Below are positions 1-64,000 of a DNA stretch of 64,000 nucleotides, piece by piece; positions within the stretch are counted from its first letter, which is position 1, and every line of letters begins with the position of its first letter. The notes beneath the pieces were generated by a model. It saw nothing but the letters and a program-made list of their open reading frames with translations. It searched no databases and was not told where the DNA came from. The translations under genes were made by a program, and so were the position numbers. Origin of the DNA: Sorangium cellulosum (GTDB lineage Bacteria > Myxococcota_A > Polyangia > Polyangiales > Polyangiaceae); contig NZ_CP012673.1 in the NCBI RefSeq assembly GCF_002950945.1, forward strand, positions 13,445,501 to 13,509,500. The letters are read 5' to 3'.

Positions 1-2
1 GC

Positions 3-773
3 GCGGTCGCGGTGAGCCCGGAGTCGCTCGCCGTCATCGAGAAGAGCCTCTGGATCAGCGAGCGCTCCGGGGGGGTCTTCGACATCACCTTCGAGGCGAT
101 GCACGGGCTCTGGAAGTTCGACGAGGACATCGACGACAACGTGCCGCGCCGGGACGACGTCGAGCGGGCGCGGGCGCTCATCGACTACCGGCAGATCAAG
201 ATCGATCGCGCGCAGCGCACGGTGATGCTCGGCAAGCCGGGGATGCGGATGAGCCTCGGCGGCATCGCGAAGGGCTACGCCGTGGACGCCGCGGCGGGCG
301 TGCTGAGGGCGGAGGGGCTCTCGTCGTTCCTGGTCCAGGCTGGCGGCGACCTCTACATCGCCGGGAAGAAGCCGGACGGGTCGCCGTGGCGGGCGGGTGT
401 CCGGGACCCGCGCGGCCAGGACACGAACGACTACTTCGCGATGATCGAGGTCGAGGATCACGCGTTCTCCACGGCGGGCGACTACGAGCGGAGCTTCCTC
501 AAGGACGGCAGGCGCTACCACCACATCATCGATCCGCGGACCGGGTTCCCGGCGTCCGAGAGCCGGAGCGTGACCATCTGGGCGAAGGACGCGCTGACCG
601 CGGACGCCGTCGACGACGCGGTGTTCATCCTCGGGCCCGAGAAGGGGCTCGAGCTCGTCGAGTCGATCGACGACTGCGGAGCGGTCATCGTCGACCGGAA
701 CAACAAGGTGTGGGTGTCGAAGCGGCTCGGCGGGAAGGTCGAGGTGCTCCGCCAGCCGACGGACGGGGTGTAA
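3..773 (+). CDS. apbE: FAD:protein FMN transferase (ApbE family), 5' end missing
   Basis: ApbE proteins are Mg-dependent periplasmic flavinyltransferases that move FMN from FAD onto Thr/Ser of target proteins such as Nqr/Rnf subunits. The visible part shows the family signatures in order: GGIAKGYAVD near residue 86, GGDLYIAG near 117, HHIIDPRTG near 173 and TADAVDDAVFILG near 200, the last carrying the acidic metal site. The reading frame is open to the first base of the window, so the signal peptide and about the first 80-100 residues lie upstream; the GTG at 12 is only an internal codon. The C-terminus is complete, with a TAA at 771. The product is most likely exported, but the export signal cannot be seen here. 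Confidence 0.9.
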   Translation, partial: AVAVSPESLAVIEKSLWISERSGGVFDITFEAMHGLWKFDEDIDDNVPRRDDVERARALIDYRQIKIDRAQRTVMLGKPGMRMSLGGIAKGYAVDAAAGVLRAEGLSSFLVQAGGDLYIAGKKPDGSPWRAGVRDPRGQDTNDYFAMIEVEDHAFSTAGDYERSFLKDGRRYHHIIDPRTGFPASESRSVTIWAKDALTADAVDDAVFILGPEKGLELVESIDDCGAVIVDRNNKVWVSKRLGGKVEVLRQPTDGV

Positions 774-806
774 GGCGGAGGCGGTGGCTCGGCGCGCTGC
801 GGCGCT

Positions 807-1730
807 TCATCCCTCGAAGAGCTCGTCCAGCGTCCTGGCGACGAGGATCCGCTCGGCCCACACCGCGAGCCGCTCCCCGGGCGCCGCGAGGATCTGCGCC
901 CGCGCCGCCTCGGGCACCTCTCCGAACCGCACCCGCAGCTGGCGCAGCAGCACGGCGCGTTGACCCTCGTCGAGGCCCGAGCGCCGGCCCTCGTCGAGGC
1001 CCGAGCGCCGGCCCTCGTCGAGGCCCGAGCGCCGGCCCTCGTCGAGGGCCGCCTGGCGCTCGCGGGCCTTGATGGCCTCGAGCTCCGGGTTGCCCTTGCG
1101 CTCCAGCGCGCGGACGACCTCGCGCTCGGCCGTCGCTCCGTCGAGCAACGCGCGGACAGGGACCGGACGCACCAGGCACGGGTCCTCGATCGTCGCGTCA
1201 GGCGCGAGCGGAATGAACCGCGCCTCGGCCGCGGACCACTCCGCGACCTCATCGCGCTTGACGAAGAGGGCGAAGACGCGGCGCACGCCCCGGGAGATGA
1301 GATCCTCGGCCTTCTCGCGCACGTCCCGCATCGACTGCTCGTTGACGATCTCGAACGAGATCTCCTCCAGGTACCGGCGTCCGGTCGCCGGGTCGGTCCC
1401 CGCCCTGCGGATGGAGAGGTCGGTGGCGAAATCGGAGCCCTCCGTGACGCGGGTGATGAGGTCGGCTGCGCCGATGTAACCAGGCTGGAGGTGCGGTGCG
1501 ATCAGGAAATCCAGCCGCACCTGCTGCTCGGCGTGTGGCTCGAGCGACGGCGCCGCGACGACCTTGCGCCCGCGGATCATCTCGTCGCGCGTCACCTCCG
1601 GCTTCACGAGGTGCTCGTCCACCGGCGGGAAGCGCGCGCGCTGCGAATCCGCAGGCGGGAGCCTGGCGCTCGCGCCGCCCCGGGCGGCCGGAGCGAGCAG
1701 GAGCGTGGCGCCGGTCGGCTTGGGATCCAT
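807..1730 (-). CDS. Uma2/PD-(D/E)XK-like protein with octapeptide repeats
   Basis: This 307-residue protein resembles the Uma2 (DUF820) family, whose fold is that of PD-(D/E)XK nucleases, although a nuclease role is unproven for most members. The core runs from about residue 60 to 200, with an acidic strand (EEISFEIVNEQSM) followed by a basic helix and the RVFALFVKRDEV strand, the usual Uma2 order. From about residue 225 it changes to a charged, probably helical tail with three perfect copies of the octapeptide LDEGRRSG. The ATG at 1730 has no strong ribosome-binding site. It converges on apbE with a gap of 33 bases. Such genes are multicopy in large myxobacterial genomes; the function is unknown. 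Confidence 0.6.
   Translation of the reverse strand: MDPKPTGATLLLAPAARGGASARLPPADSQRARFPPVDEHLVKPEVTRDEMIRGRKVVAAPSLEPHAEQQVRLDFLIAPHLQPGYIGAADLITRVTEGSDFATDLSIRRAGTDPATGRRYLEEISFEIVNEQSMRDVREKAEDLISRGVRRVFALFVKRDEVAEWSAAEARFIPLAPDATIEDPCLVRPVPVRALLDGATAEREVVRALERKGNPELEAIKARERQAALDEGRRSGLDEGRRSGLDEGRRSGLDEGQRAVLLRQLRVRFGEVPEAARAQILAAPGERLAVWAERILVARTLDELFEG
964..1047 (-). repeat. In-frame 24-bp tandem repeat (3.5 copies)
   Basis: Three perfect 24-bp units (964-987, 988-1011, 1012-1035) and a half unit lie inside the Uma2-like gene. Each codes for eight residues (LDEGRRSG), so gain or loss of a unit keeps the frame. The perfect match at DNA level suggests recent slippage expansion. Confidence 0.9.
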
Positions 1731-1845
1731 GACGGCAAGCGTAGCACGACGACCGCCGCAAGCGCCGCCTGCAGGCCGGCGCGCGCCGCGGGGATCGCCG
1801 CCCCGGAGCGCGGCGCTCGCCCGAGGCGCGCGGCGCTCGCCCCCC

Positions 1846-2634
1846 TCACCGCCCCTTGTACTCCGGCCTCCGCTTCTCGGCGAAGGCGCGCAGCGCCTCC
1901 AGCCGATCCTCGCTGCGCAGCGTCTCGTCGTAGTGCACCCGCTCCAGCTCCAGGCCGAGCTCCAGCGGGGCGTCGTACGCGTCGTCGATCGCCCTGAGCG
2001 CCGCGGCCTGCGCGATCGGCGCGCCGCTCGCGATGGGCTCGATCCACGCGATGGCGTCGTCGACCACAGGCGTCCCTTCGGGCGACACCCGGTTCACGAG
2101 CCCCCAGGCGAGCGCCTCGGAGGCCGAAAGCTTCCGGCCGAGCAGGATCATCTCCTTCGCCCGCGCCTCGCCCACGACCCGCGGCAGCCGCTGCGTGCCG
2201 CCGGCGCCGGGGATGATGCCGAGCGACGTCTCCGGCAGCGCGAGCTCCGCGTGCGGCGCCGCGACCCGGAGATCGCAGAGCAGCGCGAGCTCCAGGCCGC
2301 CGCCGAAGGCGACCCCGTTGATCGCCGCCACCACGGGCTTCGGGCTCCGCGCCAGCACCCCGAGCTCGGTGCGGTAGAGGCCCACCTGCCGGCGCACGTC
2401 GTCCGGGCTCATGCCCTGCCGCTCCTTCAGGTCGGCGCCCGCGCAGAACGCCTTGTCCCCGGCGCCCGTGATCACGATCGCGCGCACCTCCGGATCGGCC
2501 ACGAGCTCGCGCCCGAGGCGCCCGAAGGCGAGCAGCGCGTCGCGGGAGAGGGCGTTGCGGCGATCCGCGCGATCGATGGTGAGCACTGCCACCGCGCCGC
2601 GCCGCTCGAGCTTCACCGGGGAGGCTTCCGACAT
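1846..2634 (-). CDS. Enoyl-CoA hydratase/isomerase (crotonase family)
   Basis: The 262-residue length is normal for a soluble crotonase. The oxyanion-hole segments CAGADL (64-69) and GVAFGGG (107-113) are present. Both catalytic glutamates of true hydratases are present: E115 in GGGLELAL and E135 in LPETSLGIIPGAGGTQRLPR. This predicts addition of water to 2-enoyl-CoA in fatty-acid or branched amino-acid degradation; the sequence resembles the methylglutaconyl-CoA/short-chain hydratase group, but the substrate cannot be fixed. The ATG at 2634 gives the usual short N-terminus. It stands alone between the Uma2-like gene and the aminopeptidase, all on the minus strand, without overlaps. Confidence 0.9.
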   Translation of the reverse strand: MSEASPVKLERRGAVAVLTIDRADRRNALSRDALLAFGRLGRELVADPEVRAIVITGAGDKAFCAGADLKERQGMSPDDVRRQVGLYRTELGVLARSPKPVVAAINGVAFGGGLELALLCDLRVAAPHAELALPETSLGIIPGAGGTQRLPRVVGEARAKEMILLGRKLSASEALAWGLVNRVSPEGTPVVDDAIAWIEPIASGAPIAQAAALRAIDDAYDAPLELGLELERVHYDETLRSEDRLEALRAFAEKRRPEYKGR

Positions 2635-2678
2635 GCCGCCTGCCTAGCCGACCGCGGCGGCGCCGCCAAGGCGCCCGC

Positions 2679-5336
2679 TCACTTCCCGTCGGCCTTCTTG
2701 CCCTTGCTCGCCGTTGCCTCGAGCTTGCCCAGCCGCGTCCTGATCTCGGCGTTGTCCCGCCGCAGCGCCTCGAGCTCGTCCCGCAGGCGGTCGAGCTCGC
2801 GCTTGCCCGACCCGCCGAGGTCGCGCAGCACCTCGCGGATCCGGCGGCGCACCCGGCCGTCGAGATCGCGGTCGAGCTGCCGCTGCAGCGCGCCCCGCGA
2901 GCGGCCGTCGCCGAGCTCGCCGAGCGCGCGCGCGACGTCGACCCGGAGGTACGGATCCGGCTGGTCGAGCAGATCCTCGAGGAGCTCGCGCGTCCGCCGA
3001 TCCCCCGAGAGCTTCGGCAGCGCCATGATCGCCGCGCGGCGCCCGCGCGTCGGGACGCCGTAACGCGTCCGGGCGGTCAGGTGCGGCACGGCGCGCTCGT
3101 CGCGCAGGTTGGCGAGCCCGTCGATCGCGCCGCAGCGGATGACCTCGCCCCACGACGGGCGATCGAGGATGTCGATCAACGTCTCGAACGCCGAGCCCTG
3201 CCGCGTCGCCCCGAGCGCCCGCGCTGCCTCGGCCTCGACGAGGTAGCTCGCGTCGCGCAGGGCGAGCTTGGCGAGCGCCTCCGCCGCCTTGGCCGACCGG
3301 AAGTGGCCGAGCGCGTTCGCGACCGCGCGGCGCACCTTGGGGTGCTCCGCGCCCGCGCTCGCCTCGAGCAGCGCGAGCGCCGCGCTCGACTGGAGCGCGC
3401 CGAGCGCCCCCGCGGCGGCCGCGCGCACCCCCCAGAACTCGTCCGCGTCCGCGAGCGACTGCCCGAGCGCCCGGGTCGTCGGGGGATCGTCGCGCCGCGA
3501 GAGCGGCTTCGCGGCGAGCATGCGGCCGCGCGCGGTCGGCGCCTGCGCGAGCTGGGCCCGCAGCAGATCGCCGGGCGCGTCGACCTTGACCTCGCCCACG
3601 ATCCTGAAATCCGGATCGACGATCACGAAGCGAGGGCGCCGCGCGATCGGGATCGCGAACGTGTGCGCCTGCTGGTCCACCCGCCGCACCTCGCGGCGCA
3701 CGGTCGAGCCCTTGCCGTCCGCGAAGCCGAGATCGAGCACCAGGTCGAACGCGAAGACGGGCGTCGATGCGTCCGCCTGGAGCGCGTGCTCGCGGCTGTG
3801 CTGCCCGGCCGACTGCGTCTGCTTCACGGTCACGACGCACTGGTCCCCCTCGATCTCGATCTTCACGTCGAGCTCGGGGTGGCCGGCGCGGAAGACCCAC
3901 TGCTCGAAGAACCGCTCCAGCGACCTGCCGCTGACGTCCTCGAGCGCCCGGGCGAGATCCCGCGTCTCCGCGACGCCGCGCGCGTGGCGCGTCAGGTACG
4001 TGTTCACCCCGCGCCAGAAGAGCTCGTCCCCGAGCTCCCGGCGGAGCAGGTGCAGCACGAGCCCGCCCTTCTCGTAGAGGTGCCGATCGAAGACGTCGAG
4101 CGGCGCGTCGTAGTCCTGACAGACGATGGGCCGCCGGTAGCGCCCGCGCGCCTCGCCCAGGTAAGCGTCGAGATCACCCTTCAGGCCGTGATCGTACTCG
4201 TCCGCGCCGAGGTGGTGCTCCCGGTAGACGTGCTCCATGAACGTCGCGAACCCCTCGTTCAGCCAGCCGTGCGACCAGTCGCGGCAGGTCACGAGATCCC
4301 CGAACCACTGGTGCGCCAGCTCGTGCGCGATGAGATCGTCCGACGAGATGTCGAGCGCCGCCCGCTCGTCGAGCAGGATGTGCTCGTACATCGTCGTGGC
4401 GGTCGTGTTCTCCATCCCGCCGAAGATGAAGTCGCTCACCACCGCCTGCGTGTACCGGCGGTAGGGGTACGGGACGCCGAGCTTTTCGCCGAAATGGCGG
4501 ATCATGTCCGGCGTTCGCGCGAACGTGCGGCGGCCGTCCTCCTCGCGGCCCTTCGGCACGAGGTAGGCGAGCGGGACGTCGCCCGCCGCGTCCTCGATGC
4601 GGGCGAACTCGCCCGCGACCAGCGTGAACAGGTAGCTCGGGTGAGGCTCGTCGAGCCGGTAATGGAAGACGCCCGCCTTGTGCGACCTCGCGTCGCTCAG
4701 GAGCTCGCCGTTCGACAGGCACGTCCAGCCGGGCGGCACCTCGACGCGGAGCTCCGTCGTCTGCTTGACGTGGGGCTTGTCGATGCACGGGAAGATGTGG
4801 CGCGCGTCCTCGTCCTGACACTGCGTCCAGACCTGGCGCGGGCGGTCCGGGACGTGCTCGTCCGGCGCGAGGACATACAGCCCCCGCCGCGGCGTCGCCC
4901 GGTAGCGGACGAGGATCGAGGCCTCGGCCTCCTCGAGCGGCACGGCGACGCGGAGCGTCTCGCCGTCGTACGTGTGCTCGGCCGGCTGCAGCGCGCCGCC
5001 GCCCGCCTTGCCCGCGCCGCGCCGGGGCTTGCCGCTGCGCGCGGCGCCAGCGCTGATCTCGACCGCCTCGATCTCGAAGCCGATCGCGTCGAGCGCGATC
5101 TCGCGGGCGGCGGGGTCCACGCGGACCACCTCGAGCCGCGCCGCGCCGCGGATCGAGCGCTCCGCGATGTCGAGCGCGAGATCGAGGGCGATGTGCCGGA
5201 TCGTGAAGGGGCGGGCGCGCTCGTAGACGCGCTTCGTGCCGGCGAGCGTGAAGGGACGGGACGCGGCGCCGAACTCGGACGATGACAGCGCGGAGCCGCA
5301 GGCGCAGCGCGCGTGAAGCCGGTACTCTAGGGACAT
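2679..5336 (-). CDS. M1 family zinc aminopeptidase with C-terminal HEAT repeats
   Basis: This 885-residue protein is a gluzincin aminopeptidase that removes N-terminal residues from peptides. The substrate-binding GGMENTTATT motif precedes the zinc site HELAHQWFGD (first His near 338), and the third ligand lies in WLNEGFATFMEH. The N-terminal beta domain and catalytic domain span about residues 50-480. After about residue 600 there are Ala/Leu-rich repeats of HEAT type, then a charged coiled coil ending in a Lys-rich tail. I prefer the ATG at 5336 to an in-frame codon at 5378, because the upstream 14 residues look like leader sequence. There is no signal peptide, so it is probably cytoplasmic. 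Confidence 0.9.
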   Translation of the reverse strand: MSLEYRLHARCACGSALSSSEFGAASRPFTLAGTKRVYERARPFTIRHIALDLALDIAERSIRGAARLEVVRVDPAAREIALDAIGFEIEAVEISAGAARSGKPRRGAGKAGGGALQPAEHTYDGETLRVAVPLEEAEASILVRYRATPRRGLYVLAPDEHVPDRPRQVWTQCQDEDARHIFPCIDKPHVKQTTELRVEVPPGWTCLSNGELLSDARSHKAGVFHYRLDEPHPSYLFTLVAGEFARIEDAAGDVPLAYLVPKGREEDGRRTFARTPDMIRHFGEKLGVPYPYRRYTQAVVSDFIFGGMENTTATTMYEHILLDERAALDISSDDLIAHELAHQWFGDLVTCRDWSHGWLNEGFATFMEHVYREHHLGADEYDHGLKGDLDAYLGEARGRYRRPIVCQDYDAPLDVFDRHLYEKGGLVLHLLRRELGDELFWRGVNTYLTRHARGVAETRDLARALEDVSGRSLERFFEQWVFRAGHPELDVKIEIEGDQCVVTVKQTQSAGQHSREHALQADASTPVFAFDLVLDLGFADGKGSTVRREVRRVDQQAHTFAIPIARRPRFVIVDPDFRIVGEVKVDAPGDLLRAQLAQAPTARGRMLAAKPLSRRDDPPTTRALGQSLADADEFWGVRAAAAGALGALQSSAALALLEASAGAEHPKVRRAVANALGHFRSAKAAEALAKLALRDASYLVEAEAARALGATRQGSAFETLIDILDRPSWGEVIRCGAIDGLANLRDERAVPHLTARTRYGVPTRGRRAAIMALPKLSGDRRTRELLEDLLDQPDPYLRVDVARALGELGDGRSRGALQRQLDRDLDGRVRRRIREVLRDLGGSGKRELDRLRDELEALRRDNAEIRTRLGKLEATASKGKKADGK

Positions 5337-5417
5337 CCCCGCGGAGTTTCCTCGGGCGGCACCCGGGCCTGCAAGCAAGAACTGGCGCGCCCGCGCGGGC
5401 GGTGCAGGCGGCGCCGC

Positions 5418-7292
5418 TCAGCTCGCCTTGAGCCCGTCGAGGACCTCCAGCGCGAGCTCGTATTTGCCGAGCGGAGGCATCAGGTACGCCCCCTGCACCC
5501 GATCGCGCACCGAGAAGAGCATCTCGCGGGCGATCTTCACCCCCTCCTTGCGGGCCTCCGGCCCGGCCGGCACCTTGCGCATGCGCTCGCGGATCTCCTC
5601 GGGGATCTGCATGCCGGGCACCTCGTTGTGGAGGAACTCGGCGTTCTTGTAGCTGACGAGCGGGAGCACGCCGACGAGCACCGGCATCTCCAGGTGCTCG
5701 ATCCGCCGCAGCACCTTCTCGAGCAGATCCTGGTGGAAGACCGGCTGCGTCATGATGATGTCGGCGCCGGCGGCGCGCTTGCGCTCGAGGCGCGCGACCT
5801 CCTTGTCGAGGTCCGGGGCGCCGGGCTCCAGCCCGGTCGCGAGCAGGAACGACGTCTTGCCGCCCGGGATCGGCTTGCCCGCCGGGTCGAGGCCGCGGTT
5901 CATCGTGCTCGCCATGTGGAGCAGGCCGATCGAGTCGAGGTCGTAGACCGCCGTCGCCTCCGGGTAGTCGCCGACCTTGGGCGGGTCGCCCGTGATGACG
6001 ACGAGGTTCTTGATGCCGATCGCGTGCGCGCCGAGCAGGTGCGCCATCTGGCCGATGAGGTTGCGATCGCGGCCGCAGACGTGGAGGATCGGCTCGATGC
6101 CGTAGCGCTGGAGCAGGAGCGAGCAGAAGGCGAGGTTCGTCATCCGCGCGGTGGCGCGCGGGCCGTCGGCGACGTTCACGACGTCGACGCCGCTGTCGAT
6201 GAGCATCTTGGCGGCGCTCAGCGCGCCCTCCGGGTCGAGGCCGGGCGCGGGGTTCACCTCGACGGACACGACGAACTTGCCCGCCGCGATCTTCGCCGCG
6301 AGGGGGCTCCGCTCGGCGAGCGGCGTGGGCTCGATCCCGGCGGGCGTGTCGATCGAGATCCGCGGGCGCGCGGCGGGCCACACGTCGTCGCGCGCGGCGG
6401 TGCCGCGGAGCATCCGGGCCGACTTGGCGATCCACTTCACGTGCTCCGGCGTGGTGCCGCAGCAGCCGCCGATCATCGTGGCGCCCGCCTGGATCATGCG
6501 GCGGGCGAAGACGTCGAAGTACTCCGGCGTCGCCATGTACAGGAGGCGGCCGTCGACGGTGCGGGGCAGGCCCGCGTTCGGCTGCACGCAGAGCGGGAGC
6601 CCCGCCGCCGCCATCCGCTCGGCCATCGCGAGCGAGAGCTGCGGGCCGTCGCCGCAGTTGACGCCGAGCAGGCTGATGCCCCAGTCGCGCAGCGTCTGGG
6701 CCACGCGCTCCGGCTCGCTGCCGTCGGCCACGGCGCCGTTCGTGTCGAACGTCATCGACGCGAGGATCGGGAGCCCCGGCGCGGCCTCCCGCGCCGCCTC
6801 GATGGCGAGCTTGATCTCGTCGAGGTGGCGGAACGTCTCGAGGGCCAGGAGGTCGGCGCCGCCCTCGGCGAGCGCGCCGGCCTGCTCGGCGAAGGTGGCG
6901 GACGCGGCGGTGAGGTCGTCGCGCGCGGCCACGCCGGGCACGAGCCCGGTCGGGCCGATCGAGCCGGCCACGTACGCGTCGGCGCCCGCGACCTCGCGCG
7001 CGATGCGCGCGCCGGCGAGGTTGAACCGGCGCACCTCGTCGACGAGCCCGTAGCGCTCGAGGCGGAACCTGTTCGCGCCGAAGGTGTTCGTCTCGATGAC
7101 GTTCGCGCCCGCCGCGAGGTAGTCGGCGTGGACCTTCTTGACGAGCTCGGGGCGCGCGACGTTGAGCTGCTCGAAGTTCTGGGTGACGAACACGCCGCGC
7201 TCGTAGAGCAGCGAGCCCATCGCCCCGTCGAACACGAGGATCGAGCGCTGGATCGCGTCGAGGAACGGGGCCGCCGGTCTCGTGGGGGACAT
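5418..7292 (-). CDS. Bifunctional homocysteine S-methyltransferase / methylenetetrahydrofolate reductase
   Basis: This 624-residue fusion of two one-carbon enzymes resembles B. subtilis YitJ. The N-terminal half (about 1-300) is a homocysteine methyltransferase barrel with its Zn-binding cysteines in GVNCGDGP and IGGCCGTTPEH. The C-terminal half (about 330-620) is an FAD-dependent MTHFR barrel with VSVEVNPAPG near its start and VITGDPPK in the flavin region. Together they would reduce methylene-THF and methylate homocysteine to methionine. An ATG at 7292 or 7301 gives the family N-terminus (PFLDAIQRSILVFDGAMG); the open frame further upstream is Arg/Pro-rich and not conserved-looking. The gene is divergent from the exported protein gene at 7400. 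Confidence 0.9.
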   Translation of the reverse strand: MSPTRPAAPFLDAIQRSILVFDGAMGSLLYERGVFVTQNFEQLNVARPELVKKVHADYLAAGANVIETNTFGANRFRLERYGLVDEVRRFNLAGARIAREVAGADAYVAGSIGPTGLVPGVAARDDLTAASATFAEQAGALAEGGADLLALETFRHLDEIKLAIEAAREAAPGLPILASMTFDTNGAVADGSEPERVAQTLRDWGISLLGVNCGDGPQLSLAMAERMAAAGLPLCVQPNAGLPRTVDGRLLYMATPEYFDVFARRMIQAGATMIGGCCGTTPEHVKWIAKSARMLRGTAARDDVWPAARPRISIDTPAGIEPTPLAERSPLAAKIAAGKFVVSVEVNPAPGLDPEGALSAAKMLIDSGVDVVNVADGPRATARMTNLAFCSLLLQRYGIEPILHVCGRDRNLIGQMAHLLGAHAIGIKNLVVITGDPPKVGDYPEATAVYDLDSIGLLHMASTMNRGLDPAGKPIPGGKTSFLLATGLEPGAPDLDKEVARLERKRAAGADIIMTQPVFHQDLLEKVLRRIEHLEMPVLVGVLPLVSYKNAEFLHNEVPGMQIPEEIRERMRKVPAGPEARKEGVKIAREMLFSVRDRVQGAYLMPPLGKYELALEVLDGLKAS

Positions 7293-7399
7293 GCGCGGCA
7301 TCCTAGGGACGCCGGGGCCTCCCAGGAAGGGGTCCCGACGCGGCTTCCGGCGCGGCCCGGTTGACGGCGCGCCCAGGATCTCGGTACGCAGATCGCGAG

Positions 7400-8305
7400 A
7401 TGAGAACGCCCCGACGATGGCTCCACGCGCTGGCCCTGGCGGTCTCCGCCGCTGCCCCCCTGCTCTCCGCGCCCTCGGAGGCGCTCGCATGGCATCCGCC
7501 CGTGCATCGCTCGGACGCGGGCGTGGATCTCCACCTGTGGAGCGCCCGGTACTGGGGCACGGCGGTCGCCGCGGTGCCGTTCGTCCAGTTCGAGCCGACG
7601 CCGGACCTGTTCATCAACCTGAAGTTCCCGCTGGCGCTCTCCCTCAACGGCCCGGGCGACTTGGAGGACACGCGCGACCAGTCCCGCGCGGGGCTCGGGA
7701 ACCCGATGTTCTCGATCTACTACTCGGACATCGACCGGAAGCTCACGTGGTACGCGGGCGGCCGCGCCGGGCTGCCGCTCGGCATGGTCGACGACTACGA
7801 CTGGCGCTGGTCCCTCGCGCGCGGGTCGGAGGCGATGGCCTACTACGACCTGCACCTCTGGGCGCGGGACTCGCTCCCGTTCGGGGGCCTCGGGGGCATC
7901 GAGTACCGCTTCGGGCGCGCCTTCGTGCTCAGGGCGGGCGGCGACCTCACGTTCTTCCTCCCGATGCGGGACGGCGGCGCGCGCGTGGGGATCGACGGGA
8001 TCGACGACTCGGACGATATGGACGTGGTGTTCCAGGCGAAGGTCGAGCCCGAGCTCCAGAGCCGCGCGGGGTTCGGCGGCGGGCTGTCGCTCAGGACCGT
8101 GTGGGTCCCGTCGTCGATCTACGACGACCGGGGCCAGGTCTCCCTGATGCCGTACTTCGTGTACGACAGCCAGAAGAGCTTCTTCATGCGCGCCGGCCTG
8201 CTCCTCGCGCTGGACGAGCCGCTCGGGCCGGCGTTCGATCGGGGGCGGTTCGACCGGCGGAGCGTGGCGTCGCTCTACCTGCAGTTCGGTGGGCACATCG
8301 ACTGA
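7400..8305 (+). CDS. Exported protein, probable outer-membrane beta-barrel type
   Basis: I do not recognise a named family. The ATG at 7400 starts a clear Sec signal peptide: basic MRTPRRW, a hydrophobic Ala/Leu stretch, then a likely cut after SEALA near residue 30. The 301-residue chain then alternates polar and aromatic residues (YWGTAVAAVPFVQFEP, GLGGIEYRFGRAFVLRAGGD) and ends in short amphipathic strands, as in outer-membrane barrels or transport-type porins. An in-frame start at 7361 would hide the signal and is rejected. It is followed after 54 bases by a membrane-anchored protein gene in the same direction, so the two may be co-transcribed. Confidence 0.7.
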   Translation: MRTPRRWLHALALAVSAAAPLLSAPSEALAWHPPVHRSDAGVDLHLWSARYWGTAVAAVPFVQFEPTPDLFINLKFPLALSLNGPGDLEDTRDQSRAGLGNPMFSIYYSDIDRKLTWYAGGRAGLPLGMVDDYDWRWSLARGSEAMAYYDLHLWARDSLPFGGLGGIEYRFGRAFVLRAGGDLTFFLPMRDGGARVGIDGIDDSDDMDVVFQAKVEPELQSRAGFGGGLSLRTVWVPSSIYDDRGQVSLMPYFVYDSQKSFFMRAGLLLALDEPLGPAFDRGRFDRRSVASLYLQFGGHID

Positions 8306-8359
8306 TGACTGGGCGCCGCGTCGGGGCCTCCCTCCTCGCGCCGTGAAAGTGACCCGCGC

Positions 8360-8941
8360 ATGACCCGTCGCCGCGCCATCGCCTGGGGCGCCGCCGCCGC
8401 CGCCCTGATCGCGCTCTGGCTCACCTGGCGCAAGATCAACGCGTTCCCGCCGGACACGACGCCGGCGGGCGCCTACCTCCGCATCGCCTACAGCCTCGGC
8501 GTCAGCGATCCGCGCGCGTGCTTCGCGTACCTCGAGGACCGGGCGCAGCACGCGGCCTACACGATCCGCGACTACCGGCGGAAGGCGAGCGAGCGCGTCG
8601 AGGCGAGTTACCCGGAGCCGGAACGGTCGCGCCTGCTCGAGGAGTACCGGGCCCATGCGATGGCCGAGGACGGGGCGGACGTGTGGGTCGACATGGCCCT
8701 CAAGCAGGGCTTCATCGCGCGCCTCCGGCGCGACCTGTCCGGCATCGCCAAGGTGGAGGTGACCGGCGAGCGGGCGACGGTCGAGACCGCCCGCGGCACG
8801 CGGTACGCGTTCCGCCGGCGCGACAACGGGATCTGGGGGCTCACGCTGTTCACGGCGGAGCTCGTGGCCGAGGCCGAGCGGGCCGCGCGGGACTGGGACG
8901 TGGTGGAGAAGGCCGCGCTCGATTACGAGCGGGCGCGCTGA
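8360..8941 (+). CDS. Membrane-anchored hypothetical protein
   Basis: This is a 193-residue protein of unknown function. The N-terminus is one transmembrane anchor (about residues 7-23) after MTRRR, so the bulk should lie in the periplasm. The soluble part is helical and rich in Arg and Glu, with no Cys cluster or catalytic motif that I recognise. A region around 125-160 (KVEVTGERATVETARGTRYA) has alternating strand character and could be a small NTF2-like or DUF4878-like fold; this is a guess. It follows the barrel-like gene by 54 bases on the same strand and may form a two-gene envelope unit with it. Confidence 0.65.
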   Translation: MTRRRAIAWGAAAAALIALWLTWRKINAFPPDTTPAGAYLRIAYSLGVSDPRACFAYLEDRAQHAAYTIRDYRRKASERVEASYPEPERSRLLEEYRAHAMAEDGADVWVDMALKQGFIARLRRDLSGIAKVEVTGERATVETARGTRYAFRRRDNGIWGLTLFTAELVAEAERAARDWDVVEKAALDYERAR

Positions 8942-9017
8942 CACGGGCGTTTCGCCAGATCGTTTGGTTCGTCAGCAGCCTTTACGTCCGGCCTTCAAAG
9001 GGTCGAGCGACACGCTG

Positions 9018-9320
9018 CTACGACCATGGCGTCGCTGCGATCTCGCGCTGCAGCGAGCGATCGAAGACGAACGTCCCGAAGGGAACGAGCGACGAGACGA
9101 AGGCCAGGAGCGAGCGGGTGAGCGGCCACCGGTGCTTGGCGGCAGCGCGGAGCAACGCGGCGAGGAACAGCACGAAGAGGATGCCGTGGGCGCTGCCGAC
9201 GACGCGGACGGCGAAGGGCAGCCCGGCGAGGTACTTGAGCGGCATCGCGATGAAGAGCAGGGCGAGATAGGACAAGCCTTCGAGGATCGCGACGAGGCGG
9301 AACTGGCGAAGCGCGGTCAT
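9018..9320 (-). CDS. DUF3817 small integral membrane protein
   Basis: This 100-residue protein has three hydrophobic segments. The family hallmark is present: an N-terminal RLVAILEGLSYLALLF segment, MPLKY after the first membrane pass, and VGSAHGILFVLF in the second. DUF3817 proteins are short inner-membrane proteins of unknown role. A close relative with the same length and motif order is encoded at 22933-23247, so the genome carries at least two. The ATG at 9320 matches the family start. No operon partner is evident; it converges with the gene at 8360. Confidence 0.85.
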   Translation of the reverse strand: MTALRQFRLVAILEGLSYLALLFIAMPLKYLAGLPFAVRVVGSAHGILFVLFLAALLRAAAKHRWPLTRSLLAFVSSLVPFGTFVFDRSLQREIAATPWS

Positions 9321-9394
9321 GACGAGACCCTAGACCAGCCAGGAGGAAAGGGCACGTGATTCACCTCACGATCGCCGAGGGCATACCGCTTCCC

Positions 9395-10234
9395 TCAGTC
9401 CTTCCAGGCGACCGCTTCCCCCCACGCTTCCGCGGCGAACGCGCCCGGATCCTCTCCCCACGCGAGGAACGCGGCGCTCATCTCCCTGATCGCCGCGTGG
9501 TCCGCGATGCCGAGCGCGACGGCCTGATCGCGGAACTCGACGCTCTCGCAGTAGGCGGCGAGGAACCGCGCCGTGCCGCGGGTCTCCTCGCGGGTGGAGG
9601 TCCAGCAATCATGGGACGCCGAGGCCTGGAGGCGGGTGAAGCCTGCCTCGCGGAGCGCCGCGATCTGGTTCCTCCCCGACCGCGGGTCACCGCCGTTGTG
9701 GATCATGAGCCGCACGAAGAGCTCGAAGAAGCGCGATGACGTCGGCGTCTCCGGCGCGAACAGGAAGCCGCCCCAGTCTCCGTGGCGCAGACCGGCGACG
9801 CCGCCGGGCTTCAGCACGCGGCGCACCTCTTTGAGCGCGACGACCGGCTCCTTGAGGTGCTCCACGACGCCGTGGAGGAAGACCGCGTCGACCGAGCAGT
9901 CCGGCAACGGCAGCTCGTAGAGGCTGGCGACCTGGAACGAGGCGCTCCGCACCCCGCGGCTCGCGGCGAGGGCACGCGCGAGGTCCACCTGCGTCCTCTC
10001 CACGTCGACGCCGATCACCCGGCCCGGCGCGACGAGCTCGGCCAGATCGGCGGTGATCCCCCCCGGGCCGCACCCGGCGTCCAGGAGAGTCATCCCGGCG
10101 CGGAGGTGCGGGAGGAAGAAGGCGGCGTGGGTCTTCGCGCGCCGCCTCTGGAAGAAGTCGGTCATCTCCTGGCAGTAGCCGACGGTGTAGTGCTCTTTCC
10201 GGTGAGGCGTGAAATCATCGCATTGCAACGTCAT
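9395..10234 (-). CDS. Class I SAM-dependent methyltransferase
   Basis: This 279-residue protein has a Rossmann-type SAM domain. Motif I is LLDAGCGPGG (51-60), the acidic end of strand 2 is in VIGVDVE, and a VFLHGVVEHL motif and a LKPGGV turn follow, as in the UbiE/COQ5-like group. The C-terminal third is helical and probably forms a substrate lid. The start codon at 10234 lies 36 bases after the oxygenase-like gene on the same strand, so both probably share one transcript. A methyltransferase beside an oxygenase suggests tailoring of a small molecule; the substrate is unknown. Confidence 0.85.
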   Translation of the reverse strand: MTLQCDDFTPHRKEHYTVGYCQEMTDFFQRRRAKTHAAFFLPHLRAGMTLLDAGCGPGGITADLAELVAPGRVIGVDVERTQVDLARALAASRGVRSASFQVASLYELPLPDCSVDAVFLHGVVEHLKEPVVALKEVRRVLKPGGVAGLRHGDWGGFLFAPETPTSSRFFELFVRLMIHNGGDPRSGRNQIAALREAGFTRLQASASHDCWTSTREETRGTARFLAAYCESVEFRDQAVALGIADHAAIREMSAAFLAWGEDPGAFAAEAWGEAVAWKD

Positions 10235-10270
10235 GGTGCACCTGTCTCCCTCTATCTCTTCTCTCCAGGC

Positions 10271-11362
10271 CTACGACCAGAACAGCACCGTTCGCGTCTT
10301 GTCGCCGAAGCGGCGCTCCATCTCGCCGTACCTCTGGCGCAGATCGGGGTAGCGCGAGGCGAACTCTCCGCGATGCTCGGCCGTCTCGGATTTGATCGCG
10401 ATGAGGGTCGCTGCCGTCATGCGGTATCCATCCCCGCGCGGCCCGGCGACCGAGTGGAGCAGGTCGGAGCGAAGGACGAACATGTCGCCCGTCTCGGGTC
10501 GGATGGAGAGCGACGGCACCCCTTCCACGAAGGACCTGGGGAACCCGTACCCGAACGCCTCCACCTCCTCCAGGGCGAAGTCGTCGCGCGAAGGGATCAT
10601 GTTGTACAGGGTGAGCTCCCCTCCCTGCTCGGTGTTCCCGTAGCAGCAGTTCATGGAGACCTGCGGGTTCGGGTAGGTCGCCTGGACCTCGAAGCCATCC
10701 TGCAGCGGGTGGAGGATCTGGTCCCTGTCCTCGTGGATCCGCGCCGCCAGCCCGTCGCCGTCGAGGCCAGCTTCCCCCCAGCCGCGCACGATGCTGTAGA
10801 ACGCTTGCCGGTCCTCGAAGCGGGCCACGCGGAACACGACGCCGACCTTCTCCAGCGCGGCGCGGATCTGGGCGAGCGTCAGGTCGAGGTAATTCGGGAT
10901 CCCGTCGAACAGCTCGAAGGTGGCCCTCTGGGTCTCCGGCGCCTGGCTCAGGTATTTCCGCAGATCCTTCACCGTGAACAAGGAGCCGCCTCCCGGGACG
11001 CCGAGCGTGTAAATGAGGGGCTTCACCGCGTAGGTGATGCGGTGGCGGCTCCGGCGAAACCGCTGGGTGATCAAGGCGCAATGTTCCGCGGACATCACCC
11101 GCTTCGCCCAGTAGATCGAGGCCTTCCCCTCGAGCACGCTGAGGAGCTTGCGTGGGTCGAAGGTCCCCTCATCGCGGAGGACGTTGGCGAACGCCTTCTC
11201 CGGCATCGCCGACGGCGCGCGGCTCCGCAGCGTGGAGACGTCGAGCGCCGGGGCGCGCCGAGGGGAGGTCGTGAGCGGCGCGAGCAGCATCGGATCGATA
11301 TCGACGACGGGAGGAGAGGGATTGAGAGAGGTAGAGATCGTGCCGGTTGTGGACATGTGCAT
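10271..11362 (-). CDS. 2OG-Fe(II) oxygenase-like protein
   Basis: The 363-residue protein shows late features of the 2-oxoglutarate/Fe(II) fold: a GGEL strand at 247-250, then GDMFVLRSDLLHSV with the distal His303, and RMTAATLIA with Arg314, which would bind 2-oxoglutarate. The proximal HxD pair is less certain. The only candidate is H210-E-D212, farther from GGEL than usual, because the expected spot reads MNCCYG. It could therefore be an active but divergent enzyme or a degenerate one. The first 60 residues look disordered. It is first in a probable two-gene unit with the methyltransferase downstream. Confidence 0.6.
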   Translation of the reverse strand: MHMSTTGTISTSLNPSPPVVDIDPMLLAPLTTSPRRAPALDVSTLRSRAPSAMPEKAFANVLRDEGTFDPRKLLSVLEGKASIYWAKRVMSAEHCALITQRFRRSRHRITYAVKPLIYTLGVPGGGSLFTVKDLRKYLSQAPETQRATFELFDGIPNYLDLTLAQIRAALEKVGVVFRVARFEDRQAFYSIVRGWGEAGLDGDGLAARIHEDRDQILHPLQDGFEVQATYPNPQVSMNCCYGNTEQGGELTLYNMIPSRDDFALEEVEAFGYGFPRSFVEGVPSLSIRPETGDMFVLRSDLLHSVAGPRGDGYRMTAATLIAIKSETAEHRGEFASRYPDLRQRYGEMERRFGDKTRTVLFWS

Positions 11363-12012
11363 CGTGGTTTCCCTCGCTTGACCGCACTGGGCGTGTGGAC
11401 AGGTGAACGTCAGGCGTGCTTCCTCCTCGTCCTACGAGCCTCGACAGGGCTCAGGCACAGCGCGCGACGCGCGCAGGAGCAGCGTCGCCTACAAGCGTCG
11501 CCGGACGATCACGTCGAAAGGCGACCTGTAGAGCGCTCGCACCGACGCGGGGGAACCCGCTCCAAGGCGCACGGGGCAGCTTGGAAGAGAGGAACCCGAC
11601 GCCGGCTCTCCGTGGAGGACCGCAGCAACGCCGTCCGTTTCGGCTGAATTGCAGAGGGTGTGCCAGCTAGCACGACTCACCAGCTTGGGATTCGGCCCGA
11701 CCCGGCTTGAGGACCCGGCCCCACCAGGTTCAGCGATCGATCCCGCATGATGTTGAGGGTTGGCCCTGATGCCTTTCAAAGGCCCGGCCTGACGTACGTT
11801 GGGCGAACCTTGGGCGAACCACGTCGGGCCACCCGGGGAGATGGCACAGGCACATGTCGGCGTGCCACACGTGCCAGCGTGCCTCCGTGCCAGCCTCGAG
11901 GAACCCCCGGATGTTCAGCGCCCGAGTCCGAGCGCGCTGCGCCGTCGACACGTCGTGTCGCGCAGCCTCGGTGGAGCCGTAGACCCTCCCACCGAGCATG
12001 CCTCGTGACGGT
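11363..12012. other. Intergenic region with GTGCCA repeats
   Basis: No convincing gene lies in these 650 bases; open frames on both strands lack family resemblance. The region holds an 11-bp direct repeat (TTGGGCGAACC, twice near 11799-11820). It also holds a cluster of GTGCCA/TGCCAG motifs at about 11858-11896, the same motif as the cluster heading the protease leaders at 47, 48.6 and 53.5 kb. Confidence 0.5.
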
Positions 12013-13239
12013 TCACGCCTTCCGGAGCCGCGCCATCGCCTCGTCGATCGAGAGCAGCACCTGCTCGGTCTCGTCCAGCGCGTTCGGCCAGTGCGGCGAG
12101 AAGCGCAGCACGCCGTCCGGGATCGCGCACGCGACGCCGAGGCGGGTGAGCTCGCGGTGGAGCTCCACCACCGGGGCGCCGCCCGGCGGCCTCACCCCGA
12201 GCGAGCACGATCGCAGCGCCGGGTCCTCCGCGCGCAGGCTCTCGAAGCCGCGCGCGCGGAGCCCCTCCTCGAGCGGATCGTTGAAGCGGTTCGCGTGCGC
12301 GTGGATCACGTCGACGCCGAGCCCGAGGATCAGGTCCACCGCGGCCTCGAGCCCCGCGAACCCCGCGGCGTTGAGGTTGCCGCCCTCGACGAAGTCGGCG
12401 CGCTGCCGGATCGGCCGGTCGTACCGGAGCTTGCCGGGGCCCTCGAGCAGGAAGCTCACGCCGTCCTGGTGGCTGAGCCAGCCCGCCACCACGGGGCGGA
12501 GCGCCGGCAGGCGCTCGCGGCGGATGTACAGGAAGCCCGTGCCCTCCAGGCCCATCAGCCACTTGTGGCCGCCGCACGCGAGGTAGTCGATCCCCGCCGC
12601 GCCGACGTCGAGCGGCGTCGCGCCGGCCGCCTGGACCGCGTCCACGCAGAGCTCCGCGCCGTGCGCCCGGCAGAGCGCGCCGATGGCCGCGAGCGGCATC
12701 CGGAGGCCCGTCTGGAACTGCACCGCGCTCACCGCGACGAGCCGCGCGCCGCGCCGGAGCTCGTCCTCGAGCCGGGCGAGGCCCGCGCCGCTCCCGTCCG
12801 CGAAGCCGCCGAGCGGGAGGAAGACGACCTCGAGGTCGAAGAGCGCGGCCGCGCGCTGCCACGGCGTCACGTTCGCGGGGAACTCGCCCTCGAAGAGGAT
12901 CACCCGGTCGCGCGGCCGCCAGGGGAAGCAGAGCGCGACGTCGGAGAGGCCGCGCGTCGTGCTCTGGACGAGCGCGATGTCCTCGCCCGCCGCGCCGATC
13001 AGCCGGCCGAGCTTCTCGCGCAGGCGGACGCGCTGCGCGTACCACGCGGGGAACGCGGCCGCCCCCTGCGCGGCGTAGTCGTCGAGCAGCGCGATCATCG
13101 CGAGGCGCACCGGCCGCGACGGGGGCGAGATCCCCGCGTGGTTCAGGTAGACGAGCGGCGCGAGGTGCGGGAACAGCCCGCGGTCGCCGAGCTTCGCGGC
13201 GAAGGCGCGGTCCTTATCGACTTCGGCGGTGTGTCGCAT
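12013..13239 (-). CDS. Class V PLP-dependent aminotransferase
   Basis: This fold-type I PLP enzyme (408 residues) is of the cysteine desulfurase / isopenicillin-N-epimerase-like group. It begins with the typical [12 protein letters not shown] segment, has the cofactor-contacting [10 protein letters not shown] and DAVQAAG motifs, and carries the PLP lysine in CGGHKWLMG near residue 226. The sulfur-carrying active-site Cys loop of true NifS/IscS is not evident, so aminotransfer or racemisation is more likely than desulfuration. The ATG at 13239 overlaps the end of the YgiQ gene by 26 bases, which implies translational coupling; an earlier in-frame start at 13305 would overlap by 92. Confidence 0.85.
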
Positions 13240-15160
13240 CGGCTGGTCTCCCCCGGCGCTCGCCCCGCACCTTGGCGAGGTAGCGGGGCGGCGCCCCCTT
13301 GCCAACCGCCGGCGGCACGAGGCAGTGCGGCTTCGTGCCGATGAGATCCGCGCGGCCCGCCTTGATGAGCGCCTCCCGCGCCTCGTCGTGGTGCGCCGGA
13401 TCCCAGTAGAGCAGGAGCGCCTTCTGGAGCTTCTTTTCCCGGAGATCCTTCGCCGTGTACACCGGCTCGCGCGTGAGCGGGTCGATCCCGGTGTGGTACA
13501 TGCACGCGGCCATCGACATCGGCGTCGGGATGAAGTCCTGCACCTGGCGCGGCCTCATCCCGTTCTTCTTCAGGTACACGGCGAGGTCGACCATGTCCCG
13601 CAGCGTCGAGCCGGGGTGCCCCGAGATGAAGTACGGGACGAGGAACTGGTTCTTGCCGGCCTCCTCGCTCGCGCACCGGAACTGCTCGGCGAAGCGCTCG
13701 TAGCTCTCGATGCCGGGCTTCTTCATCTTGTCGAGCACGTCCTTCTTGTTGTGCTCCGGGGCGACCGAGAGCTGGCCCCCCGTGTGGTGCGCGGCGAGCT
13801 CCTCGATGAACTCGGGCGACCGCTCGGCGAGGTCGTAGCGCACGCCGGAGGCGATGAAGACCTTCTTGATCCCCTGCTCCTCGCGCACCGCCTTCATCAG
13901 CTTGAGCAGCGGGCCGTGGTCGGTGTTCAGGTTCTCGCAGACCTCGGGGTGGACGCACGAGAGCCGGCGGCAGGCGTTCTCGATCGCCTCGTCCTTGCAC
14001 CGCATCTGGTACATGTTCGCGGTCGGGCCGCCGAGGTCGCTGAGCACGCCGCGGAAGCCGTCCATGCGCCGGAGCGCGCGCACCTCGCGCAGGATGCTCT
14101 CCGCCGAGCGCGACTGGATGACGCGGCCCTCGTGCTCCGTGATCGAGCAGAACGTGCAGCCGCCGAAGCAGCCGCGCATCGTCACGACCGAGTGCTTGAC
14201 CGTCTCGTAGGCGGGGATGGGCGCGTCGTACGACCAGTGCGGCACCCGGGTGAAGGGCAGGTCGTAGAGCGCGTCCATCTGCCCCGTCTCGAGGGGGAAG
14301 GCGGGCGGGTTGAAGTAGACCGCCTCGGCGCCGTGCGGCTGGAGCAGCGGGCGGGCGTTGCCGGGGTTCGTCTCGAACTGGAAGGCGCGTGACATCTCCG
14401 CGAAGGCGCGTTTGTCCGCGGCGACCTCCTCGTAGCCCGGGAGGAGCACCGGCTTGCCGTCGGTGACGTAACGCGAGCCCTCGATCTGCTCCCACTCGCC
14501 CTTGCGCATCGGGAAGGCGGTGCCCCGGACGTCGCGGATCGACCGGACGGGCTCGCCGCGCCGGAGCCGGTCGGCGACCTCCCAGACGGCCTTCTCGCCC
14601 ATGCCGAAGATGAGCAGGTCGGCCTTGGCGTCGAGCAGGACCGACCGGCGCACCTGGTCGGACCAGTAGTCGTAGTGGGCGATGCGCCGGAGCGAGGCCT
14701 CGATGCCGCCGAGCACGATGGGGACGCCGGGGAACGCCTGCCGGCAGAGGTTGGCGTAGACGATCGAGGCCCGGTTCGGGCGGAGCCCCACCTGCCCGCC
14801 CGGCGAGTACTGGTCCTCGCTGCGGACCTTCTTCTGCGCGGTGAGCTTGTTCAGCATCGAGTCGAGGTTGCCCGCGGTGACCCCGACCATGAGCCGGGGG
14901 ACGCCCATGCGGAGGAGGTCGCTCGTGTCCTGGTAGCCCGGCTGGGAGATGATCCCGACCCGGAAGCCGCGGCCTTCCAGGAAGCGCCCGATGATGGCCG
15001 CGCCGAAGGCCGGGTGGTCGACGTAGGCGTCGCCGTTGACGAGCAGGATGTCGAGCGCGTCCCAGCCCCGCGCGTGCATCTCCTCCCGGGTCGTCGGCAG
15101 GAACGCGGTGAGGTCGCGCGGGGCGGCGCCGGCGCTGCGGCGGAGCTGGAGGAGGGGCAC
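13214..15160 (-). CDS. YgiQ family radical SAM protein
   Basis: This 648-residue protein has the UPF0313/YgiQ layout. A B12-binding-like N-terminal region has [17 protein letters not shown]. The radical SAM cluster motif CFGGCTFC (Cys near 331, 335 and 338) holds the 4Fe-4S centre. Later come a PEHNKKDVL stretch and the YFISGHPGS and DFIPTPMS motifs typical of the family. The biological reaction is unknown. It is transcribed with the class V aminotransferase, whose start lies inside its last codons, so the two may work on one pathway. The C-terminal 40 residues are basic and variable. Confidence 0.9.
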
Positions 15161-15631
15161 GGCGCCGTCACCCTACGGGCCGGGGCAGCGATCGGCAAGG
15201 GGACGGCCGCGGCGCGGCGGCGGCTGACCGGGCGGCGGAGGGCGCCCGCCGGCTCGGGACCGGCGGGGAGAGGGCACGGCCGAGGACCTGGGCGCGGGGA
15301 GCCGCTCCTCCCGGCGCCCTTCGGGGGGCCGGCTCGACCGGCTGTCGGCGCCTGAAAGGGCGGCGCGCGCCGGGCCGGGCGAGGGGCGCTGTACGCGTTT
15401 TCCGCGGCGAATTCGCGCAAATTACTCGGTGCCTCGCTAGCTGCGTGTGAATTCGACCTGACGCGCGCCGGCGAACTCATGATGGGACATGAGGGCTGGC
15501 GCGCCGCGGGGCCGCGGCCGCCGCCGACACTGCGAGTCGCGACGGAGAACAAAAAGCCTTCAAAACAAGGGCGATCCGAGCGCGGGGGCCGGTTCCCAAA
15601 CGACCTGGAGTGACCAAGGGCAAAAATATAT
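15161..15631. other. Divergent intergenic region upstream of ygiQ-like and ECF genes
   Basis: This 471-base gap lies between divergent genes and must hold both promoters. I see no gene. A locally AT-richer stretch at about 15405-15460 contains two GAATTCG motifs, and an A-rich run precedes the ECF gene; no confident -35/-10 pair can be called. Confidence 0.4.
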
Positions 15632-16423
15632 GTGGGATCTCAATCCGATCATGCGCCCAGCGACACGCGCCAGAGCTTCATCTTGGTTCACGAGGCGAGC
15701 CTTTCCTTTCTCCGCCGGTTGGTCCGCAGCTCCGGCGTCGGACCGAACGATCTCGAGGATGCGCTGCAGGAAATACTCATCGCGGTTTACAAAAGGCTGA
15801 GCACCTTCGACGTGAGCCGCCTCCTGGGCGCCAGCGCCAGCCCGGCGGCGCGCGAGGAGGGGCTCGAGCTCGATGAGCCCGATGAGGAGGAGCCTGTGGC
15901 GAGCGAGGAGGTGTCGCTCGAGGAGGCGCTCCGGCGGATCGGCGCGCTGCGCTCGCGGCGGGCGCGGGGGCCGCTGCACGGCTGGGTCTTCGGGATCGCC
16001 TGGCGGCAGGTGAGCCGCTACCGCGACCGGGCGTATCGGCGCCGCGAGGTCCCGGCGGGCCTGCACGGGAACGTGGTCTTCGCTGCCGTCGACCAGCGCC
16101 CCGGCGTCGAGCACCACATCGCCGCGGCGGAGCGGGCCGAGGTGGTGGACAGGCTGCTCGCCAGCCTCGTCCCGCAGCGGCGCGTCGTGCTGGTCATGCA
16201 CGACATGCTCGGCATCCCGGTCGTGGACATCGCGCGCGAGCTCGGGATCAACGAGAACACGGCCCAGAACCGGATCCGGCTGGCGCGGGACGACTTCCGG
16301 GCGGCGGTCAAGCGGCTCAGCGAGGAGCAGCGGAGGGCGCTGCGCCCCGGCGAGACGCCGTTCGCCGGCGAGGCGAAGACGCCGCGGCGGCCGGCGCCGA
16401 AGCGGCGCCCGTCCGGGAAGTGA
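15632..16423 (+). CDS. ECF-type RNA polymerase sigma factor
   Basis: This 263-residue sigma-70 family protein has only regions 2 and 4. Region 2 is near residues 20-55 (LEDALQEILIAVYKRLSTFD). A long acidic linker follows at 70-105 (LELDEPDEEEPVASEE), which is unusual. Region 4 is at about 165-215, with the helix-turn-helix PVVDIARELGINENTAQNR. The tail is basic and proline-rich. The GTG at 15632 is the first possible start after an in-frame stop at 15611. No anti-sigma gene is adjacent, so its control is not visible; the acidic linker and extended tail may be regulatory. Confidence 0.85.
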   Translation: MGSQSDHAPSDTRQSFILVHEASLSFLRRLVRSSGVGPNDLEDALQEILIAVYKRLSTFDVSRLLGASASPAAREEGLELDEPDEEEPVASEEVSLEEALRRIGALRSRRARGPLHGWVFGIAWRQVSRYRDRAYRRREVPAGLHGNVVFAAVDQRPGVEHHIAAAERAEVVDRLLASLVPQRRVVLVMHDMLGIPVVDIARELGINENTAQNRIRLARDDFRAAVKRLSEEQRRALRPGETPFAGEAKTPRRPAPKRRPSGK

Positions 16424-16757
16424 GCCGCTCCGCGGCGAGGAGAGGTGATGATCGGATCATGCCTGGTCCTGCAAATACGCAATATCGCAAACGTGAGACT
16501 CGAACGGGCGAGGGGGAGATGGCCAAGGCCGTGGTGGAAGCATGAACAAGCCCCATCGCGCGATGAGGTCTGTAAAGATCGATCCCCTCCTGAATTCGCC
16601 TCTCTCGTCGTGACGGCTCCGCGCTCGATTCGCGCCTTCACGAAGACTCCAGTCGACCGCCCCGGTCGCCCAGCGTCGTCCCTGACATCGCGAAAGCATC
16701 AGGCCGCCAGGGAGGGGGGGCGGGCACCCCTGAAAGAGCTCAGGCGCCGCGCTCCCC
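16424..16757. other. Convergent intergenic region with a 19-bp copy of the 19.8-kb palindrome end
   Basis: No gene is seen. Bases 16698-16716 (ATCAGGCCGCCAGGGAGGG) are identical, in opposite orientation, to bases 19862-19880 at the outer edge of the palindrome beyond the ABC operon. The sequence after it is G/C-rich and could fold as a stem that ends both converging transcripts. Confidence 0.6.
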
Positions 16758-18875
16758 TTACTCGTACTGGACCGACTCCGCCGCGTTGCTCCGCCCCGCG
16801 CCGAGCGCCGGGTAGAGCGAGGCGAGGAGCGCCACCGCCGTCGCCCCGAGCGCCGTGAGCAGCCCGTACTCGGGCGGGATGCTGAACTCGACGTCGAAGC
16901 TCGACACCGTGCGCAGCGCGCCGAGCGCCGCGGAGCCCATGGGAATGCCGAGCACGACCGCCAGCGCGCCGCCCATCACGCCCACGAGCGCGCCCTCCAT
17001 CAGCACCATCCGCCGGACCTGGCCGGCCGTCATGCCGAGCACGCGGTTCAGCGCGAGCTCGCGGCGCCGCGCGTGCAGCGCCAGGACCATCTGGTTCGCC
17101 ACGCCGATCGCGGCGAGCACCGTCGTGAAGCCGAGGATCATGTCGAAGATGACGAAATCGCGCCCGGTGGCCTTCTTGCGGATCGCCTCGATCTCGGGCC
17201 CCGTCTGCATCCTGACGTCGAACGTGCGCGGCACGCCGGCGAGGATCTCGTCCCACGGCGGCGTCACGGGGCCGCCCCGCGCCGCCGCCGCGCCGGTCAC
17301 GGGATCGGCCAGCGCGATCGTGTGGCCGATCGCGCTCGCGTAGGGCGAGATGACCGGGTAGTCGGCCGCGTCGATGACCGCGTAGGTGCGCAGGTTGCGG
17401 TAGGCGCCGGGGGCGTGCACGTAGCCGATGTCGTCGGTGACGCCGACGATCTCGAGGCGGCGCGCGCCGGCGCGGCCGCTCACCTCGAGCAGGTCGCCGA
17501 CGCCGACGCCGAAGCGGCGGGCCATCATCGTGGAGACGATCGTCTTGCCCGGGCCGAAGCGGCGGCTGACGGCGATCGCGCCCTCGCGGCCGGCGGCCTC
17601 GGCGAGCGCGCGGAGCTCGCTGGACGGGACGGCGTACGCGACGTTGGGCCACGGGGTGCGGCTGGAGAAGCGCGCCGCGACGAGGCGATCGGGCACCTTC
17701 GGGAGGAAGCTCTCGGCGTGGCCCATCGGCGCGTCGGGGTAGAGGAACGTGTACGGGGCGATGGCGCGGCCCGCCCAGGCGGAGACCTCCTCCTTGAGCG
17801 CCGCCGTGGCGATGTGCAGCGCGAGCAGGAGGGCGAAGACCATCATGACGCCGCCGATGCTCCAGGAGAGCTCGTGGCCGCTGTGCTGGACGCGGCGCTC
17901 CAGCAGGAGGCGCTCGGCCGCCCAGCGGCGCGGCGCGAGGCGGACGGCGAGCGCGCCGAGGCGCGCGACGAGATCGGGGACGAAGACGATCGCGGCGAGG
18001 AACGCGGCGCAGACGAGGCCCGCCTCGAGGACGAAGAACGCGAACGACCCGAAGGACTGCCGGAAAAAGGGGCGGAGCAGGCCGTAGACGAGCACCATGA
18101 ACGGCAGCGCGAGCAGCGTGACGCCGCGCATGCGGCGCCGGACGCCGGCGCCGCCCTCGAGGAAGCGCGGGCGCAAGGTGCGGGCGATGTCGAGGCGGAG
18201 CGCGTCGCGCACCGGGCGGAGCACGCCGAGCAGCGCGGTGAGGGCGCCGGTCCCGCAGACGAGCAGCATCGCCGTCCAGGGGAGGCGGATGGCGTGCAGC
18301 GGGATGCGGGCGCGGCCGGTGGTCGTGATGCCCGCCTTCGCGGCGAGGTACGCGAGCGGGATCGACGCGAGCAGGCCGAGCGCCGCGCCGCCCAGGCCGA
18401 GCAGCAGCGCCTCGAACACGAAGACCGCGGCGACCTGCGGGGGCAGCGCGCCGGCGCTGCGCAGGAGCGCGATCTCGCGGCGCCGGCGCTCGACGGCGAC
18501 GTTGAACGTGAAGAAGACGATGAGGGCGCCGACGAGGAACGCGGAGAGCGATCCGAGGCGGATCGCGGACCGCATGATCTCGTAGTCCTCGTGGGTCTCC
18601 TCCTGGGCGTCGGCCGCGGCGATGAGCTGGCCGTCGGGGCGGAGGCCGCGCAGGGTGATGGTCTGATCGCCGAGGACGGGGAGGTCGGGGTTCGTGATGT
18701 AGCTCCTCGCCTCGACGGCGCGCGTGCCGACGTCGAGGATGAGGACGACGTTGACGGTGGCGGTGCCGAGGGCGACGCCGAGCACGGCGGCCATGGCGCC
18801 GAAGCGGTCGGCGCGCAGGTTGCGCAGGGCGAGGAGGCGGACGAGCGGCTGGAAGAGGGCGCGGAGGAGGAGCAT
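16758..18875 (-). CDS. ABC transporter permease, FtsX/MacB type
   Basis: This 705-residue inner-membrane protein has two FtsX-like halves. A first membrane helix (RFGAMAAVLGVALGTATVNVVLIL) leads to a short periplasmic stretch. Then come a three-helix FtsX block (about 100-250, containing VERRRREIALLRSAGA), a second set of helices, a periplasmic domain and a final FtsX block (HARRRELALNRVLGMTAGQVRRM). Such permeases act with a LolD/MacB-like ATPase in lipoprotein, peptide or antibiotic export. The ATG at 18875 overlaps the ATPase stop as TGATG, so translation is coupled. The frame is open far upstream through the ATPase gene, but that part is antisense-like noise. Confidence 0.88.
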   Translation of the reverse strand: MLLLRALFQPLVRLLALRNLRADRFGAMAAVLGVALGTATVNVVLILDVGTRAVEARSYITNPDLPVLGDQTITLRGLRPDGQLIAAADAQEETHEDYEIMRSAIRLGSLSAFLVGALIVFFTFNVAVERRRREIALLRSAGALPPQVAAVFVFEALLLGLGGAALGLLASIPLAYLAAKAGITTTGRARIPLHAIRLPWTAMLLVCGTGALTALLGVLRPVRDALRLDIARTLRPRFLEGGAGVRRRMRGVTLLALPFMVLVYGLLRPFFRQSFGSFAFFVLEAGLVCAAFLAAIVFVPDLVARLGALAVRLAPRRWAAERLLLERRVQHSGHELSWSIGGVMMVFALLLALHIATAALKEEVSAWAGRAIAPYTFLYPDAPMGHAESFLPKVPDRLVAARFSSRTPWPNVAYAVPSSELRALAEAAGREGAIAVSRRFGPGKTIVSTMMARRFGVGVGDLLEVSGRAGARRLEIVGVTDDIGYVHAPGAYRNLRTYAVIDAADYPVISPYASAIGHTIALADPVTGAAAARGGPVTPPWDEILAGVPRTFDVRMQTGPEIEAIRKKATGRDFVIFDMILGFTTVLAAIGVANQMVLALHARRRELALNRVLGMTAGQVRRMVLMEGALVGVMGGALAVVLGIPMGSAALGALRTVSSFDVEFSIPPEYGLLTALGATAVALLASLYPALGAGRSNAAESVQYE

Positions 18876-19621
18876 CAGATCCCGAGCTCCTTCAGGCGGT
18901 CGTGGACGGCGGCCGAGGTGACGGCGGGGCCGGCGAGGGCGGCGTCGTGCAGGAGCAGGCCGTCGCGCATGAAGACGACGCGGTGGGCGCGGGCGGCGTC
19001 CTCGGCGTTGTGCGTGACGAGGAGCATCGCGCTGCCGGCGTCGCTGAGCGCGTCGGCGAGCAGGGCCATGATGCGGCGGCCGGTCGCGATGTTGACGTTG
19101 CCGGTGGGCTCGTCGGCGAGCACGAGCGCGGGGCGGCGGACGAGGGCGCGGGCGATGGAGATGAGCTGCATCTCGCCGCCGCTCATCTGCGAGGGCAGGT
19201 GCTCGGCGCGGGCGCGCATGCCGACGCGATCGAGCATGCGCGACGCGGCGTCGTGGTCCGGCGCGGCGCCGTCGATGAGGTACGGCAGGATGATGTTCTC
19301 GTAGCCGGTGAGCGTCGGGACGAGGTTGAAGAACTGGTAGATGATGCCGATGCGCCGGCGGCGCAGGAGCGTGCGGCCGTCCTCGTCGAGGGCGGCCATG
19401 TCCTCGCCGAGCACGCGGACCTCGCCGCGGTCGGGGCCCTCGAGGCCGGCGACGCACGAGAGCAGCGTGCTCTTGCCGACGCCGGAGGGGCCCATGATGG
19501 CGCACATCTCGCCGGCGTGGATGTCCAGATCGACGCCGCGGAGCACCTCGATGGGCGTGGCGCCGAGCGCGTGGGACTTGTGGAGGTTGCGGACGCGGAG
19601 GACAGGTTCGTCGGAGCTCAC
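18875..19621 (-). CDS. ABC transporter ATP-binding protein (LolD/MacB-like)
   Basis: This 248-residue ATPase powers the adjacent permease. Walker A is GPSGVGKST, the Q-loop is IGIIYQFFNLVPTLTG, the signature is MSGGEMQLISIARAL, Walker B is LVLADEPTGNVN and the H-loop is LVTHN. The QFFNLVPTLT wording is typical of the LolD/MacB/FtsE branch. The signature has GEMQ where GQQQ is usual, a mild oddity. It is first in a two-gene operon, with its stop overlapping the permease start. The promoter should lie in 19622-20090, where the long nested palindrome sits. Confidence 0.9.
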   Translation of the reverse strand: MSSDEPVLRVRNLHKSHALGATPIEVLRGVDLDIHAGEMCAIMGPSGVGKSTLLSCVAGLEGPDRGEVRVLGEDMAALDEDGRTLLRRRRIGIIYQFFNLVPTLTGYENIILPYLIDGAAPDHDAASRMLDRVGMRARAEHLPSQMSGGEMQLISIARALVRRPALVLADEPTGNVNIATGRRIMALLADALSDAGSAMLLVTHNAEDAARAHRVVFMRDGLLLHDAALAGPAVTSAAVHDRLKELGI

Positions 19622-19714
19622 GGGAGGGGTAGCAAAATTGTCTACAGGATCTCCGCGCGGCGTTCATCACGATCGGGGGGCGATCCGGCGGCGCTCGGCG
19701 AGCTGCCGGGGGGG

Positions 19715-19876
19715 GGCCGCCAGGGAGGGTGCTCGCCGCGCGGCGCAGGGGACGGGCTGAACTCGCCTTGGACGTCGTGTCCCCTCCGTGCTGCGCACTG
19801 CGGGGACACGACGTCATTTGGGCTCAGACAACAGCCCGTCCCCTGCGCCGCGCGGCGAGCACCCTCCCTGGCGGCC
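19715..19876. repeat. 162-bp nested palindrome with perfect 45-bp arms
   Basis: Bases 19715-19759 and 19832-19876 are perfect 45-bp inverted repeats. Between them a second perfect pair of 14-bp arms (19771-19784 and 19802-19815, GACGTCGTGTCCCC) closes on a 17-base loop that itself holds GTGC/GCAC. The element lies between divergent genes, so it is not a shared terminator. It may be a MITE or REP-like mobile element or a cruciform-forming regulatory site. The rest of the 469-base gap (19622-20090) shows no gene. Confidence 0.95.
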
Positions 19877-20090
19877 TGATGGGTTTGTGAAGGGGGGAGT
19901 CGAGGGCTGCAGGGGTCGCGGAGGAGCGGCGCGGTGTGCCAGGGGGGCGTGGCGAGGTGGCTTGACGTCTCCGCAGGTCAGATACGCGACGCTCCGGACC
20001 TACGCTGAGCACGGCTGCTCGCCGAGGAGCGGCGCTGAGGCTGCCAATTTCGTTCGACGGGGCCGCTGGGGATCGGCGTAGCGTATCGTT

Positions 20091-20789
20091 ATGATCCAGA
20101 GACGCGATCGTGTCCTCTCCAGCACGTTGGTGTTGCTCCTCGCGTGCGGCCTGGCCGGGTGTGGGAAGGCCTCCACGCGACCTGCGGCCGCGCCCGAGCC
20201 GTTCACGACCAGGCGGTCCGCGGACGATGTCCTTCTCGCGGCGAAGCTGTCGCCCGACACCGCGCCTCGCGTGGCGCTCGAGATCCACCGGCTCGACGCT
20301 TACGCGGCGTGCAACGCGGCGCAGGTGCGCCTCTCCGTCGGTGTGAACGCGCGCGCCGACGCGGGGCCGAGCGCGCTCACCGTGGGGAGCCTCGTCATCG
20401 GCGGCCTGGGGCTCGCGGGCGGCATCGCGACGACGGCGCTCTCCGCGGGCCTGGAGGCGAAGCCGATCCCGGCGGGCTCGCCGTCGCTGCCCGACGCCGA
20501 ACCGCCGGACGTCGACGGGAAGACGGGCGTGATCGTGGTGGGCGTCGTCACGAGCGTCGTCGTCGCGGGCGCGGTGGCCGGGGTGCTCCTGCTCGCCGGA
20601 GGCGACGACGACGACGACGACCGCAAGCGCAAGCTCGACCTGGGCGCCGCCGGCTCCGCCCCGCGAGGCCTGCTCGGGGCCGTCCGCGCCTTCGAGGCCG
20701 AGTGCCCCGACGAGCCGGCCGAGGGCGCGCTCGCGGCGTGCATCGACAAGGCGCGCGCCCTCCGCGCGACGTGCGCGAACCAGCGCTGA
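20091..20789 (+). CDS. Lipoprotein of unknown function
   Basis: This 232-residue protein has a lipoprotein signal: MIQRRDR, a hydrophobic run and the lipobox LAGC with Cys near residue 24. Two further hydrophobic segments (about 100-123 and 147-167) are separated by a Pro/Asp-rich loop. The second ends in a run of six aspartates followed by RKRK. Four cysteines remain in the mature part. This mix of a lipid anchor and two membrane-like segments is unusual, and I recognise no family. It is divergent from the ABC operon across the long palindrome and converges with the flavodoxin gene. Confidence 0.7.
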   Translation: MIQRRDRVLSSTLVLLLACGLAGCGKASTRPAAAPEPFTTRRSADDVLLAAKLSPDTAPRVALEIHRLDAYAACNAAQVRLSVGVNARADAGPSALTVGSLVIGGLGLAGGIATTALSAGLEAKPIPAGSPSLPDAEPPDVDGKTGVIVVGVVTSVVVAGAVAGVLLLAGGDDDDDDRKRKLDLGAAGSAPRGLLGAVRAFEAECPDEPAEGALAACIDKARALRATCANQR

Positions 20790-20831
20790 GCGGCGCCCTG
20801 GGTCGACGGGACACTCACGCCGTCGGGGGGA

Positions 20832-21443
20832 TCATCGAACGGCCTCCTGCGGGGCGAAGAGGCGGCCACGCACGAATTGAAGCGTGGTTTCGGCGACACG
20901 GCGGCCAAGATGCTCGGCCGTGCGCAGATCAGCCCCCGGAGGCGCGACGTCGGGGCCCTGGTCGACATTCGACTGCGCGCCGGCGCCCAGCCAGAAGCCG
21001 AGTCGATTCAGATCCTCCTCCGATCCCGTCGTGGAGTTGTTCGCAGGCGGCAGGCCGAGGTTGACCCAGTGCATGCCGTGCTGGGCGGCGAAGAGAGCGA
21101 TCTGGATCAGCGTCGCCAGCTTGTCGCCCGAGCGGGAGCCCGAGTTGGTGAAGCCGGCGGCGATCTTGTCTCTCCACCCGAAGCCCTTGGCCATGACCGC
21201 ATGGGAGGTCGCCTCCTCGAAGGCCTTGAACGCGGCCGACGCGCTGGCCACGTAAGTCGGCGCGCCGAAGATGATCGCCTCGGCGGAGGCCAGAGCGTCC
21301 CAGCACGTCTGCGCTTCCTCGACGGTCAGGAGCAGGGCTTCGGCGCCGTCCACCTGTTCGACGCCTGCCTTCACGGCCTCGGCCTGCCGCCCGGTATGTC
21401 CGTAGCCGCTGTGATAGACGATGGCGACGCGAACGCTCGGCAT
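20832..21443 (-). CDS. Flavodoxin-like NAD(P)H-dependent FMN reductase (WrbA-type fold)
   Basis: This 203-residue flavodoxin-fold protein has the FMN phosphate loop VAIVYHSGYGHTGRQA at the N-terminus, the GAPTYVASASAAFKAF loop around residue 75, and a SGSRSGDKLATLIQ segment contacting the isoalloxazine ring. These resemble WrbA-type quinone reductases. I chose the ATG at 21443 because the fold begins there and a GAGA-rich site precedes it; an in-frame TTG at 21512 would add 23 unstructured residues. It lies 271 bases downstream of the SnoaL-extended ECF gene on the same strand and could be a target of that sigma factor. Confidence 0.82.
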   Translation of the reverse strand: MPSVRVAIVYHSGYGHTGRQAEAVKAGVEQVDGAEALLLTVEEAQTCWDALASAEAIIFGAPTYVASASAAFKAFEEATSHAVMAKGFGWRDKIAAGFTNSGSRSGDKLATLIQIALFAAQHGMHWVNLGLPPANNSTTGSEEDLNRLGFWLGAGAQSNVDQGPDVAPPGADLRTAEHLGRRVAETTLQFVRGRLFAPQEAVR

Positions 21444-21714
21444 GCGCTGTTCTCGCCTCGACGTCGGTCGCGCGCTCTGCTGCGCCGTGAAACGGATCGT
21501 GTGCGCACTCAACGTACTGCCTCCTTGGCTGTCGCCGTCGATGGCGGCGGTGGTTGACTCCTCATGGCTCTGACGAACGGCGACGAGGAAAGGTGACCGC
21601 CGGGACGGGCGCGACCGATCGGCATGGCGGTTCGAGAGCCACCGCGCCCACTGCGGGCGGTGGTCTGCCGGATGCTCGGCTCGTCCGGCTCTCGTTCGGG
21701 CTGTTTTCGACCCG

Positions 21715-22608
21715 TCACGAGGACGCGACGTCGATCACCGCGAGCTGGAGCTGACGGAGACGGGTCGGGTCGCCGACAACGTCGATCGCGGCGACGCGGT
21801 CGCCGGCGATCGCGACCTCGAGGACGAGCTGCAGCCGCCCGCGCGGCGCGACGACGACGCCCACGGCGCCGTTCACGAGGACCGGCCGGGCGAAGCGCGC
21901 CCGACCGGAGTTGGTGAGCGTCTCCTCGGCGACACGTCGGGCGCCGCGCACCTCGGTCGCCGCGCTTGCTCGCAGCGCGGCGCGGTCGGCTCGCCGGACG
22001 ACGTCGGGGGCGAGGACGGCGAGGAGCGCGTCCAGATCGCCGGCGCGGGCTGCGGCGAGGAAGGCTTCCACGACCCCCCGCTGCCTGATGAGGTCGGCGG
22101 CGGGGACGGTGGCCGCGCCGTGCACCCGGTGGCGGGCGCGGCTCGCCAGCTTCTTCGCGGCGGCCGGCGACCGCTCGACGATCTCGGCGATCTCGTCGAA
22201 CGGCACGCCGAACAGGTCATGGAGCACGAAGGCGATCCGCTCCGCGGGTCCGAGCCTGTCGAGGACCACGAGCAGAGCGAGCCCGACGGAGTCGGCCAAC
22301 GCCACTTCCTCCTCGGGATCGATCGCATCATCGCGGGCGACCACCCGATCGAGCTCGGTCACCTCGGTGAGCTCTTCGCGCCGGCGCCGGCGTGAGCGCA
22401 ACATGTCGAGGCAGACGCGACCGACGATCGTGGTCAACCATCCCGTCACGTTGGCGACAGCGCTGGCGTCGACGCTGCTCGCCCGCAGCCAGACCTCCTG
22501 CACCGCGTCCTCCGCCTCGTCTGCCGAGCCGAGCATGCGGAACGCGACCGCCCGCAGGTGGCTGCGGGACCGGTCGAACTGCTCGGCCAGCTCGGCCTGG
22601 TGGCTCAT
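21715..22608 (-). CDS. ECF sigma factor with C-terminal SnoaL-like domain (SigJ/ECF41 type)
   Basis: This 297-residue sigma factor has region 2 at about 10-75 (LRAVAFRMLGSADEAEDAVQEVWLR), region 4 at about 115-165 (GVPFDEIAEIVERSPAAAKKLASRARHRV), then a SnoaL/NTF2-like domain at about 175-290 starting with VVEAFLAAARAGDLDALLAVL. In the ECF41 group this extension replaces an anti-sigma factor and tunes activity. ECF41-type genes often sit beside a redox or decarboxylase gene that they control; here the nearest same-strand gene is the flavodoxin. The ATG at 22608 is the family start. Confidence 0.88.
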   Translation of the reverse strand: MSHQAELAEQFDRSRSHLRAVAFRMLGSADEAEDAVQEVWLRASSVDASAVANVTGWLTTIVGRVCLDMLRSRRRRREELTEVTELDRVVARDDAIDPEEEVALADSVGLALLVVLDRLGPAERIAFVLHDLFGVPFDEIAEIVERSPAAAKKLASRARHRVHGAATVPAADLIRQRGVVEAFLAAARAGDLDALLAVLAPDVVRRADRAALRASAATEVRGARRVAEETLTNSGRARFARPVLVNGAVGVVVAPRGRLQLVLEVAIAGDRVAAIDVVGDPTRLRQLQLAVIDVASS

Positions 22609-22932
22609 CGGTCACCTCTCGGCCACGCGGGTCGTCATACACCTCGTGAGAGGATGGCGCAACATCAACCAAGGAGACGTGTATGCCTGGTTGATGACCC
22701 GTTAGCAGTCGACCGAAGAGGAATCGCCGAGGTGGCAGATGTCGTGCTCGACATCGCGACGCCGCGCACCGCCGCTCACACCGGAGCGCGAGCTCGGATT
22801 TCGCGTCGTTGCGCCGAGCAGGGTATCTCTTCGCCGGGCGCTTCGCGCGCGAGCTGGACGCAGCGACACCAGCACACCGCTCGGCGCGCCCTGGCGAACC
22901 CTGGCCAGGTCAGGGGCCTCGATACGGCGGCG
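22609..22932. other. Intergenic region, no gene recognised
   Basis: These 324 bases hold the promoter side of the ECF gene and the 3' side of the DUF3817 gene. Short open frames have no family resemblance. I see no clear operator or hairpin. Confidence 0.4.
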
Positions 22933-23247
22933 TCAGCCACCGCCAGCCCTCTGGGCTTCGCGCGCGATCTCGCGCTTCAGCGCGCGATCCAGCAGGAACG
23001 TCCCGCAAGGTACGAGCGAGGCGACGAGCGCCGCGAGCGAACGATGACGCGGCCAGTCGCGCTCGACGGCCACCCGGTACAGCGCGGAGATGAACAGGAG
23101 AAAGAAGAGCCCGTGGGCGCTGCCGGCGATTCGCACCGCGATCGGCTGGCCGAAGGCGTACTTGAGCGGCATCGCGACGAGGAGGAGGGCCAGGAAGGAC
23201 AGCCCTTCCAGGAGGGCCACGAGGCGCAGGGCGCGGAGCGCGCTCAT
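22933..23247 (-). CDS. DUF3817 small membrane protein, second copy
   Basis: This 104-residue paralogue of the protein at 9018-9320 has the same order of RLVALLEGLSFLALLL, MPLKYAFGQP and IAGSAHGLFFLLF segments and the same basic tail (DRALKREIA). The ATG at 23247 overlaps the stop of the upstream membrane protein gene by four bases (ATGA), so it is translationally coupled to it. A much longer open frame continues upstream but crosses two other genes and is not coding. The role is unknown; the coupling suggests a small membrane complex. Confidence 0.85.
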   Translation of the reverse strand: MSALRALRLVALLEGLSFLALLLVAMPLKYAFGQPIAVRIAGSAHGLFFLLFISALYRVAVERDWPRHRSLAALVASLVPCGTFLLDRALKREIAREAQRAGGG

Positions 23248-23612
23248 GATCCGACACCAGACCAGGTAGGCCGAAAGACCATCATCAGCAGCACCATGAA
23301 CAGGGGGGCAAAGGCCGAGACGAACGCGCCGGTCGTCCGCCGGTCGCGCGAGACGCTGTGAACGAGGGCGAGCTGCGAGACCAGCGACAGGGGGATCGCC
23401 GCGACGATCCAGAGCTCTGTCAGGGGGACTTGCAGCTGCGTGGTCAAGAGGTATCCCGCGATCCACGTGACGACCAGCCCCGGTGAGGCGACGGCGTGGA
23501 CCGCGCGCTTGCGATCGACGAGCGCTGTGGCGACGAAGCTGCCAATGAGGCCGCCCGAGTACAGGATGACACCCACGAACTTGATCAAGAGCAGAATCTG
23601 GTAAGCAGCCAT
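23244..23612 (-). CDS. Small integral membrane protein
   Basis: This 122-residue protein has four hydrophobic segments (about 5-28, 42-58, 66-84 and 99-115) and almost no soluble part. It is reminiscent of DUF2269-type proteins, with an early GVILYSGGLIGSFVATALVDRK region, but I am not certain. It is coupled by an ATGA overlap to the DUF3817 gene. It is divergent from the GlxA-type regulator gene; a strong palindrome between them (23752-23788) suggests that the regulator controls this pair. Confidence 0.75.
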   Translation of the reverse strand: MAAYQILLLIKFVGVILYSGGLIGSFVATALVDRKRAVHAVASPGLVVTWIAGYLLTTQLQVPLTELWIVAAIPLSLVSQLALVHSVSRDRRTTGAFVSAFAPLFMVLLMMVFRPTWSGVGS

Positions 23613-23751
23613 GATGGAAGTCCGCGGATGAGGCGCGAGACGCTCCTGCGATCCGCCCTCCCTGGGATGGGCCAGCATGGAGATCCTCGCGGCGTGGGGC
23701 AGCGCCCGCAGCGACGGATCCACGTATCGCATCTGCGCCCCCCGCTCGCCA

Positions 23752-23788
23752 GTGGCCAGAAAGACAAAAATCGACGATTTCTGGCCAC
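23752..23788. promoter_or_regulatory. Candidate operator for the GlxA-type regulator
   Basis: Perfect 11-bp inverted arms GTGGCCAGAAA and TTTCTGGCCAC are separated by 15 bases that hold a smaller palindrome (AATCGACGATT). The site lies between the divergent membrane-protein operon and the regulator gene, where an autoregulatory operator is expected. Confidence 0.6.
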
Positions 23789-23889
23789 GGCGGGAACCCG
23801 AGTCGTTCCCGCATCTTGAGCGCGATCGGGGCCTTCTGGAGCCCGAGGTCGCTCCTGGCGAGAAGCCGGCGATCGACCATCTTTCCGCC

Positions 23890-24837
23890 ATGCACGTCGT
23901 GGCCGTGGTGGCGCTGGACGGGGTCGTCCCCTTCGACCTCTCGACGCCTTGCGACGTGTTCGGGCGTGTCCGGCTGCCCGGGGGCCGTGCCGGGTACCAG
24001 GTCCGTGTCTGCGGGGTGACGCCGGAGGTGAACGCCGGGGCGTTCGACCTCCGGACGCGCTGGGGTCTCGACGAGCTCGCGCGAGCCGACACGATCTTCC
24101 TTCCCGGCATCACCGATCTGGCCGCCCCGGTCCCGGCGGATCTGCTGCACGTGGTCCGCGCGGCGGCGGCCGCGGGCGCCCGGATAGCGTCCATCTGCAC
24201 CGGCGCCTTCCTGCTCGCGGCGACCGGGCTGCTCGACGGGCTCCGCGCCACGACGCACTGGCGCGCGGCAGGCGAGCTCGCGCGTCGCCACCCCGCGATC
24301 GAGGTCGATCCGGACGTCCTGTACGTCGACGCGGGCCAGTTCCTGACGTCGGCGGGCGCCGCGGCGGGGCTCGATCTCTGCCTCCACATCGTGCGGCGCG
24401 ACTACGGCTCCGCGGTCGCGGCCGACACGGCCCGCATCTCGGTGATGCCGCTGGAGCGCGACGGCGGTCAGGCGCAGTTCATCCTGCACCCGCCGCCCGC
24501 CCCGGAGGGCTCGTCGCTCGAGCCGCTCCTGCGGTGGCTCGAGGAGAGCCTGCACGAGCCGCTCACCCTCGAAGCCATGGCCCGGCGTGCGGCGCTGAGC
24601 GTGCGCACCCTGAGCCGTCGCTTCCGCGAGCAGACCGGCACGACGCCGCTCCAGTGGCTCCTGCGGGCCCGGGTGCGCCGCGCCCAGCACCTGCTCGAGA
24701 TCACGGGACAGCCCGTCGATTCGATCGCCGCGAAGGTCGGGTTCGGCTCGGCGACGGCGCTTCGCGAGCACTTCCAGCGGTTCGTGGGCACCAGCCCGCA
24801 GGCCTACCGGCGCGCGTTTCGCGCCCCGCCAGGGTGA
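23890..24837 (+). CDS. GlxA family transcriptional regulator (DJ-1/PfpI domain plus AraC HTH)
   Basis: This 315-residue regulator has an N-terminal DJ-1/PfpI-like sensor domain (about 1-190) starting with VVAVVALDGVVPFDLSTP and containing the ICTGAFLLA elbow with its cysteine. The C-terminus (about 215-310) is an AraC DNA-binding domain with two helix-turn-helix units (LTLEAMARRAALSVRTLSRRF and VDSIAAKVGFGSATALREHF). I chose the ATG at 23890; an in-frame ATG at 23677 would make the operator-like palindrome coding and adds residues foreign to the family. It probably regulates itself and the divergent membrane-protein pair in response to a small ligand. Confidence 0.88.
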   Translation: MHVVAVVALDGVVPFDLSTPCDVFGRVRLPGGRAGYQVRVCGVTPEVNAGAFDLRTRWGLDELARADTIFLPGITDLAAPVPADLLHVVRAAAAAGARIASICTGAFLLAATGLLDGLRATTHWRAAGELARRHPAIEVDPDVLYVDAGQFLTSAGAAAGLDLCLHIVRRDYGSAVAADTARISVMPLERDGGQAQFILHPPPAPEGSSLEPLLRWLEESLHEPLTLEAMARRAALSVRTLSRRFREQTGTTPLQWLLRARVRRAQHLLEITGQPVDSIAAKVGFGSATALREHFQRFVGTSPQAYRRAFRAPPG

Positions 24838-24847
24838 GCGCGGGCCC

Positions 24848-25030
24848 GTGAGGCCCGGCCTCCACCTCTGGGCCAGCCCCTGGACGCCCCCCCACCTGGA
24901 TGGGTTCATCGGCACCTACCTGGGCCGATGTTCGCCGAGCGGGGGCTCACGGCGCAGGCTCGGCGTGGCCGGCAAGGAGCTCCAGTTCAGCGTTCCTGCC
25001 CACGGATGGGCCACCGTCAACTGGAAGTGA
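24848..25030 (+). pseudogene. Probable remnant of a GH30-type glycosidase gene
   Basis: The reading starts with LHLWASPWTPP, close to the LWASPWSPPAWM signature of family GH30 glucosylceramidases/xylanases. It ends with GKELQFSVPAHGWATVNW, which resembles the last beta strand of that family, then a stop. The several hundred residues expected between them are missing. Removing one C from the seven-C run near 24890 would turn PPHLDG into PPTWMG, closer to the family, which suggests a frameshift as well. It is too short to be functional. The identification rests on two short motifs only. Confidence 0.45.
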
Positions 25031-25060
25031 GGAGGGCGCTCGCTCCCCTCCAGACGGCGC

Positions 25061-25543
25061 CTACAGGCCGAGCTCGCTCAGCCCGGGGTGCTCGTCCGGC
25101 CGCCTCCCGAGCGGCCAGCGGAACTTCCGCTCCTGCTCGGCGATCCGCACGTCGTTGATGCTCGCCTCGCGCCGCCGCATCAACCCGTGCTCGTCGAACT
25201 CCCACTGCTCGTTGCCGTGCGAGCGATACCAGTTGCCGCTGTCGTCACGCCACTCGTAGGCGAACCGCACCGCGATCCGGTCCCCCGTGAACGCCCAGAC
25301 CTCCTTGATCAGGCGGTAGTCGAGCTCCCGCTGCCACTTCCGGTGCAGGAACGCCTCGATCGCCGCGCGGCCCTCGAAGAACTCCGCGCGGTTGCGCCAG
25401 CGGCTGTCGACGGTGTACGCCTGCGCCACGCGCGCTGGATCCCGGCTGTTCCATGCGTCCTCCGCCATCCGCGCCTTGCGGGCAGCGGTCTCGGCGGTGA
25501 ACGGCGGGAGCGGCGGGCGCGACGCGCTGGGTTCCTGGCTCAT
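25061..25543 (-). CDS. DUF1348 / NTF2-like protein
   Basis: This 160-residue protein has a single NTF2-like cone fold. The DUF1348 pattern is clear: [21 protein letters not shown], then [22 protein letters not shown], then [34 protein letters not shown]. Members are small cytoplasmic proteins, often of unknown function or with proposed isomerase/hydrolase activity. The first 15 residues are Pro/Ser-rich and probably flexible. The ATG at 25543 is the only sensible start. It stands alone on the minus strand before the palindromic repeat that hosts the group II intron. Confidence 0.85.
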
Positions 25544-26132
25544 GGGGCACCTCGATCGTCGAATCCGAAGGCGGCGGCAACCCCTTTGCTCGCACCCCCG
25601 GCGGCCCCCCGCGCCCCGCCTCGCCTAGAGCGGCGAACGGGTTGAACCAGCCTGAAACGAGCAGAAGTTCGAAACGCCAAGGCGCCAAGAACGCCAAGAA
25701 CGCCAAGAAGAAGATAATATCTTGGCGTCCTTGGCGCCTTGGGTGCGTCAGGCCAAGCCTGACTTGACTCGTCAACTGTGAGGTGTTGGCCATGTGAATT
25801 GCCCGTTCGACATGTAGGCGACCAGGCGGCGGCTTGGGGTAACCTGAGCGTCGAAGCCCTGGAAGCCGAAGGCGTGGGCCGCAAGCAATGAACCCGATTC
25901 GGTCTCGTTACAAACGACGGAAGTGGCCTTCCTCCCCAAGGCTGGGCGGTCTGTCACCGGCGACGTAGCAACGGGCACGTACAGGCGCCGGGCTTCCCGG
26001 GATGGTTGGGGGCAGCGCACGCCGAAAGTCAAGCCAGGAACCTGAGAGATCCGACGACCGTGGGTGGAACCCAACGCCCCGGGTAACCGGCAAGCGGCGG
26101 CGTCGGAAGTCGGCGGGGCTCATAGTAGCGAC

Positions 26133-26164
<32 letters not shown>

Positions 26165-26203
26165 CTGCCGGACACACGCATGAACCAATGAGAGGAGAGC
26201 CGA

Positions 26204-27280
26204 TTGGATCGTGACGATCCCACTACGGAACAGGAGACTGCGGTCGACCAGGCCCGCAAGGACCCACGTGGACCGATGCCTCCGAAACTCGCCGCCCTGC
26301 GGTTCAAGCTCGGCCAGAAGGCCAAGCAGCAGCCGGAGTTCCGGTTCTATGCGCTCTACGGCCACCTGCTACGGGTGGACGTGCTGGAGACGGCGATCGC
26401 GACGGTGGCAGCCAGCGACGGCTGTGAAACACCGGGTGTCGACGGCATCACGATGAACCAGATCGTGAATGCGGAGGGTGGCGCTGCATCGTTCCTCGCG
26501 GTCATCCGCGAGGAACTGCGCGCGAAGACGTACCGTCCCCAGCCGGTGAAGCGTGTCTACATCCCGAAGGCGAACGGAAAGCAGCGCCCGCTCGGCATCC
26601 CGACGATCCGTGATCGCGTGGTGCAGACCGCGGCGCTGCTCCTCCTGGAACCAATCTTCGACGCGGATTTCCTGGACTGCTCGTACGGGTTTCGGCCCAA
26701 GCGGTCAGCCCATGGAGCGATCGACGAGGTCCAAGCGAACCTTCGCGAGGGCTACACGGCGGTGTATGACGCGGATCTGCAAGACTACTTCGATTCGATC
26801 CCGCATGACAAGCTGATGAAGGGGCTCGAAACACGGCTCGCCGACGGGTCGATGCTCCGCCTCATTCGTCTGTTCTTGCGGGCACCCGTCCAGGAAGGGA
26901 AGGGTCCGCCGCGGCGGCCGGGGAGCGGCGTCCCGCAAGGGGGCGTGATCTCACCGCTGCTAGCCAACGCGTTCCTTCACTGGTTCGATCGGGCGTTCTT
27001 TTCCAAGAACGGTCCGGCGACCTGGGCGAAAGCGCGGCTGGTGAGGTATGCCGACGACTTCGTCGTTATGGCGAGGTTCATCGATCACCGCATCGTCGGG
27101 TTCGTCGAGGAGAAGATCGAGCGGCGGCTCGATTTGGTGATCAACCGAGAAAAGACGCAGGTCGTGCAGATGAAGGACGAGGACGCCACGCTCAATTTCC
27201 TCGGCTACACGTTCCGATCGCCGCAGCCAACGTCCCTATCGGCCTCCCGTAGGGGTGAGCTTGTTCAAGCACGTTCATGA
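26204..27280 (+). CDS. ltrA: Group II intron reverse transcriptase/maturase, C-terminally truncated
   Basis: This 358-residue intron-encoded protein carries RT blocks 0-7 in order: [80 protein letters not shown] and the catalytic YADD at 282-285. The family strand FLGYTFR (about 330-336) is followed by only some 20 unrelated residues and a stop. The thumb/X maturase domain and any endonuclease domain are absent, and intron domain V follows within 70 bases, so a deletion probably removed them. The start appears to be TTG at 26204, placed by the AGAGGAGAG site just upstream. Confidence 0.85.
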
Positions 27281-27347
27281 CCTCGGTCTGATCGCGCCAT
27301 GAGCGGCTCGTGGCTGGACTGCGCATGCTCATGGTGACGTGTCCGGG

Positions 27348-27428
27348 AACGCCGGATGCGGGAAATCCGCACGTCCGGTGTGACGAGGGCGGGGTAGCCG
27401 GCGGAAACGCCGGCCCCCGCTACTCTAC
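27348..27428 (+). ncRNA. Group II intron domains V and VI
   Basis: Domain V (about 27348-27382) folds as a 34-nt hairpin with the GCCGGATGCGGG / CACGTCCGG pairing and GAAA tetraloop typical of the class. Domain VI (27389-27420) is a GCGGGG/CCCCGC stem capped by GCCGGCG-GAAA-CGCCGGC. I do not see an obvious bulged branch adenosine, as in introns that splice by hydrolysis. Confidence 0.75.
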
Positions 27429-27610
27429 CGTTTCGAACTTCTGCTCGTTTCAGGCTGGTTCAACCCGTTTGCCCTTCTGGCTTCCTGCGATCGGACGTCG
27501 CCGGGAGCACTGGCAAAGCCCAGATCGGCTTACGCCCGCCGCCCACGCAGCGCGGTGCGCGGCATCGTGGTCCACAGGCGGGTCGTCCCCCGTGAGGGCG
27601 TGACGATCCC

Positions 27611-28468
27611 CTACGAACAGGCGCGCGCCTCAACGCTGCGCGGCTTGCTCACCGGGCGCTCGACCTCCACGAGACGGCGCAAGGCCTCGTGGATCCCGTC
27701 CAGGCCCGAGAGGTCGAGCCCGAACTCCCCCTCGAGCACGTCGCGCAGCGCGTCCGCGCTCGCGAGCGTGCGCTGCTCGACGTCTCCGTCGCGGCGCCGG
27801 TACGTGAGCTCGCGGCCGAACAGCGTGACGCGACCGGCGGCGGTCGGTCGCGTCACGATCAGGTTCCGCACGAAGTGCGACTCGGGGTGCGTCGAGACCC
27901 ACCAGTTGAACAGGTCGTAGTCGGCGGCGAGCTGCTCGGTCAGATCGAACCAGTACAGCGCGCGCCAGGCCTCACCCGACTTCACCTCGAGCACCTGGCC
28001 GCCATCCTCTGCGCGCAGCCGGTAGGTCTCGAGCGGCGTGTCCTGCTCGACGTCGTGCACCAGCCTGAGCGGCGCGAGCGGCGTGGTCTGCCCGAACCCG
28101 ACGTCGGCGAGATAAGGCCCCTCCGCCAGCTCGACGTGGAGCAGCATGTGGCTGCGCGGCCTGGTCTCGCCCTCGGGAATGCCCCACCGCACGCGCCCCG
28201 CGAGCCCGCGCACCTCGAACCCCAGGGCGCGCAGCGCGTGCGCGAGCAGCCCGTTCTGCTCGTAGCAGTACCCGCCGCGGCGGCCGTGCACGAGCTTGCG
28301 CTCGATCGCCGCGGGGGAGAGGTCGACGCGCCGCCCCGACCACGAGTCGAGGTTCTCGAACGCGATCGCGCGTGGTTGCAGGGCGTGGATGGCGCGCAAC
28401 GTGTCGAGCGTCGGCGCGCGCGGGCCGTCGTAGCCGATGCGCGCGAGGTAGGCGTCGAGCGCGATCAT
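27611..28468 (-). CDS. nat: Arylamine N-acetyltransferase
   Basis: This 285-residue cytoplasmic enzyme transfers acetyl from acetyl-CoA to arylamines and hydrazines. The catalytic triad is complete: Cys68 in RRGGYCYEQN, His107 in RSHMLLHV and Asp122 in YLADVGFGQ. The N-terminal IALDAYLARIGYDGPRAPTLDTL and ENLD segments are typical. Length is normal for prokaryotic NATs. The ATG at 28468 overlaps by four bases (ATGA) the end of a truncated FMN-reductase-like gene, so its translation may depend on that stub. It is divergent from a LysR gene that may control it. Confidence 0.92.
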   Translation of the reverse strand: MIALDAYLARIGYDGPRAPTLDTLRAIHALQPRAIAFENLDSWSGRRVDLSPAAIERKLVHGRRGGYCYEQNGLLAHALRALGFEVRGLAGRVRWGIPEGETRPRSHMLLHVELAEGPYLADVGFGQTTPLAPLRLVHDVEQDTPLETYRLRAEDGGQVLEVKSGEAWRALYWFDLTEQLAADYDLFNWWVSTHPESHFVRNLIVTRPTAAGRVTLFGRELTYRRRDGDVEQRTLASADALRDVLEGEFGLDLSGLDGIHEALRRLVEVERPVSKPRSVEARACS

Positions 28469-28662
28469 ACGGCCTCCCGTGGAGCGCGAGGCGGCGCGGG
28501 GAGCCGCGCCCGATCGGCCAGGCGCACGAGCGCCGCCGAGGCCGCCGCGCGCGTCGGCGCGAGCTCGATGGCGGCGTGCAGCAGGGCGGTGTCGAGCGAG
28601 CGAGCCCGAAGGCTGCCGGACACACCGAGGACTCGGAGCCGGAGGAGGGACGGATCGTTCAT
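28465..28662 (-). pseudogene. N-terminal stub of an NADPH-dependent FMN reductase gene
   Basis: The 65-residue product starts like a flavodoxin-fold FMN reductase: RLRVLGVSGSLRARSLDTALLHAAIELAP carries the flavin phosphate-binding S-G-S-L-R loop. A functional enzyme needs about 180 residues, but here the chain turns Ala/Arg/Pro-rich after residue 36 and stops exactly at the nat start. It therefore cannot bind and reduce flavin normally. Either an internal deletion fused the start of the old gene to nat, or the stub is kept as a translated leader that couples nat translation. Confidence 0.6.
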
Positions 28663-28708
28663 GCGATCATCCTGCTACGTGGACGACCAAGCCGGAAGAG
28701 GCTCCAAT

Positions 28709-28723
28709 TGGACGCATCGTCCA
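28709..28723. promoter_or_regulatory. Candidate LysR-type operator
   Basis: The 15-bp palindrome TGGACG-CAT-CGTCCA lies in the 85-base divergent gap between the nat unit and the LysR gene, with a further TGGACGA half site at 28680. The position fits autoregulation plus control of nat. This is a sequence-pattern inference only. Confidence 0.45.
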
Positions 28724-28747
28724 CGAGGTGGTACGATCACCGGTCCG

Positions 28748-29737
28748 ATGGACGAATGGAACGACCTCGCGCTGTTCGTGCGCGTCGCGGAGCACGGCGG
28801 GCTGTCGGCGGCGGGGCGCGCGCTCGGCGTCCCCAAGTCCAGCCTGAGCCGGCGTCTCCAGCTCCTCGAGGAGCGGCTGGGGGTGCGGCTCGTCCAGCGC
28901 ACCTCGCGCAAGTTCATCATCACCGCCGTGGGCGAAGAGGTGCTCGAGCACGCGCGCGCGATGCGCGTCGCGGCGGACGCTGTCGAGAGCGTGGCGCGCC
29001 ATCGCGTCGCGGAGCCCAGCGGGACGATCCGCGTCACCTGCTCGGTCGGCATGAGCAAACATCTGGTCGCGCCGCTCTTGCCGCGCTTCCTGGTGCGTTA
29101 TCCGAAGGTCGACGTGTACCTCCACGCGACCAATCGCCTGGTGGATCTGGTCGAGGAGCGCTTCGACCTCGCGCTCCGCGGCTATGGCGGCCCGCTGCCC
29201 GACACCGGGCTGGTGCAGCGGCTGCTCTCGCCGACTCCATGGGTGCTGATGGCCGCGCCGCGTTACCTCGACGCGCGCGGCGTGCCCGCGACGCCGGACG
29301 AGCTCCGCGCGCATACCGGGCTGTTGCTCGGAGGGCCGAGCTCACGCCCGGTCTGGAGGTTGCATTCCCGCGAGGCGACCGCGGAGATCCCGTTCGTGCC
29401 GCGCCTGCACAGCGAGGATTCCGTGACGCTCCAGGGCGCGGCCGTGGCGGGCCTCGGCGTCCTCGCGCTGCCCGAGTACACGTGCCGTGACGCGCGCGCG
29501 CGCGGGGAGCTGCGGCGCGTGCTGCCCGAGTGGCACGTCGGCGATCACCGCGTGACGATGCTGGTGCCCTCGCGCCGTGGACAGCTCCCGGCGGTGCGCG
29601 CGCTCGCGGACTTCCTCGCGGTCGAGGTCCCGCGGCTCCTGGGACGCGGGACATCCCGCGCCGGCTCAGGCGTCAGTCCCTCCCGAAAACGAGCCCGTGC
29701 CCGCTCTCCTTCTGACGAGAGGGGAGAGGAGGGGTAA
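28748..29737 (+). CDS. LysR family transcriptional regulator
   Basis: This 329-residue regulator has an N-terminal winged HTH (LFVRVAEHGGLSAAGRALGVPKSSLSRRLQLLEERLGVRL) and a periplasmic-binding-protein-like effector domain from about residue 90 to 295, with the usual VTLQGAAVAGLGVLALPEY hinge segment. It is of the CrgA/DmlR-like subgroup that often controls a divergent enzyme gene. The ATG at 28748 is 85 bases from the divergent nat unit, across a TGGACG palindrome. The last 30 residues are Arg/Ser-rich and probably disordered. A longer frame extends upstream through the nat gene but is not coding. Confidence 0.9.
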   Translation: MDEWNDLALFVRVAEHGGLSAAGRALGVPKSSLSRRLQLLEERLGVRLVQRTSRKFIITAVGEEVLEHARAMRVAADAVESVARHRVAEPSGTIRVTCSVGMSKHLVAPLLPRFLVRYPKVDVYLHATNRLVDLVEERFDLALRGYGGPLPDTGLVQRLLSPTPWVLMAAPRYLDARGVPATPDELRAHTGLLLGGPSSRPVWRLHSREATAEIPFVPRLHSEDSVTLQGAAVAGLGVLALPEYTCRDARARGELRRVLPEWHVGDHRVTMLVPSRRGQLPAVRALADFLAVEVPRLLGRGTSRAGSGVSPSRKRARARSPSDERGEEG

Positions 29738-29848
29738 GCGCTCTCCGGACCCTTGCGCCGAGGGCGTGTGAGACAGGTCTCCTGTCGAAATCTGTGGAGC
29801 GAGGGCTCCCCTACACGTCGAATCCTGCCTTCGTGGACAACATCCGGT

Positions 29849-30196
29849 TCACGGGCTGACGCGTTCTGTCCCTCGACGGCCAGCCGGCGCGCCCGGCGCG
29901 CTGGCCTCGCCCTCGTCCGGCGTCCCCGCTGGCTCCTTCTGCTGCTCGACGACGAAGAGGACCCCATCGATGGTGTACCCCGCGACCCGGTTGACGAGGC
30001 GGATCGCCACGTGGACGCCGGACACCATGGTGTCGTGGACGAGCCGGATCCCCCTCACCGGCGCCGAGATCGGAGGGATCTGCTCCAGCAGGTCGAAAGG
30101 CAGCTTCGCCGCGTGCTTCTGCAGGCGCTCCACGGCCCGCGAGCCGTGGTCGACCGCATCCTGCACGAGGTCCTTCAGGCCGCGCCACCGCTCCAT
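29849..30196 (-). CDS. Small protein coupled to a lipase gene
   Basis: This 115-residue protein has no family I recognise. It begins with an amphipathic helix (RWRGLKDLVQDAVDHGSRAVERLQKH), then a middle part with moderate hydrophobicity (VRGIRLVHDTMVSGVHVAIRLVNRVAGYTIDGVLFVVEQQ) and a Pro/Gly/Glu-rich tail. Its ATG overlaps the stop of the preceding alpha/beta hydrolase gene as TGATG, so it is translated together with it. A lipase chaperone-like or membrane-peripheral partner is possible but unproven. Its frame continues upstream through the hydrolase gene; only the coupled start is credible. Confidence 0.65.
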   Translation of the reverse strand: MERWRGLKDLVQDAVDHGSRAVERLQKHAAKLPFDLLEQIPPISAPVRGIRLVHDTMVSGVHVAIRLVNRVAGYTIDGVLFVVEQQKEPAGTPDEGEASAPGAPAGRRGTERVSP

Positions 30197-31149
30197 CACG
30201 CCGCCTCCTCGCACCACGCGCGGATCTGCGCGTAGACGCCCGGGTCGTGGGCCAGGCGCAGGTGGCCGAGCGCCGGCATGATCCGCACGTGCTCCTGCGG
30301 GAACGGCGAGCACCGATCCCTGGCCACCGCCCTCCCCGTGGCGCTCCTCAGCGAGACCACCGCGTCCCCGAACAGCAGCGAGAGCCGCGGGTCGGCCGTG
30401 AGCGCACCGGCGATGAGATGGTGGCGGACGTGCGGGAGCAGGGGCACGGGATGGCGCCGGTTCTGGAGCAGGGCGTCCACGTCGGCGCCCTCCCAGTCCT
30501 CTCGGCGCAGGTTGGCATAGGCCAGGTCCTTGATCCCGCTGCTGCGGAGGTTCGCGATGTCGGCGATGAGCTTCGTGTACGGATTGTCGATGCGCCCGAG
30601 CGCCCACGTGACGGCGTTGCCAAGGCGCTCCAGCGGGGCGCCGAGGTGCGGTGTGCCGAGATAGAAGGCCCGCTTCAGCAGGGGCAGCCACCTCCGCCCT
30701 TTGCCGCTCGCCGCGTGCGCGGCGCTGCGCGCGACCAGGCCGCCCATGCTGTGGCCGATGAGGGCCAGCTCCTCCACGGGAACGGGATAACGACAGACGA
30801 GCTCCTCGAGGAGGTCATCCAGGACCTCCCCGTTCTCGGAGACGCGGAGGCCGCTGTTGTACCGCACGTAGAGCGGCGTGTAGCCGAGATCGCGCGCGAG
30901 CCGCGATCCGTACGTCTCGCCGTCCGGCATCGTCCAGACGCCCTCGGTGCTCATCAACCCGTGCACGAGCACGACGACGCGCGGCGTGGCCGACGCAGCG
31001 GCGGCCGCGGGGAGCGCCCCGCCGAGCGGCGCCGGCGGCCCCTCGCGGACGAGCTGCATCGTGGTCGCAAGGCCGTTGGTGGTTCGCCTCAGGTAGTCGC
31101 CGAGGAATCCATTGAGGACGGCAATGGCCGATTCCAGGTTGCTTCCCAT
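30196..31149 (-). CDS. Alpha/beta hydrolase, lipase/esterase type
   Basis: This 317-residue hydrolase has the HG oxyanion segment VVVLVHGLMSTEGVW (about 57-71), the nucleophile elbow GHSMGG (Ser near 138) and a late His in GHLRLAHDP near residue 300. The segment FYLGTPHLGAPLERLG after the elbow is typical of PGAP1/triacylglycerol lipase-like proteins. No signal peptide is visible, so it is probably intracellular. I chose the ATG at 31149; the frame stays open to 31551 with an Arg-rich sequence that does not look coding. It is coupled to the small gene downstream. Confidence 0.85.
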   Translation of the reverse strand: MGSNLESAIAVLNGFLGDYLRRTTNGLATTMQLVREGPPAPLGGALPAAAAASATPRVVVLVHGLMSTEGVWTMPDGETYGSRLARDLGYTPLYVRYNSGLRVSENGEVLDDLLEELVCRYPVPVEELALIGHSMGGLVARSAAHAASGKGRRWLPLLKRAFYLGTPHLGAPLERLGNAVTWALGRIDNPYTKLIADIANLRSSGIKDLAYANLRREDWEGADVDALLQNRRHPVPLLPHVRHHLIAGALTADPRLSLLFGDAVVSLRSATGRAVARDRCSPFPQEHVRIMPALGHLRLAHDPGVYAQIRAWCEEAA

Positions 31150-31454
31150 GCGCTGAGCCAGGCTGCATCCTACCACGGTGCCGCAGAGGGCGCCCCCCGC
31201 AGATCGGCGCCCACGCTCCCGAGGTGGCCCCGCTCGGCCCTCACCAGGACACCGCGCCGCGCTCGGAGACCCAGCCGTCCCTGTCCCGTGAGACTGTTGA
31301 GATCGTTGCGTTCTCCGTCGTCCGCTCCGCCGCGGCAGCGACGAGGCCCAAGGACGAATTTGCGGTCTCGAACCGTCGCGATCCGTGGGATCCGCCGGCA
31401 TTCCGGGGGGGTGTGACGACGGATCGCACCCGTTCGGAGGGCGGCGAGGGCGAC
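31150..31454. other. Intergenic region upstream of the lipase gene
   Basis: These 305 bases separate the lipase and GST genes, both on the minus strand. Short open frames on either strand show no family resemblance. The promoter of the lipase unit should be here, but no clear -35/-10 pair stands out. Confidence 0.4.
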
Positions 31455-32081
31455 CTACCTGGCCGCGAGGCTCGCCACGGCCTGTGCGATACGCGGCGCT
31501 GCGTTGGGGCGGGCGTACATTCGCTCCATGTAAGAGATAAGTTTGGGGCAATCGCCCAGCAGCTTGGCCTCGTTTCCCCAGTCGAGCGTGTAGGCGAGCA
31601 CGAAGTCGGCGACGGTGACGCCGTCGCCCACGACGAATTGGCGGCCCTGCATGTGCCCCTCGAGCACCGCGGCCATCTCTTTGAACTCGCGGCCGGCGAG
31701 GTCGACCTCGGCAGGCTGGCGCAGCGCCTCGGGGTAGAGCGACGTGTGCCTGACGATGCGCTGGAGCGGCTGCTCGAGTTCGGTCACGGTGAACAAAAGC
31801 CAGCGGTCGACCTCGGCCCGCTGCCGTAGATCGGTGGGCAAAAGGCGCTTCTGCGGGTACTTCTCCGCGAGATAGAGCGCGATCGCCACCGACTCGGTGA
31901 CCACGAAGTCTCCGTCGACGAGCGCGGGCACCTTGCCGGCGGGGTTGATCTTGCGAAATTCGGGGCGGTGATGATCACCCGCGACGAGGTTGACTTCGAT
32001 GGCTTCGAAGTCGACCCCCAGCTCCTGCAGCGTCCAGCGGGCACGAATCGATCGGGTCGGCGGAAATTCGTACAGCTTCAT
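31455..32081 (-). CDS. Glutathione S-transferase
   Basis: This 208-residue GST has a thioredoxin-fold N-terminal domain (1-80), with MKLYEFPPTRSIRARWTLQELG at the glutathione site and the conserved cis-Pro motif KVPALVDGDFVVTESVAI that binds the gamma-glutamyl group. A helical C-terminal domain contains the N-capping GVTVADFVLAYTLDW segment. Ser11 is a candidate catalytic residue. Such cytoplasmic enzymes conjugate or reduce electrophiles and peroxides. The ATG at 32081 is the exact family start. No operon partner is evident; the kelch gene upstream ends 76 bases away. Confidence 0.92.
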   Translation of the reverse strand: MKLYEFPPTRSIRARWTLQELGVDFEAIEVNLVAGDHHRPEFRKINPAGKVPALVDGDFVVTESVAIALYLAEKYPQKRLLPTDLRQRAEVDRWLLFTVTELEQPLQRIVRHTSLYPEALRQPAEVDLAGREFKEMAAVLEGHMQGRQFVVGDGVTVADFVLAYTLDWGNEAKLLGDCPKLISYMERMYARPNAAPRIAQAVASLAAR

Positions 32082-32157
32082 CGTCGGTGCTCCTGTCGAG
32101 GTGGGTGCCCCATGCTTCGAGGCACGTTCCCCTTGAGACCGGGTCGGCGGCGAAAAC

Positions 32158-33390
32158 TCATCGGTCGCCCTCGTTTTTTTTCGACGCGGCCCTGCCCGCC
32201 CTCAGCCGGGCAGCAGCGCGGCGCCCCTCCGCGGCGGCGCGGCGCGTGCTCCGCACCCCCCGCCTCCGCCGCCAGGCGAACATGCCAGGTGCGACGAGCA
32301 GCATCGCCGCGTGGCCCGGCATGGCGCCGAGATCGAACCATGGCGGCGAGCACCCGCCCCCTGGGGGCCCGCCGGGGTCCCCAGGGCCGGCGCCGGTTCC
32401 ACCGCCGTCGTCGGCGCAGCGCCCGTCTTCGCACGTGCCGTCCGCGCACTCCTCCGTGATGACGCAGGCCTCTCCCTCGGCTGTCGCCCCGAGCGCGTAG
32501 AGCTCGGCGGTGCTGCCGCTGATCACGAGCAAGCCCTTGCCGGGAATGTACGTCGTGGTGTGGCTCTGCCGGCCATGCGACAGAGAGGGCAGCGCGATGA
32601 AGGCGCTGGTCGCCGGATCGTACAGCTCAACGGCCCTCCCGGCGCCGGCTCCGCCGACCATCACGACGCGCCCGCTCGGGAGCGCCGTCGCCGTATGCAG
32701 CGCGCGCCCGGCGGCCATCGTGGGTCCCGAGGTCCAGGCGTCGGTCGCGGGATCGTAGATCACGGTCGACGGCAGGTGCTCGTATCCCGTGCCGACGCCC
32801 CCCGTGACGAGCACCCGTCCATCGGGCAGCAGCGCGGCCCGATGGTCATAACGAGCTTCCGGTATCGGCGCCGCCACGGTCCAGCGGTCGGCCACGGGAT
32901 CGTAGATCTCCGCGCTGGTCAGCGCCTCGAAGTTCTCGATCTCGTCGACAAAGCGGAGTCCCCCGGTCACGAGCACCCGCCCGTCCGCGAGGAGCGTCGC
33001 GGCGAGCCTGCGGCGAGGAACGGGGAGCGATGCGACCGTGTCCAGGGTGTCCGTGTCCGCGTCGAAGCGGTAGGCGGAGCCCCAGTCATCGAGGTCCATC
33101 CCGCCACCCACGAAGAACACGTCCCCATCCGCAAGCTGGGTGACGGCCGTATCGGAGTCGAACACCGCTGCGTCACCCAGGGTGGTCCAGGTATCGCTCG
33201 CGGGATCGTAGGTGTCGAAGGGGGCCTCCATGGACGCGACGAGCAGGCGTCCATCGGGGAGCGGCAGCACATGCACGAAGGTGTAATGGTCCCCCGGCGA
33301 TTCGCCGAAGGTGGACCACGTATCCGTTGAAGCGTCGTAGCGCTCCACGGTCCTGGCCGTCCACGTGGACTGGTCGATGTACCCGCCCAC
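32158..33390 (-). CDS. Kelch-repeat protein with MYXO-CTERM-like tail, N-terminus missing
   Basis: The 410 residues form about six kelch blades (units such as RRRLAATLLADGRVLVTGG and YDHRAALLPDGRVLVTGG), making a beta-propeller. After a four-Cys stretch (ACVITEECADGTCEDGRC) and a Gly/Pro linker, the C-terminus has GGGCS, a hydrophobic helix and RRRR, as in MYXO-CTERM surface-sorting signals. Yet no signal peptide exists: the first start codon (GTG 33390) is already inside a blade (DVLVVGG), and the frame runs open upstream into the 3' end of the next gene without another start. The gene is probably 5'-truncated or frameshifted. Confidence 0.7.
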   Translation of the reverse strand: MGGYIDQSTWTARTVERYDASTDTWSTFGESPGDHYTFVHVLPLPDGRLLVASMEAPFDTYDPASDTWTTLGDAAVFDSDTAVTQLADGDVFFVGGGMDLDDWGSAYRFDADTDTLDTVASLPVPRRRLAATLLADGRVLVTGGLRFVDEIENFEALTSAEIYDPVADRWTVAAPIPEARYDHRAALLPDGRVLVTGGVGTGYEHLPSTVIYDPATDAWTSGPTMAAGRALHTATALPSGRVVMVGGAGAGRAVELYDPATSAFIALPSLSHGRQSHTTTYIPGKGLLVISGSTAELYALGATAEGEACVITEECADGTCEDGRCADDGGGTGAGPGDPGGPPGGGCSPPWFDLGAMPGHAAMLLVAPGMFAWRRRRGVRSTRRAAAEGRRAAARLRAGRAASKKNEGDR

Positions 33391-33440
33391 GACGAGGACG
33401 TCGGCCCCCGGGGCAGGAGCCGCTCGCGTGCGGCGCCCGC

Positions 33441-34049
33441 TCAGGGCTCCGGCGAGTCGATGCGCATGAACGAGAGCGTGCGGAAGGTGCGCTTGCTGAG
33501 CTTCCAGCCGGAGCGCGTCAAGACCGCCTCGTTCTCGTACGTGCCGTGCGCCACCTGGACGCTGCTCAGCGGGTCATAGACGTGCGTCGCGATCAGGTAC
33601 GAGGTGATCTTCGCCCGGCGGCCGCCAGGGAGGATGTCGACGCGGATGTTGCTGATCAGGTGCTGCGTGCCGACATAACCGGACGCCGCGAACAGCTCGT
33701 CGATGAAATCGGCCCAGGCCTCGGCGCTCGGCACCGCGACGACCGGCGGATCACCCGGAGCGGCGCCGGCCTCCCATATCTCGACCGGGGCGTTCGGCGT
33801 GAAGCACCTCGAGTAGATCTGCTTGCCCTTCTCCAGATCACCACGGCCGATCGCGTCGGTCCCGGCCGCGTAGCAGGACTCGAGCTGCTCGATCTCGTGC
33901 AGCGCCTTGAGCTCATGTACGCCGTTCGGGGGCGTACCCTCCGCGGGCTTCGCGACCAGCACGGTGACAGCGCCTGCCAGCGCGAGCGTGGAGACGACCG
34001 GTAAGAAACGACGCAGAAAGCTGCTGACACGACCGCTGTTCGTGCTCAT
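33441..34049 (-). CDS. Exported SnoaL-like (NTF2-fold) protein
   Basis: This 202-residue protein has a signal sequence (basic SFLRRFLPVV, hydrophobic run to about residue 33) and an NTF2-like domain from about residue 45. The helix EIEQLESCYAAGTDAIGRGD, the pocket segment CFTPNAPVEIWEAG and the final strands resemble SnoaL_4 proteins. These may bind small ligands or act as dehydratase/isomerase-like enzymes. The ATG at 34049 has a good GAGGTGAG ribosome-binding site; an in-frame start at 34094 lies too near the promoter. A strong promoter is visible at 34101-34128. It may be co-transcribed with the kelch gene 50 bases downstream. Confidence 0.8.
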   Translation of the reverse strand: MSTNSGRVSSFLRRFLPVVSTLALAGAVTVLVAKPAEGTPPNGVHELKALHEIEQLESCYAAGTDAIGRGDLEKGKQIYSRCFTPNAPVEIWEAGAAPGDPPVVAVPSAEAWADFIDELFAASGYVGTQHLISNIRVDILPGGRRAKITSYLIATHVYDPLSSVQVAHGTYENEAVLTRSGWKLSKRTFRTLSFMRIDSPEP

Positions 34050-34100
34050 GGAACTCACCTCTTCGTTGGGTGCCCGCGGGCGGCAAAGAATCAAATTAGC

Positions 34101-34128
34101 AGTATAAATATTTGAATAATCGAGTCAA
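34101..34128 (-). promoter_or_regulatory. Sigma-70-type promoter for the SnoaL-like gene
   Basis: Read on the minus strand, TTGACT (34128-34123) and TATACT (34106-34101) are separated by 16 bases inside a markedly AT-rich patch in this GC-rich genome. The -10 box lies about 50 bases before the ATG at 34049. Confidence 0.7.
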
Positions 34129-34290
34129 GCGCAGTTCGCCGCTCGCGCTCGCGCTCGCGTTCTGGCGCCAGGCCTCGACGTCATGCCTCGACGCATCGAC
34201 GCTCGGTCTATGCAGGTCCAGGTGCACGTGCGAATCCATCGCTCCTCTGGCGCTCCCCGGCGACGTCGGCGCACTCTGTCTCCTGCGGTC

Positions 34291-34325
34291 CGCGTCGCGT
34301 CGCGTCGTGTCGTGTCGCGTCGCGC
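34291..34325. repeat. Pentanucleotide microsatellite CGCGT/CGTGT
   Basis: Seven consecutive 5-base units (mostly CGCGT, two CGTGT, the last CGCGC) lie in the non-coding gap 34050-34423. Apart from this repeat and the promoter, the gap shows no gene. Confidence 0.85.
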
Positions 34326-34423
34326 GCGCCGGGCCGCGTCGAGGTCGCCTTGGCGGCCGGGGACGCGGGGCTCGGCCCCCGCGCGGAGACGTGGCGGGAG
34401 AGCCCGCGCCGGGCGGCCCCCGG

Positions 34424-35572
34424 TCAGCCCTGGCCGAGCCGCCGGGACGCGCCGGCCATCCTTCGAATGCAGTGCTCGAGCCCCTGCCGCAGCGTCGAGC
34501 GCGTCTCGATCGACGTGAGATCCACGCCGAGCCCGACGATGGTCTGGGCGATCGCAGGGTGGATCCCCGTGATGATGCCCTCGGCGCCGAGGAGCTTGAT
34601 GGCCCCTGTGAGCTTCAAGAGGTGGTTCGCGGTCTCCGTGTCCATCGCCTCGATACCGGTGAGATCCAGGATGGCATAACGCGCCCGCGTCCGGACGACC
34701 TCGCGGAGGACGCCTTCCATCACGTCGGCGGCCCGCACGCTGTCGAACATGCCCACGAGGGGCAGCGTGAGCACGCGGTCCCACACCTGGATGATCGGCG
34801 TCGAGAGCGAGCGGATGACCTGCTGCTGCCTCTCGATGAGCTCCAGCTTCGCGCGGAGCTCATGCTCGGTGCGCCTCGTGGCCGTGATGTCGAGGGTGAT
34901 CCCCGCGACGTGGGTGACGTCACCGCGCTCGTTCTGGATGGGCAGATACCACGCCTCCCAGTGGACGCCCTTCAGCTCGTTCATGAAGTAGGACATCTTG
35001 CCCTCGAGCGCCTTGCGCAGCTCCGCCGTGCCCGATTCCGGGTAGATCTCGAAGATGTTGAGCCCGACGAACTGCCCCGGATCGAGCCCGGCGGCCGCGA
35101 GCCCCTTTCCGTCGTGGAGGACGAAGACCCCTCGCTCGTCGATCGCCCATAAACAGATAGGGAGGTGGTCGTTGATCGCCTTGAGGAGCTTGATCTGGAT
35201 CTCCTGCTTGATCCGCTCCTCCGCGTCGCGGAGCGTGCCATACACCTCTCTCTTCTCGGGCACCCACCGCGCGGCGCACTGGAAGAACTTGAACGATCCG
35301 TCGGCCGTCTTCAGCCTCACATCGATGAGCACGGGCTCCGCCGCGGCGCGGAGGCGCGTCCACGCCTCGTCGAACGCGCGCCTGTCATCAGGGTGAACCA
35401 GCGGGGCGAGACCCGCCTGCGAGGCCGTGTGGAGGAGCTCGGGGCTCACCGCCCGCGTGAGCGCTCGGCTCATGCGGAGGAGCGCGCCGCCCTCGCTGGC
35501 GATGAAGACCAGCTCCGTGCAATGCAGGAAAAAGTCGTCGATCGTGCTGGGCGTGCTGTCGGGTTGAGCCAT
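34424..35572 (-). CDS. PAS-PAS-STAS protein (RsbR-like stress regulator)
   Basis: This 382-residue cytoplasmic protein has a first PAS-like sensor (about 10-130, with LVHPDDRRAFDEAWTRL), a second PAS domain (about 140-260, with LPICLWAIDERGVFVLHDGKGL and VTHVAGITLDIT), a short coiled coil (LELIERQQQVIRSLS) and a C-terminal STAS domain (about 280-375, with YAILDLTGIEAMDTETANHLL). RsbR-type proteins build stressosomes and pass signals to anti-sigma switches; the Thr/Ser in the STAS loop would be the phosphorylation site. The ATG at 35572 follows the family start better than the in-frame codon at 35632. No partner kinase is adjacent. Confidence 0.85.
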   Translation of the reverse strand: MAQPDSTPSTIDDFFLHCTELVFIASEGGALLRMSRALTRAVSPELLHTASQAGLAPLVHPDDRRAFDEAWTRLRAAAEPVLIDVRLKTADGSFKFFQCAARWVPEKREVYGTLRDAEERIKQEIQIKLLKAINDHLPICLWAIDERGVFVLHDGKGLAAAGLDPGQFVGLNIFEIYPESGTAELRKALEGKMSYFMNELKGVHWEAWYLPIQNERGDVTHVAGITLDITATRRTEHELRAKLELIERQQQVIRSLSTPIIQVWDRVLTLPLVGMFDSVRAADVMEGVLREVVRTRARYAILDLTGIEAMDTETANHLLKLTGAIKLLGAEGIITGIHPAIAQTIVGLGVDLTSIETRSTLRQGLEHCIRRMAGASRRLGQG

Positions 35573-35784
35573 CCGACCGGCTAGACTACATCGGTCAAGC
35601 CGCCAGCGTCGAGGCGTAGCGCTCCTCGTCACCGAGCTCTCCCCTCCATAAGCAGCGCACGCCGATCCAGCGGGGCAACCGAGCGGCCTCGGCGCCCTGA
35701 CCGCAGGTGTGTGCGTTCGTGCGCGATCCCAGCAGCGCCCGCGCGCGGTGGAGCCGGTCAGCGGCGATGGGGTAATCTCCGCCC

Positions 35785-36750
35785 GTGGCGACCAGCAGCA
35801 GGAACCGGGCCGAGTACCAGAAGCGGGTCAACCGGGTGCTCGACTACATCCAGGACCACCGCGCGGAGGAGCTCTCGCTCGAGACGCTGGCGGCGGTGGC
35901 GGCGTTCTCGCCGTTCCACTTCCACCGCGTGTTCAAGTCGATGGCCGGCGAGAACCTCCGCGAGTTCATCCAGCGGACGCGCCTCGAGACCGCGGCCAGC
36001 CACCTCGTGCTCCGGCCGCACGTGGACGTCCTCGAGATCGCGCTCGAGAACGGCTTCAGCTCGGCGAGCGCCTTCGCGCGCGCCTTCAAGGAGCGCTTCG
36101 GCATGAGCGCCTCCGCCTGGCGCAGCGGCGGGGCCGCGCAGGCGAGCAAGGCGCGGCAAGCGGAGAGCAAGCCGGGTGAAGTCGTGCGCAAGCCGGGCAA
36201 AGCAGCGGGGTGCGCGCCCGAGCAAGATGGCTCCTCGTCGGGCGCCGATGCCCGAAGCGACGAGGAGGAGATCATGAACGTGACGGTGAAGACGCTGCCG
36301 AACTACCACGTGGCCTATGTCCGAAGCGTGGGCCCTTATGGCCCGGGAGGGAACGTCCGCGAGGTCTGGGAGCGGCTCGTGCGCTGGGCGAGCGCGCGCG
36401 ATCTGTGGACCGCGGACCGCATCTGCCTCAACATCGCGCACGACAACCCCAACGTGACCGAGCCGGCCAAGTGCCGCCTCGACGCGGCCATCGTGATCCC
36501 GGACGGCTTCGCGGTCGACGGGGACGTCAACGTGACCGACGTCCCCGGCGGCAAGTACGCGGCGAGCGTGTTCGTCGGCGACCCGAGCACGATCGGCGCC
36601 GCGTGGGACCAGCTCTTCGGGAGGTGGCTCCCGGAGAGCGGCTATCAGCCCGATCATCGGGCCTGCTTCGAGCTCTATCAGGGGGAGTTCCACGATCCCA
36701 AGACCAACACGTTCCGCTGCGAGCTCTGCCTGCCAGTACGTCCCCTCTAG
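35785..36750 (+). CDS. AraC-type regulator with GyrI-like ligand-binding domain
   Basis: This 321-residue regulator has the AraC DNA-binding domain at the N-terminus (about 10-115: LSLETLAAVAAFSPFHFHRVFKSM and VDVLEIALENGFSSASAFARAF). A Lys/Gly/Ser-rich linker of some 45 residues follows, then a GyrI/BmrR-type effector domain (about 162-320) starting with MNVTVKTLPNYHVAYVRSVGPYG. This order is that of Rob/SoxS-like multidrug-responsive regulators such as DUF2174-type AraC proteins. The start is a GTG at 35785. Its 3' end runs into a long nested palindrome. Confidence 0.88.
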   Translation: MATSSRNRAEYQKRVNRVLDYIQDHRAEELSLETLAAVAAFSPFHFHRVFKSMAGENLREFIQRTRLETAASHLVLRPHVDVLEIALENGFSSASAFARAFKERFGMSASAWRSGGAAQASKARQAESKPGEVVRKPGKAAGCAPEQDGSSSGADARSDEEEIMNVTVKTLPNYHVAYVRSVGPYGPGGNVREVWERLVRWASARDLWTADRICLNIAHDNPNVTEPAKCRLDAAIVIPDGFAVDGDVNVTDVPGGKYAASVFVGDPSTIGAAWDQLFGRWLPESGYQPDHRACFELYQGEFHDPKTNTFRCELCLPVRPL

Positions 36751-36875
36751 AGCGGCGGTCACCCGCTGCGGATACGGGCCCACCTCGACGTTTTCGGTGC
36801 TCAGCGCACAGGAGTGCGCCTCCGCGCCGAAAACGCCGATCTGGGCCCGTCTCCTGTGCGGGTGACCGCCGCTCT
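36749..36875. repeat. 127-bp nested palindrome after the AraC-type gene
   Basis: Three nested perfect arm pairs are visible: 36749-36766 with 36858-36875 (18 bp), 36774-36782 with 36842-36850 (9 bp) and 36789-36797 with 36827-36835 (9 bp). It begins at the stop codon with CTAGAGCGGC, the same boundary as the repeat at 25626. It could stop transcription, but its size and shared end suggest a dispersed repeat. Confidence 0.9.
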
Positions 36876-36904
36876 GGGACGCATGTAGCAGACCAGGCAA
36901 ACAA

Positions 36905-37021
36905 TTCACGGTCGGCGAGCTCGACGAGCTGGTCGGCGGGGGCGGATTCGAGGACGTGTGCTTCACGCCGGCGTATGCGGGATACTCGCGCGTCAGCGCC
37001 AGGATACCCCTGCATCGCTGA
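36905..37021 (+). pseudogene. Possible C-terminal remnant of a methyltransferase gene
   Basis: An in-frame stretch of 38 codons ending in TGA reads FTVGELDELV, GFEDVCF and AYAGYSRV. This resembles the last strands of class I SAM methyltransferases, which often have F-T-x-x-E-L-x-x-L and G-F-x-x-V. No start codon or upstream domain exists. The assignment rests on a short segment and is tentative. Confidence 0.3.
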
Positions 37022-37047
37022 GAACCGCTCCGAGGCGGGCGGAGCCT

Positions 37048-37950
37048 TCACCGCTGCGCCGACGCTCGGCACGTGGTCATGGCCGCGGCGATCCAGCCGC
37101 GCAGCGCGGCGATCTCCTCGCGGGCCGCGGCGCCCTCGAGGTGCACGAAATGATAGCGGTAGCCGTCGAGCACCGGCCCGAACGGCTGCACGAGGGCGCC
37201 GCTCTCCAGGTCGTCGGCCACGAGGACCAGGCTCACGAGCGCCACACCCTGCCCGGCGATCGCCGCCTGGATCGCGTGGCCCTCGTCGGAGAACGTGATG
37301 CCATAGTCCTCGCGGACGCCGGTGAGGCCGGCGCGCTGGAGCCACAGGGGCCACGTCGGCGTGCCGCGGTCGACGCGACGCCACTCGAAATGCAGCAGCG
37401 GCTTGCGGCGCAGGTCCTCGGGGCGACACACGCCGAGACCGGGGCTGCAGACGGGCGCAAAACGATCGGCGATCAAGGGCTCGACGGCGAGGCCGGGGTA
37501 CGGACCCCGCCCGTACCGGATCGCCGCGTCGGCCTCGCCGGCGCGGAGGTCGACCGGCGCGTCCGTCGCGTGCAGCCGCAGGTCGAGCCCGGGGCACGCC
37601 TCGCGGAAGGCCGCGACCCGCGGCACCAGCCACCGCGCCGTGAACGCCGTCGTGGCAGAGAGCGTGATCACGCGGCGCGCGCGGCGGGCGGCGAGCCCGT
37701 CCAGCGCCTCCGCGAACGCGTCGAAGCCGTCGCGGAGCACCGGATAGAGGAGCTGCCCCTCGCGCGTGGCCACGACCTGCCGCGGGTGACGCTCGAACAG
37801 CCGGACGCCGAGCGTCTCCTCGAGCTGCCGGATCTGGTGGCTGACCGCGGTCGGCGTCACGCCGAGCTCCCTGGCAGCCCGCTTGAAGCTGAGGTGGCGC
37901 GCGGCGGCCTCGAAGGCGCGGAGCGACGCGAGCGGAGGGAGCTTGCGCAT
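37048..37950 (-). CDS. LysR family regulator, GcvA-like
   Basis: This 300-residue regulator has an N-terminal winged HTH (LASLRAFEAAARHLSFKRAARELGVTPTAVSHQIRQLEE), which is very GcvA-like, then the effector domain with TTAFTARWLVPRVAAFREACPGLDLRLHAT and IRYGRGPYPGL, both typical of the GcvA subgroup. The ATG at 37950 gives the exact family start (MRKLPPLASLRAFE); an in-frame codon at 37971 adds seven residues. It is divergent from the azoreductase gene with a 305-base gap and is a plausible regulator of it. Confidence 0.9.
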   Translation of the reverse strand: MRKLPPLASLRAFEAAARHLSFKRAARELGVTPTAVSHQIRQLEETLGVRLFERHPRQVVATREGQLLYPVLRDGFDAFAEALDGLAARRARRVITLSATTAFTARWLVPRVAAFREACPGLDLRLHATDAPVDLRAGEADAAIRYGRGPYPGLAVEPLIADRFAPVCSPGLGVCRPEDLRRKPLLHFEWRRVDRGTPTWPLWLQRAGLTGVREDYGITFSDEGHAIQAAIAGQGVALVSLVLVADDLESGALVQPFGPVLDGYRYHFVHLEGAAAREEIAALRGWIAAAMTTCRASAQR

Positions 37951-38255
37951 GGGGGAGCGATAGCTGATCAAGGCTCATCTATCAGCTGAGAAATATGAAA
38001 TTGTCATCCGGCGGGATCGATCCATGTTTCTCCGCATGGAAGCGCCCTTCACGAGCCCTGGAGCAGCACAGCAGGGGCCGTCGCGGCGCCCCGGATAGAT
38101 GAGACAGCCTCACCTTCGGGCGGCGCACCCTGCGCGCGGCCCGGCACCTTCGCAGGGCCGGACGACGCCCGAGCTCACGGCCGAGCGGCGCGCGCGCCGC
38201 GGCGGCGCGGGCTCGCGGAGGCGCGAGCCCAAAACGCCGAGGATGAAGACACGTC
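37951..38255. other. Divergent regulatory gap between LysR and azoreductase genes
   Basis: An AT-richer stretch at about 37965-38015 next to the LysR start contains CTCA-N9-TGAG, a possible LysR site, and ATATGAAATTG-like promoter sequence. The remainder is GC-rich and shows no gene. No operator can be assigned with confidence. Confidence 0.4.
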
Positions 38256-38942
38256 ATGTCCACGATCCTGCACATCGACTCGAGCGCTCGTCCGGACAGC
38301 TCGGACCGGAGCCGCCACGGATCCCACACGCGCCGGCTCACGGCGCGCTTCGTCGCGCGCTGGCGCGCCGCCCGCCCGAGGGACGAGATCCGTCACCGCG
38401 ACGTCGGGCAGAGCCCACCTTCCCCGGTGACGGGCCGCTGGATCCAGGCCGCCTTCACGAAGCCCGAGCGGCGCGAGCCCTGGATGACCCAGGTCCTCTC
38501 GGAGAGCGACGTGCTCGTCGACGAGCTGCTCGCCGCGGACCTCATCGTGACCGGCGTCCCGATGTACAACTTCAATGTGCCCGCGCAGTTCAAGGCCTAC
38601 ATCGACAACATCGTCCGCGTGGGGCGCACCTTCGGCTTCGATCGCGCGCGGCAGGGTGACCCGTACTGGCCTCTGCTCGCCGAGCACGGCAAGAAGCTCG
38701 TGATCCTGACGTCGCGCGGCGACTACGGGTACGGTAAAGGCGAGCGGCTCGAGGCCATGAACCACGTCGAGCCGAGCATCCGGACGGCCTTCGGCTACAT
38801 CGGGATCACCGACGTGGCGTCCGTGGCGATCGAGTACGACGAGTTCGCCGACGAGCGGCTCAGGGCGTCGATCGCCAGGGCAGAGCTCGAGGTGGACGCC
38901 CTCGTCGACCGCCTGCTCGCCGCGCGCCCCGACATGCGTTGA
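38256..38942 (+). CDS. azoR: FMN-dependent NADH:quinone oxidoreductase / azoreductase
   Basis: This 228-residue flavodoxin-fold enzyme is of the AzoR family. The FMN phosphate loop ILHIDSSARPDSSDRSRHGSH is near the start, followed by TGVPMYNFNVPAQFKAYID and the second flavin loop ILTSRGDYGYGKG; length and spacing are typical. AzoR reduces quinones and azo dyes with NADH in the cytoplasm. The ATG at 38256 is the family start. It is probably co-transcribed with the frameshifted gene 17 bases downstream and regulated by the divergent GcvA-like protein. Confidence 0.92.
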   Translation: MSTILHIDSSARPDSSDRSRHGSHTRRLTARFVARWRAARPRDEIRHRDVGQSPPSPVTGRWIQAAFTKPERREPWMTQVLSESDVLVDELLAADLIVTGVPMYNFNVPAQFKAYIDNIVRVGRTFGFDRARQGDPYWPLLAEHGKKLVILTSRGDYGYGKGERLEAMNHVEPSIRTAFGYIGITDVASVAIEYDEFADERLRASIARAELEVDALVDRLLAARPDMR

Positions 38943-38959
38943 ATCGAGAGGAGACGCCC

Positions 38960-39494
38960 ATGATGGATCCCGTTCGCGAGCTGAAGGTCCGCGCCGAGCT
39001 GCTGCACAAGCGCGTCGCGTCGAACGACGCAGCGGCGCTGCAGCGGCTGCGCGCGCTGCCCGAGCTCGGGCGCGCCGACGAGGCCGCGCTCGCGGCGGCC
39101 GCCCCCGGCATCCGCCGGAAGCACTGCCTCGCGGTGGTCGCGCGCGAATGCGGCTTCTCCAGCTGGGAGCGCGCGCCTCGCCCTCGAGGGCGAGCCCGGC
39201 GCGCCCGAGCTCGGGACGTTGCTCTACGGCGGGGAAGGCGGCGTGCTGCACCACTGGTTCGCGACCCACGACGAGGCGCGCGCCCACGCCGCGTCGCTGC
39301 CGGAGGGGCAGCGCAGCTACCTGCTCACGTACAAACATCACTTCTTCGTCGCCGACCGCACGTTCGTCGCGTCGCTCGGGCTCGACCCCGACGACCCGGA
39401 CTGGCGGGCGATTGGATGGGACTGGGCGCGGCCCGCCGACCCGACCGCGCGACGCCGGCTCTACGCGAAGCGGCTCGCCGCGATGCGGGGATAG
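38960..39494 (+). pseudogene. Frameshifted gene for a small cytoplasmic protein
   Basis: Two frames together make one coherent protein. From the ATG at 38960 (good GAGAGGAG site) the first frame reads MMDPVRELKV through ECGFSSWERA. Coherent sequence then continues in another frame as LALEGEPGAPELGTLLYGG and on to DPDDPDWRAIGWDW, ending at 39494. The shift lies in the CG-dinucleotide run near 39165-39172, where loss of two bases (or gain of one) would explain it. A restored protein would be about 178 residues. No family function is known to me. A sequencing error in the CG run cannot be excluded. Confidence 0.65.
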
Positions 39495-39526
39495 GCAGGA
39501 GCGCCTCCGGCCCGCGGAGGACGGCG

Positions 39527-41002
39527 TCACTCCTTGAAGCTGGCGGACGAGAGGCCGTGCTTGCGGAGGAGGTCGTAGAGGTCCGTCCGGTTGCGGCCGG
39601 AGAGCTTCGCGGCGGCGCTGACGTTGCCGCCGGCGCGGCGGAGCACCTCGACGAGGTAGGCGCGCTCGAAGAGATCGCGCGCCGCCTTGAGCGAGGGGAG
39701 CTCCGCGCCGGGGTCGCCGAAGACGACCGACATGGCCTCGCCCGCGGCGTCGGGGGCCGCGGGGGGCTCGGCCTCCTCGGGCGCGGGGGCGCTCGACCAG
39801 CCGTCCAGCTTGCGGGCGGGAGGGACGAGCAGGGCGCTGAGCTCCTGCGGCTGCAGGCGCGCGCCGCGAGAGAGCAGGACGGCGCCTTCCATGACGTTCG
39901 CGAGCTCCCGGACGTTGCCGGGCCAGGGGTGCGCGAGCAGCACGCGCAGCGCCTCGGGGGAGAGCTGGGGGCCGGCGAGGCCGTGGCGGGCCGCGGCGCG
40001 GGAGAGGAAGACCTCGCAGAGGAGGGGGATGTCCTCCACGCGCTCGCGGAGCGGGGGCATGACGATGGGCACGACGTGGAGGCGATAGAAGAGATCCTCG
40101 CGGAAGCGGCCGTCGCGGACCTCGGCGCGGAGGTCGCGGTTGGTCGCGGCGACGACGCGGACGTCGACGTCTTCCTCGTCCAGGGAGCCGACGCGGGTGA
40201 TGCGCCGCTCCTGGAGCACGCGGAGGAGCTTCACCTGGACGGCGGGGGGAGCGTCGCCGATCTCGTCGAGGAGGAGGGTGCCGCCGTTCGCGGCGGAGAA
40301 CAGGCCCGCCTTGTCGCGCGAGGCGCCGGTGAAGGCGCCGCGCACGTGGCCGAACAGCTCGCTCTCCAGGAGCTCGGCCGGCAGGGCGCTGCAGTTGACG
40401 GCGACGAAGGGCCGGCCGCGCCGCTGGGAGAGGTCGTGGAGCGAGCGCGCCGCCAGCTCCTTGCCGGTGCCGGACTCGCCGAGCAGGAGGACGGTGGCGT
40501 CGGTGGGCGCGACGCGGGCGATGATCTCGCGGACGGCGGCGATGCGGTCGCTCGTGCCGAGCAGGCGCAGCTCGTCGCTCTGGGCGCCGACGATGCGGCG
40601 GAGGCCGGCGACCTCGCGGCGCAGCCTGCCGCTCTCGACGGCGTGCTCGATCTTCTGGAGCAGGTCGAGGTCGTGGAAGGGCTTCGTGAGGAAGCCGTAG
40701 GCGCCGCGCCGCATCGCCTCGACGGCGGTCTCGATCGTGCCGTGGGCCGTGAGGATGACGACGGGCACGTACGGGGAGCGCTTCTGCACCTCGCTGAGCA
40801 CGTCGAGCCCGTCGCCGTCGTCGAGGCGGAGGTCGACGACCATGGCGTCCACGGGCTCGCGGGAGAGGGCGGCGATGCCGCCGCTGCCGGTCAGCTCCGT
40901 GGTGACCCGGTAGCCGTGGTGCTCGAGGCGGAAGGCGAGCAGCTCGCAGAGGTGCGGCTCGTCGTCGACGATGACCACATGGGGCTTCCCGGGGGGGCTC
41001 AT
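39527..41002 (-). CDS. Sigma-54-dependent response regulator (NtrC/GlrR type)
   Basis: This 491-residue regulator has a receiver domain (1-120, phosphoacceptor Asp57 in VVDLRL, Lys107 in LTKP), a sigma-54-activating AAA+ domain (about 140-380; Walker A GESGTGKE at 175-182, the sigma-54 loop GAFTGA at 222-227, Walker B TLLLDEIGD) and a C-terminal Fis-type HTH (about 455-487, NVSAAAKLSGRNRTDLYDLL). It drives promoters of the -24/-12 class. The ATG at 41002 overlaps by four bases the stop-side of other sequence only in part: the kinase gene ends at 40999, giving an ATGA overlap and translational coupling. Confidence 0.93.
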   Translation of the reverse strand: MSPPGKPHVVIVDDEPHLCELLAFRLEHHGYRVTTELTGSGGIAALSREPVDAMVVDLRLDDGDGLDVLSEVQKRSPYVPVVILTAHGTIETAVEAMRRGAYGFLTKPFHDLDLLQKIEHAVESGRLRREVAGLRRIVGAQSDELRLLGTSDRIAAVREIIARVAPTDATVLLLGESGTGKELAARSLHDLSQRRGRPFVAVNCSALPAELLESELFGHVRGAFTGASRDKAGLFSAANGGTLLLDEIGDAPPAVQVKLLRVLQERRITRVGSLDEEDVDVRVVAATNRDLRAEVRDGRFREDLFYRLHVVPIVMPPLRERVEDIPLLCEVFLSRAAARHGLAGPQLSPEALRVLLAHPWPGNVRELANVMEGAVLLSRGARLQPQELSALLVPPARKLDGWSSAPAPEEAEPPAAPDAAGEAMSVVFGDPGAELPSLKAARDLFERAYLVEVLRRAGGNVSAAAKLSGRNRTDLYDLLRKHGLSSASFKE

Positions 41003-42666
41003 GAGAGGGCCGCGGCAGGGTGTAGCGCGGCGGGGGCGTCCTCGGAAGCGCGCTCGGTCGAGAGCGGCACCCAGAGGCGGAAGGTCGCGCCTCTGGCGCG
41101 GTCGCCGCCGCCGCGGGCCGCGCCGCCTTCGCCGGCCGAGGCGGCGGCGCCGTCGGCCGAGCCGCGGGCGTCGGCGCGCGCGGCGTGCTCGTCGAGCTCC
41201 AGGTCACCGCCGTGGGCCCGGGCGATCTTGCGGGAGAGGGCCAGACCGAGGCCGATGCCGACCCGCTTGGGGGAGTTCGCCACGGGCTGCGTCTTGAACT
41301 CCTCGAAGAGGGATTGCCGGATCTCCGCCGGCACGCCGGGGCCCTGATCGATGACGCTGATCTTCACCCAGCGGGCCTGGCGGCGGCCGGCGCGCTCCTG
41401 GCCGCCGGCGCGCTCCTCGACGCCGGCGCGCTCCTCGACGCCGGCGCGCTCCTCGACGCCGGCGCGCTCCTGGACGAGCTCGCGGCGCACGACCACCTGC
41501 TGACCGGGCTTGGAGACGGAGGTGGCGTTGCGCACGAGGTTGGCGACGGCGCGTTCGAAGAGGGCCACGTCGAGGCTGCACGGGGGGACGTCGCCGGGCG
41601 CCTCGATCTGGATGGTGACGCCGCGCTCGCGCGCCTCGTCCTCCTCGTCGCGCACGGCGCTGCGGATCAGCTCGTCGATGGAGGAGCCGGCCTGGAGGCG
41701 GATGGGGGAGCCGGCGCTGAGGCGGGAGAGGTCGAGCAGGGTGGTCACCATGCGGATCTCGCGCTCGCAGGCGACGCGGGCGATGTGGAGGATGCGGCCC
41801 TGGCGCTCGCTCAGCGCGCCCCCGCCGACGCCGTCCTGGAGCAGGGCGAGCGCCTCGCGGATCTTGGTGAGCGGCGTGCGCAGCTCGTGGGAGACGGAGG
41901 CGAGGAAGCCCTGCTTGAGCACCTCCATCTCGGCGAGGCGCCGGCGCAGGGCCTCGATCTCCAGGGCGAGGTCGCGCACCTCGGCGGGGCCGTGCACCTC
42001 GGCGGCCGCGTCGAAGTTGCCCTTGCCGAGCAGCTGCGCCTGGGTGGCGATGGCCGCGAGGGGCTCGGTGACGGTGCGCGCGATCCGCTGCGCGAGGAAG
42101 GCCGCGATGGCGCAGGCGGCGATCGTGATGATGAGGCCGTTGGACAGCGCGCTGGCGCTGGCGCTGAGGGCCTCCTCCTCCCGGACGCGCACGCGGGCCT
42201 GGAGCTCGCCGACGCGCACGACCCACGCGTCCGTGAGCTGCTCGTCGAGGCGCACGCGCTCGTGCTGGACGTCGGGGTCGGTGAGGCGCTCGCACGTGCC
42301 CCCGTCGAGCGCGCGCTGCACGAGCCGGAGGTGGCCGTCGATCGACGGGAGCAGCGGGCCGGGCGGGAGCAAGGCGGTGTCGCCGATCTGCGCCTTCAGC
42401 GCGGCGATGCGCTCCTGGAGCGTCGGGGCCACGGCCTGCCACGGGGCGCCGCGCGAGCACTCCTCCTGGCCGCGCCGCATGGCGAGCCCCATCGCCCAGG
42501 CGGCGTGGTGGAGCGCCGCCTCGCGGCGGAGCTCCTCGGTCTCGTCGCTCAGCAGGCTCTGCGAGGACGTGACCCGGGCCAGGGACCCGAGCACGACGCT
42601 GAGGGCAATCAGCATCACGAGCACCGGGACCGTATGAGAGAGGACCAGTCGGGTCAGGAGGCGCAT
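40999..42666 (-). CDS. Membrane sensor histidine kinase (HAMP, HisKA, HATPase)
   Basis: This 555-residue kinase has two membrane helices (about 9-30 and 175-192) bracketing a periplasmic helical sensor with two Cys. A HAMP domain follows (about 193-245), then HisKA with phospho-His260 in FLASVSHELRTPL, and the ATPase domain with N-box Asn380, G1 DQGPGVP near 440 and G2 GIGLGLALSRKIARAHGG. The ATPase domain carries two odd inserts: a repeated RAGVEE stretch (398-431) and an Ala/Gly-rich stretch before the last strand. It is the cognate kinase of the coupled NtrC-type regulator. The pair resembles the GlrK-GlrR arrangement; its signal is unknown. Confidence 0.93.
   Translation of the reverse strand: MRLLTRLVLSHTVPVLVMLIALSVVLGSLARVTSSQSLLSDETEELRREAALHHAAWAMGLAMRRGQEECSRGAPWQAVAPTLQERIAALKAQIGDTALLPPGPLLPSIDGHLRLVQRALDGGTCERLTDPDVQHERVRLDEQLTDAWVVRVGELQARVRVREEEALSASASALSNGLIITIAACAIAAFLAQRIARTVTEPLAAIATQAQLLGKGNFDAAAEVHGPAEVRDLALEIEALRRRLAEMEVLKQGFLASVSHELRTPLTKIREALALLQDGVGGGALSERQGRILHIARVACEREIRMVTTLLDLSRLSAGSPIRLQAGSSIDELIRSAVRDEEDEARERGVTIQIEAPGDVPPCSLDVALFERAVANLVRNATSVSKPGQQVVVRRELVQERAGVEERAGVEERAGVEERAGGQERAGRRQARWVKISVIDQGPGVPAEIRQSLFEEFKTQPVANSPKRVGIGLGLALSRKIARAHGGDLELDEHAARADARGSADGAAASAGEGGAARGGGDRARGATFRLWVPLSTERASEDAPAALHPAAALS
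41387..41475 (-). repeat. 18-bp tandem repeat inside the kinase ATPase domain
   Basis: About five 18-bp units, three of them identical, code for RAGVEE repeated within the ATP-binding domain between the N-box and G1 box. The unit length keeps the frame. Confidence 0.85.
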
Positions 42667-42748
42667 GCGAGCTCCCGACTATGGCCTCCCACGTCATCGG
42701 GCGCACGAGCCGGGAGATTCGACAATCCTTCCACATCGGCGACCTCCA

Positions 42749-42793
42749 GAGGGGCCCTGTGGGGGACCGCCGACACCGTCGGCGGGGCCCCTC
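42749..42793. promoter_or_regulatory. Nested hairpin between divergent kinase and SulP genes
   Basis: Outer arms GAGGGGCC (42749-42756) and GGCCCCTC (42786-42793) enclose a perfect inner hairpin CCGCCGAC-ACC-GTCGGCGG (42767-42785). It sits in the 231-base divergent promoter gap, so it may be an operator or a leader-RNA structure for one side. Confidence 0.55.
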
Positions 42794-42897
42794 AAGCAGG
42801 TGTCGGCGGATCCAGACGCCGCGCGGGGGAACGGCCCGCGGGACGTGGTGATCTCGCGCGGGGCAGGCCTGGCACGTCGCGTGAACAGGCTGCCTCC

Positions 42898-44661
42898 ATG
42901 ATTCACTCGTCCGGTATGTGTACGACGCCCCAGCCGAGCCCCTGGAGCTCGATGTGGGCGGAGACGGTGACCTCCTGGAAGGAGATGGTCGCCCCGAGGA
43001 GCGTCGTGGACAACCTCCTGAGTGGGCTGACCGTGGCCTTCGTGGCGCTGCCGCTGAACCTGGCGCTCGCGCTGGCGTGTGGTCTCCCGGCGAGCGTCGG
43101 GCTCATCACGGGCGCGGTGACCGGCGTGATCGCGGCGCTGTTCGGCGGGTCGCGGCTGCAGGTGACGGGGCCCGAGGTGGCGCTGGTGCCGCTGACCTTC
43201 GAGATCCTGCAGCGGCACGGGCCGCACGGGCTGCTCTGCGCGACGTTCCTGTGCGGCGTCCTGCAGGTGCTCATGGGGGTCGCGCGGGTGGGGCGGCTCA
43301 TCCACATGATCCCCGTCTCGGTGATCGGCGGCTTCATGGCCGCGGTCGGGCTGCTCGTCTTCAACTCGCAGCTGCCGCGGCTGCTCGGCCTGCCGGCGGA
43401 GATGAGGCTCGTGTCCTCGCTGCCGGGGACGGGGTGGCTCGCGCACGTCGATCCGTTCGCGGTCGGCGTCGGCGCGCTGGTCATGGCGGCGACGGTGCTC
43501 CTGCCGAAGCTGCACCGGCGGCTCCCCGGCGGGCTCATCGGGCTCGGGGCGGCGATCCTGGCGGTGAGCGCGCTCGGCGTCGGGACGGCCTCGGTCGGGC
43601 CGATCACGGCGTCGTTCCCCACGCCGGCGCTGCCGGAGTTCCACCGCCTCGAGTTCATCGCGATCTTCCCCGAGGCGATCGCGCTGGCGCTGCTCGCGTC
43701 GATCGACTCGCTGCTGTCGGCGGTGGCGATCGACGCGCAGAGCAACACGAAGCGCCACTCGAGCGAGCAGGAGCTGATGGCGCAGGGGGTCGCCAACGTC
43801 GTGAGCTCGATGATCGGCGGCATGCCGGTGGCGGGCGCGATCGTGCGGTCGTCGGCGGCGCTCCAGTGCGGGGCGACGACGCGGCTCGCGGCGCTCTCGC
43901 AGTCGGTGACGCTGCTGCTCTTGCTCTACCTGGCGCGGCCGTTCGTGGAGCGGCTGCCGCTCGCGGGGCTCGCCGGCATCCTGCTCGTGGTCGGCTACCG
44001 GCTGATCAACTGGCGGCAGGCGCGGCTCATGTGGCGCGTGTCGCGGTTCGAGGCGTTCGTGTTCGTGGCGACCGCGGGGTCGATCGTGGTCTCGGACTTC
44101 GTGGGCGGGGTGCTGATGGGCCTGGTGCTGTCGCTGGTGCACTTCGCCCACATGCAGCGGAAGGTGGACGTGTCGCTCTTGACGGCGACGACCGACGAGC
44201 CCGCGGAGATCCCGCGGCTGCTCGAGCTGCCGGCGCGCCGCTCGCTCGGGCCGACGCCGCCCGTGGCCGTGGTGCGGGTGGAGGGGCCGATCTTCTTCGC
44301 GTCGCACACGGAGCTCCGGGCGCTCGCCGAGGGCGGGCCGCTGCCGCGGCACCTCGTGTTCGATCTGGCCGGGGTGCCGCTCATCGACTGCACGGGCGTC
44401 GAGGCGTTCCGGACGCTGCTCGTGCGGCTGCGCGAGCAGGGGACGCGGGCGCTCCTGTCGCGGGCCTCGGAGCACGTGGCGGCGCGGCTGGAGGAGGCGG
44501 GGGTCCTCCAGCAGCTCGTCGGCGGTCGGGTGTTCCCGACGGTGGTCGAGGCGCTGGAGTCGCTGGGGGAGCCCGCGGCCAGCCCGGGCGTGCTCCCGGC
44601 GCGGCGCGGGCAGCCGTCGCTGCCGCTGCTGAGGCCGGAGGCGCCCGCCGGCGCGTCGTGA
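42898..44661 (+). CDS. SulP family anion transporter with STAS domain
   Basis: This 587-residue inner-membrane transporter begins its core with VVDNLLSGLTVAFVALPLNLALALACGLP, followed by 12-14 hydrophobic segments and the SulP-typical SRLQVTGPEVALVPLTFEIL and SLLSAVAIDAQSNTKRHSSEQELMAQGVANVVSSMIGGMPVAGAIVRSS. A cytoplasmic STAS domain ends the protein (about 455-560, LVFDLAGVPLIDCTGVEAF). It may carry sulfate, bicarbonate or dicarboxylates. The start is uncertain among ATGs at 42898, 42916 and 42952. It is divergent from the two-component operon, which may regulate it. Confidence 0.88.
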   Translation: MIHSSGMCTTPQPSPWSSMWAETVTSWKEMVAPRSVVDNLLSGLTVAFVALPLNLALALACGLPASVGLITGAVTGVIAALFGGSRLQVTGPEVALVPLTFEILQRHGPHGLLCATFLCGVLQVLMGVARVGRLIHMIPVSVIGGFMAAVGLLVFNSQLPRLLGLPAEMRLVSSLPGTGWLAHVDPFAVGVGALVMAATVLLPKLHRRLPGGLIGLGAAILAVSALGVGTASVGPITASFPTPALPEFHRLEFIAIFPEAIALALLASIDSLLSAVAIDAQSNTKRHSSEQELMAQGVANVVSSMIGGMPVAGAIVRSSAALQCGATTRLAALSQSVTLLLLLYLARPFVERLPLAGLAGILLVVGYRLINWRQARLMWRVSRFEAFVFVATAGSIVVSDFVGGVLMGLVLSLVHFAHMQRKVDVSLLTATTDEPAEIPRLLELPARRSLGPTPPVAVVRVEGPIFFASHTELRALAEGGPLPRHLVFDLAGVPLIDCTGVEAFRTLLVRLREQGTRALLSRASEHVAARLEEAGVLQQLVGGRVFPTVVEALESLGEPAASPGVLPARRGQPSLPLLRPEAPAGAS

Positions 44662-44807
44662 GCCCGCGGCGGCGGCGCGTGCGCGCGGCGGCGGCGCGCG
44701 CGGGCGGCTCGGTGGCCGCGCGCCCTGGTCGGGACGATGGCCGGCCCTACGACCGAGCGACGGATGAAGGGAAGAGGTGCTCCGCGCGTCGGAGCAAGGA
44801 GTGGAGC

Positions 44808-45308
44808 ATGTCCTCGCGGACCCGCAGCACGACGATGAACACGGCCGTGGAGACCCACCGCGGCGAGGCGAGGCCACTTCCGGCCGGCGAGGCGCCCTCG
44901 CCGCCGGCGGGGAGCGGGCCTTCGCCGAGCGCCCCCGCGACGGGCGCGGCCGCGGTGGAGCGCGGCGACGGCGGCGGCGCGGAGCTCGCTCCGGCGGCGG
45001 AGCGGGCGCTGGCCCAGGCCGTGGCGGACGGGGCGCGCGCGCTGGGCGAGTCGACGGTGCTGTGCAGCGTGCTGCTGACGGTGGCGATCGGCTGCCTGGC
45101 GTGGTCGGTGCCGAGCCCGGGCGCGAGCGTCGGGCTGACGCTCCTCTGCCTGGTGCTGATCGCCGTGGAGCAGGCGCAGGCGCGGGTGAGGTTCCAGCGG
45201 GCCGCGGTGCGGGCCGGCCGGGAGCACGGGCTCACGCCGCCCGAGGTGGAGCGGGCGGCGCGGGCGCTGCTCGAGGCGGAGAGCGCGACCCGACCCAGGT
45301 TGGGGTAA
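44808..45308 (+). CDS. Small membrane protein of unknown function
   Basis: This 166-residue protein has an N-terminal 60 residues that are low-complexity (Pro, Ala, Gly, Glu). Two adjacent membrane helices then occupy about 84-102 and 106-122 (STVLCSVLLTVAIGCLAW and GASVGLTLLCLVLIAVE). The tail is an amphipathic helix (LTPPEVERAARALLEAE). The ATG at 44808 has a good AAGGAG site eight bases upstream; the open frame extends far upstream through the SulP gene and is not coding there. It follows the SulP gene by 146 bases and converges with the lipoprotein gene at 45324. Confidence 0.65.
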   Translation: MSSRTRSTTMNTAVETHRGEARPLPAGEAPSPPAGSGPSPSAPATGAAAVERGDGGGAELAPAAERALAQAVADGARALGESTVLCSVLLTVAIGCLAWSVPSPGASVGLTLLCLVLIAVEQAQARVRFQRAAVRAGREHGLTPPEVERAARALLEAESATRPRLG

Positions 45309-45323
45309 CGCGCGCGCGGCGCG

Positions 45324-46820
45324 CTACTCGCAGGGCAGGATGCGCAGCACCTTGATCGAGGTGCTCGTGCTGCCGGGCGCGGCGAAGGCCACGCTTCCGT
45401 CGGGGAACGCGACGAAGTCCTGATACCGGTTGCCGAGCACGTCGACCTCCAGCGGCTCGCCCTCGGCCTCGCCGGTCGCGCGGTCGCGCGCCTGCACGTG
45501 CAGCGTGCGCGCCCGGTCGTTGCGGGCGATGTCGCCCGCGGCCGTGGTGGTCTCCCAGGCGGCGATCATGCGGGAGCCGCCGTAGGCGGCGAGGTGCGGG
45601 GCGCGATGGTTGAGCCCCGGGTCGCTGGCGATCACGAGGTCCTGGTCCGCGGCGCCGTCGGTGAAGTGGAGCAATCGCACCTCCGCGAGCCCGGCCGCGC
45701 CCGCCGGCTGGCCCGGGCGGCTGTTGCTGGTGGTGAGCCAGTAGCCGCCGCCGGACGCGGTCACGAGGTTTCCCAGGTTCGAGTACGCGAGATCGACCGG
45801 ATAGATGGTGGTGTAGCTGGGCGCGAGCGCAATGCGGTTGTTGTTGTCGGTCTTGCACACCGTCACGAACTTGCCCGCGCTGTCGTCCCAGAGGATGCGC
45901 TCGTAACCGCTGTGGCTGCACCCCCAGTCGAAGCCGTCCCGCACGAGCGCCCCGCTCGCGTCGACCACCTTCATGCGGTCGCCCTGGTGGATGTTGATAC
46001 ACCCCCCTTGCGAGACGCTGATCGCCGCGCCGAAATAGCCCGCGTAACGCGAGCCGTCGAAGGCGATGCGGCCGTGGTGGGCGTACCACCAGATCATGTA
46101 CACGCTGGGCCCGGTGGGGCCGGTCGAGTAGGGCGGCAGCGCGGCGCTCGAGCTGGTGAGCTTGGTCGCCCAGGTCTCGCTCGTGCCGTCGAAGCGGACC
46201 ATGTACATGTCGTGACAGGGAACCGGAGGGGACGGCGGTGAGCCGCACAGGTTCGCCGGCGTGCCGCAATTCAATGTTCCGCCGCCCTCCGCATCCCGCG
46301 TGAGCAGCAGCACGCCGCCGGCGTCGTCGGCGTAGAGGTCGGAGAAGTCGTTGGCCGGCAGGCCGAACGGACGGCCCATGACCTGATCGCTGGTGTCGAG
46401 CTGGACGAGGTGGACCTGATCGTCGTTGCTCATCCACGCGAGCCGCGAGCCTCCGGATGGCCTCGGCGAGATGACGAGCGGCTTCAGCGCGGCCTCGTCC
46501 TCGTTGTTGATCACCGGGACTCCGACGTCGACCTCGGTGATGCGGATGTGGTCCCGGGTGATGCCACACGCCCCTGGCAGAGGACCGCCGCCCGCGCCGC
46601 CGCCGCTCGCGCTCGAGGCCGCTGCGCCGCCGCCGCTGGTGCTGGAGGGCTGGGCGCCGCCGCCGGTGGCGCTGGAGGTCCCGGCGCCGCCGCCGCTTGC
46701 GCTCGATGAACCACCCCCAGACCCGCCGCTTGTCGCTGCGGAGGTGGGCTCATCCGCGCAGGCCGCGGTCGAGGTGACAAGCGCCAGCGACAAGATGACC
46801 CGCAGGGCTCGTATCGACAT
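45324..46820 (-). CDS. Large exported lipoprotein with Ser/Gly/Ala linker
   Basis: This 498-residue protein has a lipoprotein-type signal (MSIRALRVILSLALVTSTAAC, Cys near 21) and a 60-residue spacer of SGGGA-like repeats that would hold it away from the membrane. The main domain, from about residue 85, is rich in Trp, Tyr, Asp and short strands and looks like a beta-propeller (units such as AWMSNDDQVHLVQLDTS and LHFTDGAADQDLVIASD). Six or more cysteines suggest disulfides. No catalytic motif is recognised. Its start region faces the protease array, with the 578-base gap between them holding the P1 leader. Confidence 0.78.
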   Translation of the reverse strand: MSIRALRVILSLALVTSTAACADEPTSAATSGGSGGGSSSASGGGAGTSSATGGGAQPSSTSGGGAAASSASGGGAGGGPLPGACGITRDHIRITEVDVGVPVINNEDEAALKPLVISPRPSGGSRLAWMSNDDQVHLVQLDTSDQVMGRPFGLPANDFSDLYADDAGGVLLLTRDAEGGGTLNCGTPANLCGSPPSPPVPCHDMYMVRFDGTSETWATKLTSSSAALPPYSTGPTGPSVYMIWWYAHHGRIAFDGSRYAGYFGAAISVSQGGCINIHQGDRMKVVDASGALVRDGFDWGCSHSGYERILWDDSAGKFVTVCKTDNNNRIALAPSYTTIYPVDLAYSNLGNLVTASGGGYWLTTSNSRPGQPAGAAGLAEVRLLHFTDGAADQDLVIASDPGLNHRAPHLAAYGGSRMIAAWETTTAAGDIARNDRARTLHVQARDRATGEAEGEPLEVDVLGNRYQDFVAFPDGSVAFAAPGSTSTSIKVLRILPCE

Positions 46821-47030
46821 CTCGTCAAGCTACAGCCAGAGCCGTTTTCGCTGCAACGCATCGCGCGTCACGACGTTCGGCCGGATGGTGTCCCGAGATA
46901 TCTACCGAGTCACCACACACCCGGCGCCCGAGGCGGTCCAGGCTGCGCCTTGCGCTCGATGGCGGCGCGCGCGCATCGGCGCAACCCCCGTGTGACGACG
47001 TGTTCCTCGGCAGGGGGCCTTCGATTCGCA

Positions 47031-47398
47031 GGCACGCTGGCACGTTGGCACGGCGGTGGCACGGCGGCGTGGCACGCTGGCACGAGAGCAAGGTGCCACT
47101 CGACGAGGAGGCGATGACCGCGCCTGGAACAGACCATCTCGCCGCGAGCTGCGCAGGACGCCGGTGTCGAGCCGCCGGCTCCGCGGACGGCACGGCGCGT
47201 GCAAAGCGGCCGAACGCGAGGTCGTCGCTCGGGGACGGCGGTGGGCGGATCCATCCGGGATACGCCGCGGCCGGCTCGGGAAGGTGAGCCGCCGTGCGGG
47301 CCCTCGCGCCGCCATGCGGCGGGCGCAGCGCTCTGTCTCGCGGGACGGGGAGCGCGCGCTCGGCGCGCAATCCGCTGCAACTTGGACAAGGAGAACTC
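47031..47398 (+). promoter_or_regulatory. Long repeated leader upstream of protease P1
   Basis: This non-coding block is similar along its length to those before P2 (48601-48992) and P7 (53502-53871). It starts with a GGCACG-rich cluster, has a middle with CCGCGCCTGGA and ACGGCACGGCGCGTGCA, and ends with a hairpin-rich part before AAGGAGA and the ATG. It presumably holds the promoter and a structured 5' UTR. The flanking 46821-47030 holds nothing recognised. Confidence 0.65.
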
Positions 47399-48220
47399 AT
47401 GAACAAGCAACTCTTCGCCGCCATCGGCACGGCGTTCAGCGCATTCTCGTTCGTGGCCTGTATGGCAGGAGAGGTCCCCCAGGGCATCGATCAGGAGACC
47501 GGCGGAGAGCTCGTGAGCGAGGCCGAGCAGGCGATCCTGGACGGCACGCCGGCCAGCCCGAGCGAGGCGATGGTCGTCCGCGTCTGGATACCCGACGGGT
47601 CATGCAGCGGGACGCTCCTCTCGTCGTCGAGGGTGCTCACCGCCGCGCATTGCTTCAAGTCGGCCAATCCCGCCGACTACACGGTGACGTACTCGGGCAC
47701 GAACCGGGCGGTCTCGCAGATCCTCACGCACCCGAGCGCGGCCAGCGGCGTCGACGTGGGGATCCTCGTCCTTTCGACTCCTTTTTCTCTCGGCGCCCTG
47801 ACTGAGTACCCGCAGGTGAACGTCTCCGACACCGATCACCTCATCGGCAGGGAGGTCACCTGCTACGGCTACGGCGCGGAGGACGTCGGCGGCACGTGCA
47901 CGGACGACGACGATTGTGCGGCTGGCTTTCACTGCAATGAAGACAAAGGTCGGTGCTACAAGCCGACGACGACCCTGCGCAAGGGGGAGTTCACCATCAT
48001 CAGCGATCACGAGGACACCAACAAGTGGTTCCAGCTCGACGTGCCGAACGCGAGCGGGCAGATCCCGCTGCCGGGCGACTCTGGCGGGCCGTGCATCCTC
48101 GACAACCCGGACTGGGGCACGAAGCACCTCGTGGGGGTCACCAAGGCCGGCAACCACACGAACTACTCGCGCTACACGAGCCGCGAGGCATACGCGACCT
48201 GGGTGCTCGCCAACGACTAG
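47399..48220 (+). CDS. S1A serine protease lipoprotein, array copy P1
   Basis: The 273-residue precursor has a short lipoprotein signal with lipobox FVAC (Cys21), so it should be exported and lipid-anchored. Residues 22-45 form a propeptide ending in SEAEQA. The mature protease would start at Ile46 (ILDGT, equivalent to IVGG of trypsin). The triad is His84 (LTAAHC), Asp119 (GVDVGIL) and Ser228 (GDSGGPC), with the Cys69-Cys85 bridge. A four-Cys insert (Cys167, 173, 179, 186) sits before the Ser loop. The residue six before Ser is Ile222, not the Asp of trypsin, so cleavage after Arg/Lys is unlikely. The ATG at 47399 has an AAGGAGA site. Confidence 0.92.
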   Translation: MNKQLFAAIGTAFSAFSFVACMAGEVPQGIDQETGGELVSEAEQAILDGTPASPSEAMVVRVWIPDGSCSGTLLSSSRVLTAAHCFKSANPADYTVTYSGTNRAVSQILTHPSAASGVDVGILVLSTPFSLGALTEYPQVNVSDTDHLIGREVTCYGYGAEDVGGTCTDDDDCAAGFHCNEDKGRCYKPTTTLRKGEFTIISDHEDTNKWFQLDVPNASGQIPLPGDSGGPCILDNPDWGTKHLVGVTKAGNHTNYSRYTSREAYATWVLAND

Positions 48221-48246
48221 CCCCGAGCAGGGCAGCGATGAGGTCC

Positions 48247-48279
48247 ACGAGGCGCGCGGCGCGCCGCGCCCTCGCGGCA
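48247..48279 (+). terminator. GC-rich hairpin after P1
   Basis: An imperfect stem of the CGAGGCGCGCGGC / GCCGCGCCCTCG type lies about 27 bases after the stop. It belongs to the same family as the perfect stems after P2 and P4. No U-tract follows, so termination efficiency is unknown. Confidence 0.45.
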
Positions 48280-48371
48280 CCCGCGGCTCGCCCCTGAGCC
48301 TCCCTCGCGTTCGCCTGCGCCTCTCCGGGGCGTGCCGCGCATGCAGCCGGTGACGAACCCGATCCCTGGGA

Positions 48372-48452
48372 CGTTCCCGCAGATCCTCAGGCACCCCGAG
48401 GCGTCCACGCCCAGGCGTCTACGCGGGGATCCTCGTCCTTTCGACTCCCTGA
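48372..48452 (+). pseudogene. Protease gene fragment F1
   Basis: About 80 bases match the Asp-loop region of the array genes (FPQILRHPEAS, then after a shift GVYAGILVLSTP and a stop). The codon for the catalytic Asp is TAC (Tyr). Just upstream, 48293-48358 resembles the short leader before P5. Together they mark a largely deleted copy between P1 and P2. The rest of the 772-base gap has no gene. Confidence 0.7.
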
Positions 48453-48600
48453 CCATCCCCGGCCGCATTCCGCGCCCGCGTCCATCGCAGCCTCGCGCCA
48501 GCGCTGCCGGCGGGTCGCCTCCGCCGCGCCGCCCCGCCGCGAGCAGCATGGGTGCTCGCGGCGGCGCGCGCACGCTGACGTGGGGGTGCCACGACTCGCT

Positions 48601-48992
48601 GGCACGCTGACACGCCGGCGTGCCAGCGTGCCGGCACGCTGGCACGTGAGGCGTGGCACGGCGACACGAGCGCAGCGTGCCAGTCGGCGCGGCGACGAGG
48701 ACCGCGCCTGGAGCAAGCCATTTCGCGGCGATCCGGGCAGGCCGGCAGCGTCGAGCCGTCGGATCCGCGGACGGCACGGCGCGTGCAGAGCGCAGAAGCA
48801 GCATGCGAGCTCGCCGGCGCTCGGGCCGGCGGCGGGCGGATCTACCCTGGAGAGGCCACGGTCGACTCGGGGAGGTGCGTCGCCGCACGGGCCTTTCGCG
48901 CCGTCATGCAAGAGAGCGCAGCCCTCTGTCCCGCGGGCCGGGGAGCGCGCGCTCGGAGCGCAACCAGCAGTAACTTATATCAGGAGATATTC
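48601..48992 (+). promoter_or_regulatory. Long repeated leader upstream of P2
   Basis: This is a second copy of the P1/P7-type leader. It has a dense GGCACGC/GTGCCAG cluster at 48601-48682 and a perfect GAGCGCGCGCTC palindrome near 48945-48956. It ends with CAGGAGATATTC directly before the ATG, a strong ribosome-binding site. Confidence 0.65.
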
Positions 48993-49820
48993 ATGAAGAG
49001 GCATATCCTCGCCACCCTCGGTACGGTATTCAGCGCATTCTCGTTCGTGGCCTGTATTGCAGGGGAGGCCCCCCAGGACGTCGATGGAGAGTTCGGCGAA
49101 GAGCTCGTCAGCGAGGCCGAGCAGTCGATCAAGAACGGCACGGTGGCCACCACGGGCGAGGGGATGGCCGTCCTCCTCTCGGTACCCGGCGGAAGGTGCA
49201 CCGGGACGCTCATCTCGTCGTCGAGGGTCGTCACCGCCGCGCATTGCCTTTCGACGAACACGCTGGCCGACTACACGGTGTGGTACGGGACCACCAGCCG
49301 GAGCGTCTCGCAGATCCTCAGGCACACCAATGTAGCCGGCGGCGTCGACGTGGGGATCCTCGTCCTCACGACGGCCTTTCCGTTCGGCCCGCTGACGGAG
49401 TACCCGCAGGTGAACGTCTCCGACACCGATAACCTCATCGGCAGGGAGGTCACCTGCTACGGCTGGGGCGCGGAGGACGTCGGCGGCTCGTGCACGAGCA
49501 ACGCCCAGTGCGCCGCGGGCTTCAGCTGCGATACCCGCCCCGAGCGGATGCGGTGCTTCAGGCCGACGACGACCCTGCGCAAGGGGGAGTTCACGATCAT
49601 CAGCGATCCGAACGACGACGACATGTTGTTCCGGCTCGACGTGCCGAACGCGAGCGGGCAGATCACGCTGCCGGGCGACTCTGGCGGGGGGTGCATCCTC
49701 GATAACCCGGACTGGGGCACGACGCACCTCGTGGGGGTCCACTCGGCCGGCAACCACACCAACACCTCGATCAACATCAGCCGCGAGGCCTTCGCGGCCT
49801 GGGTGCTCGCCAACGACTAG
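48993..49820 (+). CDS. S1A serine protease lipoprotein, array copy P2
   Basis: This 275-residue copy has Cys21 in the lipobox and Ile46 at the activation site (SIKNGT). The triad is His84, Asp119 and Ser230. It is the only copy in which the Ser loop ends GDSGGGC rather than GDSGGPC, a substitution next to the oxyanion hole that may alter but need not abolish activity. The four-Cys insert is two residues longer than in P1 (CDTRPERMRC). The pocket-wall segment reads HSAGNHTNTSINI. It has its own long leader and a perfect downstream hairpin, so it is probably transcribed alone. Confidence 0.92.
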   Translation: MKRHILATLGTVFSAFSFVACIAGEAPQDVDGEFGEELVSEAEQSIKNGTVATTGEGMAVLLSVPGGRCTGTLISSSRVVTAAHCLSTNTLADYTVWYGTTSRSVSQILRHTNVAGGVDVGILVLTTAFPFGPLTEYPQVNVSDTDNLIGREVTCYGWGAEDVGGSCTSNAQCAAGFSCDTRPERMRCFRPTTTLRKGEFTIISDPNDDDMLFRLDVPNASGQITLPGDSGGGCILDNPDWGTTHLVGVHSAGNHTNTSINISREAFAAWVLAND

Positions 49821-49842
49821 CCCCGAGCCGGGCAGCGGCAGG

Positions 49843-49880
49843 GCCCGCGAGGGCGCGGCGCGCGCCGCGCCCTCGCGGGC
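49843..49880 (+). terminator. Perfect GC hairpin after P2
   Basis: Perfect 17-bp arms (49843-49859 and 49864-49880) close on a GCGC loop. It is very stable but has no U-tract; it may block read-through or protect the 3' end of the mRNA. Confidence 0.65.
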
Positions 49881-49940
49881 ACCCGCGCTGGGACTGATCC
49901 ATGCGCGATTCGCGTCGTCGACTTATTCTGGAGGGATTCC

Positions 49941-50762
49941 ATGAAGAAACATGTCTATGCCGCTCTCGGCTCGATGCTCGGCGCGCTCTCGCTCGTGGCG
50001 TGCATGGCGGGCGAGGTCTCCGATGACGTTGATGGAGAGGTCAGCGAAGAGCTCGTGAGCGAGGCCGAGCAGGCCATCAAGGACGGCACGCCGGCCAGCC
50101 CGGACGAGGCGATGGTCGTCCAGCTCTACGGCGGCCTGCGATGCACCGGGACGCTCCTCTCGGACGACAGGGTGCTGACCGCCGCGCATTGCCTCACGTC
50201 GAGCAATATAGCCAGCTACTGGGTGAAGTACGCAGGCGAGAACCGGACGGTCTCGCAGGCGATCAAGTACCCCAATGCATCCACGAACGGCATCGACGTG
50301 GCGATCCTCGTCCTTTCGTCTCCTTACAGTCTCGGCATGCTGACGCAGTTCCCGGAGGTGAACATCTCCGATACCGATCACCTCATCGGCAGGGAGGTCA
50401 CCTGCTACGGCTACGGCAAGCAGGACGTCGGTGGCACGTGCACGACCGACGCCGACTGTGCGACGGGCTTCACCTGCGATACCAATCGGGACCGGTGCTA
50501 CCAGGCGTCGACGACCCTGCGCAAGGGGGATTTCACGATCATCAGCGATCCGGAGGACGACGACATCTGGTTCCGGCTCGACGTGCCGAACGCGAGCGGA
50601 CAGATCCCGCTGCCGGGCGACTCTGGCGGGCCGTGCATCCTCGACAACCCGGACTGGAGCAAGAAGCACGTCGTGGGGGTCTTCAAGGCCGGCAACCACA
50701 CGAACTACGCGCGCTACACGAGCCGCGAGGCCTTCGCGAGCTGGGTGCTCAACAACATGTAG
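49941..50762 (+). CDS. S1A serine protease lipoprotein, array copy P3
   Basis: This 273-residue copy has the most canonical lipobox of the set (LVAC) and a divergent propeptide (EVSDDVDGEVSEE). One residue is missing before His83 and one gained before Asp119 (GIDVAIL); the nucleophile is Ser228. The pocket-wall segment is FKAGNHTNYARYT, and the C-terminus is LNNM instead of LAND. The residue six before Ser is Ile. The ATG at 49941 follows CTGGAGGGATTCC. Its leader is short, unlike P2. P4 starts 56 bases downstream with no hairpin between, so P3-P4 are likely one transcript. Confidence 0.92.
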   Translation: MKKHVYAALGSMLGALSLVACMAGEVSDDVDGEVSEELVSEAEQAIKDGTPASPDEAMVVQLYGGLRCTGTLLSDDRVLTAAHCLTSSNIASYWVKYAGENRTVSQAIKYPNASTNGIDVAILVLSSPYSLGMLTQFPEVNISDTDHLIGREVTCYGYGKQDVGGTCTTDADCATGFTCDTNRDRCYQASTTLRKGDFTIISDPEDDDIWFRLDVPNASGQIPLPGDSGGPCILDNPDWSKKHVVGVFKAGNHTNYARYTSREAFASWVLNNM

Positions 50763-50818
50763 CTCCGATCATAACAGACCAATCATCGATTTTTTTTCTA
50801 TTTTCTTGGAGGATTCCA

Positions 50819-51646
50819 GTGAATAAGCATATCCTAGCCACCCTTGGTACGGTGTTCAGCGCCTTCTCGTTCGTCGCCTGTATGGCAGGAGAGGCTCCCC
50901 AGGGCATCGATCAGGAGACCGGCGGAGAGCTCGTGAGCGAGGCCGAGCAGGCCATCCTGGACGGCACGCCGGCCAGCGCGAGCGAGGCGATGATCGCCCG
51001 CGTCTGGACAGCCACCGGGTCATGCACCGGGACGTTCCTCTCGTCGTCGAGGGTGCTCACCGCCGCGCATTGCCTCACGTCGGCCAATACCGCCGACTAT
51101 ACGGTGAGCTACGGGAGCACGAACCGGGCGGTCTCTCAGATCCTCAAGCACCCGAGCGCGGCCAGCGGCGTCGACGTGGGGATCCTCGTCCTCACGACGG
51201 CCTTTCCGTTCGGCGCCCTGACGGAGTACCCGCAGGTGAACGTCTCCGACACCGATAACCTCATCGGCAGGGAGGTCACCTGCTACGGCTGGGGCGCGGA
51301 GGACGTCGGCGGCTCGTGCACGGTCGACGCCGATTGCGACGCGGGCTTTTTCTGTGATGATCGCCCGAGCCGGATGCGGTGCTTCAGGCCGACGACGACC
51401 CTGCGCAAGGGCGAGTTCACCATCATCAGCGACCACGAGGACGACGACATGTGGTTCCAGCTCGACGTGCCGAACGCGAGCGGGCAGATCACGCTGCCGG
51501 GCGACTCTGGCGGGCCGTGCATCCTCGATAACCCGGACTGGGGCACGAAGCACCTCGTGGGGGTCCACAAGGCCGGCAACCACACGAACTACTCGCGCTA
51601 CACGAGCCGCGAGGCCTACGCGACCTGGGTGCTCGCCAACGACTAG
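50819..51646 (+). CDS. S1A serine protease lipoprotein, array copy P4
   Basis: This 275-residue copy starts with GTG at 50819, set by the TTGGAGGATTCC site; a longer frame upstream only reads through P3. The triad is His84, Asp119 and Ser230. The mature region and C-terminus (HKAGNHTNYSRYT, ending SREAYATWVLAND) closely match P1, including the unusual Ala-Tyr-Ala-Thr, so P1 and P4 are close relatives. The four-Cys insert is of the long type (CDDRPSRMRC), as in P2. It shares an AT-rich T-run leader (50790-50815) with P6, P8 and P10. Confidence 0.92.
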   Translation: MNKHILATLGTVFSAFSFVACMAGEAPQGIDQETGGELVSEAEQAILDGTPASASEAMIARVWTATGSCTGTFLSSSRVLTAAHCLTSANTADYTVSYGSTNRAVSQILKHPSAASGVDVGILVLTTAFPFGALTEYPQVNVSDTDNLIGREVTCYGWGAEDVGGSCTVDADCDAGFFCDDRPSRMRCFRPTTTLRKGEFTIISDHEDDDMWFQLDVPNASGQITLPGDSGGPCILDNPDWGTKHLVGVHKAGNHTNYSRYTSREAYATWVLAND

Positions 51647-51667
51647 CCCCGCGCAGGGAGGCGACAG

Positions 51668-51707
51668 GCCCGCGAGGGGCGCGGCGCGCGCCGCGCCCCT
51701 CGCGGGC
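51668..51707 (+). terminator. Perfect GC hairpin after P4
   Basis: Perfect 18-bp arms (51668-51685 and 51690-51707) enclose a GCGC loop. It is the longest perfect member of the family of stems found after the array genes. Confidence 0.65.
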
Positions 51708-51792
51708 ACCCGCGTCGGCCCTGAGCCTCCCTCGCGCTCGTCTGCGCTCTCTGGATCGCGCGGTGCATACAGTCTGTTATGAGGAAATATTC

Positions 51793-52614
51793 ATGAAGAG
51801 GCATATCCTCGCCACCCTCGGTATGGTGTTCAGCGCGTTCTCGTTCGTGGCCTGTATGGCAGGAGAGGCCCCCCAGGACGTCGATCGAGAGACCGGCGAA
51901 GAGCTCGTGAGCGAGGCCGAGCAGGCGATCAAGAACGGCACGCCGGCCACCCCGGGCGAGGCGATGATCGTCCGCGTGTCGAGGGACGGCCGCACATGCA
52001 CCGGGACGCTCCTCTCGTCGTCGAGGGTGCTCACCGCCGCCCATTGCCTCACGTCGAACACCCTGGGCGACTACACGGTGACGTACTCGGGCACGGCCCG
52101 GTCGGTCTCGCAGATCCTCAGGCACCCCAGCGCGTCGAGCGGCGTCGACGTGGGGATCCTCGTCCTTTCGACGCCTTATCCATTCGGCGCCCTGACGGAG
52201 TACCCGCAGGTGAACGTCGCCGACACCGATGGCCTCATCGGCAGGGAGGTCACCTGCTACGGCTACGGCGCGGAGGACGTCGGCGGCACGTGCACGACCG
52301 ACGCCGACTGTGCGACGGGGTTTTACTGCCACACCGAGCGGGACCGGTGCTTCAAGCGGACGACGACCCTGCGCAAGGGGGATTTCACGATCATCAGCGA
52401 TCCGGACAACGACGACATCTGGTTCCGGCTCGACGTGCCGAACGCGAGCGGGCAGATCCCGCTGCCGGGCGACTCTGGCGGGCCGTGTATCCTCGACAAC
52501 CCGGACTGGGGCACGCAGCACCTCGTGGGGGTCACCTCGGCCGGCGATCACGCCAACGTTTCGCGCTACGCGAGCCGCGAGGCCTTCGCGAGCTGGGTGC
52601 TCGCCAATGATTAG
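51793..52614 (+). CDS. S1A serine protease lipoprotein, array copy P5
   Basis: This 273-residue copy has His84, Asp119, Ser228 and Ile46 (AIKNGTPATPG). The insert is of the short-linker type (CHTERDRC). It carries the VADTDGLIGREV variant (shared with P10 and fragments F2/F3), where most copies have VSDTDHLIGREV. The pocket-wall segment is TSAGDHANVSRYA. The ATG at 51793 follows TGAGGAAATATTC, the same last 20 bases as the P2, P7 and P9 leaders, although the upstream sequence differs. P6 begins only 34 bases after its stop, so the two are probably co-transcribed. Confidence 0.92.
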   Translation: MKRHILATLGMVFSAFSFVACMAGEAPQDVDRETGEELVSEAEQAIKNGTPATPGEAMIVRVSRDGRTCTGTLLSSSRVLTAAHCLTSNTLGDYTVTYSGTARSVSQILRHPSASSGVDVGILVLSTPYPFGALTEYPQVNVADTDGLIGREVTCYGYGAEDVGGTCTTDADCATGFYCHTERDRCFKRTTTLRKGDFTIISDPDNDDIWFRLDVPNASGQIPLPGDSGGPCILDNPDWGTQHLVGVTSAGDHANVSRYASREAFASWVLAND

Positions 52615-52648
52615 CTACGTTGTCTTTTGATTCTTTCGGAGGATTCCG

Positions 52649-53470
52649 GTGAATAAGCATATCCTTTCCACCCTCGGTACGGTGTTCGGCGCGTTCTCGT
52701 TCGTGGCCTGTATGGCTGGAGAGGCCCCCCAGGACGTCGGTCAAGAGGCCGGCGAAGAGCTCGTGAGCGAGGCCGAGCAGGCGATCCTGAACGGCACGCC
52801 GGCCAGCCCGAGCGAGGCGATGGTCGTCCGCGTCTGGGTACCCGGCGGGTCATGCACCGGGACGCTCATCTCGTCGTCGCGGGTGGTCACCGCCGCGCAT
52901 TGTTTCGTGTCGACCAACCTGGCCGACTACACGGTGACGTACTCGAGCACGGCCCGGACGGTCTCGCAGATCCTCAAGCACCCCAATGCGTCGACGGGCG
53001 TCGACGTGGGGATCCTCGTTCTTTCGACTCCCTTCCCGTTCGGCGCCCTGACGGAGTACCCGCAGGTGAACGTCTCCGACACCGATCACCTCATCGGCAG
53101 GCAGGTCACCTGCTACGGCTACGGCGCGGAGGACGTTGGTGGCACGTGCACGGACGACGGCGATTGCGCGGCGGGCTTCATCTGCGATACCGACCGGGAC
53201 CGGTGCTACAGGCCGACGACGACCCTGCGCAAGGGGGAGTTCACGGTCATCAGCGATCCGGACGACGACGACAAGTGGTTCCGGCTCACCGTGCCGAACG
53301 CGAGCGGGCAGCGCCCGCTGCCGGGCGACTCTGGCGGGCCGTGCATCCTCGATAACCCGGACTGGGGCACGCAGCACCTCGTGGGGGTCCACAAGGGCGG
53401 CAGCCTCAACAACACCGCAATCGAGACGAGCCGCGAGGCCTTCGCGACCTGGGTGCTCGCCAACGACTAG
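52649..53470 (+). CDS. S1A serine protease lipoprotein, array copy P6
   Basis: This 273-residue copy starts with GTG at 52649 after TCGGAGGATTCCG, the same start type as P4. The triad is His84, Asp119 and Ser228. It is the only copy with Arg six residues before the nucleophile (SGQRPLPGDSGG); if this is the S1 position, it would favour acidic or different substrates. The pocket-wall segment HKGGSLNNTAIET is also distinct. The activation site is ILNGTPAS. No GC hairpin follows; instead the P7 leader begins within 32 bases. Confidence 0.92.
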   Translation: MNKHILSTLGTVFGAFSFVACMAGEAPQDVGQEAGEELVSEAEQAILNGTPASPSEAMVVRVWVPGGSCTGTLISSSRVVTAAHCFVSTNLADYTVTYSSTARTVSQILKHPNASTGVDVGILVLSTPFPFGALTEYPQVNVSDTDHLIGRQVTCYGYGAEDVGGTCTDDGDCAAGFICDTDRDRCYRPTTTLRKGEFTVISDPDDDDKWFRLTVPNASGQRPLPGDSGGPCILDNPDWGTQHLVGVHKGGSLNNTAIETSREAFATWVLAND

Positions 53471-53501
53471 CCCCGAGCAGGGCAGCGACGGGGGCCACGG
53501 C

Positions 53502-53871
53502 CGGCACGCGAGGCGCGGCACGCTGGCACGCGAGGCGCGGCACGCTGGCACGAGCGCAACGTGCCAGCCGCCGCGGCGACGAGGACCGCGCCTGGAACAG
53601 GCGATTTCGCGGCGATCCAGGCAAGCCGGCAACGTCGAGCCGCCGGAACCGAGGACGGCACGGCGCGTGCAAGATGGCAGAATGTGAGGTCGCCGGCGCT
53701 CGGGGCCGGCGGTGGGCGGATCTACCCTGGAGACGCCACGGCCGGCTCGGGGAGGTGCGCCGCCCCAAAGACCCTTCGCGCCGTCATGCAAGGGAGCGCA
53801 GCCCTCCGTCCCGCGGACGGGGAGCGCGCGCTCGGAGCGCAGCAAGCTGTAACTTAGATGAGGAAATCTTC
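53502..53871 (+). promoter_or_regulatory. Long repeated leader upstream of P7
   Basis: This is the third copy of the long leader. The GGCACGC cluster occupies 53502-53568. Near the end two adjacent perfect palindromes, CCGTCCCGCGGACGG (53806-53820) and GAGCGCGCGCTC (53822-53833), could form stacked hairpins in the 5' UTR. ATGAGGAAATCTTC precedes the ATG. Confidence 0.65.
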
Positions 53872-54699
53872 ATGATGAGACATGTCCTTGGCACCCTCGG
53901 TACGGTGTTCAGCGCCTTCTCGTTCGTGGCCTGTATGGCAGGAGAGGCTCCCCAGGACGTCGATCAGGAGACTGGTGAAGAGCTCGTTAGCGAGGCCGAG
54001 CAGGCGATCAAGAACGGCACGCCGGCGGACGCGGGCGAGGCGATGGTCGTCCGCGTCTCCTCGCCAGACGCGAGCTGCACCGGGACGCTCATCTCGTCGT
54101 CCAGGGTGGTCACCGCCGCGCATTGCCTCACGTCGAACAATCCAGCCAGCTACACGGTGACGTACGCGGGCACGACCCGGTTCGTCTGGCAGATCCTCAG
54201 GCACCCCGATGCGGACGACGGCGTCGACGTGGGGATGCTCGTCCTCTCGTCGGCCTTTCCCCTCGGCGAATTGACGGAGTACCCGCAGGTGAACGTCTCC
54301 GACACCGATCATCTCATCGGCAGGCAGGTCACCTGCTACGGCTACGGCAAGCAGGACGTCGGCGGCGCGTGCACGAGCAACGCCCAGTGCGCCGCGGGCT
54401 TTACCTGCGACACCCGCCCCGATTACATGCGGTGCTTCAAGTCGTCGGCGATCCTGCGCAAGGGGACTTTCTCGGTCATCAGCGATCCGGACGACGACGA
54501 CATCTGGTTCCAGCTCGACGTGCCGAACGCGAGCGGGCAGCTCCTGCTGCCGGGGGACTCTGGCGGGCCGTGCATCCTCGACAACCCGGACTGGGGCACG
54601 AAGCACCTCGTGGGGGTCAACATGTCCAGCAACTTCTCCAGTATCTCGGTCGCCACGAGCCGCGAGGCCTTCGCGAGCTGGGTGCTCGCCAACGATTAG
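53872..54699 (+). CDS. S1A serine protease lipoprotein, array copy P7
   Basis: This 275-residue copy starts MMRHVLGTLG at 53872. The triad is His84, Asp119 and Ser230. The residue six before Ser is Leu (SGQLLLPGDSGG), shared only with P9. The insert is of the long type (CDTRPDYMRC), and the following strand is SSAILRKGTFSVIS rather than TTTLRKGEF. The pocket-wall segment NMSSNFSSISVAT lacks the AGNHTN pattern of P1-P4. These features pair it with P9. Its 3' end is followed by a hairpin and then a protease gene fragment fused to the spacer. Confidence 0.92.
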   Translation: MMRHVLGTLGTVFSAFSFVACMAGEAPQDVDQETGEELVSEAEQAIKNGTPADAGEAMVVRVSSPDASCTGTLISSSRVVTAAHCLTSNNPASYTVTYAGTTRFVWQILRHPDADDGVDVGMLVLSSAFPLGELTEYPQVNVSDTDHLIGRQVTCYGYGKQDVGGACTSNAQCAAGFTCDTRPDYMRCFKSSAILRKGTFSVISDPDDDDIWFQLDVPNASGQLLLPGDSGGPCILDNPDWGTKHLVGVNMSSNFSSISVATSREAFASWVLAND

Positions 54700-54721
54700 C
54701 CCCGAGCAGGGGAGCGACAGG

Positions 54722-54760
54722 GCCCACGAGGCGCGCGGCGCCCGCCGCGCCCTCGCGGGC
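54722..54760 (+). terminator. Imperfect GC hairpin after P7
   Basis: Stem of the GCCC-CGAGGCGCGCGGC / GCCGCGCCCTCG-GGGC type with one arm mismatch. Its right arm runs directly into the ACCCGC joint with fragment F2. Confidence 0.55.
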
Positions 54761-54912
54761 ACCCGCAGGTGAACATCGCCGACACCGATGGCCTCATCGG
54801 CAGGGAGGTCACCCGCTGCGGCTACGGCAAGCAGGACGTCGGTGGCACGTGCACGACCGACGATGACCGCGATAAGGGCTCCACCTGTCATAGCGGGCTG
54901 GACCGGTGCTAT
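54761..54912 (+). pseudogene. Protease gene fragment F2
   Basis: About 150 bases code in frame for VNIADTDGLIGREVTRCGYG and the cysteine insert (GGTCTTDDDRDKGSTCHSGL), matching residues of about 139-187 of an intact copy. Two cysteines are altered. The left joint is at ACCCGC, a hexamer present both in the spacer after each hairpin and in the gene (GTACCCGCAGGTGAAC), so microhomology joining is likely. It runs into the AT-rich P8 leader. Confidence 0.8.
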
Positions 54913-54952
54913 TCGATTCATTTGATATTATTGTATTTTTTTGAGGAGACCA

Positions 54953-55780
54953 GTGAAAAATCATATTCTTGCCACCCTCGGTACGGTGCTCAGCGCCTTC
55001 TCGTTCGTCGCCTGTATGGCAGGAGAGGCCCCCCAGGAGGTCGATCAGCAGAGCGGCGAGGAGCTCGTGAGCGAGGCCGAGCAGTCGATCAAGAACGGCA
55101 CGGCGGCCAGCGTGGGAGAGGCGATGGTCGTCAACGTCTCCAAGCCAGGCGGGAACTGCACCGGGACGCTCATCTCGGACGACAGGGTGGTCACCGCCGC
55201 GCATTGCCTCCCATCGTCCGATCCATTCGCTTACTCGGTGACGTACGCAGGCACGTTCCGGCCGGTCTCGCAGGTCCTCAAGCACCCCAATGCGTCCAGC
55301 GGCGTCGACGTGGGGATCCTCGTCCTCACGGATCCTTTCCCATTGGGCCCCTTGACGGAGTACCCGGAGGTGAACGTCTCCGACACCGATCACCTCATCG
55401 GCAGGGAGGTCACCTGCTACGGCTTCGGCGCGTACGCCATCGGCAGCGCGTGCACGAGCCACTCCGATTGTAACGTGGTCGGGGGATGGGTCTGTGATAC
55501 GGAACATGACAAGTGCTTCAAGACGTCGACGATCCTGCGCAAGGGGGACTTCACGATCATCAGCGATCCGGACAAGCCCAACATCTCGTTCCAGCTCGAC
55601 GTGCCGAACGCGAGCGGGCAGATCCCGTTTCCGGGCGACTCCGGCGGGCCGTGCATCCTCGATAACCCGGACTGGGGCAAGACGCACCTCGTGGGGGTCT
55701 ACTCGGAAGGCAACGCCGTCAGCATCTCGACCTACACGAGCCGCGAGGCTTTCGCGAGCTGGGTGCTCGCCAACGACTAG
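54953..55780 (+). CDS. S1A serine protease lipoprotein, array copy P8
   Basis: This 275-residue copy starts with GTG at 54953, set by TTGAGGAGACCA; an upstream ATG at 54941 would sit on the ribosome-binding site. The triad is His84, Asp119 and Ser230. The four-Cys insert is unusual (CNVVGGWVC, two residues longer between the second and third Cys). The Ser loop reads SGQIPFPGDSGG, and the pocket-wall segment is YSEGNAVSISTYT. The SDDRV and LPSSDPF wording before and after His is shared with P10, its likely sister. The leader is a short T-rich run. Confidence 0.92.
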   Translation: MKNHILATLGTVLSAFSFVACMAGEAPQEVDQQSGEELVSEAEQSIKNGTAASVGEAMVVNVSKPGGNCTGTLISDDRVVTAAHCLPSSDPFAYSVTYAGTFRPVSQVLKHPNASSGVDVGILVLTDPFPLGPLTEYPEVNVSDTDHLIGREVTCYGFGAYAIGSACTSHSDCNVVGGWVCDTEHDKCFKTSTILRKGDFTIISDPDKPNISFQLDVPNASGQIPFPGDSGGPCILDNPDWGKTHLVGVYSEGNAVSISTYTSREAFASWVLAND

Positions 55781-55794
55781 AGGGGCCCTTTGCG

Positions 55795-55885
55795 CCGTGA
55801 TGCAAGGGAGCGCAGCCCTCCGTCCCGCGGACGGGGAGCGCGCGCTCGGAGCGCAGCAAGCTGTAACGTAGATGAGGAAATCTTC
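55795..55885 (+). promoter_or_regulatory. Short copy of the repeated leader upstream of P9
   Basis: These 91 bases are nearly identical to the last part of the P7 leader, including the CCGTCCCGCGGACGG and GAGCGCGCGCTC palindromes, but the upstream GGCACG-rich part is missing. This marks the part kept with the duplicated block. Confidence 0.7.
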
Positions 55886-56707
55886 ATGATGAGACATATT
55901 CTTGCCACCCTCGGTACGGTGTTCAGCGCCTTCTCGTTCGTGGCCTGTATGGCAGGAGAGGCTCCCCAGGACGTCGATCAGGAGACCGGCGAAGAGCTCG
56001 TGAGCGAGGCCGAGCAGGCGATCAAGAACGGCACGCCGGCCGACGCGAGCGAGGCGATGGTCGTCCGCATCTTCGCGCCAGACGGGGGCTGCACCGGGAC
56101 GCTGATCTCGTCGTCCAGGGTGGTCACCGCCGGGCATTGCGTCACGTCGAACGATATACCCAACTACGCGGTGACGTACGCGGGCACGGCCCGGGGCGTC
56201 GGGCAGATCATCAGGCGCGTCAATCCGGACGACGGCGTCGACGTGGGGATCCTCGTCCTCTCGTCGGCCTTTCCCCTCGGCCAATTGACGGAGTACCCGC
56301 AGGTGAACGTCTCCGACACCGATCACCTCATCGGCAGGCAGGTCACCTGCTACGGCTGGGGCGCGGTGGACGTCGGCGGCGCGTGCACGAGCAACGCCCA
56401 GTGCGCCGCGGGCTTCACCTGCGATACGGAATGGAGCCGGTGCTTCAAGTCGTCGGCGATCCTGCGCAAGGGGACTTTCACGGTCATCAGCGATCCGGAC
56501 GAGCCCAACATCTGGTTCCGGCTCGACGTGCCGAACGCGAGCGGGCAGCTCCTGCTGGCGGGGGACTCTGGCGGGCCGTGCATCCTCGACAACCCGGACT
56601 GGGGCACGAAGCACCTCGTGGGGATCAACAAGGACAGCGACCTCTCCAGTGTCTCGATCGCCACGAGCCGCGAGGCCTTCGCGAGCTGGGTGCTCGCCAA
56701 CGACTAG
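55886..56707 (+). CDS. S1A serine protease lipoprotein, array copy P9
   Basis: This 273-residue sister of P7 starts MMRHILATLG. The triad is His84, Asp119 and Ser228. The His motif is VTAGHC instead of TAAHC, and the Ser loop is SGQLLLAGDSGG (Ala for Pro), both unique in the array. Leu occupies the presumed S1 base. The insert is of the shorter type (CDTEWSRC). The pocket-wall segment is NKDSDLSSVSIAT, close to P7. Activity is expected because all triad residues remain. A hairpin and fragment F3 follow, in the same order as after P7. Confidence 0.92.
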   Translation: MMRHILATLGTVFSAFSFVACMAGEAPQDVDQETGEELVSEAEQAIKNGTPADASEAMVVRIFAPDGGCTGTLISSSRVVTAGHCVTSNDIPNYAVTYAGTARGVGQIIRRVNPDDGVDVGILVLSSAFPLGQLTEYPQVNVSDTDHLIGRQVTCYGWGAVDVGGACTSNAQCAAGFTCDTEWSRCFKSSAILRKGTFTVISDPDEPNIWFRLDVPNASGQLLLAGDSGGPCILDNPDWGTKHLVGINKDSDLSSVSIATSREAFASWVLAND

Positions 56708-56729
56708 CCCCGAGCAGGGGAGCGACAAG

Positions 56730-56768
56730 GCCCGCGAGGCGCGCGGCGCCTGCCGCGCCCTCGCGGGC
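56730..56768 (+). terminator. GC hairpin after P9
   Basis: Arms GCCCGCGAGG and CCTCGCGGGC with a GC-rich interior. Same position and type as after P7, and likewise fused to a gene fragment at its right edge. Confidence 0.55.
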
Positions 56769-56822
56769 ACCCGGAGGTGAACATCATCGCCGACCTCGAT
56801 GGCCTCATCGGCAGGGAGGTCC
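56769..56822 (+). pseudogene. Protease gene fragment F3
   Basis: About 54 bases starting at ACCCGGAGGTGAAC match the region around residue 138-153 (VNIIADLDGLIGREV), with one inserted codon. It corresponds to F2 but is cut shorter before the T-rich P10 leader. It supports duplication of the whole P7-P8 block. Confidence 0.7.
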
Positions 56823-56878
56823 TACTGCACTTCGATCCATTTACTTCTTATTGTTTGTTTTTTTCTGTGAGGAGCCCA

Positions 56879-57700
56879 ATGAAGAATCATGTTTTTGCCA
56901 CTCTCGGTACGGTGCTCAGCGCCTTCTCGTTCGTGGCCTGTATTGCAGGAGAGGCCCCCCAGGAGATCGATCAAGAGCACGGCGAAGAGCTCGTGAGCGA
57001 GGCCGAGCAGGCGATCAAGAACGGCACGGCGGCCAGCCTGGGAGAGGCGATGGTCGTCCGCGTCTCCAAGCCAAACGGGGAATGCACCGGGACGCTGATC
57101 TCGGATGACAGGGTGCTCACCGCCGCGCATTGCCTCCCGTCGGCCGATCCATTCGACTACTCGGTGACCTACGCAGGCACGTTCCGGCCGGTCTCGGGGG
57201 TCCTCAAGCACCCCAGTGCGTCCAGCGGCATCGACGTGGGGATCCTCGTCCTCACGGATCCTATGCCACTCGGCTCCCTGACGGAGTACCCGGAGGTGAA
57301 CGTCGCCGATACCGATGGCCTCATCGGCAGGGAGGTCACCTGCTACGGCTTCGGCGCGCAGGACGTGGGTAGCTCGTGCACGAGCACCGCCCAGTGCGCC
57401 GCGGGCTTTACCTGTGTTCCGGTCCAGAACAAGTGCTTCAAGCTGTCGGCGACCCTGCGCAAGGGGGACTTCACGATCATCAGCAATCCGGTCAACGACG
57501 ACGACTTCTTCCGGCTCGACGTGCCGAACGCGAACGGGCAGATCACGCTGCCGGGCGACTCGGGCGGGCCGTGCATCCTCGATAACCCGGACTGGGGCAA
57601 GAAGCACCTCGTGGGGGTCTACTCGCAAGGCAACCTCGTCAGCTCCTCGATCTACACGAGCCGCGAGGCCTTCGCGAGCTGGGTGCTCGACAACGACTAG
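56879..57700 (+). CDS. S1A serine protease lipoprotein, array copy P10
   Basis: This 273-residue copy is last in the array and sister to P8 (MKNHVFATLGTVLS, SDDRV, LPSADPF, YSQGNLVSSSIYT). The triad is His84, Asp119 (GIDVGIL) and Ser228. It uses VADTDGLIGREV like P5. The four-Cys insert is the most altered in sequence (CVPVQNKC) but keeps all four Cys. The presumed S1 residue is Ile. The ATG at 56879 follows TGAGGAGCCCA and a T-rich leader. No hairpin follows directly; dispersed palindromes now occupy its 3' flank. Confidence 0.92.
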   Translation: MKNHVFATLGTVLSAFSFVACIAGEAPQEIDQEHGEELVSEAEQAIKNGTAASLGEAMVVRVSKPNGECTGTLISDDRVLTAAHCLPSADPFDYSVTYAGTFRPVSGVLKHPSASSGIDVGILVLTDPMPLGSLTEYPEVNVADTDGLIGREVTCYGFGAQDVGSSCTSTAQCAAGFTCVPVQNKCFKLSATLRKGDFTIISNPVNDDDFFRLDVPNANGQITLPGDSGGPCILDNPDWGKKHLVGVYSQGNLVSSSIYTSREAFASWVLDND

Positions 57701-57736
57701 TTCCGCCCGTCAGACGTCTTGGCAGGGATCACGGCG

Positions 57737-57840
<104 letters not shown>

Positions 57841-57849
57841 CGGGATCCA

Positions 57850-57970
57850 CTAGAGCGACAAACGGGTTGAACCCGTCTGAAACGAGCAGATTTTCGAACC
57901 GCCAAGGCGCCAAGGACGCCAAGAAGGAGAAGAAAATATCTTGGCGCCCTTGGCGTCTTGGCGGTTCATC
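57850..57970. repeat. Second copy of the CTAGAGCG / CGCCAAG palindromic repeat
   Basis: Related to the intron-split repeat at 25626: both run CTAGAGCG, AACGGGTTGAACC, CTGAAACGAGCAGA, TTCGAA, then CGCCAAGGCGCCAAG stems around an AT-rich centre. This copy lacks the outer right arm and is not interrupted by an intron. Confidence 0.9.
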
Positions 57971-57994
57971 TCTCGTTCCTCAACGTGATCGGTG

Positions 57995-58085
57995 TTCTAG
58001 CCCCGCGCAGCACAACGACGAGGTCCACGAGGCGCGCGGCGCGTGCCTCGCCCTCGCGGACCCCCTCATCGGTCCCTGACCGTCC
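57995..58085 (+). other. Displaced 3' flank of a lost array gene
   Basis: The run TTCTAGCCCCG, then CGAGGTCCACGAGGCGCGCGGCGCG and CCTCGCCCTCGCGG, matches the stop codon and hairpin region after P1. It lies 295 bases past the P10 stop, beyond two palindromic repeats. The array therefore once extended here. Otherwise 57701-58204 has no gene. Confidence 0.6.
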
Positions 58086-58178
58086 TCACGCCCGCCTGCG
58101 CCCTCGGGCCCGCCCCGGCGCCGGCCCTGCTCGCCGTCGTGGACGGGGCCGACCCCCGCCGCGCCCACTTGCTTCCCC

Positions 58179-58202
58179 GTTAGTAAGTGCCATGTTACTA
58201 AC
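58179..58202. promoter_or_regulatory. TetR-type operator abutting the start codon
   Basis: Perfect 8-bp arms GTTAGTAA and TTACTAAC are separated by 8 bases and end two bases before the ATG at 58205. Its position would let the TetR protein block its own expression. No room remains for a ribosome-binding site, so the mRNA may be leaderless. Confidence 0.75.
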
Positions 58203-58204
58203 AA

Positions 58205-58807
58205 ATGGTCCGCCCCCGCAGCACCACCGACGAGGCGATCCTCGAGGAGGCCCGCGCCTGCTTCCTCGAGCACGGGGCCGGCGTGTCGACGACCGTGATC
58301 GCGGCGCGGCTGGGCATCTCGCACGGCGTCCTGTTCCAGCGCTTCGGCACCAAGGAGCAGCTGATGCGCGCCGCGCTGCTGCCCCCGCCGGAGCCGCCGT
58401 GGCTGCCGCAGGTGCGGTCGGGCCCTGACGACCGCGACGCGCGGACCCAGCTCCTCGAGCTCGCGGAGGAGATTTCCGCCTACCTCGAGCGCATCGTGCC
58501 GTGCGTCGCGGTGCTCCGCTCGGCCGGCATGCCCATCGAGACCTCGACCCAGCCCCGCGAAGACCTCCCCCCGGTGCGCGCGCGCCGCGAGATCGCCGCC
58601 TGGTTCGCGCGCGCCGTCGCGCGCGGCCTGCTGCGCCCGGCCACGCCGGAGCACGCCGCCGACCTCTTCCTCGGATCGCTCCACTTCCGCCCGTTCCACC
58701 AGCACATCTCGGGCAAGGGCTTCGGCCAGGCCGACGGCCGCGCCTACCTCGAGTTCGCCGTCGACGTGCTCTGCCGCACGCTCGACCCCGCCGGGGATCC
58801 GCGGTGA
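58205..58807 (+). CDS. TetR family transcriptional repressor
   Basis: This 200-residue repressor has an N-terminal HTH (about 10-55: ILEEARACFLEHGAGVSTTVIAARLGISHGVLFQRFGTKEQL) and an all-helical ligand-binding domain. The C-terminal part with HAADLFLGSLHFRPF is typical of repressors that control efflux. It is followed after 121 bases by a DHA2-type transporter on the same strand, the usual pairing, so it probably represses itself and the pump until a toxic ligand binds. The ATG at 58205 is preceded by the palindromic operator. Confidence 0.92.
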   Translation: MVRPRSTTDEAILEEARACFLEHGAGVSTTVIAARLGISHGVLFQRFGTKEQLMRAALLPPPEPPWLPQVRSGPDDRDARTQLLELAEEISAYLERIVPCVAVLRSAGMPIETSTQPREDLPPVRARREIAAWFARAVARGLLRPATPEHAADLFLGSLHFRPFHQHISGKGFGQADGRAYLEFAVDVLCRTLDPAGDPR

Positions 58808-58928
58808 TCCCCCGGGACCTCCCGCGCCCTTCGGCCCGGCCGCCGCGGCGCGCCTGCTCTCCCCTGCTTCGCGCCTGTTCACCCAACGACGCGGGCCGCC
58901 GCTCCGGCGGCGCCGCGGGAGCTCCTTG

Positions 58929-60788
58929 ATGTCCTCCTCGAACCTCGCCACGCAGCCGTCGTTCGCGCCCGTCGAGCTCACCCGCCAGGAGAAGGTCTTC
59001 ACCATGGCGGGGACGCTCCTCGGGCTCCTGCTCGCGGCCCTCGACCAGACCATCGTGGCCACGGCCGGCCCGCTGATCCAGCGCGACCTCCACATCGAGC
59101 CGTCGCTCTACGTCTGGATCACGACGGCGTACCTCGTCGCGTCGACGGTGCTCGTGCCGATCTACGGCAAGCTGTCCGACCTCTTCGGCCGCAAGCCGGT
59201 CCTGCTCACCGGCATGTCGATCTTCCTGCTCGGATCGCTGCTCTGCGGCGTCTCGCAGAGCGCGGTCCAGCTCATCCTCTCGCGGGCGCTGCAGGGCGTC
59301 GGCTCCGCGGCGCTGTTCACCACCGCGTTCGCCGTCGTCGCCGACATCTTCCCGCCGGCCGAGCGCGGCAAGTACCAGGGCATCTTCGGCGCGGCGTTCG
59401 GGCTCTCGAGCGTGCTCGGCCCGCTCGCGGGCGGCTTCATCACCGATCGCTTCGGGTGGCACTGGGCGTTCTTCATCAACCTGCCCCTCGGCGCGATCGC
59501 GATGTTCTTCGTCATCACGCGCATGCCGATGCTGAAGCAGCCGCGGTCGCGGCGGGTGTCGATCGACCTCGCCGGCGCCCTCTCGCTCATCGTCGCGGTC
59601 GTCCCGCTGCTGCTCGCGCTGAGCCTCGGCAAGGGCGAGCACGCGCCGAGCGCGAGCGGCTACCCGTGGTCGTCGTGGCAGATCCTCTCGCTCTTCGGGC
59701 TGGCCGCGGCGGGCCTCGTCGCGTTCATCGCGGTCGAGCGGCAGGCGGCGGAGCCGATCCTCGATCTGCGCCTGTTCAGCGGCCGCGCGTTCTCCGTCGG
59801 CAACGCGGCGTCGTTCGTGGTCGGCATGGCCTTCCTCGCCGCCATCGTGTTCCTGCCGCTGTTCATGGTGAACGTCGTCGGCCTCTCGGCGACCCACTCC
59901 GGGCTCACCACCACGCCGCTCACCTTCGGGATCGTCGCCGGCAACGTCGCCTCCGGGCAGCTCGTCGCCCGGACCGGGCGGTACAAGCCCCTGATGCTCG
60001 GCGCGCTCGCCATGCTCGCCGTCGCCTTCGTCGTGATGGGCTTCACGCTCACGCCCGAGTCCACGCAGGGCGAGGTCACGCTCAAGATGATCCTCGTGGG
60101 CCTCGGGCTCGGGCCCACGGTCCCGCTCTACACGCTCGCGGTGCAGAACGCCGTCCCGCCCGCGCGCATCGGCGTCGCCACCTCGGCGACGACGTTCTTC
60201 CGCTCGATGGGCTCCACCATCGGCATCGCGGTGATCGGCACCGTCTTCGCGGGGGCGCTCGCGTCGGGCATGCGCGAGAACGTCGCCGCCGCCACGGCGT
60301 CGGTGCCCCCCGCGCTGCGCGCGCAGCTCGAGGGCGGCCCGGGGGCGGGCGCGGCCGGGGCGGAGGAGGGCGGGCCCACGCAGCTCGCCTTCGACGCCGC
60401 GCGCGCGCAGCGGGCGGTCGACGTGTACTTCGACCAGCAGCGGAGCACGCTCACCGCGGCGCTGCGGGACAGGGACCCCGCGGCGATCCAGGCGCTCTCC
60501 GAGAGCCCGGCGGTGGACCCGCGGCTGCGGGAGCTCGCGCGCGCCCCGGAGCCGGTCCCCGCCGAGGCGCTCGGCGCCGCGCTCGACGGCGTGGAGCGCG
60601 GCCGGGCGGCGGCGCTCGCGACGCTCGACCGGATCGGCGCGGCGATGAAGCTCGCGTTCACCGACGCGATCAAGCAGATCTACCAGGTCTGCATCGGGCT
60701 CGCGCTGCTCGCGCTCCTGCTCACGGCCGCGCTGCCGGAGCTGCCCCTGCGCCGGGACCACGGCGCGCCGCCCGCCCCGCTGGAGTGA
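58929..60788 (+). CDS. DHA2-type MFS multidrug efflux transporter
   Basis: This 619-residue inner-membrane protein has about 14 transmembrane helices. The first helix carries LLGLLLAALDQTIVATAGP (motif D1 of the EmrB/QacA group). The loop after helix 2 has GKLSDLFGRKPVLL (motif A), and helix 5 has SSVLGPLAGGFITDRFGWHWAFFINLP (motif C, antiporter signature). A hydrophilic insert of roughly 120 residues (about 455-580) precedes the last helix, longer than usual. Export of drugs or secondary metabolites by proton antiport is expected. It is paired with the upstream TetR gene. Confidence 0.92.
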   Translation: MSSSNLATQPSFAPVELTRQEKVFTMAGTLLGLLLAALDQTIVATAGPLIQRDLHIEPSLYVWITTAYLVASTVLVPIYGKLSDLFGRKPVLLTGMSIFLLGSLLCGVSQSAVQLILSRALQGVGSAALFTTAFAVVADIFPPAERGKYQGIFGAAFGLSSVLGPLAGGFITDRFGWHWAFFINLPLGAIAMFFVITRMPMLKQPRSRRVSIDLAGALSLIVAVVPLLLALSLGKGEHAPSASGYPWSSWQILSLFGLAAAGLVAFIAVERQAAEPILDLRLFSGRAFSVGNAASFVVGMAFLAAIVFLPLFMVNVVGLSATHSGLTTTPLTFGIVAGNVASGQLVARTGRYKPLMLGALAMLAVAFVVMGFTLTPESTQGEVTLKMILVGLGLGPTVPLYTLAVQNAVPPARIGVATSATTFFRSMGSTIGIAVIGTVFAGALASGMRENVAAATASVPPALRAQLEGGPGAGAAGAEEGGPTQLAFDAARAQRAVDVYFDQQRSTLTAALRDRDPAAIQALSESPAVDPRLRELARAPEPVPAEALGAALDGVERGRAAALATLDRIGAAMKLAFTDAIKQIYQVCIGLALLALLLTAALPELPLRRDHGAPPAPLE

Positions 60789-60956
60789 AGCGCGCATGGC
60801 GCGACGCGCGCGCAGCCGGCGAGCGCCGGTGAGGGGAGCCCGGCGAGCAAGGCGCTGCCCCGACATCCAGCGAGCAATCCTCCCTCGACGAGCGATGAGA
60901 ACGCAGGACGAACCTGGAACCCGGAGAAGCCTTCACCCAAGCTTAGGAGAGTGCCC

Positions 60957-62336
60957 ATGACATCCGATACGACGCCCGAGCGCTTCACGTTTCTCATGAC
61001 CACCCCGGCCGAGGCCGGGCACCTGTTCCGCATCCTCGAGCTCTCGCAGGCCCTGTCCGCGCGAGGCCACCGGGTGCTCGTGCACACGTCGTCCTCGGTC
61101 GAGGCCGCGGTAAGGGCGGCGGGCGCGGAGATCGTGCCTTATGGCCGCTACGAGGACATCGTGATGAGGCTCCGCGATCACCCGGCCGAGGGCCTGCTGA
61201 GGCGGCTGCCGACCATTCCGCGCAACCTGATCCGGTTCCGCGAGGCCGTGGTCGAGAGCAGCGTGGCGCTCGCCGAGGAGCTCGCGCCCATCATCCGGCG
61301 CGAGCGCGTCGATTGCGTCGTCCACGACACCTTCGGTTTCGGCGCCGCCTACGCGGCCGAGCGCGCGGGCATCCCGTGGGCCAGCGCGGGCAACGCCGCG
61401 ACGGTGCTCGACGCGGGGGGGCTGCCGATGCTCGCGAGGACGCTCAAGCTCCCCCGGTTCATCACCGGGCGGCCCGCGCTCGTCCACGCCTTCGTCGACA
61501 AGCTCCTGCCGCTCCAGCGAGCGCGGGCGGCGCTCGACCTGCCGCCGCGCCGCCCCGGCGGACCGGCGGAGTTCCTGCGCCTCGCGAGCTCGCCCATGCT
61601 GCATATCGTGCAGGTCCACCGCGGCTTCGTTGCGGGCATCCCGCTCCGGGACCATCAGGTCTTCGCCGGTCCGGTCTCGTTCAACATGCCGGGCGGGCAT
61701 CGCGCCGAGGCGTCGCCCCTCGGCGCGCCCGTCGACGTGCAGCCCGGCACCGTGCTCGTGAGCACCACGACCACGGGCAAGGACGACGGCCTCTTGCGGC
61801 GCGTGCTCCAGGCGGTCGCGCCGATGGGCATTCCCATCCTCGCGACGGCGGCCAGCGCGGAGGACGTCCCCACCGGCCTCGGCGCCCATGTCCGGATCGA
61901 GCGGTATATCCCCCACGAGCAGGTGTTCCCCAAGGTGGCGGCGGTGATCTGCCACGGCGGCTGGGGCACGATCGGGCGCGCGCTGGAGAGCGGGGTCCCG
62001 ATGCTGGTCATCCCGCTCTTCGGCGATCAGCCCGTGAACGCCGCGCAGGTGGAGCGGGGAGGGTTCGGGCTCCGCCTGTCCCTCGCCGAAGCGACGCCCG
62101 AGGCGATCCGGGCGCGGCTGAAGGCGCTGCTCGCGGACAGGGCGATGCGCGAGCGCGTGAAGGCCGCCGCGGCGGAGATCCGAGCGCTCAAGTCCGACGC
62201 GGTCGCGGCCCGGGCGCTCGAGCAGCTGGCCGGCGGCTCCGCCGAGGGCGAGCGAGCCGGCCGCGCGGCGCCGCCTCCCGCGGCCGGTTCCCGGGCCGAG
62301 GCCGGCCCTGTGCCGCCCGCCGCCGCAGGCGGGTGA
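60957..62336 (+). CDS. GT1-family glycosyltransferase (UGT/MGT-like)
   Basis: This 459-residue protein has the two-domain GT-B fold. The N-terminal acceptor domain starts with FTFLMTTPAEAGHLFRILELSQALSARGHRV. The C-terminal donor domain carries the signature region ICHGGWGTIGRALESGVPMLVIPLFGDQPVNA (about 335-366), which binds the nucleotide sugar. Such enzymes glycosylate macrolides, sterols or other small molecules; next to an efflux pump it may inactivate or modify the same compound. I chose the ATG at 60957 over the GTG at 60951 because the TTAGGAGAG site would be too close to the latter. The C-terminal 40 residues are Ala/Pro-rich. Confidence 0.88.
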   Translation: MTSDTTPERFTFLMTTPAEAGHLFRILELSQALSARGHRVLVHTSSSVEAAVRAAGAEIVPYGRYEDIVMRLRDHPAEGLLRRLPTIPRNLIRFREAVVESSVALAEELAPIIRRERVDCVVHDTFGFGAAYAAERAGIPWASAGNAATVLDAGGLPMLARTLKLPRFITGRPALVHAFVDKLLPLQRARAALDLPPRRPGGPAEFLRLASSPMLHIVQVHRGFVAGIPLRDHQVFAGPVSFNMPGGHRAEASPLGAPVDVQPGTVLVSTTTTGKDDGLLRRVLQAVAPMGIPILATAASAEDVPTGLGAHVRIERYIPHEQVFPKVAAVICHGGWGTIGRALESGVPMLVIPLFGDQPVNAAQVERGGFGLRLSLAEATPEAIRARLKALLADRAMRERVKAAAAEIRALKSDAVAARALEQLAGGSAEGERAGRAAPPPAAGSRAEAGPVPPAAAGG

Positions 62337-62382
62337 GGCGGCTTCGTTCGCGCGGCGCAGAGCCGGCGAAGCCGTGAGAAGT

Positions 62383-62418
62383 CAACGCAAAGGCGGTAAG
62401 GGCGCAAAGGCGCAAAAC
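62383..62418. repeat. Half copy of the GCAAAGGC repeat
   Basis: AACGCAAAGGCG, then GGCGCAAAGGCGCAAAA, matches one arm of the hairpin repeat at 57737-57840. The opposite arm is missing. Confidence 0.75.
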
Positions 62419-62506
62419 GACGGAGAGGGAGCGCGCGAGATGCGCATAACCAAGCTCGTCGACGCGGCGGCGAGGGCCGCCGCACCGCGCCCCGGTCGCG
62501 CGCTCC

Positions 62507-63181
62507 TCACGGGCAGGGCGGCCCGTCGGGGACCCGGCAGAGCATGAATCCACCGCTGATCGACAGCGTGGTCGTCCCGTCGGCCGTGCTCACCACGGTG
62601 GCCGAGTAGCTGCCCCTGCCGATCGAGCTCACGTCGCCGAGCTCGTCGAGCAGGAGCTGTCCAGCCATGGCCTCGTACGCCACGCCGTCTTCATCGCGAT
62701 ACCGCACGATCGCCTCGTCGCTCGCGCCGGGCTCGAGCAGCCCGGGCGCGTACAGCGCCAGGGCCGCGCCGCCGTCCGGCGCCGCGCACGCGCGCACGGA
62801 CACGCCGTACCCGCACTCGCCGCCGCCCACGATCTGGATCAGCGGCATCGGGTCCTCGCGGCAGCCGCGCTGCAGCTTCTGCGAGGGGCCGTCGCCGAGC
62901 ACCTCGAGCCAGAAGCTGTTGTGGTCCAGCACGACGGGGCACTCCACGAACCCGCCGGAAGCGCTGCTGGCCGAGGTGGTGGCGGGGTCGAGGCCGCCGC
63001 CCGACGACGCTGCGGCCGACGTCGAGCCGCCCGACGACGCCGCGGCCGACGCCGAGCCGGCCGCGGCCCCGCCCTCGCCGCCCGCGCCGGTGCCCTCGTC
63101 GTACACGACGGCCCGGCCCCCGCAGGCGGCGATCGCGATGCTCATCAGCAACGGGGAGGCGAGGCGGTTCCGGCAGCACAT
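62507..63181 (-). CDS. Lipoprotein of unknown function
   Basis: This 224-residue protein has a lipoprotein signal ending in IAAC (Cys near residue 20). A low-complexity Gly/Ser/Ala spacer follows (about 30-75, AAASSGG repeats), then a compact domain from about residue 78 with six cysteines (VECPVVLD, QRGCREDP, GECGYG, VRACAAPDG, FMLCRVPDGPPC). The spacing suggests three disulfides in a secreted beta-rich domain. I recognise no family. The linker resembles that of the lipoprotein at 45324, a style common in myxobacteria. The ATG at 63181 is followed at once by the signal. Confidence 0.78.
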   Translation of the reverse strand: MCCRNRLASPLLMSIAIAACGGRAVVYDEGTGAGGEGGAAAGSASAAASSGGSTSAAASSGGGLDPATTSASSASGGFVECPVVLDHNSFWLEVLGDGPSQKLQRGCREDPMPLIQIVGGGECGYGVSVRACAAPDGGAALALYAPGLLEPGASDEAIVRYRDEDGVAYEAMAGQLLLDELGDVSSIGRGSYSATVVSTADGTTTLSISGGFMLCRVPDGPPCP

Positions 63182-63431
63182 CGCGCCATCCTACCAGAAC
63201 GCGGCGCGCTGCCGCCGGCCGAGCGGCGCTGCCGGCGCGACCCCGCTGCCGGCGGCTGGCGTTCACAGCCGAGCGAGCCGTCCATCTTCGAGCAGCACCC
63301 AGGGGGCCGAAGGCGAGTACGCCTCGGTCCCGGCGATGGGCAGGCTCGGCGCATCCGTGGAACGCCTCGTTCAACTTGCCCCCCAATACTTGGGTCGCTG
63401 GCGTTCCCGAATCAGGATCGGCGGTTCCCCA

Positions 63432-63944
63432 TCATAGAAGCTCCACCACCACGCCGCGTTCCTGGAGGATGCTCACGATGGTATCAAAAAGCGTCGGACC
63501 TCGACGAGCTAACAGATCATCCAGGCGCTGTTTCGCAGCGAGACGTGCTTCCTCGTCCGGAAATTCTTCCGCGTCGTATTGTTCACGTTCGTAGCGCAAG
63601 GTCTCTTCGTAGCCAAGAGCATCTCGAGCAAGCTTCGAGTAGTGCCACCGGAGGGTCCAAGGGGGGATAATCCCGAAGCCGCCGGCGGCGCAATCGGCAA
63701 GCCCGTTGAGGCTCTTGCCGAAATAACCAGCCGCCCCGTTCACGGCCTCGCCAATCGCACAGAAAAATGACTCTAGTCCGTCGATCCATCGACCATCCAG
63801 CTCGATCACCTCTCCGGATGGCCTCGTGGGCCACAGGCTGGCGCATGCAAACCACCGCACGTAGGCGGCAGTGAGCCAGCCGACACGTTCCATTCGTGAG
63901 AGCTGTCGCCACAGACCCTCAAAATTCGCTGAGTTGCTGTCCAT
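63432..63944 (-). CDS. Barstar-like immunity protein
   Basis: This 170-residue protein contains a barstar domain, the fold that plugs the active site of barnase-type RNases. The diagnostic run is GEVIELDGRWIDGLESFFCAIGEAV, then GYFGKSLNGLADCAAGGFG and a TLRWHYSKLARDALG helix, where barstar has the DLHxxL and GxNLDALxDCL pattern. It has about 40 extra residues before the domain and a charged helical C-terminus. It would act in the cytoplasm as antitoxin. It is on the minus strand 57 bases from the right edge, so the partner RNase toxin gene is expected outside the window. It is also possible that it is an orphan. Confidence 0.75.
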   Translation of the reverse strand: MDSNSANFEGLWRQLSRMERVGWLTAAYVRWFACASLWPTRPSGEVIELDGRWIDGLESFFCAIGEAVNGAAGYFGKSLNGLADCAAGGFGIIPPWTLRWHYSKLARDALGYEETLRYEREQYDAEEFPDEEARLAAKQRLDDLLARRGPTLFDTIVSILQERGVVVELL

Positions 63945-64000
63945 TGCGAGTTTCCTCGGTTTTCATGTCCCCGCTCGGTTGATAGAACTCGCGGTGAGTG

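Follow-up and report, generated by a model that had tools for sequence, protein, structure and literature searches.

Ten adjacent, intact genes of S1A proteases (P1-P10; Table 1) lie on the + strand between positions 47399 and 57700 of the Sorangium cellulosum window (the whole stretch of 64,000 nucleotides that was analysed), and a small class of their codons, placed by sequence numbering mainly in loops around the active-site cleft, has evolved under positive selection. In the genomes searched the array was found nowhere else. The reading that we prefer, and to which we give an even chance, is that the array encodes surface proteases specific to this lineage, whose copies are kept intact, diversify and together widen the range of extracellular substrates.

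The tandem array and its remnants

The ten ORFs (273-275 aa) contain no internal stops, in agreement with the first-pass annotation, which had described ten consecutive intact genes on this strand. Each is preceded by a purine-rich tract that resembles a ribosome-binding site. Protein identity ranges from 62 to 84%, with a mean of 71% over the 45 pairs, and at the DNA level blocks of 300 nt occur nine or ten times each, 60-94% identical to the reference copy, well above chance. The gaps between the genes measure 34-772 nt, the shortest being those after P5 and P3, and contain relics and repeats. Dead copies persist as three gene relics and an orphan 3' remnant, which point to birth and death within the array. 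The array would descend from one secreted S1A protease gene of a rare myxobacterial subfamily, whose autolysis loop holds a four-cysteine mini-domain, and tandem as well as two-gene duplications would have amplified this gene in the present Sorangium lineage.

Gene conversion was rejected as the main driver of the pattern: a single tract, in P3-P4, was significant in the global test (p 0.008), and in P1-P3 that tract gave p 0.059. AU tests did not reject the half-gene trees (p 0.059 and 0.079). Palindromes of the kind that follows P2 and P4 were not found after P1, P7 and P9 at the settings used, and no RNA family reached the gathering score between positions 44000 and 60000. The promoter scan gave two sites, both on the - strand; the terminator-like sites (9, vs 4.5 in shuffles) all fall inside genes by their coordinates.

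Table 1. Features of the protease array, in positions of the window; numbers in brackets after residues are presumed chymotrypsin numbers
Feature	Position	Strand	Remarks
P1	47399..48220	+	S1A protease lipoprotein, 273 aa, ATG start
P2	48993..49820	+	275 aa, ATG; GDSGGG after the nucleophile, GDSGGP in the other copies
P3	49941..50762	+	273 aa, ATG; longest branch of the trees
P4	50819..51646	+	275 aa, GTG; starts 56 nt past P3
P5	51793..52614	+	273 aa, ATG; representative chosen for modelling
P6	52649..53470	+	273 aa, GTG; 34 nt past P5; Arg at position 189, not Ile/Leu
P7	53872..54699	+	275 aa, ATG; tree sister P9
P8	54953..55780	+	275 aa, GTG; tree sister P10; Cys mini-domain longer by two residues
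P9	55886..56707	+	273 aa, ATG; tree sister P7; variants TAGHC (others TAAHC) and LAGDSGG
P10	56879..57700	+	273 aa, ATG; tree sister P8
P5 Ile46 (16)	51928..51930	+	predicted zymogen cleavage point; invariant in the ten
P5 37-loop, residues 63-68	51979..51996	+	sites 64 and 68 in positive-selection class
P5 catalytic His84 (57)	52042..52044	+	predicted from sequence
P5 60-loop, residues 86-93	52048..52071	+	site 91 in positive-selection class
P5 catalytic Asp119 (102)	52147..52149	+	predicted from sequence
P5 four-Cys mini-domain, residues 160-191	52270..52365	+	in place of autolysis loop; Cys167, 173, 179, 186; sites 178, 182, 183, 184 selected
P5 catalytic Ser228 (195)	52474..52476	+	predicted from sequence
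P5 213-228 segment, residues 248-259 (S1/S3 wall)	52534..52569	+	site 256 selected; 248-249 in C-half analysis only
Gene relic P1-P2	48348..48456	+	matches gene nt ~284-391, 76-90% over 30-112 nt
Gene relic P7-P8	54747..54911	+	gene nt 395-560, 78-88%
Shorter relic P9-P10	56755..56821	+	77-84%; left edge at gene nt 395, as in P7-P8 relic
Orphan post-gene copy	57998..58068	+	80% to reference copy, no gene directly 5'; family D15; remnant of a further unit
GC-rich palindrome after P2	49833..49890		29-nt arms, 86%
GC-rich palindrome after P4	51668..51707		20-nt arms, 100%
Repeated upstream block before P7	53516..53822	+	also before P2 (48632-48942); weaker before P1 (47048-47351); families D16, D17

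Protease fold, active site and the cysteine-rich insert

All ten copies match the Pfam Trypsin model PF00089 (44.7-65.3 bits, cut-off 20.6). The catalytic His, Asp and Ser, the Asp that precedes the Ser (Asp227, which we take to be Asp194 of chymotrypsin) and the activation-site Ile are invariant, and a lipobox with its Cys at residue 21 fits, in every copy, what we take to be the PROSITE-type pattern. The S1A membership, conserved triad and common lipoprotein signal that had been read from the letters are borne out by these results and by the fold. The product would be exported and receive a lipid at Cys21; its N-terminal segment would tether it to the envelope, and a cut before Ile46 would activate it, with the new N-terminal Ile pairing with Asp227 as in S1A zymogens. 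Both lipidation and surface location are predictions from the signal.

The structure predicted for mature P5 is a double beta-barrel (mean pLDDT 92.1, pTM 0.90) when 33 rows from fetched loci are added to the ten paralogues in the input; the paralogues by themselves give a poor model (pLDDT 47.9). The 50 listed Foldseek matches are trypsin-like proteases (E 3.7e-13 to 2.8e-12), with the trypsin of Saccharopolyspora erythraea on top (4M7G; E 3.7e-13, TM 0.73). This enzyme and the Fusarium trypsin (1TRY/1PPZ) share the fold of the array proteins (TM 0.73-0.77 by query length, 23-27% identity), as well as the order of the triad, the motifs TAAHC and GDSGG, the activation-site Ile and Asp194. The array proteins differ from them in the four-Cys mini-domain, the lipoprotein anchor and the substrate-binding residues. 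Where trypsin has Asp at position 189, nine of the ten carry Ile or Leu and P6 carries Arg. The segment Ser214-Trp215-Gly216 is usual in S1A proteases, though it is not known to be strictly required, and its Ser is normally conserved. The segment is not found in its typical form here: position 214 is Lys in five copies, Ser in four and Met in one, Trp215 is replaced by A, G, S, E, D or Q, and position 216 is Gly in eight and Ser in two. Judged from the residues, this departure tells against typical activity, and Lys or Met at 214 may lower the activity of six copies; we expect that the ten are active enzymes.

The mini-domain of P5 is modelled at high confidence. It resembles the Cys-rich repeat of myxobacteria TIGR04201 (Myxo_Cys_RPT), to which three of the four copies scanned gave 21.3-23.1 bits (E 6e-5 to 2e-4), below the cut-off of 25, with no match listed for P8, the fourth. 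The likeness concerns the Cys-rich insert as such; here it occurs as a single copy inside the catalytic domain, and the reuse of a myxobacterial repeat in the autolysis loop would be unusual. The nearest Pfam models, Dickkopf_N and EB, match weakly and under the cut-off. Among defence proteases, full-length matches were found neither to Avs1b, of which part of the protease domain alone is covered at 19.7-23.7 bits (four proteins via NCBIfam, cut-off 1500; P5 via PADLOC), nor to LmuA (a partial protease-domain match of P5, 19.5 bits).

Selection on the copies and what may have caused it

Alignment of the ten copies and estimation of dN/dS, the check that had been proposed, gave a gene-average omega of 0.43 (0.09 in the flanking control gene), hence purifying on the whole, yet comparison of M1a with M2a places 5.9% of the sites at omega 4.8 (2dlnL 40.3, p 1.8e-9; codon site models in custom scripts, not PAML). 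Null simulations with fixed branch lengths reached at most 5.2 (40 on a single tree) and 9.3 (40 with one breakpoint), the gene halves with their own trees are both significant (2dlnL 28.4 and 22.0), and the control gene gave 0.0. M8a vs M8 is trusted less, because it returned p 0.005 on the control gene. With codon bias modelled (F3x4), none of the 45 pairs reaches an omega of 1, and 41 lie significantly below it; the claim of positive selection therefore rests on the site models. Nei-Gojobori estimates (median 1.00, many pairs above 1) were rejected in view of a GC3 of 0.87-0.92; the codon-frequency model gave a median of 0.44.

Eight of the nine high-posterior sites of the mature domain fall in S1A cleft segments, which comprise 31% of the residues and are textbook loops, but were defined after the site list had been seen and placed by sequence numbering. 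Mean omega is 1.15 in these segments and 0.41 elsewhere (as extreme in 0 of 227 circular shifts). Outside the cleft, the 97-105 loop has a mean omega of 1.24 and one selected site (104); sites 104 and 32 drop below 0.8 in the N-half analysis. Since the copies differ in the loops of the 37, 60 and 220 regions and in the mini-domain, their substrate preferences should differ. The ten survivors would thus stay intact while positive selection pushes the substrate-contacting loops apart, and together they would let the cell cut a wider range of extracellular proteins, of prey or substrate; distinct specificities and a role in feeding are what we infer from this. A venom-like pattern, with a conserved signal and a variable mature part, was considered and found no support (mean omega 0.54 in the signal, 0.50 in the propeptide, 0.63 in the mature part). 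The selected sites 182-184 adjoin indels.

S1A inhibitors touch the 37, 60, autolysis and 220 loops, and the selected sites fall in loops of this kind. The cleft loops and the mini-domain might therefore vary to evade protein inhibitors from prey, competitors or phage, with substrate preference staying about the same. In line with this, four of the nine selected sites lie in the mini-domain and not in the S1 pocket segments, and among the six cleft segments mean omega is lowest (0.63) in 189-192, the stretch that would set the P1 preference. Escape alone does not, however, require that ten copies are kept together, and we think it unlikely. Relaxed constraint after duplication, by which redundancy would let surface loops drift with no adaptive role, agrees with the higher average omega than in the control and with the relics, which mark copies as dispensable. 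We grant it a small chance, as the data call for a class at omega 3.6-4.8 (2dlnL 40, against at most 9.3 in the 80 simulations), other stretches are conserved (residues 233-244, omega 0.20; 260-273, omega 0.25), and nonsense changes are absent where about 12.5 would be expected if the 696 parsimony changes were neutral. Stop codons on resequencing had been named in the first-pass annotation as evidence that would speak against its own reading of the array.

Selection for dosage or diversity had also been suggested there, with predation, the digestion of prey protein or defence as possible roles. Diversity was supported by the site-model test, the null simulations and the position of the sites mainly in cleft loops; dosage as the main cause was not. 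A higher output of one protease would agree with copies that are intact, stand in tandem, carry similar signals and in places lie close together (gaps of 34 and 56 nt), but the proteins are 16-38% apart, with the excess of change in the cleft segments, and signs of homogenisation are few, so that this explanation is most improbable. Only a very slight chance is given to a dedicated role other than feeding, be it an activation cascade, the processing of developmental matrix, or lipoprotein effectors exchanged among kin via the outer membrane. The SitA toxins of Myxococcus are lipoprotein effectors passed among kin in this way, and lipobox and zymogen-type activation site are present in all ten proteins. 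Exchange of outer-membrane lipoproteins is known in myxobacteria, according to the accessible part of one report (PMC3325183). Against such a role, no immunity-like partner gene was seen in the gaps of the array, and the triad is that of a general protease.

Distribution and related systems

No comparable array turned up in 58 relatives, including five congeners, or among 377 genomes drawn across the phylum, a set that contains the genome itself, overlaps the 58 relatives and was scored for at most six candidates per genome. Against 521.7-554.0 bits for P1-P10, the best outside score was 47.8 bits in the 58 other genomes; in the phylum draw it was 154.8 bits. The search proposed earlier recovered the S1A match but not arrays in other genomes. 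In blastn (E 1e-20, at least 200 nt) of the window plus 20 kb rightward, the left-flank gene was all that the congener stretches had in common with it (three stretches of 40 kb and two contigs of 11-12 kb taken whole), which made an empty-site comparison impossible. A mobile origin was rejected: tblastn of plasmids and phages gave no match, and no hit in viral contigs was confirmed with the two peptide patterns scanned.

Predatory bacteria are credited with large protease repertoires (PMC2605481, as far as the part consulted goes), and the selective force behind these is difficult to test. Bdellovibrio bacteriovorus, a predator with many S1 proteases, has an expansion of 24 trypsin-like genes (PMC2605481; on BspK, PMC5288813), for which a role in predation is proposed; the accessible parts of these reports mention neither tandem copies from a single recent family nor site-specific positive selection. 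Animal S1A arrays, as described in the accessible parts of the reports on the mammalian chymase locus (PMC8537139) and on reptile venom serine proteases (PMC11511063), likewise consist of diversifying paralogues, of immune and venom genes. The likeness is one of working only, and a common origin is not claimed. With confidence slightly short of even, we regard the present locus as a bacterial counterpart of such arrays, in which the tandem birth and death of copies would keep generating S1A specificities and positive selection would centre on the cleft loops and on a domesticated Cys-rich repeat, serving as a variable exosite next to the active site. In ten intact, clonable paralogues that differ mainly in active-site loops, specificity, inhibitor sensitivity and function could be compared between individual copies.

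Single-copy homologues in Polyangium (L050, L051, L080) and in other Myxococcota (L052, L053) have the domain layout of the array proteins and the four-Cys insert in the same position, with 30-39% identity to P5 for L050-L053. The genes beside one Polyangium homologue, among them a sigma-54 regulator and a kinase, give no clue to its function. Each genome holds one strong match, and these homologues carry extra C-terminal sequence that is absent from the array proteins.

Array intactness and selection

The array of ten tandem protease genes (P1-P10) is real: the coordinates given by the first-pass annotation hold, and all genes are intact and on the plus strand. Each product matches Pfam Trypsin above cut-off, in line with the proposed S1A membership, and the His-Asp-Ser triad is kept in all ten, as are the Asp that precedes the Ser and the Ile of the activation site. 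A lipobox at Cys21 fits all ten, which suggests that they are lipoproteins, as had been proposed. The copies share 62-84% protein identity (mean 71%). The GC content of the 2-kb bins of the array (0.64-0.70) is slightly under that of most of the window (0.70-0.75 in 21 of the 26 other bins), which occupies 13445501-13509500 of a single contig of 14,557,589 bases. The enzyme family itself is already well known, but the array is more interesting than a plain one, because selection is focused on the cleft loops.

Features of the array and its surroundings (window coordinates)
Feature	Position	Strand	Remarks
Lipoprotein-like gene	45327-46820	-	83-87% identical orthologue in 5/5 congeners
Protease genes P1-P10	47399-57700	+	products of 273-275 aa
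P5, representative copy	51793..52614	+	
~300-nt repeated block upstream of P1	47048-47351		
~300-nt repeated block upstream of P2	48632-48942		
~300-nt repeated block upstream of P7	53516-53822		
Two palindromic repeats just after P10	57746-57835, 57896-57967		arms 36 and 29 nt
Orphan copy of post-gene sequence	57998-58068		
TetR regulator, EmrB/DHA2-type efflux pump, macrolide-type glycosyltransferase, consecutive	58205-62336		

The suggestion that the array is under selection for dosage or diversity stands in part: diversity is supported by site models, dosage is not supported as the main cause. Pairwise dN/dS had a Nei-Gojobori median of 1.00 and an F3x4 median of 0.44. The former value is inflated by codon bias and was set aside; with codon frequencies modelled, none of the 45 pairs exceeded 1 and most were significantly below it (41 with F3x4, 42 with F61). 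In the left-flank gene used as control, dN/dS was 0.067-0.116 in 15/15 pairs. Differences between array copies are spread roughly evenly over the codon positions (0.39/0.31/0.30), and in the control gene about half fall on position 3 (0.29/0.19/0.52). No nonsense change is seen in the copies, whereas neutral evolution would predict about 12.5 in a total of 696 changes.

Under the site models (M0 omega 0.43), 2dlnL was 40.3 for M1a vs M2a and 39.3 for M8a vs M8. Null simulations of the M1a vs M2a comparison reached at most 5.2 on a single tree (n=40) and 9.3 with a breakpoint (n=40; 1/40 above 5.99); branch lengths were fixed, and the real data treated likewise gave 40.3. When the gene was split in two and each half given a separate tree, 2dlnL was 28.4 and 22.0. 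As the control gene yielded 0.0 for M1a vs M2a, yet p 0.005 for M8a vs M8, we relied on the former comparison.

Location of the selected sites and the cysteine insert

In P5 numbering, nine mature-domain sites exceed a posterior of 0.8 in the whole-gene analysis (64, 68, 91, 104, 178, 182, 183, 184 and 256); a tenth, 32, lies in the propeptide. By sequence numbering, eight of the nine fall within S1A segments lining the cleft (37, 60, 99, autolysis with 141, 189-192 and 213-228), which were chosen after the site list was known and placed by S1A numbering rather than measured distances. Mean omega is 1.15 in these segments vs 0.41 in the remainder, and none of 227 circular shifts was equally extreme; the binomial p is 0.0005. 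Site 104 lies outside them, in the 70-80 loop, of which mean omega is also high (1.24). Sites 64, 68 and 91 pass in the N-half analysis, where 32 and 104 fail, and 158, 172, 178, 182, 183, 184, 248, 249 and 256 pass in the C-half; sites 182-184 adjoin indels, where alignment error can imitate selection.

The model of mature P5, based on 43 alignment rows (the ten array proteins and 33 others), has a mean pLDDT of 92.1 and a pTM of 0.90, and its structural matches are trypsins, thrombin and chymotrypsin. The autolysis loop is replaced by a stretch of ~30 residues with four invariant cysteines, located between a CYGYG motif and an LRKG strand and confidently modelled (block means 94-97). This insert is similar to TIGR04201, a myxobacterial Cys-rich repeat, but scores under the family cut-off; its likeness to Dickkopf_N and EB is weaker. 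Since the same insert is carried by homologues in Polyangium (L050, L051, L080) and other Myxococcota (L052, L053), it did not arise with the array but characterises a rare subfamily. Another outside homologue, L054, retains only two of the four cysteines. At position 189 (hand numbering), seven copies carry Ile, two carry Leu and P6 carries Arg, residues from which a trypsin-like preference for Arg/Lys would not be expected.

Distribution and growth of the array

A profile of the ten proteins scored 521.7-554.0 bits on the array, in its own genome only; among 58 other genomes the top score was 47.8 bits, with no more than 40.8 in the five congeners. In a draw across the phylum (377 genomes, own included and overlapping the 58; E 1e-7; six candidates per genome were scored), the highest scores among candidates from other genomes were 154.8, 145.3, 108.5, 83.7 and 63.3 bits. 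The first was taken as Polyangium sp. 15x6, and a second genome of that genus, among six genomes, gave 152.4 bits. No relative was confirmed in a first contig scan of genomes, which used two peptide patterns; a second scan used a broader alignment and detected 110 relatives, of which 80 were retained. At least two of these 80 (L081, L082) have the four-Cys motif, many matched stretches ending before the insert. Tblastn had no hits in plasmids or phages, and in viral contigs, scanned with two peptide patterns, none was confirmed.

Trypsin-family matches (E 1e-6) number 34 in the array host and 19, 24, 24, 18 and 15 in the other Sorangium genomes. Besides the array, these matches showed no grouping of at least three inside 10 kb in the six genomes, two of which are split into about 900-1300 contigs. 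One trypsin-family gene of the host outside the window (G000:C1:14079697-14080313) is apparently broken, with two matched pieces and an in-frame TGA in one.

Nucleotide and protein trees both pair P7 with P9 and P8 with P10 as sisters at 100% support, and set P1 and P4 apart from the other copies (100% and 98%). The P7-P8 and P9-P10 spacers hold partial gene copies with an identical left edge, so that a two-gene unit was probably duplicated; another such relic lies between P1 and P2. GC-rich palindromes follow P2 and P4; a search under identical settings listed none behind P1, P7 or P9. The 15 lowest F3x4 dS values of the 45 pairs (0.11-0.38) lie below those of the left-flank gene between congeners (0.62-1.13), which fits duplication within this lineage, although unequal rates or conversion could mislead. 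The blocks upstream of P1, P2 and P7 are 62-89% identical, and P4, P6, P8 and P10 are preceded by a short T-rich leader; the two upstream types perhaps represent two expression modes.

The simplest reading is that a surface protease is being multiplied and diversified at this locus. The benefit could be a wider range of food or evasion of inhibitors, between which sequence cannot discriminate. In Bdellovibrio, prey digestion has been put forward as a role of expanded trypsin families (PMC2605481; for BspK, PMC5288813). In the accessible portions of the open-licence literature we found no report of positive selection on a tandem S1A array in myxobacteria or in bacteria generally.

Flanking genes and repeats

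The lipoprotein-like gene has no match in Pfam or NCBIfam, and its window neighbours are not beside the orthologue in the congener stretches compared. Around that orthologue, one congener (G002) has one neighbouring block in common with G004 and others with G003. The genes to the right of the array resemble a drug efflux or self-protection module; none of the five congeners has a match to its pump at more than 40% identity. A 19-nt piece of the second palindrome after P10, AACCGCCAAGGCGCCAAGG, has 50 forward and 49 reverse copies in its own genome (backwards control 0), frequently as facing pairs with about 50-70 nt between, and represents a MITE-like or REP-like dispersed family.
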